Below, in pieces: positions 1 to 23,053 of a stretch of 23,053 nt of DNA. The stretch is from positions 1 to 23,053 of the forward strand of contig JAFGBW010000180.1 in the NCBI GenBank assembly GCA_016932965.1, read 5' to 3'. A program made the translations under genes and the position numbers. The stretch is from Candidatus Auribacterota bacterium (GTDB lineage: Bacteria; Auribacterota; JAFGBW01). The stretch's first letter is position 1, and every line of letters starts with the position of its first letter. The notes below the pieces were generated by a model. It saw nothing but the letters and a program-made list of their open reading frames with translations, was not told where the DNA came from and made no database searches.

Positions 1-701
1 AACGCCCAGTAATCAAAAGCCTTCTCTTTCGGAGCATAATTACTGAGGGATTCCTGCTGTTTTTTCGCGTCTTTTTCATACAGGGAAATACATTTATTGG
101 CATAAATGACCGTATTCTGGATATTATCGCTTGTGAGCGACTCCCAGGCTTTTCGGGTCAGTGTCTCGGAAGTGTAATCTTCGAAATCGATGTTTGTCCC
201 AAGCGTCATGATCATGTCACGGCAAGCTTCAGCCGGGCTCCAGAACCATCCCTTGGGATCCCAGCACTGGGAATAGGAATATTCGTCAATCACCAGCTGG
301 CAGATTTTTTTTGCCATGTCGTTTTTTCCCTGCTCTTTTAATGCTTTTGCCTTGATGAAATAGGCGGTCCCTACGTCATTTAAAGCCCAGTAGGTATTGG
401 CTACGGTTGCAGGCGGCATGGCGGTTAATTCCGATTGCTGCTTGAGGGCATGTTTCGTGTAAAGACCAATGCATCGTTCCGTGTAAGCTTCAACACCGGC
501 CCAATCTTTCACCTCCAGCGCAGCCCATGCTTTTGTGCAAAGGGTTACGGATTTTTGATCGCCAAAATCATATTCTGTCCCGGAGGAAGAAGGACCCGCT
601 TCGGTCTCTGCCGGACTGTCAGCCGCACCTGCATGAAACATGAAACAACCCACTGTTAACATGAACACGATAAACCGCACTTTGAGATATAAACCAGACA
701 T
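1..701 (-). CDS. Exported SQCWDP-repeat protein, paralogue A (3' end beyond window)
   Basis: This minus-strand reading frame stays open from ATG at 701 to the window edge (233 codons plus two bases), so the C-terminus is missing. AAAGGGG, seven bases before the ATG, is a good ribosome binding site. The N-terminus has one Lys and one Arg and a hydrophobic core ending FHAGAA, so it is probably a Sec signal peptide. The mature part carries a module beginning DFGDQKSVTL and running through KAWAALE, YTERCIGLY, YWALNDVGTAYF to YSQCWDPKGWFW. A second copy starts at IDFEDYTSETLTRKAW and is cut off near FDYWA. The helical pattern resembles tetratricopeptide repeats. The same two-module design occurs in the gene at 3000-3854, so the two are paralogues in opposite orientation. 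I do not recognise a named family and assign no function; a periplasmic or surface helical-repeat binding role is inference. Confidence 0.85.
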   Translation of the reverse strand, partial: MSGLYLKVRFIVFMLTVGCFMFHAGAADSPAETEAGPSSSGTEYDFGDQKSVTLCTKAWAALEVKDWAGVEAYTERCIGLYTKHALKQQSELTAMPPATVANTYWALNDVGTAYFIKAKALKEQGKNDMAKKICQLVIDEYSYSQCWDPKGWFWSPAEACRDMIMTLGTNIDFEDYTSETLTRKAWESLTSDNIQNTVIYANKCISLYEKDAKKQQESLSNYAPKEKAFDYWA

Positions 702-807
702 TTGTTTACCCCTTTCTGTATTGACCGGTTACTTGGAAAACAATTTTTGAGAAAAATTTTTTATATTTATAAAGAAAAATGTCAACTTATTTTATTTTCC
801 CGGGATA

Positions 808-1512
808 TCATTCATAGAGCTTTTGTAAAATTTCAAGATAATCATCAAAGAAAAAGGTAACGGACGTTCCAAAAAGCGATAAAATCATGATGCTGTTGGG
901 AGTGGCATCCATGACTTCCGCTTCGGCGAGACGAAGCGCCATTTTACTGTTCACGATATTGATATGGGAATAAAAATCTTTCAATCCGCTGAAATTAAAC
1001 TCACCTGTCCCCTCTCTTTTATTCTTGAAAAATTGTTCCAGTAAATAAGAGGACATGATTCTCTGCATGGTGTAAAACGGAGTGGAAAAAGGCTCATGGA
1101 ATCGTGCCAGGGGCCTGAATCGGGAGAGAAAAGGGCAAGCAGAAGTAGCCATCCGCACACCGATTAAGGAATACAGAACGTCCTGGATCGGTTTCTCACC
1201 TGAGATTGTTTTATCAGGCATGCGTACCGTGCATTTGCAATTGGAAAACGAGGCCTTTTTTGAAAAGTATTCGATGATGTCCGTGATGGAGATAGCAGCA
1301 GGACAGTAAGGATATTCACTGCTGGAAAGGGGACATTGTTCGCATTGATGGAATTCCAGTTCTTCCCACTTATATCGTTTGCTGGAATAATGCCTGGGTT
1401 TTTTTTCAAGGATATCTTTTTCCACTTTGAAAGCAATGTTTTCTCCATCTTCAAATTCGAAATGATATTCCACTTTCAAGTTGTATGGATTTTCAACAAT
1501 TTCGTTACCCAT
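808..1512 (-). CDS. Conserved Cys-containing protein (DUF6901-like), hypothetical
   Basis: This is a soluble protein of about 234 residues with no signal peptide or membrane segment. It opens with a beta-rich stretch (NLKVEYHFEFEDG), followed by a Cys cluster, HQCEQCPL then PYCPAA (C-x2-C-x9-C). Later comes a block ATSACPFLSRFRPLARFHEPF and a helical C-terminus. The Cys cluster and the C-P-F...RFH block match my memory of a family listed as DUF6901, mostly seen in deltaproteobacteria and related groups; that name is recall, not a search result. The Cys set could bind a metal. I prefer ATG at 1512 because AGAGG lies eight bases upstream. The frame also allows ATG at 1533, seven codons earlier, but no ribosome binding site precedes it. 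It lies 106 bases upstream of paralogue A on the same strand, with no clear terminator between. Confidence 0.72.
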   Translation of the reverse strand: MGNEIVENPYNLKVEYHFEFEDGENIAFKVEKDILEKKPRHYSSKRYKWEELEFHQCEQCPLSSSEYPYCPAAISITDIIEYFSKKASFSNCKCTVRMPDKTISGEKPIQDVLYSLIGVRMATSACPFLSRFRPLARFHEPFSTPFYTMQRIMSSYLLEQFFKNKREGTGEFNFSGLKDFYSHINIVNSKMALRLAEAEVMDATPNSIMILSLFGTSVTFFFDDYLEILQKLYE

Positions 1513-1697
1513 CAGTCTGACCTCTGCTGGCATTAGTTCGACACAAACGTTAACAGAAAATAACCGTTTCCTCGAGCCGTCTGCTTCGGATTGATGAAAT
1601 TAAAAGGAGTTGCCCTCATTTTTCGTTAAGCGAAACGGCCATATTTTGCATAAAAATAAAAGAAAATTCAACTTCAATTTACCGGAAATGCCCGCCG

Positions 1698-2549
1698 TTA
1701 TTTCCTGATATGGTGCAAGAAACCTTTGGATAGCAGCTCCGAGGCCTTGTCATCGCGTCCTTTTTTGCTTTTGCAGCCCAGAATCACGGCGATGACCCGG
1801 AAATCATGCCGCTTGGCAGTGGCAATGATAGAATAGCCGGCTTTTTTATAATAACCTGTTTTCATTCCGTCGCAGCCGTCGAATTTCCATAAAAGATGAT
1901 TATGATTTCGCATCATGAAAGTGCCGTTTCTGAATCCGCGTTCCCTGACTGAACTGTACCGCAACGTGTCAGGATATTTCAGCAACTCGCGAGCCAGGAT
2001 GGATAAATCTCTTGCTGTGGTGACATCTGGCAATTGCCCCACACCCGGTGGCAGACCATGAATAGAATGGAATTGTGATGCATTCATGCCCAGAGCTTTG
2101 GCTTTCTGATTCATCCATTCCACAAAAGCACCTTTACTCCCCGCAATATATATGGCTATGGCTGTCACGGCATCATTGGCCGACTGAACCATCATGGCAT
2201 ACAACAGTTCATCCAGAGTAAAAACCTCATTTTCTTTCAGATAGACCTGGGATCCGCCGATTTTTGCCGCTTCAGCAGTGATGTTGATTTGATCTTCCCA
2301 TTTCAGAACCCCTTCTTTTATTTTCTCCAATATAATCAGAAGGCTCATCAGTTTTAACACGCTGGCAGGGTATCCCTTGGCGTCCGCATTTTCCTCAAAA
2401 AGCACTTCGCCTGTTGAGGCATTGATGACGATAGCGCCGATATAAGGCTCTTTGGATAGAGTTTCATTACTGGATTTTGTTTCCCCATATAGAGGGGTAA
2501 AAATGGATATAAAAAGCAAAATAATGATCCAAAAATAATTATTTTTCAT
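1698..2549 (-). CDS. D-alanyl-D-alanine carboxypeptidase (S11 PBP), exported
   Basis: This is a penicillin-binding-protein-type D,D-carboxypeptidase, which removes the terminal D-Ala from peptidoglycan pentapeptides in the periplasm. The N-terminus is a signal peptide (KNN then about 14 hydrophobic residues, cleavage near LYGET). All three active-site motifs are present: SVLK at 63-66 (catalytic Ser63 and Lys66), SAN at 123-125 and KTG at 230-232. The protein is 283 residues, much shorter than E. coli DacA (about 400). It ends just after the transpeptidase fold, so the C-terminal beta domain and amphipathic membrane anchor are absent. It may be free in the periplasm, like the short DacF/PBP7-type enzymes. 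AAAGGA precedes the ATG by a suitable distance. A perfect TATAAT lies upstream on the same strand, flanked by inverted repeats (see 2578-2638). Confidence 0.93.
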   Translation of the reverse strand: MKNNYFWIIILLFISIFTPLYGETKSSNETLSKEPYIGAIVINASTGEVLFEENADAKGYPASVLKLMSLLIILEKIKEGVLKWEDQINITAEAAKIGGSQVYLKENEVFTLDELLYAMMVQSANDAVTAIAIYIAGSKGAFVEWMNQKAKALGMNASQFHSIHGLPPGVGQLPDVTTARDLSILARELLKYPDTLRYSSVRERGFRNGTFMMRNHNHLLWKFDGCDGMKTGYYKKAGYSIIATAKRHDFRVIAVILGCKSKKGRDDKASELLSKGFLHHIRK

Positions 2550-2577
2550 GCATTCCTTTCAATTCAGGTTGGACAAA

Positions 2578-2638
2578 ATCTTCACGATTATATACCGGGA
2601 GAGTGAAGATCCGTAATGCAAGCCATAAGTGGATCTTC
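2578..2638 (-). promoter_or_regulatory. Putative dac promoter inside alternating inverted repeats
   Basis: On the minus strand a perfect TATAAT (2587-2592) sits about 38 bases before the carboxypeptidase ATG. It lies in the loop between ATCTTCAC (2578-2585) and GTGAAGAT (2603-2610), an 8-bp inverted repeat. A third block, GGATCTTC at 2631-2638, also pairs with GAAGATCC at 2605-2612. The middle block can therefore pair with either neighbour. No good -35 box lies 16-18 bases upstream. The arrangement suggests an operator around the -10 box or alternative stems. This is read from the sequence; the function is inference. Confidence 0.4.
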
Positions 2639-2706
2639 CGCTCAAAACGATGCTTCTCCCTTTTTATCGGTCCTTTCCCTGCTGAAAGCAAAGGGGTTTG
2701 CATCTG

Positions 2707-2754
2707 GCGAATACAATTCGCTATTTATTAACAATGAAAAACGTGAAATACACG
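2707..2754. promoter_or_regulatory. Two short inverted repeats, candidate activator sites
   Basis: GCGAAT-ACA-ATTCGC (2707-2721) is a perfect 6-bp-arm palindrome, and CGTG-N5-CACG follows at 2742-2754. They lie roughly 180-220 bases upstream of the start expected from the -24/-12 promoter at 2908-2923. That distance is acceptable for bacterial enhancer-binding protein sites. The two sequences are not alike, so at most one is likely to be the real site. The link to the promoter is inference. Confidence 0.25.
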
Positions 2755-2907
2755 AAAATTTATTCAACCTAGTAAAAAATAAACGGACAATGGATATTTT
2801 AGTAACAGTCTTTTATCAATATGGAAAACAATACTGCCGTTCCATTTAATTCATAATGCATTGCGATGGTTTAGGATATGGAATAAACTGAAATAAGGAA
2901 ACATGTT

Positions 2908-2923
2908 TGGCATTCACCATGCT
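2908..2923 (+). promoter_or_regulatory. Sigma-54 (-24/-12) promoter for the 3000 gene
   Basis: The sequence is TGGCAT, then TCACCA, then TGCT. GG (2909-2910) and GC (2921-2922) have exactly the spacing required by RNA polymerase with sigma-54. Against the consensus TGGCAYR-N4-TTGCW only the R position and the first T of TTGC differ. Transcription would start near 2934, leaving a leader of about 65 bases that ends in a strong ribosome binding site before ATG 3000. A sigma-54 activator gene lies at 7985-9838, so the required activator class is encoded nearby. Confidence 0.6.
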
Positions 2924-2999
2924 GTGATCAGACCGTCAATGAGGCATGACAGTGAAGCCCTATCAGAAGAAACATGAACGATAAAGAAGGAGGAATCAT

Positions 3000-3854
3000 A
3001 TGAAATCGACAATCTGCATGCTACTATGCGCCGTGATCCTGACCGGATTTCATCTAGAAGCCGCTGACGAGGGAATTGATTTCGGCGATATGAAGTCAGT
3101 GACGCTGACAACCAAAGCATGGAATGCTCTGGAAGAAAAAGACTGGAAAAGCGTCGAAATCTATACAGATAAATGTATCACCCTTTATTCTAAAGAGGCT
3201 TCTAAACAGCAGCAGACGCTTTCTGATTTTCCTGTATCTGATTCAGCTTTTACTTACTGGGCGTTGAATGATGTGGCGACTTGTCATTTTATTGCAGCCA
3301 AAGCCTTGAATGAACAGGGAAACCCAGATGAAACAAGGAAATCATGTGAAGAAGTGATTAACCAGTATTCATTTTCCCAGTGCTGGGACCCTTCTCAGAA
3401 GATTTTCTGGAAAGTAGCTGATGCCTGCAAAGACCTGATCACCAGCCTGGAAAGCGGAGTGGATTTCGGGGATTACACATCCGAGACCTTCACAAGAAAG
3501 GCCTGGGAGGCACTGGATGCAAACCAGATATCTCATGTCGTCATCTATACGGAAAAATGCATGTCGCTGTATGAAAACGAGGCAATAAAACAACAGGCGT
3601 CTCTTTCCTCCTATGCTCCCAAGGAACATGCTTTTGATTATTGGGCATTGAATGACGTGGGAACCTGCTATTTCATACTGGGAGAGGCCTATTTAAAGAA
3701 TCAGGAATGGGAAAAAGCAAAAAACTGTTATCAAAAATTGATTGATGAGTACGGATATTCCCAGTGCTGGGACCCTAAGGGATGGTTCTGGAAACCAGCC
3801 GTGGCAGCCAGAGGGAAGTTAAATAAAATAGCTGCAGAGCATCCGGATAATTAA
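3000..3854 (+). CDS. Exported SQCWDP-repeat protein, paralogue B
   Basis: The protein has 284 residues. AAGGAGG six to seven bases before the ATG is the best ribosome binding site in the window. The N-terminus (MKSTIC then a hydrophobic core, cleavage near LEAADE) is a signal peptide. The rest is two copies of a ~120-residue module: DFGDMKSVTL to SQCWDP...FW (about 26-145) and DFGDYTSETF to SQCWDPKGWFW (about 153-272). Shared landmarks are KAW, a Y-T-[DE]-K-C segment, KQQ, YWALNDV-T and the SQCWDP motif. The ALNDVGTCYFILGEAY...EWEKAKNCYQKLIDEY stretch is TPR-like. Both modules keep one Cys after Y-T-x-K and one in SQCWDP, so a disulfide is possible. It is a paralogue of the truncated gene at 1-701 and appears to be under sigma-54 control. 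The function is unknown. Confidence 0.9.
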   Translation: MKSTICMLLCAVILTGFHLEAADEGIDFGDMKSVTLTTKAWNALEEKDWKSVEIYTDKCITLYSKEASKQQQTLSDFPVSDSAFTYWALNDVATCHFIAAKALNEQGNPDETRKSCEEVINQYSFSQCWDPSQKIFWKVADACKDLITSLESGVDFGDYTSETFTRKAWEALDANQISHVVIYTEKCMSLYENEAIKQQASLSSYAPKEHAFDYWALNDVGTCYFILGEAYLKNQEWEKAKNCYQKLIDEYGYSQCWDPKGWFWKPAVAARGKLNKIAAEHPDN

Positions 3855-3855
3855 T

Positions 3856-4929
3856 CTAGGCCGCTTCTGCAACTGCATCCGGGATTTGACTTCTGACGTG
3901 TTTGCCAAGCACTGACTCCAGGTCCCGGATGAAATCATCATAAGAAGTATAATTTTCATACATGGCTTTTTGTCTTACTGCGAGAAGATCAGGGCAGGAT
4001 TCTAATTCTGTTGGTTGGATGATATATTCCAATGCTCCTGCCAGAGAATAAATTTCATCGGATAGCGCATAGAGTTTATCACGTCTCCATTGTTTTTTAT
4101 ATCTGGCAAGTTTTTTTGAATAAGCCACTTTTTTATCCAATGGCATCTTGATAAAACCAGTAAACCGGTCCGTTAATTTAATATAAAAATGAATGATATC
4201 TCTTGTGCGGGAACAGTAGAGCCTATTGCCTCCTGCTGCCAATACTCCAAAAAGGCTCCTATTACAAAATTCTGCTTCGTTTATAAATGAAAAATCAAAA
4301 TCAAATAAGCCTGCTTCTCCATCTGGAGTAATATAAATATTACTTGATGTAATATCCCAATGATAAAATCCGCAGGCTTCGTAAAGAGCTTTGAGTTTTT
4401 TTGCCAGGCTAAGAATAATTCTTACCGACTCAAAAATTCCCAATTTTGTATTTGCCGCGTGTTCGAAAAGAGTTTTGCCATCAAATTTTTTAAAAAGGAC
4501 GGCTTTCTTGCCATTAAACAAAACAAAATGCTCTGCCTTGTCAAACCCTGTGGATATTAATTCGCTATGATGAATATTTAAATAATTCAAAATCCTTGCC
4601 TGGGGAACAACATCCCCCTCTCCTTTTTTTCTCCACCATGCTATTCGTTGCCACCACTTTCGAGGTCTGTCTCTTTTCATAATATATCTAACACCACGAT
4701 ATTCTACTTCATCCAATATGACATCTGGATTAATATGAATTCCTTCTTTGATTATTTTTATTTCTTTCCCTTTTTCTTTTGACCATTCCGGTTCGTATCT
4801 CAAAAGTTCTTCATAAGATACGTGTTTTTCTGTGAATGATTGTGGGGCAAGAAATCCTATCATAGAGGTCTCGGCCTGTCCGGGAATAGGAACACATGAA
4901 ATAAATAGGATTAAAATAGTTATCATCAT
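3856..4929 (-). CDS. Protein-kinase-fold protein with N-terminal signal or lipoprotein-like segment
   Basis: The protein has 357 residues. A kinase-type core is visible: a possible beta-3 lysine at K85 (RYIMKRD), a hinge-like LFKKFDGKTL (145-154), a catalytic loop HWDITSSN with H190, D192 and N197, and a metal-binding motif DFD at 210-212 in place of DFG. HWD replaces HRD. This resembles the lipopolysaccharide-kinase/atypical bacterial kinase superfamily more than the Hanks kinase at 5313. The first ~22 residues are hydrophobic with no Lys or Arg, then PIPGQAE. Cys12 follows FIS, a poor lipobox. An in-frame TAG lies two codons upstream of the ATG, so the frame cannot extend further, and no ribosome binding site is seen at this ATG. 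If exported it would lack cytosolic ATP; an internal start or membrane anchoring is possible. Its stop is one base from that of the convergent gene at 3000-3854. Confidence 0.75.
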   Translation of the reverse strand: MMITILILFISCVPIPGQAETSMIGFLAPQSFTEKHVSYEELLRYEPEWSKEKGKEIKIIKEGIHINPDVILDEVEYRGVRYIMKRDRPRKWWQRIAWWRKKGEGDVVPQARILNYLNIHHSELISTGFDKAEHFVLFNGKKAVLFKKFDGKTLFEHAANTKLGIFESVRIILSLAKKLKALYEACGFYHWDITSSNIYITPDGEAGLFDFDFSFINEAEFCNRSLFGVLAAGGNRLYCSRTRDIIHFYIKLTDRFTGFIKMPLDKKVAYSKKLARYKKQWRRDKLYALSDEIYSLAGALEYIIQPTELESCPDLLAVRQKAMYENYTSYDDFIRDLESVLGKHVRSQIPDAVAEAA

Positions 4930-5136
4930 TATCTATTTCAGGGGGGAGAAGGTTAAAGCTTTATTATTACTTCATTAAGCATATACCATATATACTGAAT
5001 ATCGCAAAATAAGTATGGTGTAACTCTTCAGCGGTTTCTCGTCACGTCCAGGCTCAAGGCATACTTTTAATAATCCTTTAATTGTGTTTAAGACGCTTCA
5101 AGAAAACTGTATAGCATCTTTGTATATTGTTTTTCT

Positions 5137-5167
5137 CTTTCATGGGAACGTTTCGTTCCCATGAAAG
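5137..5167. repeat. Perfect 14-bp inverted repeat, 3-base loop
   Basis: CTTTCATGGGAACG (5137-5150) and CGTTCCCATGAAAG (5154-5167) are perfectly complementary around a TTT loop. No T-run follows on either strand, so it does not look like an intrinsic terminator. It may be an operator, a mobile-element end or a REP-like element. Confidence 0.75.
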
Positions 5168-5188
5168 CGCATATAAAAAATTTTTGAA

Positions 5189-5233
5189 AATTGGCTGGAA
5201 ATACTTTTTAATAAAAAAGTTTTCCAGCCAATT
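5189..5233. repeat. 20-bp stem-loop with one bulge
   Basis: AATTGGCTGGAAA (5189-5201), a bulged T, then ACTTTTT (5203-5209) pair with AAAAAGT (5214-5220) and TTTCCAGCCAATT (5221-5233) around the loop AATA. It lies 21 bases after the previous inverted repeat. No T-run immediately follows on either strand. A miniature repeat element or a structured leader for the 5313 gene are both possible. Confidence 0.75.
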
Positions 5234-5312
5234 GTACCCTTTTAATAAATTGAATAAGGCCCCCTGCAGAATTTCTGTTCAGCCTATTTTCAAATTATGA
5301 TAATTTTTAAAA

Positions 5313-7754
5313 ATGGCTGAAGACAAAAACACCAGGACGCAGCAGGAAGACAACCCGTCAGAAATGGGTTGTTTTAACAAAAAAACAATCGGCCATTATC
5401 AGCTCATCCGGGAAATCAGCCGCAGCGGCATGGGGATTGTTTTCGAAGCCTGGCATCCGGAACTCAAAAGAAAAGCGGCTATCAAAATCCTTCCTCTGGG
5501 GCAATCGCCGTCCGCGCTGGAACGGTTTAAAAGAGAGGCTGCCATTCTTTCACGGATCCGGCACAGCCAGATTGCCCAGGTGTACGACTTTGGAAAGGAC
5601 GATAATTGTTTCTACCTCGTCATGCAGTATATCGAAGGCCGCACGCTGGAAGAAAAACTGGATAAAAAAGACTTTTCCATAGATGAAGGATTTCTTCTGA
5701 TCAGAAAAACTGCCGTTATTCTCCATGATCTTCATGAACAGGGAGTGATACACAGGGATATCAAACCCTCAAACATCATGATCACTTCTCACCATGAGGT
5801 CGTTCTGCTTGATTTTGGGATTTCGAAATGTCTGGATAACGATTCTTTTTTCCGGATCACCCAATCGTCCATCGGTACTCCTGCCTATATGCCGCCGGAA
5901 TTCATCGATTCCAAAGGGGATGTCTGTGACAGGAGGTCCGATATTTATTCTCTTGGCGTGACCTTGTATGAAATCGCAACGGGTGTTTTGCCTTTTGACG
6001 AACCCAATTACTATTCATTAGCGGAAAAAATCAGGAAAGCGGATTTTGAGACGCCCCGCAAAAAAAATCCTGATTTATCCAAAGCAAAAGAAAGCCTGAT
6101 TTTAAAAGCCATGTCCTATAAAAGACAAAACCGTTATGCTTCTGCTCATGAGATGGCTCAAGATCTGGACAGAGTATTGAATGAAAAACCGCTCAGGCTT
6201 TCCAGGGTCCCGATTCTTTTCCATTATTTTATTTCCAAGTCAAGAGTCCGCCATGCTTTCTATTTCTTTCTTCTGTTTTGTTTTCTGCTTGTTGGATTGA
6301 CCCTCAAGGGGCCGTTCAGGAAACAAGACATTTATCCTGAACACCAGTGGAAAACCGTCGCTCTGTTTGACCGGAACATTCCTCTAGACGTTAGGATCTT
6401 CAATAATCTGGACGGCGGGATCCAAGTCAAAGAAATCAGCGACTTCATTGAAGCCCATCCGGATAATAAGGGTTTTACCTGGAAGAGAGATTCGCCGGGA
6501 TACCTGGTATTTCCGGAAATGTTTGAGTCTGAAATCAGGATCTCTTTCGATACTCCCTGCCCCAAAACAGAAGAATTCTTCGGCGTATTCAGTAATTCAG
6601 AAAGCGACTCGCTTTCCGGATATCTGGTCAAAATTCAGAAAAAGAGCGTCAGTCTCTGTAAAATGTATTATGGAAACCCCATCAAGGAATGTCCGGTCGT
6701 GTTTAAAACGGACAAAAACCGGATCATATTAGAAAGAAAAGGTGCTGAGCTGATCCTTTATTTAAATTCAAAAGAGGCCATCCGTTTCATGGATTACGAT
6801 CCGATATTAGGTACCCGGTATGCGTTCGCCGGCCTTTTTTTCAATCAAAAAGGCAGAAATGTGTCGGGTATCCGGATAGAAAAACCAAAACATCCTCTGG
6901 TCCTATCTCCTCTGATTCTGGGGCAGAAGCTTTTTAATCTGGACCGTTTTCAGGAGGCAATACAGGAATATCAAAATATCATCAATGAGTACCCCGATCA
7001 TTCCATCTCAAGGATCGCCTATTTTAGAATGGGAATGACCTATATCAAGCTGGAAGAATATGACAAAGCCATTGAAGTATTGACCCCCCTTTCTCAGGAC
7101 AAATCCGACACTCAGCTGCTTCCTGAAATCGAGTATCATAGGGCGATCAGCCTTTTCCTTTCCGGTAAAACGGATGAAGCGAAAAACATTATTCTTTCAG
7201 CCATTCACGACTATCCGGAATCGGAAATCGCCCTGAATATTTTTCTTTTTATCTATGATTCCTTTTTTTCAGGAGTCCGGCGTCATCCTGAACCAGGCAG
7301 GAAAAATGATAAAGAAAAGTGGTTCGATTTTATATTGGAACATTTCCCCAACCAAAGGCCTCTTTTTACCACAGCAACAAGAAAGATGATCTCAGCTTTT
7401 ATTTCAGAGGGCAAGATGGAAAAGGCCCTGTTCTATCTCGACCGTCTTGAAGAATATTTTCCCAATCAAACCGCCACTTGTGCCTGGGGAAAAATCACGC
7501 AGGGAGAACTCTATCTATCAAAAACAGATTATCTGAAAGCGCAGCAGGCCTTTAACGTTGTCCTCAAACGTTACAAAGGATTGAAAGCCTATGAAGCCAT
7601 AGCCATCTTGAAGCTGGCTGGGATGTATCATCAAACCGGGAAACGGGACCAGGCGGAAATGCTATACAAGAAGATCCTTTTGGATTATAAAGATTTGAAA
7701 GAATTTGTCCTGAAAGCAGAGGAAGGGTTGAAAGCAATTGAGAATTCAGAATAA
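5313..7754 (+). CDS. Membrane Ser/Thr protein kinase with external sandwich-like domain and TPRs
   Basis: The protein has 813 residues. A PknB-type kinase domain spans about 26-290: AIK with Lys58, Glu75, HRDIKPSN with Asp149 and Asn154, DFG at 167-169, GTPAYMPPE (PPE for APE) and Asp210. All catalytic residues are intact, so it should phosphorylate Ser/Thr. The glycine loop is unusual: SRSGMG replaces GxGGMG, losing the first two glycines. A single transmembrane helix at about 315-331 puts the kinase in the cytosol. Residues ~345-525 are beta-rich (GYLVKIQ, RIILERKGAELILYLN, YAFAGLFF) and resemble a concanavalin/LamG-type sandwich. TPR-like repeats run from ~535 to the end (FQEAIQEYQNIINEYPDH, YDKAIEVL). 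The ATG has no evident ribosome binding site. The next gene encodes an FHA-domain activator, a natural partner for a threonine kinase. The last codons overlap a short repeat also found at 14599. Confidence 0.92.
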   Translation: MAEDKNTRTQQEDNPSEMGCFNKKTIGHYQLIREISRSGMGIVFEAWHPELKRKAAIKILPLGQSPSALERFKREAAILSRIRHSQIAQVYDFGKDDNCFYLVMQYIEGRTLEEKLDKKDFSIDEGFLLIRKTAVILHDLHEQGVIHRDIKPSNIMITSHHEVVLLDFGISKCLDNDSFFRITQSSIGTPAYMPPEFIDSKGDVCDRRSDIYSLGVTLYEIATGVLPFDEPNYYSLAEKIRKADFETPRKKNPDLSKAKESLILKAMSYKRQNRYASAHEMAQDLDRVLNEKPLRLSRVPILFHYFISKSRVRHAFYFFLLFCFLLVGLTLKGPFRKQDIYPEHQWKTVALFDRNIPLDVRIFNNLDGGIQVKEISDFIEAHPDNKGFTWKRDSPGYLVFPEMFESEIRISFDTPCPKTEEFFGVFSNSESDSLSGYLVKIQKKSVSLCKMYYGNPIKECPVVFKTDKNRIILERKGAELILYLNSKEAIRFMDYDPILGTRYAFAGLFFNQKGRNVSGIRIEKPKHPLVLSPLILGQKLFNLDRFQEAIQEYQNIINEYPDHSISRIAYFRMGMTYIKLEEYDKAIEVLTPLSQDKSDTQLLPEIEYHRAISLFLSGKTDEAKNIILSAIHDYPESEIALNIFLFIYDSFFSGVRRHPEPGRKNDKEKWFDFILEHFPNQRPLFTTATRKMISAFISEGKMEKALFYLDRLEEYFPNQTATCAWGKITQGELYLSKTDYLKAQQAFNVVLKRYKGLKAYEAIAILKLAGMYHQTGKRDQAEMLYKKILLDYKDLKEFVLKAEEGLKAIENSE

Positions 7755-7984
7755 AATCGAAGAACTTTTTAACCAATAATGGCTAGGCTTCCCGCTGAAA
7801 TTCAAACGAGATACAAACAGAAATATAATCCAGATCGAGGTGAACCTATAAAATAAGCGCAGATAGCGGCTCAAAATTCTCGATTCTGTATCCTTACTTC
7901 AAAAATCAATGAACAGAGGAAAATCCGCATAAAATAGACAAATGTTACAATAGTTGAAATTTTACCTGATAGTACTGGATTCTT
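7755..7984. other. Intergenic gap between kinase and activator genes
   Basis: These 230 bases contain no gene, terminator hairpin or strong promoter. TACAAT at 7946-7951 is a possible -10 box about 35 bases before the activator ATG, but no matching -35 box is present. Confidence 0.35.
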
Positions 7985-9838
7985 ATGTATCTCCATGTTT
8001 TTTTTAAAAATGAATATTACCAAACCATAAAAATCGGGGAAAAGGATCTTCCTCTTACGATCGGCCGTTCCGAAGAAAACAGCCTTTCTCTGCCTTTTGA
8101 CGACATGATTTCCAGACGGCACGCCAGGGTAATCCGTCAGGAAAAGGAAACACAAATTGAGGATTGCGGAAGTAAAAACGGAATTCATATAGACGGAAAA
8201 AAAATACACAAACAATCTCTCCCTTATGAAAAAAAAATAGGGATAGGCAGTTCCTTTCTTGTTTTCTCTTCCGAACCTTACAAGGAAATAAAAAAAACAC
8301 TTCATTTTGACAGTAAAATCATTGAAAAGACAGCCAAACTGGGCAAGGAACTGGCAGGAGAAAAAATACTGTCTTTTTTGTACACGTTATCAGACCGAAT
8401 CACCTCCTGTGAAACAGAAGATGAATTATGGAAGGCGGTATTTGCTGAATTAAAGGTGTTATTTCGTCCTGACAGGATGATTTACTTCGAAACCGATACG
8501 GCACGAAAAAAAGCCGTGATCCGAAAACGGGCAGACCTTTCTTTGACCTCCTCGAGGCAGGGATTCAGCCGGAGTGTGACCCAGGAGATCATTGCCTCCG
8601 GAAAGGCGGTGTATATTCGGAACGTCATCGAAGAGTGTCAAGATAAGACAAAAACCATCTCAAGGATGGGAATCAGCTCGCTCATGGCTGTTCCTCTTTT
8701 TCATCAAAAAGAAATCAAAGGTATTCTTCAACTTGAGCTTTTTCAGCTTTCCCATTGCTTTGCTGAACAGGAATTCTTCGCATTATGCATTCTTTCACGC
8801 ATGCTTTCCGGACTGCTTAAAGATATCAAAACCATAGAAAGAATCCGGACGCAAAATGAATGTGCAGTGGAAAATACAGTCAGGCAACACCCCATAATAG
8901 GAAAAGATATCAAAACCAGAGAATGCCTGGAATGGGTCAAAAAGGCAGCACCCACTCACACAACTGTTTTGATCACAGGTGAAAGCGGAACAGGTAAAGA
9001 ATGTGTAGCCAGGATGATTCATGCTTTGAGTCCGAGAAAAGACAAGCCGTTGATCATCATCAATTGCGCTTCTATTCCTGAACAGATCATGGAGAGTGAA
9101 TTGTTCGGACATGAAAAAGGCTCGTTCACCGGCGCTATAGCTAAAAGAATGGGAAAACTTCAGGCTGCAGACATGGGAACCCTTTTTTTAGATGAAATAG
9201 GAGAGATGCCTTTCACCTTACAGGCAAAGCTGTTGCGCTTTCTTGAAGAAGGAGAGATCCATCCTATAGGAAGCAATGAATGCCGTCTGGCAGACGTCCG
9301 GATTATCGCTGCAACCAATAAAAACCTATCAAAGGCTATAGCTGAAAAGTCCTTTCGCGAGGATTTATTTTACCGGATTTCTGTTTTTCAAATCAATTGC
9401 CCGCCTTTACGGGAGAGAAAGGGAGATATCATACCCATAGCGCTTTATTATTTAAAACAGTTCTCCTTTCTTCTTGGAAAAGAATTTAATGATTTTTCTG
9501 AAGAAGCCCGGCGTCTCTTACTGTCTCATTCCTGGCCGGGAAACATCCGGGAACTGAAAAATGTTATCGAACGGGCATGCATCATTGGGGAAGGTGACAT
9601 CCTGGAAGCGGCATTTTTTTCTGATCATCTGAAAGGGGATTTTTTTTCACCTGCCCTCAATCCGCTTCTGAAGAAACACGATGAAATCCAAGCCCATTCC
9701 TCCCTGGAACAACGAGAACAAGACTACATTCTTCGTATACTGGAACAGACGAATCAGAACAAAACCAGGGCAGCCCAGCTGCTGGGAATAACGCGGAAAA
9801 CACTGTATTCGAAACTGAAACGCTGGAATTGTGCTTGA
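7985..9838 (+). CDS. Sigma-54-dependent transcriptional activator, FHA-GAF-AAA+-Fis
   Basis: The protein has 617 residues. An N-terminal FHA domain (about 20-95) keeps the phosphothreonine-binding residues: GRS with Arg28, SRRH with Ser43 and His46, and GSKN with Asn65. A GAF-like sensor follows (about 125-280; ILSFLYTLSDRI to MAVPLFHQKEIKGILQLE). The AAA+ sigma-54 interaction domain (about 302-535) has Walker A GESGTGKE (332-339), the sigma-54 contact loop GSFTGA (379-384, usual form GAFTGA), Walker B GTLFLDEIGE (398-407) and the HSWPGNIREL motif. A Fis-type helix-turn-helix ends the protein (TRAAQLLGITRKTLYSKLKRW). It should remodel sigma-54 RNA polymerase using ATP. The FHA input suggests activation by binding a phosphothreonine protein, most simply the kinase encoded upstream. 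One candidate target promoter is at 2908-2923. The start ATG has only a weak ribosome binding site. Confidence 0.95.
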   Translation: MYLHVFFKNEYYQTIKIGEKDLPLTIGRSEENSLSLPFDDMISRRHARVIRQEKETQIEDCGSKNGIHIDGKKIHKQSLPYEKKIGIGSSFLVFSSEPYKEIKKTLHFDSKIIEKTAKLGKELAGEKILSFLYTLSDRITSCETEDELWKAVFAELKVLFRPDRMIYFETDTARKKAVIRKRADLSLTSSRQGFSRSVTQEIIASGKAVYIRNVIEECQDKTKTISRMGISSLMAVPLFHQKEIKGILQLELFQLSHCFAEQEFFALCILSRMLSGLLKDIKTIERIRTQNECAVENTVRQHPIIGKDIKTRECLEWVKKAAPTHTTVLITGESGTGKECVARMIHALSPRKDKPLIIINCASIPEQIMESELFGHEKGSFTGAIAKRMGKLQAADMGTLFLDEIGEMPFTLQAKLLRFLEEGEIHPIGSNECRLADVRIIAATNKNLSKAIAEKSFREDLFYRISVFQINCPPLRERKGDIIPIALYYLKQFSFLLGKEFNDFSEEARRLLLSHSWPGNIRELKNVIERACIIGEGDILEAAFFSDHLKGDFFSPALNPLLKKHDEIQAHSSLEQREQDYILRILEQTNQNKTRAAQLLGITRKTLYSKLKRWNCA

Positions 9839-10140
9839 TTGGAACCTCAATAAAGGGTGAAAAATTCGCTGGTTATATTCCTTTATTATGTTATGATTTT
9901 ATCCTTTCCGAAAAAAATGAAGAATAAATGGATATTCGATACAGTTGTGACGGTCAACATAATAGGATCATGGGTAAAACAGGACAATTAATAACCAAGG
10001 GCAATAATACCCGCCGTGAAATCAAAGAACAACGGCCTGATTGGAACTTGAACCGCATATGCATGGAATGAGATGACAACATGATCCATAATGCACCAAG
10101 CTTTTATCATCAGGCATGATTTTATATCTGGATATCACCT
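9839..10140. other. Intergenic region before hprK
   Basis: These 302 bases show no hairpin terminator or convincing promoter pair. TATGAT near 9890 and CATAAT near 9959 are possible -10 boxes without good -35 partners. A 33-codon frame at 9970-10071 lacks a ribosome binding site and is not called. Confidence 0.45.
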
Positions 10141-11097
10141 ATGGACAGATCAGGATATAAAGGAAGAGAGCTCACCGTAGCTTCTTTGTATGAATCCATG
10201 AAACGCCAGCTGAGGCTTGAATTGCTGGCAGGGGCTGATGGACTCAATCGAAAAATCAAAGTGGCGGAAACCAATCGTCCCGGGCTTGCCTTGGCCGGTT
10301 ATGTGGAATATTTTGCCAACAGAAGGATTCAGGTTTTAGGCAAAGTCGAAATCAATTTCTTAAATTCCTTATCCAAACGCAAAGCCAGGGAGAGGCTGAA
10401 ACCTCTTTTCGTCCCAAACATCCCCTGTATCATTATTTCCAGGCGTTTTCCTCCGACTCAGGAATTGATCAATATGTCCAATGAATTCAAGGTGCCGCTT
10501 CTTCGTTCCCCTTTCGTGACAATGCGTATCATCAATAAAATCACGGTATTTTTAGATAATTGGTTTGCTCCGTTCACCCATGTTCATGGTTCTCTCCTGG
10601 AGGTTTCCGGAGTAGGAGTTCTCATCACCGGAAAAAGCGGAATCGGAAAATCAGAAAGTTCGCTTTCATTGATCAGCCGCGGGCACAGATTGATCGCTGA
10701 CGATATTGTCCGTATTCACGTGGAGGACGGCATCACGCTGGTCGGCTCCTCCTCTGAAATCACCTCACATCACATGGAACTTCGCGGATTAGGGATCATC
10801 AATGTTGAAAATTTATTTGGCGTGGGCTGCATACGCGATCGAAAAAGGATTGATATCAATATTTATCTTGAAGAATGGGATCCAAACAGGGAATATGACC
10901 GTCTGGGGATGCATGAAAGCAAGACCACCATTTTAGGGATTGAAATACCCTACAATGTTATTCCTGTCCGCCCAGGAAGGGATATTGCCCTTTTAGTTGA
11001 AGCTGCAGCATTGAATCAGCGTTTAAAATGGATGGGAAGGAATCCGGCAAAAGAACTGAATGATAAAATCTTGAAAGCAATGAAAGGTAAAATCTGA
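10141..11097 (+). CDS. hprK: HPr kinase/phosphorylase
   Basis: The protein has 318 residues, the usual family length. It phosphorylates HPr on its regulatory serine using ATP or PPi and can reverse the reaction. The N-terminal domain has the family pattern (RLELLAGADGLNRKI, NRPGLALAGYVEYF, RIQVLGKVE). The catalytic domain has Walker A GKSGIGKS (164-171) and the HprK signature ELRGLGIINVENLFGV. His149, Lys170, Asp187, Asp188 and Glu213 are spaced exactly like His140, Lys161, Asp178, Asp179 and Glu204 of the Lactobacillus casei enzyme, so both activities should be intact. The ATG has a poor ribosome binding site, but the domain alignment supports a start close to it. The genes for its substrate HPr and for enzyme I follow directly. 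Confidence 0.96.
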   Translation: MDRSGYKGRELTVASLYESMKRQLRLELLAGADGLNRKIKVAETNRPGLALAGYVEYFANRRIQVLGKVEINFLNSLSKRKARERLKPLFVPNIPCIIISRRFPPTQELINMSNEFKVPLLRSPFVTMRIINKITVFLDNWFAPFTHVHGSLLEVSGVGVLITGKSGIGKSESSLSLISRGHRLIADDIVRIHVEDGITLVGSSSEITSHHMELRGLGIINVENLFGVGCIRDRKRIDINIYLEEWDPNREYDRLGMHESKTTILGIEIPYNVIPVRPGRDIALLVEAAALNQRLKWMGRNPAKELNDKILKAMKGKI

Positions 11098-11174
11098 TTG
11101 TTCTTCTCTTGAAGCTGTTTTCCTTTTTTGATACGAAAACGCATCCTTCATGCATGATGAATACATAAAAAATT

Positions 11175-11474
11175 ATGAGTACAGAAGATGCAACTAACAC
11201 CTTTGAAAGACGCGTGGCCATTTTAAATAAGCTAGGACTTCATGCACGGCCCGCGGCTATGCTTGTTAAAAATGCCAACAGGTTTAAATCTGACATTTTT
11301 ATCACAAAAGAAGACGCTAACGGAGAAACCGTGAATGGTAAAAGCATCATGGGAGTGATGATGCTGGCTGCCTCTATTGGGACTTCACTGACCATCAAAG
11401 CGGTGGGGCATGATTGTAAAGAAGCCGTAGAGACCCTGGAGGCCCTAATCAATGACAAATTTGGAGAAGAATAG
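11175..11474 (+). CDS. ptsH: Phosphocarrier protein HPr
   Basis: The protein has 99 residues, slightly longer than typical HPr (about 85-90) because of an N-terminal extension and a three-residue insertion. His23 in LGLHARPAAM is the site phosphorylated by enzyme I. Ser57 in NGKSIMGVMMLAA corresponds to the HprK-regulated Ser46 of B. subtilis HPr, in the Ser/Ile/Met context HprK recognises. With both sites present it can serve as phosphocarrier and as regulator. It lies 77 bases after hprK and four bases before ptsI, so co-transcription is likely. Upstream of the ATG is AT-rich (ACATAAAAAATT) with no clear ribosome binding site. Confidence 0.96.
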   Translation: MSTEDATNTFERRVAILNKLGLHARPAAMLVKNANRFKSDIFITKEDANGETVNGKSIMGVMMLAASIGTSLTIKAVGHDCKEAVETLEALINDKFGEE

Positions 11475-11477
11475 ACC

Positions 11478-13271
11478 TTGAGGAAAAAAGCGAAAAAATC
11501 CTCACAGCTTGACCAGATCATTTATTACGGCATCCCTGTTTCTGAAGGAGTTGTCATTGGCAATGTTTATAAGTTCGACTCCGGTATTTCAAAACCAATC
11601 CTTGAAAGAAACATCAGAAAATCCGAAATCGCATCTGAAGTTTTAAAATTCGAAAACGCCCTGATTCAAACCCGCAAGGAACTCCTTGAGATTCAGACGA
11701 AAATCGCTGAAGCCATGGGAAGCGATCATGCTGATATTTTCAACGCGCATTTGCTCGTTCTGGAAGACTCAACCATCATGGAGGAAGTCACCAAACGAAT
11801 TCAACACGAACTGAAAAATGCGGAATTCATCTTTTCGGATGTGATGAAACAGTTCACCAAAGTCTTCAGCGAAATGCAGGATGAATATTTAAGGGAACGT
11901 ATTTCGGATATCAAGGATGTCACGCGCAGAATCCTTCGAAATATCAAAGGGGAAAAAAAGCAGGATCTCACTCAAATTAAGGAAGAAGTGGTGGTCATAG
12001 CCTATGATTTATCTCCATCTGATACCGTTTTAATGCATAAAGAAAACGTTGTCGGATTCGCTACAGATATCGGCGGAAAGACTTCCCATACCGCTATCAT
12101 GGCCAGATCATTAGGCATACCAGCCGTAGTGGGACTCCATGATGTGTCCAGGAGAATTCCACTTGGTTCCACAGTAATCCTGGATGGGACCAAAGGGCTT
12201 TTGATTGTCAACCCCGTCTCTGATACGCTTAAAAAATATTCCGATACAAAATCTCTGATCGAAATTTATGAAGAAAATCTGAAATCATTAAAAAATATCG
12301 AAACCGTGACAAAAGATGGACGAAAAATCGAATTACACAGCAACATTGAAATGCCTGAAGATATACAGTCCCTTCTTTCTCACGGTGCATTAGGGGTTGG
12401 ATTGTATCGAACCGAATTTTGTTACATGAACCGGACGGATCTACCTTCTGAAGATGAATTATTTCATGTCTACAGCAAAGTCGTTCGAAAAATGAATCCC
12501 AAGCCCGTGGTCATCCGTACCATGGACATGGGGGGGGATAAATTCCTTTCGCACCTTAAACTGCCGGTTGAATTGAATCCTTTTATGGGCTGGCGTGCCA
12601 TTCGATTTTGCCTCGAACGGATCGATATTTTTAAGACACAGATGCGGGCCATATTAAGGGCATCCGCGTTTGGCAAAACCAAAATCATGTATCCCATGAT
12701 TTCTAATCTCAATGAAGTGATTCAGGCCAACAGTATTTTAAAAAAATGCATGAAAGAATTAAAAAATGAGCATTTGGACTATGATGAAAACATCGAAATT
12801 GGAATCATGATTGAGATCCCCAGCGCGGCGATTACTTCTCATTTTCTCGCCAATCATGTTCAGTTTTTCAGCATCGGAACCAATGACCTTATTCAGTACA
12901 CGTTGGCTGTAGACCGTATCAATGAACGGATCGCCTATCTCTATCAGCCATTTCACCCTGGAGTTCTTCGGCTCATTCAGATGGTCGTACAGGCAGCCAG
13001 TAAGAATAAAGTGGATGTCTCCGTATGCGGAGAAATGGCGGGAGATCCTGCAGGCGCCATCATTTTAGTAGGGATGGGGATCACCAAACTCAGTTTATCC
13101 TCCATGTTTATCCCGAAAATAAAAAGCATCCTACGCGCCATCACCTATGCTGAAGCTGAAGATTTGGTCAATAAAACCATGCACTGTTCCCAGGCCGTGG
13201 AAATAAAAGAACTGGTTGATCCGATCATTAAGCGCGTTGTCCCCAATTTTGTCAATGAAACTGTCCTTTAG
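11478..13271 (+). CDS. ptsI: PTS phosphoenolpyruvate-protein phosphotransferase (enzyme I)
   Basis: The protein has 597 residues against about 575 in E. coli, and transfers phosphate from phosphoenolpyruvate to His23 of HPr. Features in order: the HPr-binding helical domain (LKFENALIQTRKELLEIQ), active-site His204 in GGKTSHTAIMARSLGIPAVVGL's first part, GLYRTEF, the PEP-binding MYPMIS and IGIMIEIPSAAI, SIGTNDLIQYTLAVDR, and catalytic Cys517 in VSVCGEMAGDP. The His-Cys spacing of 313 equals that of E. coli (His189, Cys502). The chosen start is TTG at 11478: GGAGAA lies a suitable distance upstream inside the end of ptsH, and no ATG fits before the domain. The gap to ptsH is three bases, suggesting translational coupling. 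No EIIA, EIIB or EIIC gene is in the window. Confidence 0.96.
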   Translation: MRKKAKKSSQLDQIIYYGIPVSEGVVIGNVYKFDSGISKPILERNIRKSEIASEVLKFENALIQTRKELLEIQTKIAEAMGSDHADIFNAHLLVLEDSTIMEEVTKRIQHELKNAEFIFSDVMKQFTKVFSEMQDEYLRERISDIKDVTRRILRNIKGEKKQDLTQIKEEVVVIAYDLSPSDTVLMHKENVVGFATDIGGKTSHTAIMARSLGIPAVVGLHDVSRRIPLGSTVILDGTKGLLIVNPVSDTLKKYSDTKSLIEIYEENLKSLKNIETVTKDGRKIELHSNIEMPEDIQSLLSHGALGVGLYRTEFCYMNRTDLPSEDELFHVYSKVVRKMNPKPVVIRTMDMGGDKFLSHLKLPVELNPFMGWRAIRFCLERIDIFKTQMRAILRASAFGKTKIMYPMISNLNEVIQANSILKKCMKELKNEHLDYDENIEIGIMIEIPSAAITSHFLANHVQFFSIGTNDLIQYTLAVDRINERIAYLYQPFHPGVLRLIQMVVQAASKNKVDVSVCGEMAGDPAGAIILVGMGITKLSLSSMFIPKIKSILRAITYAEAEDLVNKTMHCSQAVEIKELVDPIIKRVVPNFVNETVL

Positions 13272-13287
13272 CAGGGAGGCAGCAGTC

Positions 13288-14589
13288 ATGTTTAGAAAAG
13301 GGAACCTTTTTTTTCTTTTTGTTTTGTTTTTCTGCCTATGCTTTATATATGCCGGATGCGGGAAAAAAAGGAGCGATTCCGATGCAGTCATAATCTGGCA
13401 CTGGATGACGGATCGTCACGATACGTTTTTAAAGCTGAGCAAGCAGTACAAAGCAGAAACAGGTAAAACCGTCATCTTTGAACTGTCCGCTCCTACCGAT
13501 GTCTATACCTCAAAAGTACGCGCGGCAGCTCAAACCAACACACTGCCGGATATCTTCAGCGTGCTAGGAGTGTCTCAGGATCTGTCGAATTTCATCCATG
13601 CCGGATTGATTCATTGCCTGACGCCTTACATGGAAGAAAACCATCATGAATGGGAGAGGTCTTTTTATCCGAACGCAATCGGAATGAACGCGTTTACGGA
13701 ACCCAATCAATGGAATGTTCCTGAAGGGATCTATGGTGTTCCCATAGATGTCACCAATATCCAGATGATATACAACAAGGATATTTTTAAAACAGCCGGT
13801 ATCGATAAAATTCCTGAAACATGGGAAGAATTCCTGAAAGCAGGCGACTTAGTCACTTCAAAAACGGATAAACAATTTTTTGTCGTGGGATTTGGCGAAA
13901 CCTGGCTGATCAACACCATGGTCAGGATTTTTGCCTATAATTTGATTGGAGAAAAGAAACTGATCCAGACCATCAAGGGAGAATGCCCCTATTCTTCCGC
14001 TGAATGGATAGACATTTTCAATAAATTCAGAGAAATGAGTGAAAAAAAACTGTTCGCGGCAGGTATTGTCACCATGATCAACAGAAATGCGGAACGTTTA
14101 TTTGCTACTGGAAGGGCAGCGGTCACCTACAATGGCTCATGGAGCGTCAATGTTTTCAGAGGAATGAATCCGGATTTGAACTATGGAACCATGTTTTTTC
14201 CAAAGATCAGCGATCATTACCCCTTGCTGATCCAGGGGGGAGCCGGATCATCCCTGATGGTGAGCGAACATTCTCTCCGAAAAAAAGAGGCTGTCGCCTT
14301 TTTAAAATGGATGACCTCCAAATCCAGCCAGATCTTTTTATCCACGGAAACCAACAATCTTCCTTCAAATAAAGAGGCTGTAGGGCAGATGCCGGCTATT
14401 CTCAATGAATATGCAAAAGACATGGACAAAACTTTTCATCCAGCGCTTTTACCAGTCGGCGAAGATCCCAATATCGAAGAAGCGACAGCAAGGGGGATTC
14501 AATCCATCATCATCGGAGAAACCACTCCTGAAGAACTGGCCGAAAAAATCACGCTTTTAAAAAAACAAACCCTGAACGAGAGTGAATAA
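13288..14589 (+). CDS. Sugar ABC transporter substrate-binding lipoprotein (family 1)
   Basis: The mature protein begins at a lipidated Cys: the precursor has MFRKGN, a hydrophobic core and lipobox YAGC (Cys24). GGGAGG seven bases before ATG 13288 fixes this start; an in-frame ATG 24 codons upstream inside ptsI has none of this and would spoil the signal peptide. The 434-residue protein shows the MalE/UgpB-type pattern: IIWHWMTDRHDTFLKLSKQY, VRAAAQTNTLPDIFSV, GVPIDVTNIQMIYNKDIFKTAGI, PETWEEFL, TGRAAVTYNGSWSV, and KKEAVAFLKWMTS. It binds a sugar or oligosaccharide outside the inner membrane and delivers it to the permeases at 14855-16606. It starts 16 bases after ptsI, so it is probably in the hprK-ptsH-ptsI transcript. 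The substrate cannot be read from the sequence. Confidence 0.93.
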   Translation: MFRKGNLFFLFVLFFCLCFIYAGCGKKRSDSDAVIIWHWMTDRHDTFLKLSKQYKAETGKTVIFELSAPTDVYTSKVRAAAQTNTLPDIFSVLGVSQDLSNFIHAGLIHCLTPYMEENHHEWERSFYPNAIGMNAFTEPNQWNVPEGIYGVPIDVTNIQMIYNKDIFKTAGIDKIPETWEEFLKAGDLVTSKTDKQFFVVGFGETWLINTMVRIFAYNLIGEKKLIQTIKGECPYSSAEWIDIFNKFREMSEKKLFAAGIVTMINRNAERLFATGRAAVTYNGSWSVNVFRGMNPDLNYGTMFFPKISDHYPLLIQGGAGSSLMVSEHSLRKKEAVAFLKWMTSKSSQIFLSTETNNLPSNKEAVGQMPAILNEYAKDMDKTFHPALLPVGEDPNIEEATARGIQSIIIGETTPEELAEKITLLKKQTLNESE

Positions 14590-14854
14590 TAATCAGAGAA
14601 TTGAGAATACAGAACTGAGAATTGTGAAGGAACGCCTTCGGCGTTTTGTATTGGATGATAAAATCATTCGGCTGATTCGCAACGCAGCGAAGAACGGGCC
14701 CAATGGAGTCCCGTTACGGATGGAAGCCGCAGGCCGGGACCATTCCAGATCCTGAATTCTAAAAAACATGGCATGACTTAAAGCCATTGGTGATGAATAT
14801 CATCCCCAGACAGAAATAAACCGGACAGTGATTTTTAATTCTATAGGGTATTGA
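14590..14854. repeat. Intergenic element with small hairpin and AATTGAGAAT repeat
   Basis: This 265-base gap interrupts an otherwise tight transporter operon. AATTGAGAATACAGAA (14599-14614) matches AATTGAGAATTCAGAA at 7736-7751 in 15 of 16 bases, and GAGAATT recurs at 14617-14623. A 6-bp hairpin AACGCC-TTC-GGCGTT (14631-14645) is followed by TTGTATT, a weak terminator-like or processing element that could lower permease expression relative to the binding protein. The composition looks like a dispersed intergenic repeat, which is inference. Confidence 0.45.
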
Positions 14855-15757
14855 ATGAACAGACACATGAATAAAACGAAAATATATTCCCTTTTGACCT
14901 CTTATTCTTTTATTGTCCCGGCTCTGATTTTATTTGCCATTTTCAATATCTACACTTTTTTTGATTTATTTCGTCTCAGTTTCATGAAATCCAACGGACT
15001 TGCCGGAAGCATCGAGACGTTCGTCGGACTTCAGAATTATATTGAAATTTTCAAGGACAAAGTCTGGTGGGAATCCGTCGGACGCGCAGCATATATTACT
15101 TTTCTTGCCCTGACTCTTCAAAATTTTGTCGCGCTCATTCTGGCCCTCTTCGTGGACAGGGGGATAAGAGGCGAAACCATCTATAAAGTTATTTTTTTTC
15201 TGCCTCCGGTTCTTTCCGGTATCGTCATCGGATTGATCTGGGAATGGATTTTTGATGGCAATTATGGACTCTTGAACCACTGGCTGACATTGTTTCATAT
15301 GGAAAAATTCTGCCGGGCATGGCTGGCTGATCCTAAAACCGCCCTCTATGCCATTGCTTTCATCCATATGTGGCGGGGTTTCGGCTGGGGATTCGTTATC
15401 TTTTTAGCAGGGCTGCAAAACATTGACAGGGAACTTTATGAAGCAGCGGATGTCGACGGAGCCACCTGGTGGCCCAAATTTGTTCATATCACCCTCCCGT
15501 TGATGGTTCCCGTGTTTGTCATTGTTTCCATCTTGACTATTTTAGGCACCATGCAGATCTATGATCTGATCGTTTCCACGACCAAGGGGGGGCCAGGTTA
15601 TCATACAGAAGTCCCTATCACGCGCATTATTTACAGCATGACCGGCTCTTTGAATTTCGGCTATGCCAGTTCACAAGCGATTGTGTTTGGAGTGATTCTC
15701 CTGATCGTTTCTATGACCCAGATTTTTGTTTCAAACCGGCTTAAAAAAAATGACTAG
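14855..15757 (+). CDS. Sugar ABC transporter permease, MalF/UgpA type
   Basis: The protein has 300 residues and about six transmembrane helices. The cytoplasmic EAA loop that docks to the ATPase is ELYEAADVDGATWWPKFVHI followed by TLPLM. Upstream segments typical of the family are YTFFDLFRLSF, FVGLQNYIEIF, VIFFLPPVLSGIVIGLIWEWIF and IHMWRGFGWGFVIFLAGLQNI. With the next gene it forms the heterodimeric channel for the substrate brought by the 13288 lipoprotein. The ATG at 14855 is preceded by TAGGGT; ATG at 14867 is an alternative. It is separated from the binding-protein gene by 265 bases. Confidence 0.93.
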   Translation: MNRHMNKTKIYSLLTSYSFIVPALILFAIFNIYTFFDLFRLSFMKSNGLAGSIETFVGLQNYIEIFKDKVWWESVGRAAYITFLALTLQNFVALILALFVDRGIRGETIYKVIFFLPPVLSGIVIGLIWEWIFDGNYGLLNHWLTLFHMEKFCRAWLADPKTALYAIAFIHMWRGFGWGFVIFLAGLQNIDRELYEAADVDGATWWPKFVHITLPLMVPVFVIVSILTILGTMQIYDLIVSTTKGGPGYHTEVPITRIIYSMTGSLNFGYASSQAIVFGVILLIVSMTQIFVSNRLKKND

Positions 15758-15766
15758 GAACCGTTC

Positions 15767-16606
15767 ATGTATAAAAACATAGAAGACTTGAGTTTATCCA
15801 AACTGGGCATACATGTTTTTCTCATCGGGGTATCAATCAGCTGCCTGTTGCCCCTGATATGGATGATCGCGTCTTCCCTGAAAACACAAGATGCTATTTT
15901 TACCAACATGAGTCTCTGGCCAGAGGTTTTTAAATTCAGCAATTACACTGAGGCCTGGAAAGGGGGAAGATTCGGGACCTATTTTCTCAATTCCCTTTTT
16001 TATACCGTAACAGTCATTTTTTTCATTGTTCTTTTTTCCTCGATGGCTGCCTTCGCCTTTTCCAGACTGGATTTTCCCGGAAAAAACATTTTATTTTACA
16101 TGTTCATCGGCGTGATGATGATCCCGATTCCCGGAGTGTTTGTTGCCATCTTTGTTATCTTGAATAAATTAAGTCTCATCAACACTCGTGTGGGCTACAT
16201 CTTGCCCCAAATCAATGCGGGGCTCCCCTTTTCCATCTATCTTCTGAAAACTTTTTTTGATAAAATCCCCAAAGAAATGGAAGACTCTGCCAAAATTGAC
16301 GGATGCTCCAAATGGCAGATATACTGGCATGTGGCATTGCCTCTAGCCAAATCAGCCATCGCCGTTATTGTTATCTTCAATGCGCTTTCCACCTGGAATG
16401 AATTTCTGCTCGCCAATCTTATTTTTTCCGATGCAGATCTGATGCCTCTCCAGGTCGGATTATTGAAATTCCAAGGGGAACGCGTAACCGAATATCCTCA
16501 GCTGATGGCGGGAATGACCATGACAACGGCCTTCATCATCGTGACTTATCTTTTCATGCAGCGTTTCATCATCAAAGGAATCACTGCCGGCGCTGTAAAA
16601 GGGTGA
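15767..16606 (+). CDS. Sugar ABC transporter permease, MalG type
   Basis: The protein has 279 residues, six predicted transmembrane helices, and the EAA loop KEMEDSAKIDGCSKWQIYWH followed by VALPL. Other family marks are SLLPLIWMIASSLKT-like wording near the N-terminus (SCLLPLIWMIASSLKT), NYTEAWKGGRFGTYFLNS, AFAFSRLDFPG and NALSTWNEFLLA. It starts nine bases after the previous stop, with TAGGAAC as ribosome binding site, so the two permeases are co-translated. No ATP-binding subunit follows; a shared MsmK/UgpC-type ATPase elsewhere is likely. Its last 26 bases overlap the convergent end of the broken MFS gene. Confidence 0.93.
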   Translation: MYKNIEDLSLSKLGIHVFLIGVSISCLLPLIWMIASSLKTQDAIFTNMSLWPEVFKFSNYTEAWKGGRFGTYFLNSLFYTVTVIFFIVLFSSMAAFAFSRLDFPGKNILFYMFIGVMMIPIPGVFVAIFVILNKLSLINTRVGYILPQINAGLPFSIYLLKTFFDKIPKEMEDSAKIDGCSKWQIYWHVALPLAKSAIAVIVIFNALSTWNEFLLANLIFSDADLMPLQVGLLKFQGERVTEYPQLMAGMTMTTAFIIVTYLFMQRFIIKGITAGAVKG

Positions 16607-17790
16607 CTTTTTTGATCGTCAAATATATCGCGGGTATTGCCGCGGCCTCCATCATGAAAACAAACAGTCCAATCCATAAAACCGACTTCTCATAGAAAAA
16701 TCCGATCAGCATACTGCCGATAAACCAGGCCGTTCCATACAGCGTATTGAAAATTCCATAGGCCAGCCCCCTATTTTCCGGCGAAGAAAAATCCGCGATA
16801 GCGGCCCTGAGAGTGGTTTCATGAATCCCCATCACGGAGCCCCATAGGATCACAGATAAGATCACCAGAATCATGTTGTTGGAAAAAGCCAGCCAGGGAA
16901 TGGGAAAGGTCAATATCGGAACAAAAATCAGGGTGCTCAATCCCTTTTTATCATAGGTTTTCCCGGCAAAAAGAGCCATGACCCCATCCACACCCATAGC
17001 CAGAGTATAGAGCAACGGAAGATAGGCATCCATAATCACGGCCTGTAATTTGAAATGATAAGACAGGATTTGAAAATGACAGAATCCGGAAACACTCAAG
17101 ATAACAAATAGAGCATAGTACCAGAAAAAAACAGGAAGTTTTCTTTCTGAAGACCGCGGGTTTTTTTCTTCCTCAAATTTCAACGGATTCGGATAAAGAA
17201 ATCTGGCTGCAATAAGCGTGGCAAGAGTAAAAAAGGCAGGGATAAAAAGAAAATAAAACCCATTCCGATAATTTCCTTTAAAAAAAAACACGATGGAAAA
17301 AATCAAGGGTCCTGTCATGGCGCCGATCTGATCCATGGCTTCATGCAGGGCAAATGTCCACCCTCTGCCTGCCTGTTTGGAAGCATGGGAAAGCATGGCG
17401 TCTCTTGCCGGGGCCCGGATAGCCTTTCCGATTCTTTCCAATACAATGAAAAAAGCGATGCATTTCCAGTTATTGAATAAGCCGATGAGAGGCAATGAAA
17501 AAAGAAGACTGTAGCCGAATAAGGTAATGGTCCAATAGGCTTTTGTCTTGTCCGATAAATAACCCGACGCCAGGCGTAAGACATATCCCAAGAATTCTCC
17601 GATTCCTGAAATCATCCCGACTGCGAAAGCGGCTTGCCCCAAGATAGGCAAGATATGGCCCCAGAATACTCCGCGCTCCTTCATAGGTGATGTCCCCGAA
17701 AAGACTCACCAGCCCCATGAAAAAAACAAATCGTGCAGCGGATTTTTTATCGATTGTACGAAAAGGGGTATTCAAAACAAATCTCCTCAT
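16581..17790 (-). pseudogene. MFS transporter, single-base frameshift
   Basis: Read with one base removed, this encodes a major facilitator of about 400 residues with about 12 transmembrane helices. The first part, from ATG at 17790, gives FMGLVSLFGDITYEGARSIL then GPYLAYLGAS and continues in the wrong frame. The other frame resumes with AFAVGMISGIGEFLGYVLRL and runs to the stop at 16581 (GYLSDKTKAYW, IGKAIRAPARDAML, GIFNTLYGTAWFIGSMLIGF). Conserved relatives as I recall them read ...YLGASAFAVG... without interruption, so an extra G at about 17631-17632 breaks the gene. This may be a true mutation or a sequencing/assembly error. Joining the frames at the 'GAS/AFA' point restores the motif. 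The substrate is unknown. The 3' end overlaps the convergent permease by 26 bases. Confidence 0.88.
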
Positions 17791-17906
17791 ATATGACGTG
17801 GTGATTATGTGTTCCTGATTTCATTATCTTAAACAAGAAGTAGATATACTGCCGCCAGAGCCGGTAGCTTTTCAATGTGAACCTCTGCATCGCGGTTTGT
17901 TTTAAT

Positions 17907-17960
17907 ATAAGAATTCTTATTTATTTCTTTTAAAAATTTCCGGAATTGTCAAACTTTGAC
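17907..17960. promoter_or_regulatory. Two palindromes upstream of the MFS gene and tRNA
   Basis: ATAAGAATTCTTAT (17907-17920) is a perfect 14-bp palindrome. GTCAAA-C-TTTGAC (17948-17960) is a perfect 6-bp-arm inverted repeat. They lie in the 293-base gap between the MFS start (17790) and tRNA-Leu (18084). They are candidate operator sites, with no regulator assigned. The rest of this gap shows no gene. Confidence 0.35.
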
Positions 17961-18022
17961 CGTGCAAAGGCTATGCCGGTGGTTTAGGAGATCAAATACC
18001 CCCAAATGAAAGACAATATTTC

Positions 18023-18051
18023 TTGTCAATCAGAACTGGCTATTGTAAACA
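18023..18051 (+). promoter_or_regulatory. Possible sigma-70 promoter for tRNA-Leu
   Basis: TTGTCA (18023-18028) and TAAACA (18046-18051) are 17 bases apart, about 32 bases before the tRNA. The -35 box is good (5 of 6) and the -10 box weak (3 of 6). Confidence 0.3.
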
Positions 18052-18083
18052 TCCATTTTTAAATTTCATAGATAGTGATGTTA

Positions 18084-18167
18084 GCCCGAATGGTGGAATG
18101 GCAGACACAGGAGACTTAAAATCTCCCGATCCAAAAGGTCGTGCCGGTTCAAGTCCGGCTTCGGGCA
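18084..18167 (+). tRNA. tRNA-Leu (anticodon UAA)
   Basis: The full cloverleaf can be drawn. The acceptor stem is GCCCGAA/TTCGGGC with discriminator A at 18167. The D arm is of the leucine type (GGTGGAATGGCAGACAC). The anticodon stem is GGAGA/TCTCC with loop CTTAAAA and anticodon TAA at 18117-18119. The long class II variable arm is CGATCC-AAAA-GGTCG, and the T arm GCCGG-TTCAAGT-CCGGC. It decodes UUA. CCA is not encoded. It stands alone, with no other tRNA beside it and no repeat of its 3' end suggesting an integrated element. Confidence 0.97.
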
Positions 18168-18516
18168 TCCCTATTTTCGGAATGATTCATCCCCAGATAA
18201 TCGATGGGTGGATAAAGATGGATTTGATTTTTTCGTAACCAATCCCCAGCAGCGCCTATTCACCAGAAAACTTCTCCTGGACCCTGAGGTACATTTTGAA
18301 CGTCATCATTCACTCCTTATTCTTCATTCCTATACCACTGCCATGATTCATAACTCTTTCCGTTGCTGAATATAAGGAAAATAATTCAACACGTGATTCT
18401 GAAGATTATCTCTGAAAAAAGCAAGACAAAGCACAAAAAATATAAAATTCTTGACCCTGACGGATAAAAACGAAAAAATCACTTGGATTTTCCAAATAGG
18501 AACATAACTATCCCCC
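18168..18516. other. Intergenic region, tRNA-Leu to HEAT protein
   Basis: These 349 bases contain no supported gene. There is no hairpin plus T-run after the tRNA, and no paired -35/-10 boxes before the HEAT gene; TTGACC near 18450 has no -10 at the right distance. The start codon at 18517 has no close ribosome binding site (AGGAAC lies 15-20 bases upstream). Confidence 0.45.
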
Positions 18517-21500
18517 ATGAGCTCAACTATTTTGTTATATGATCCCACCTCGGAAAGAAAAAATATCGTTCAATTCATTGAACAGATAGGGGATTATGAA
18601 GTTGAAACCGCTGAAACGATTGAAATCATTTATGAATTGCTGGATAAAAATACCTATCACCTGTTCATAACTGAAATCGAACTGGAAGGATACTCCCTCA
18701 CTGCTTTTTTAACCAAAATCACGCAATTTCTTACCATTAAAAATATTCCTCTATTGGTGTTGACTCAATCACACGATATTTTCACGATCACTCTCGCTGA
18801 AAGCCTCAAAGCGGTTCCCATTCTCTATAAACCGATCGAACCGGAGCTTTTTATCCGTCAATTCAAACTGAAACTGCTCAACAAGAAAAAAGGGCTGTTT
18901 CTGTGTTCATCGGAAAACAAGAGCCTCTTTGAAGACAGTTTCAAGACGATGGGTTTTGAGATGAAATTTTCCTCTAAAATGGTGGATTTCATGCGGCACT
19001 GGCAGGATCCGGACATTCATTTCATTGCTTATGAGGAAGGAGCTGAAGGAACAGATCCTATTGCCTTTTTAAATCGCATTTCCAATTCCTCCCTGAATGA
19101 TCTGCCTCTTTTCTATTTTATCAGGCATAAGGACGTGATCCTGGACAATGTGCTGAAAAAAAGAGGCAAAAATAAAATGGTGTATTTTCCCTTGGATTGG
19201 GATGCTGTCCCGGAAGTTCTGGAGGATCTGCTCATCGAGTCCTACTGGAACCAGCTTGCCTCACTGGAAATAAAGGATCTGGAGAGTGAAGAAATACCTG
19301 TTATTCCTGAAATCACCCTGGAGGTCCTCCCACCGGCCGAGGGGAAAAAACCTCTGACTCAGGCGCAAATCCAGGAAGAAAAAGCGCGGAAAAAAAATTT
19401 TGAACTGGAAGAAACAGAGTCCGGGTCCCTTTCTGTTATGGGCTTTATTCAATCTCTCTCAAAAGAAATGTCCGCTACAGGAGCAATCGGTTTTTTAATT
19501 CATTTTTTAAAAAATGGTTCAGCCTTTCAAAGACAGCAGAGTATCGAGGCGCTGAACGGCCCTCAGGGCGGGAAATTGATCCCATTGCTTGCCAATGCCT
19601 ATAAAAACGGAAATAACGCCCTGCGCCGCGGGATCATGGATCTTTTTTCTTCTATCAAACCCAATCCTGCCACGATAGACACTCTCAGTCACGGACTCTT
19701 TGACCGGATATCCGATATCCAATACCTGGCCTTATTGGGATTCAAAGGTTATGACATGAAACAGGTCGGCCGTTTCATCAGGAAGAAGCTGGTTGATCCT
19801 AAACCGAAAATCCGGGTCGTGGCTGCGACTTATTTTGAACAAGTCAGGGATTTAAGTTTTTTCCCGGACTTATTGCACTGCTTATTGTTGAGCGAAGACA
19901 ACAGCGTCAGGAGGTCATTTTTAAAATATTTAGATGTCAATTATCCGGACCTTCCCAACCTCAATGCCCTGACCCCGATTTTTCATTCTTCGCATACCCT
20001 GCTAAAAGAAAGCATTCTTGATTTATTGATTTCAAAAAAAGACAAACGGATGATGCCGTTTCTTACCCTGGCAGTGGCATCCGAGGAACGAACCCTCGTC
20101 CGACTGGGCATAGAGGGTTTCAAGATCATTCAGGCTCCGGAAGGCGTTTCGATGCTTTTAGGACTGCTGGAGTCAAGGGATTCCGGACTGGCACAATCTG
20201 CCATTGAAACCATCATGGATTCGAACGCATCGCCCAAATATCTCACTCTTTTTCTAGACGTCATGAAAAGAGGAGACGATAATCTGAAGGAATACTGTTT
20301 TGAAATCATCAAGAACTTCAATGAGAAAGAGGCCATTCCCATTTTCCGGGCAGCGCTGAATTATGGAAGCGCACCTGTGAAAATCGCCGCGATTGACGCC
20401 ATGAATGCTTGGAAAAGCGATGTCGTTTTTTTGCTGGTTGGCCCTTTATTGGATAATCAGGACAAACATGTCAGAGAAGCCGCGTCCCGCTTTATTGAAG
20501 CAAACGTTACGCGTTCGGCCATTGAAAACCTGATCCGTGTTTTTCTCATTGTTAAACAAGAGGAGTCAAAACGGTTCATCGCAGATGTTTTGGCAAAACT
20601 GATTCAAGGGGCTGATGAGCAGTATCTGGCTAAAATGCTGCGCCAGGACAGTTACTCCATTCTCATCCGGATATTAAAAAACATGGGAGTGACTCTCGGT
20701 CGTTATACAACGGAAGTGCTGGGAAAATATATTTCCAAGAATTCTTCTTTCGATATCGTTTTGAAAACTTTGTACGAGGCCAATGCAGAAGCCAGGGCAG
20801 AGGCAGCCATTGTGCTTGGAGAACAGGGAAATCCGGATGCCATTCCGCATCTGGCGCGTTTTTTGGAGGATGAAAATTGGGATGTGCGCCGGGTCGTGGC
20901 TGAATCCCTGGGAAAATTGAATGCCGTTGCGACAGTGCCGTTGCTGATTAAAAAAATGAAGGATGACAACCCTTCTGTCCGTGCTGCCGTGGCAGCGACA
21001 TTGGCTGCCTTTGACGTGAAATTTAAAGAACCGCTTTTCCCTACGCTGATCAAGGAAGATTCGGATAAAGTCCGGGAAAACATGATCCTTCTCCTGGCTC
21101 CTTTCAATGACCAGAAAACGGCCGAGGTTTACCTCCCGAAATTACTTGCATCCAGTCTTTCCGTCCGCGTCAACGCCGCATCCAGCCTTCTTTTCTTATG
21201 GGATGAGCTGGATCAGCAGCTGCTTTTTTCCTGGCTTCAATCTGATAAATGGTATATCCGCCTGATGGCTCTTTCCTACTTTACGAAAAAGAATCCGGAT
21301 CTCATCAGGGAACAACTGCCGGTTCTGTTAAAAGATAACGAGGAGGAAATCAAAAAATTCGTGATCAGCTTTATCGTGAATGAAGAGCCGAAGCAGCGGA
21401 TCGAACTGCTGAGCGGTTATGTAAAAGACCCTCATGCCGAGGTCAGAAGGCACCTCATTCAGGAAATGGAAAGGAAAAAACATCCTGGTATAATTGAATT

Positions 21501-21708
21501 TATATGCTCTTTTCTGGAAACGGAAAAAGACGATAACAATCTTCATACGCTTTTTGACATTCTAACTGAGGTGTCTGATCCGCGGATCTTAGAATCCATG
21601 CTGAAAGGATATCCAAAATGGTCTGAAAAAATAAAAAAACGGGCTGATGTGATCAGAGAAAAGTATAAATATGAAACCTCTTCTGAAGATAAAAGGGATA
21701 AAAACTGA
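18517..21708 (+). CDS. Receiver (Asp-to-Glu) and HEAT-repeat signalling protein
   Basis: The protein has 1063 residues and is cytosolic, with no signal peptide. Residues 1-122 form a response-regulator receiver fold. Counting from CheY, Asp13, Thr87 and Lys109 correspond to Asp9, Thr83 and Lys105 with exact spacing, but Asp12 is Tyr8 and phospho-acceptor Asp57 is Glu53 (FITEIELEG). It therefore probably cannot be phosphorylated and may mimic the active state. Residues ~126-240 look like a second, more degenerate receiver (FIAYEEG at the acceptor position). A charged linker (~250-305) leads to HEAT/PBS-lyase-type repeats from ~322 to ~1040, clearest at EARAEAAIVLGEQGNPDAIP, WDVRRVVAESLGKLNAVATV and PSVRAAVAATLAAFD. 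HEAT arrays bind partner proteins. No output enzyme or DNA-binding domain is seen. Its TGA overlaps the trpD ATG by one base, so translation is coupled. Confidence 0.9.
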   Translation: MSSTILLYDPTSERKNIVQFIEQIGDYEVETAETIEIIYELLDKNTYHLFITEIELEGYSLTAFLTKITQFLTIKNIPLLVLTQSHDIFTITLAESLKAVPILYKPIEPELFIRQFKLKLLNKKKGLFLCSSENKSLFEDSFKTMGFEMKFSSKMVDFMRHWQDPDIHFIAYEEGAEGTDPIAFLNRISNSSLNDLPLFYFIRHKDVILDNVLKKRGKNKMVYFPLDWDAVPEVLEDLLIESYWNQLASLEIKDLESEEIPVIPEITLEVLPPAEGKKPLTQAQIQEEKARKKNFELEETESGSLSVMGFIQSLSKEMSATGAIGFLIHFLKNGSAFQRQQSIEALNGPQGGKLIPLLANAYKNGNNALRRGIMDLFSSIKPNPATIDTLSHGLFDRISDIQYLALLGFKGYDMKQVGRFIRKKLVDPKPKIRVVAATYFEQVRDLSFFPDLLHCLLLSEDNSVRRSFLKYLDVNYPDLPNLNALTPIFHSSHTLLKESILDLLISKKDKRMMPFLTLAVASEERTLVRLGIEGFKIIQAPEGVSMLLGLLESRDSGLAQSAIETIMDSNASPKYLTLFLDVMKRGDDNLKEYCFEIIKNFNEKEAIPIFRAALNYGSAPVKIAAIDAMNAWKSDVVFLLVGPLLDNQDKHVREAASRFIEANVTRSAIENLIRVFLIVKQEESKRFIADVLAKLIQGADEQYLAKMLRQDSYSILIRILKNMGVTLGRYTTEVLGKYISKNSSFDIVLKTLYEANAEARAEAAIVLGEQGNPDAIPHLARFLEDENWDVRRVVAESLGKLNAVATVPLLIKKMKDDNPSVRAAVAATLAAFDVKFKEPLFPTLIKEDSDKVRENMILLLAPFNDQKTAEVYLPKLLASSLSVRVNAASSLLFLWDELDQQLLFSWLQSDKWYIRLMALSYFTKKNPDLIREQLPVLLKDNEEEIKKFVISFIVNEEPKQRIELLSGYVKDPHAEVRRHLIQEMERKKHPGIIEFICSFLETEKDDNNLHTLFDILTEVSDPRILESMLKGYPKWSEKIKKRADVIREKYKYETSSEDKRDKN

Positions 21709-22721
21709 TGGATATTTCTTCGATACTAAACACGCTGGCTGAAAGAAAAAACCTGGATGATAAAAAGGCATCGGACCTCTTGAGACTGATCATGGATGGG
21801 ACTTTGACTCCCTCCCAGACTGCGGCCATACTGATGGGACTTAAGATGAAAGGCGAATCTGCCGAAGAAATCGCTGCCTTTGCGCAAGTCATGCGGGAGA
21901 AAGCAACCGATATTTCTGTCCCAGAATTGGATCTCATTGACACCTGCGGAACCGGAGGCGACGGCGCTCACACTTTTAATATTTCCACGATTTCAGCTGT
22001 CATTGCCTGCAGTGCAGGTTGCGCGGTTGCCAAACATGGAAACCGCAGTATTTCAAGCCGCTGCGGAAGCGCTGATGTCCTGCAGGCACTGGGACTTGTT
22101 TTGGAGTTGCCTCCGGAAAAATTACAACATATCCTTCAAAAGCTCAGGATTGTGTTTTTGTTTGCTCCATGCCTTCATCGGGCCATGAAGTTCGTCATGC
22201 CGGTCAGAAAAGACCTGGGTATCCGAACCGTATTCAATATATTGGGCCCGCTCACTAATCCAGCGGGCGCAAAAAAACAGATGATCGGAGTGTTTAATGA
22301 AAAACTCTGTCATCTTTATGCTGATGTACTGCTCCGAATGAATCATGATGAGGCCTATATCGTGCATGGCAGAGACGGATTGGATGAAGTCAGTATCTGT
22401 GCTCCGACTCTTGTCATCCATCTAAAAGAGGGGAAACTGCTTCAAAGCGAGGTGACTCCGGAAGAGTTTGGAATCACACGGGTTTCCATCGAAGCCATCC
22501 GGGGCGGAGATCCCGAAGAAAACAGCCGTATCATCCGAAGCATTTTAGGGGGAGAAAAAGGCCCCAGACGTGATATAGCGTGCCTGAATGCAGCATTCGC
22601 CATACAGATGGGGCTTCAGACTCCCAGCTTAATAGACGCGTATCATCTGGCGCAGGAATCCATTGATTCCGGAAAAGCCAAAGCCATTCTCAGCCAATGG
22701 ATTGAGGAAAGCAAAAAGTAA
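21708..22721 (+). CDS. trpD: Anthranilate phosphoribosyltransferase
   Basis: The protein has 337 residues, full length. It joins anthranilate to PRPP in tryptophan synthesis. Diagnostic motifs are DTCGTGGDGAHTFNIST (PRPP loop GTGGDG at 81-86), KHGNRSISSRCGSADVLQALG's first part (109 onward), FLFAP with AMKFVMPVRKDLGIRT, FNILGPLTNPAG and the magnesium motif HGRDGLDEVS (Asp226-Glu227). These are the canonical TrpD sequences rather than those of the TrpD2/YbiB nucleic-acid-binding paralogues. The ATG overlaps the preceding stop by one base. No other trp gene is in the window, so either the pathway genes are scattered or they lie beyond the right end, although the next gene there is not a trp gene. 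Confidence 0.95.
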   Translation: MDISSILNTLAERKNLDDKKASDLLRLIMDGTLTPSQTAAILMGLKMKGESAEEIAAFAQVMREKATDISVPELDLIDTCGTGGDGAHTFNISTISAVIACSAGCAVAKHGNRSISSRCGSADVLQALGLVLELPPEKLQHILQKLRIVFLFAPCLHRAMKFVMPVRKDLGIRTVFNILGPLTNPAGAKKQMIGVFNEKLCHLYADVLLRMNHDEAYIVHGRDGLDEVSICAPTLVIHLKEGKLLQSEVTPEEFGITRVSIEAIRGGDPEENSRIIRSILGGEKGPRRDIACLNAAFAIQMGLQTPSLIDAYHLAQESIDSGKAKAILSQWIEESKK

Positions 22722-22735
22722 TATTTTTTTTCATC

Positions 22736-23053
22736 ATGCTGAAACTGTCGTATATTAGCCGCATCTTTTCTGCTTATGTCTTAAAAAGGAAAAGTCAGGT
22801 TTCTTTCTGGCATGAATATCCTGAAATCAATGAACAGGCTTTCCAGGCTCATCAGGGTCTGGGTGAATATTATATGCCTTTTTTTCAAAAGGCCTTATGG
22901 AACGAATTGGATTCAGACGGGATCCCGTTATTGAATTACCATGGAAAAATAGGAACGCAGTACAATCCCATTGCTATTGCACAATACGGACTTGGACATT
23001 GCAATTTATATCTCCGCTCAAAAAAAACATTTCACTTGGAAGCCATCATCAAA
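22736..23053 (+). CDS. D-glucuronyl C5-epimerase-like protein (N-terminal part)
   Basis: The reading frame is open from ATG 22736 to the window end (106 codons) and continues beyond. The visible part contains FWHEYPEINEQAF, LGEYYMPFFQKALW, DGIPLLNYHGKIG and the stretch TQYNPIAIAQYGLGHCNLYL. The QYNPIAIAQYGL pattern is the hallmark of the glucuronyl C5-epimerase C-terminal domain, which converts glucuronate to iduronate in heparosan-type polysaccharides; bacterial homologues occur near polysaccharide genes. This is family recognition from memory on a partial sequence. There is no signal peptide and no ribosome binding site, just a T-run before the ATG, so the exact start is uncertain. It lies 14 bases after trpD. 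Confidence 0.75.
   Translation, partial: MLKLSYISRIFSAYVLKRKSQVSFWHEYPEINEQAFQAHQGLGEYYMPFFQKALWNELDSDGIPLLNYHGKIGTQYNPIAIAQYGLGHCNLYLRSKKTFHLEAIIK

Follow-up and report, generated by a model that had tools for sequence, protein, structure and literature searches.

Among the closest described counterparts of the proteins analysed here are the SusD-like and surface glycan-binding proteins of Bacteroidota β-1,3-glucan loci, which are TPR-based, exported and encoded together with GH158 and other laminarinases (PMC11351036, PMC7157763), and SusD itself, also built on TPRs, binds laminarin through three Trp residues (PMC11351036). GH158 is an established endo-β-1,3-glucanase family (PMC7157763), and β-1,3-gluco-oligosaccharides are the substrate of GH149 (PMC6771811). 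A second point of comparison is provided by the carbohydrate-binding modules (CBMs) of CAZy, usually β-sandwiches, which occur as discrete modules on unrelated catalytic barrels of one substrate class and also free-standing or in tandem. In water, laminarin-type β-1,3-glucan represents a major store of carbon; to our knowledge, its capture without SusCD is poorly understood in phyla with few cultured members, such as Omnitrophota, Auribacterota, Planctomycetota and Verrucomicrobiota.

The window, i.e. the whole stretch of 23,053 nucleotides that was analysed, is an entire contig (G000:C259) of a Candidatus Auribacterota genome of 3.14 Mb in 300 contigs. It encodes two related proteins, A and B, which we consider, by a slight preference, to be exported non-enzymatic accessory proteins of β-1,3-glucan (laminarin-type) utilisation whose tandem modules would hold glucan chains.

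The paired genes and their modules

The genes, modules and motifs of the pair are as follows.

3-701, minus strand: protein A, cut off by the end of the contig; a signal peptide is followed by one whole module and half of the next
198-575, minus strand: module 1 of protein A (profile match, E = 2.8e-51)
3-191, minus strand: module 2 of protein A, represented by its first half and lacking the motif because of the cut (profile search)
240-272, minus strand: SQCWDPKGWFW motif in module 1 of A, aromatic β-hairpin predicted by homology with B
3000-3854, plus strand: protein B, signal peptide and two modules, complete, 284 aa
3075-3455, plus strand: module 1 of protein B (profile match, E = 1.9e-49)
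3459-3836, plus strand: module 2 of protein B (profile match, E = 1.3e-53)
3375-3410, plus strand: SQCWDPSQKIFW motif of protein B module 1, modelled as two hairpin strands (108-111 and 116-119 of the mature protein)
3759-3791, plus strand: SQCWDPKGWFW motif of protein B module 2

A sequence-only reading of this DNA had described a paralogous pair of exported proteins in opposite orientation, and this description holds: the two share 61% identity over 192 residues, and both start with an apparent signal peptide, read by eye (...HLEA/AD and ...AGA/AD). Two tandem modules had been assigned to each protein, four in all, which is correct for B (∼127 residues each); because the window is the whole contig, protein A runs off its end, and only ∼1.5 modules and one motif are visible. 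The window thus holds three complete motifs, one of them in A, instead of the four that had been counted. Neither the remaining 3′ part of A nor further modules were found elsewhere in the genome in a whole-genome profile search. The motif had also been called almost invariant (SQCWDP...FW); since the motif of B module 1 reads SQCWDPSQKIFW, this applies only to its flanks, and the motif Cys is present in 67% of aligned modules, being replaced by A, T, S or V in the others.

The close similarity of the DNA around the motif is real, with three exact copies of CCCAGTGCTGGGA (259-271 on the minus strand, 3376-3388 and 3760-3772) against 0.02 expected. These copies lie inside the coding motif, so that protein conservation and codon choice suffice to explain them, and a DNA-level regulatory element was rejected. 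In a quick tree, module 1 of A and module 1 of B were sisters (SH-aLRT 98) on long branches, and the pair appears to be an old lineage-specific duplication. That copy number matters had been argued from the local duplication; this argument is weakened by the long branches of A and B and by the widely varying copy numbers of relatives.

Fold and conservation of the module

AlphaFold2 gave a very confident model of protein B (pLDDT 96.6, pTM 0.90, 69-row alignment), in which each module consists of four helices, two of them long, followed by the motif β-hairpin, with strands QCWD and WFWK, and a cap helix. One module superposes on the solved TPRs of IpgC, CTPR2, YbgF and Hop TPR2A over 84-97 residues at 1.6-2.6 Å, and it is therefore a TPR variant. 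Protein B also matches the TPR superfamily profiles TPR_6 (42.4 bits, cut-off 26.3; 7e-11) and TPR_2 (27.8 bits, cut-off 27), and protein A is below the Pfam TPR cut-offs. Model, Pfam and PDB fold matches thus agree with the earlier description of an exported TPR-like module, and the structure prediction that had been proposed as a check returned a TPR-type repeat with an aromatic hairpin.

A search for a more specific identity led to generic TPR models only. In the Pfam search (matches to E = 1) neither a Sel1 model nor a SusD-like or SusD-RagB domain appeared, and SusD was absent from the top structural matches listed; solved homologues found by sequence were limited to weak generic or designed TPR matches. 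The likeness to YbgF/CpoB is considerable in fold (91 residues on the YbgF TPR, 2xev, at 1.7 Å, Z 11.7, besides the TPR_6 match), but the module scores 19.8 bits against a cut-off of 90.1 for TIGR02795 of NCBIfam, and it has extended helices and the WDPkGWFW hairpin in addition. SEL1 or any other named TPR family was thus rejected as its identity, and no well-characterised family of this kind, which the sequence-only reading had named as a refutation, was matched. Its view of a family without assigned function stands, as our searches gave neither a family with a known function nor a solved relative nor a publication. Compared with SusD, the module lacks the SusD Pfam domain and is a small single tandem unit with a β-hairpin, no lipobox was seen, and the loci have an ABC transporter.

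The most conserved columns (module numbering) are W113, W18, W106, C36, W64, N67, C72, W111 and Q104, and D68 is also high. Conserved Cys and Trp residues had been taken to indicate a defined binding surface or a disulfide. A Trp-rich defined surface element is likely, although the conserved Trp could be structural instead of ligand-binding. Among 197 modules, the three Cys columns are occupied in 83%, 64% and 67%, with no obligate pair and no covariation as a pair; 46 modules have a single Cys and four have none (50/197 in total). As the cysteines vary, a disulfide is unlikely to be general, and it was rejected as a general feature.

Distribution and β-1,3-glucan enzymes

The module profile (127 columns), used in an iterated search over the fetched loci, gave 296 matches in 144 ORFs, with one module (proteins of ∼165 aa) to eight modules (1117 aa) per protein. 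Sequence searches, a check of the kind that the earlier reading had proposed, found relatives across many phyla: Auribacterota, Omnitrophota, Planctomycetota, Verrucomicrobiota, Lentisphaerota, Gammaproteobacteria, Myxococcota and Chloroflexota. Two Auribacterota relatives (G001 and G002) have 28 and 16 matches, and the module is rare in other genomes sampled; Cerasicoccus is a cultured carrier, with a single-module protein. Spread by phage or plasmid was rejected, with no phage match and one plasmid match, in Chloroflexota. The eight-module protein (L053:8238-11588, Auribacterota) is encoded between genes of CBM-like proteins (cluster c4, see below) and LacI. In three genomes (G026, G019 and G004; loci L005, L006 and L007) the module is C-terminal in a 660-aa protein of unknown fold, for which no partner domain and no Pfam or PDB relative was found.

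Neighbour genes were clustered over 80 loci and identified by Pfam and PDB sequence search, leaving out clusters c16 and c17, which are shadow ORFs of GC-rich contigs. A GH158 endo-β-1,3-glucanase (9oro 1e-90, 6pal 3e-63) is present in 31 of the 80 loci, mostly within 150 bp and on the same strand, and as a rule it directly adjoins the module gene; a GH149 β-1,3-oligoglucan phosphorylase (6hq6 1e-277) and a GH94 laminaribiose phosphorylase (6ggy 1e-238) are also found, enzymes of the same families and substrate class as in described β-1,3-glucan loci (PMC7157763, PMC6771811). Other neighbours are LacI, a sugar MFS protein and an ABC sugar transporter, the last being the type of transporter that recurs in the loci inspected, and one Myxococcota locus contains a GH30 enzyme. 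Cluster c4, found in 22 loci, is a 226-aa lipoprotein with a CBM11/CBM30-like fold (Foldseek 2e-6; Z 13.7, 145 residues). In Candidatus Chlorohelix (Chloroflexota), a two-module protein is encoded at a distance of two genes from a GH17 enzyme in which two CBM domains of the c4 type are present (7.6e-96). Altogether, at least one part of this β-1,3-glucan machinery is present in 63/80 loci, and the remaining loci include several short contigs. Among the papers searched, we found no mention of the SQCWDP module in GH158/GH149/GH94 loci, and no paper with the motif or joining TPR with GH149 or GH158.

The c4-type domain deserves separate mention: it has no Pfam match, it is a free lipoprotein in Omnitrophota and Auribacterota (L043, L045, L053 and others), two copies lie inside the Chloroflexota GH17 enzyme (L149:13744-17088), and it is probably an unlisted β-glucan-binding CBM.

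The module is also fused to catalytic domains. In 21 Omnitrophota loci a TIM barrel matching GH158 structures (7e-15) follows on its C-terminal side, usually with a two-module gene adjoining the fusion gene, and in four Verrucomicrobiota loci the module precedes a Glyco_hydro_cc (GH128-type) barrel (8e-49). A discrete non-catalytic module is thus fused to GH158-like and Glyco_hydro_cc barrels, which is one mark of CBMs as a functional class.

Co-occurrence was counted in 288 Verrucomicrobiota genomes, which are not phylogenetically independent. GH158 is present in 16/16 genomes with the module and in 26/272 without it (Fisher 2e-15, uncorrected for relatedness), and in 14 of the 16 carriers the two are less than 2 kb apart; in the 15th (G276) a GH149 gene lies 433 bp from the module, and in the 16th GH158 is on a contig edge. 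As a control, a GH10 xylanase-type enzyme was found in 13/16 and 129/272 genomes, a much weaker enrichment than that of GH158. GH10 is nevertheless enriched in carriers, and part of the co-occurrence therefore reflects a polysaccharide-degrader lifestyle.

Sequence and computation provide export signals (by eye), a predicted fold, a conserved motif, coupling in the genomes and β-1,3-glucanase fusions, and we place the module in the β-1,3-glucan degradation pathway with high confidence. Its company, beside or fused, consistently consists of β-1,3-glucan enzymes in many phyla, and a hitherto unrecognised role in gripping or handling this polysaccharide is therefore probable, which suggests a TPR protein that serves the utilisation of glycans. 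Direct binding of glucan by the module, via a Trp/Asn/Gln/Asp face, is the best inference at about even confidence. In the model we propose, each module would be a TPR-type four-helix unit completed by a cap helix and the aromatic WDPkGWFW hairpin, and this hairpin, together with an invariant polar face on the long helices (N67, D68, Q48, Q104, W18 and W64), would most likely form the putative glucan site, where we infer the ligand to be glucan itself, or its oligosaccharides, and the hairpin its binding site. Tandem modules, located in the periplasm or on the outer surface, may hold chains of β-1,3-glucan for endo-glucanases of the GH158 type and for a dedicated ABC-type sugar transporter, and the module would be appended, like CBMs, to unrelated catalytic domains of one substrate class.

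Whether this amounts to a new TPR-scaffold CBM family with an aromatic hairpin, specific for β-1,3-glucan and found free, in tandem (up to eight) or fused to GH158/GH128 in at least seven phyla, is a question on which we put the odds at just short of even. The likeness to CAZy CBMs lies in the discrete module on unrelated barrels of one substrate class and its free and tandem forms; the differences are that the module is an α-helical TPR, that its family is unlisted in the libraries searched and that its carbohydrate binding is putative. If it does bind glucan, a new CBM-type family would be added; moreover, the motif is short and easily searched, making it a genome marker for β-1,3-glucan loci and the protein directly testable.

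Protein binding by TPRs is commoner than binding of other ligands. A periplasmic TPR scaffold that tethers or chaperones β-1,3-glucanases, or presents products to the transporter, and so binds peptide instead of sugar, would agree with this classical role of the fold, with protein-binding TPRs being the best PDB fold neighbours, and with the two-module gene often lying beside a GH that already bears a module, as if modules might pair. We regard such an adaptor as rather unlikely, because the module is attached like a CBM to unrelated GH folds and families (GH158-like, GH128-like), its invariant Trp, Asn, Asp and Gln residues have the make-up of a sugar site, and up to eight tandem copies suit avidity for a polymer. 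Least probable is that the module is an ordinary TPR serving as structural filler, its hairpin being lineage-specific, and that it is coupled to glucan genes through a horizontally transferred operon and has no direct role on glucan. The purely generic Pfam matches would fit this explanation, but one hitch-hiking event could hardly account for the hyper-conservation of the hairpin in at least seven phyla, or for fusions and sets of neighbours that are independent of one another (GH158, GH128, GH17, GH149 and GH94).

Surroundings of the pair in its own genome

Within the window, the genes nearest to the pair are not glucanases, which speaks against glucan handling by A and B. The genome has a GH158 homologue (contig C289, 474 aa) with 58% identity to a G002 copy that lies near a module gene, a homologue of laminaribiose phosphorylase (C251, 911 aa) and an unfused form of the Omnitrophota module-fused enzyme (49% identity over 614 columns). 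An ABC transporter beside GH158 on C289 was rejected, as the translations there are murG-, FtsA- and FtsZ-like cell-division genes (by eye). Transport and regulatory features within the window are as follows.

2907-2923, plus strand: sigma-54-like -24/-12 element TTGGCATTCACCATGCT, 93 bp upstream of B, p ∼0.006 against shuffles, suggestive
5313-7754, plus strand: Ser/Thr kinase with TPR (Pfam), orthologue beside module genes in two related genomes
7985-9838, plus strand: FHA-GAF-sigma54 activator, orthologue beside module genes in two related genomes, GH158 next once
13216-14589, plus strand: ABC transporter sugar-binding protein, 45% identical to module-linked ones
14855-15757, plus strand: ABC sugar permease with 58-59% identity to permeases linked to the module
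15767-16606, plus strand: ABC sugar permease with 58-61% identity to permeases linked to the module

The kinase and activator genes are adjacent in the window, and a corresponding pair flanks the module genes of loci L034 and L037, with GH158 behind the activator in L037. As their orthologues adjoin module genes in both relatives, the two could plausibly exert local control, and kinase/FHA control of the glucan genes is possible. The earlier suggestion to look for a kinase and PBP around homologues was thus rewarded for the kinase in relatives, but not as a role across the family: beyond this order the constant neighbours are β-1,3-glucan enzymes and a sugar transporter, and the kinase/activator pair is confined to the order. 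An element similar to TTGGCATTCACCATGCT lies upstream of one G002 module gene (L011) and is absent from most others, and sigma-54 control of all module genes was rejected, with a good site in only two of ∼20.

These genes bear on a further explanation, that the module is the periplasmic input of a sensor which detects glucan or its products and signals via the kinase and the FHA-sigma54 activator. It draws on their flanking a module gene in three related genomes and on the sigma-54-like site upstream of B. We judge it improbable, as elsewhere LacI or nothing adjoins the module, the fusions are to catalytic domains, and no fusion to a transmembrane signalling domain was seen.

Several other genes of the window were recorded. 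A DUF6901 protein (808-1533, minus strand; Pfam 2e-51) is encoded between A and B, and directly downstream of B lies a predicted exported protein (3856-4929, minus strand) with a weak kinase-like match (Pkinase 0.004, MAD6 2e-5). HPr kinase, HPr and PTS enzyme I are consecutive at 10141-13271, with no EII seen in the window, and are possibly a regulatory PTS. A 1063-aa protein (18517-21708) combines a response-regulator receiver domain with the long HEAT repeats that follow it.
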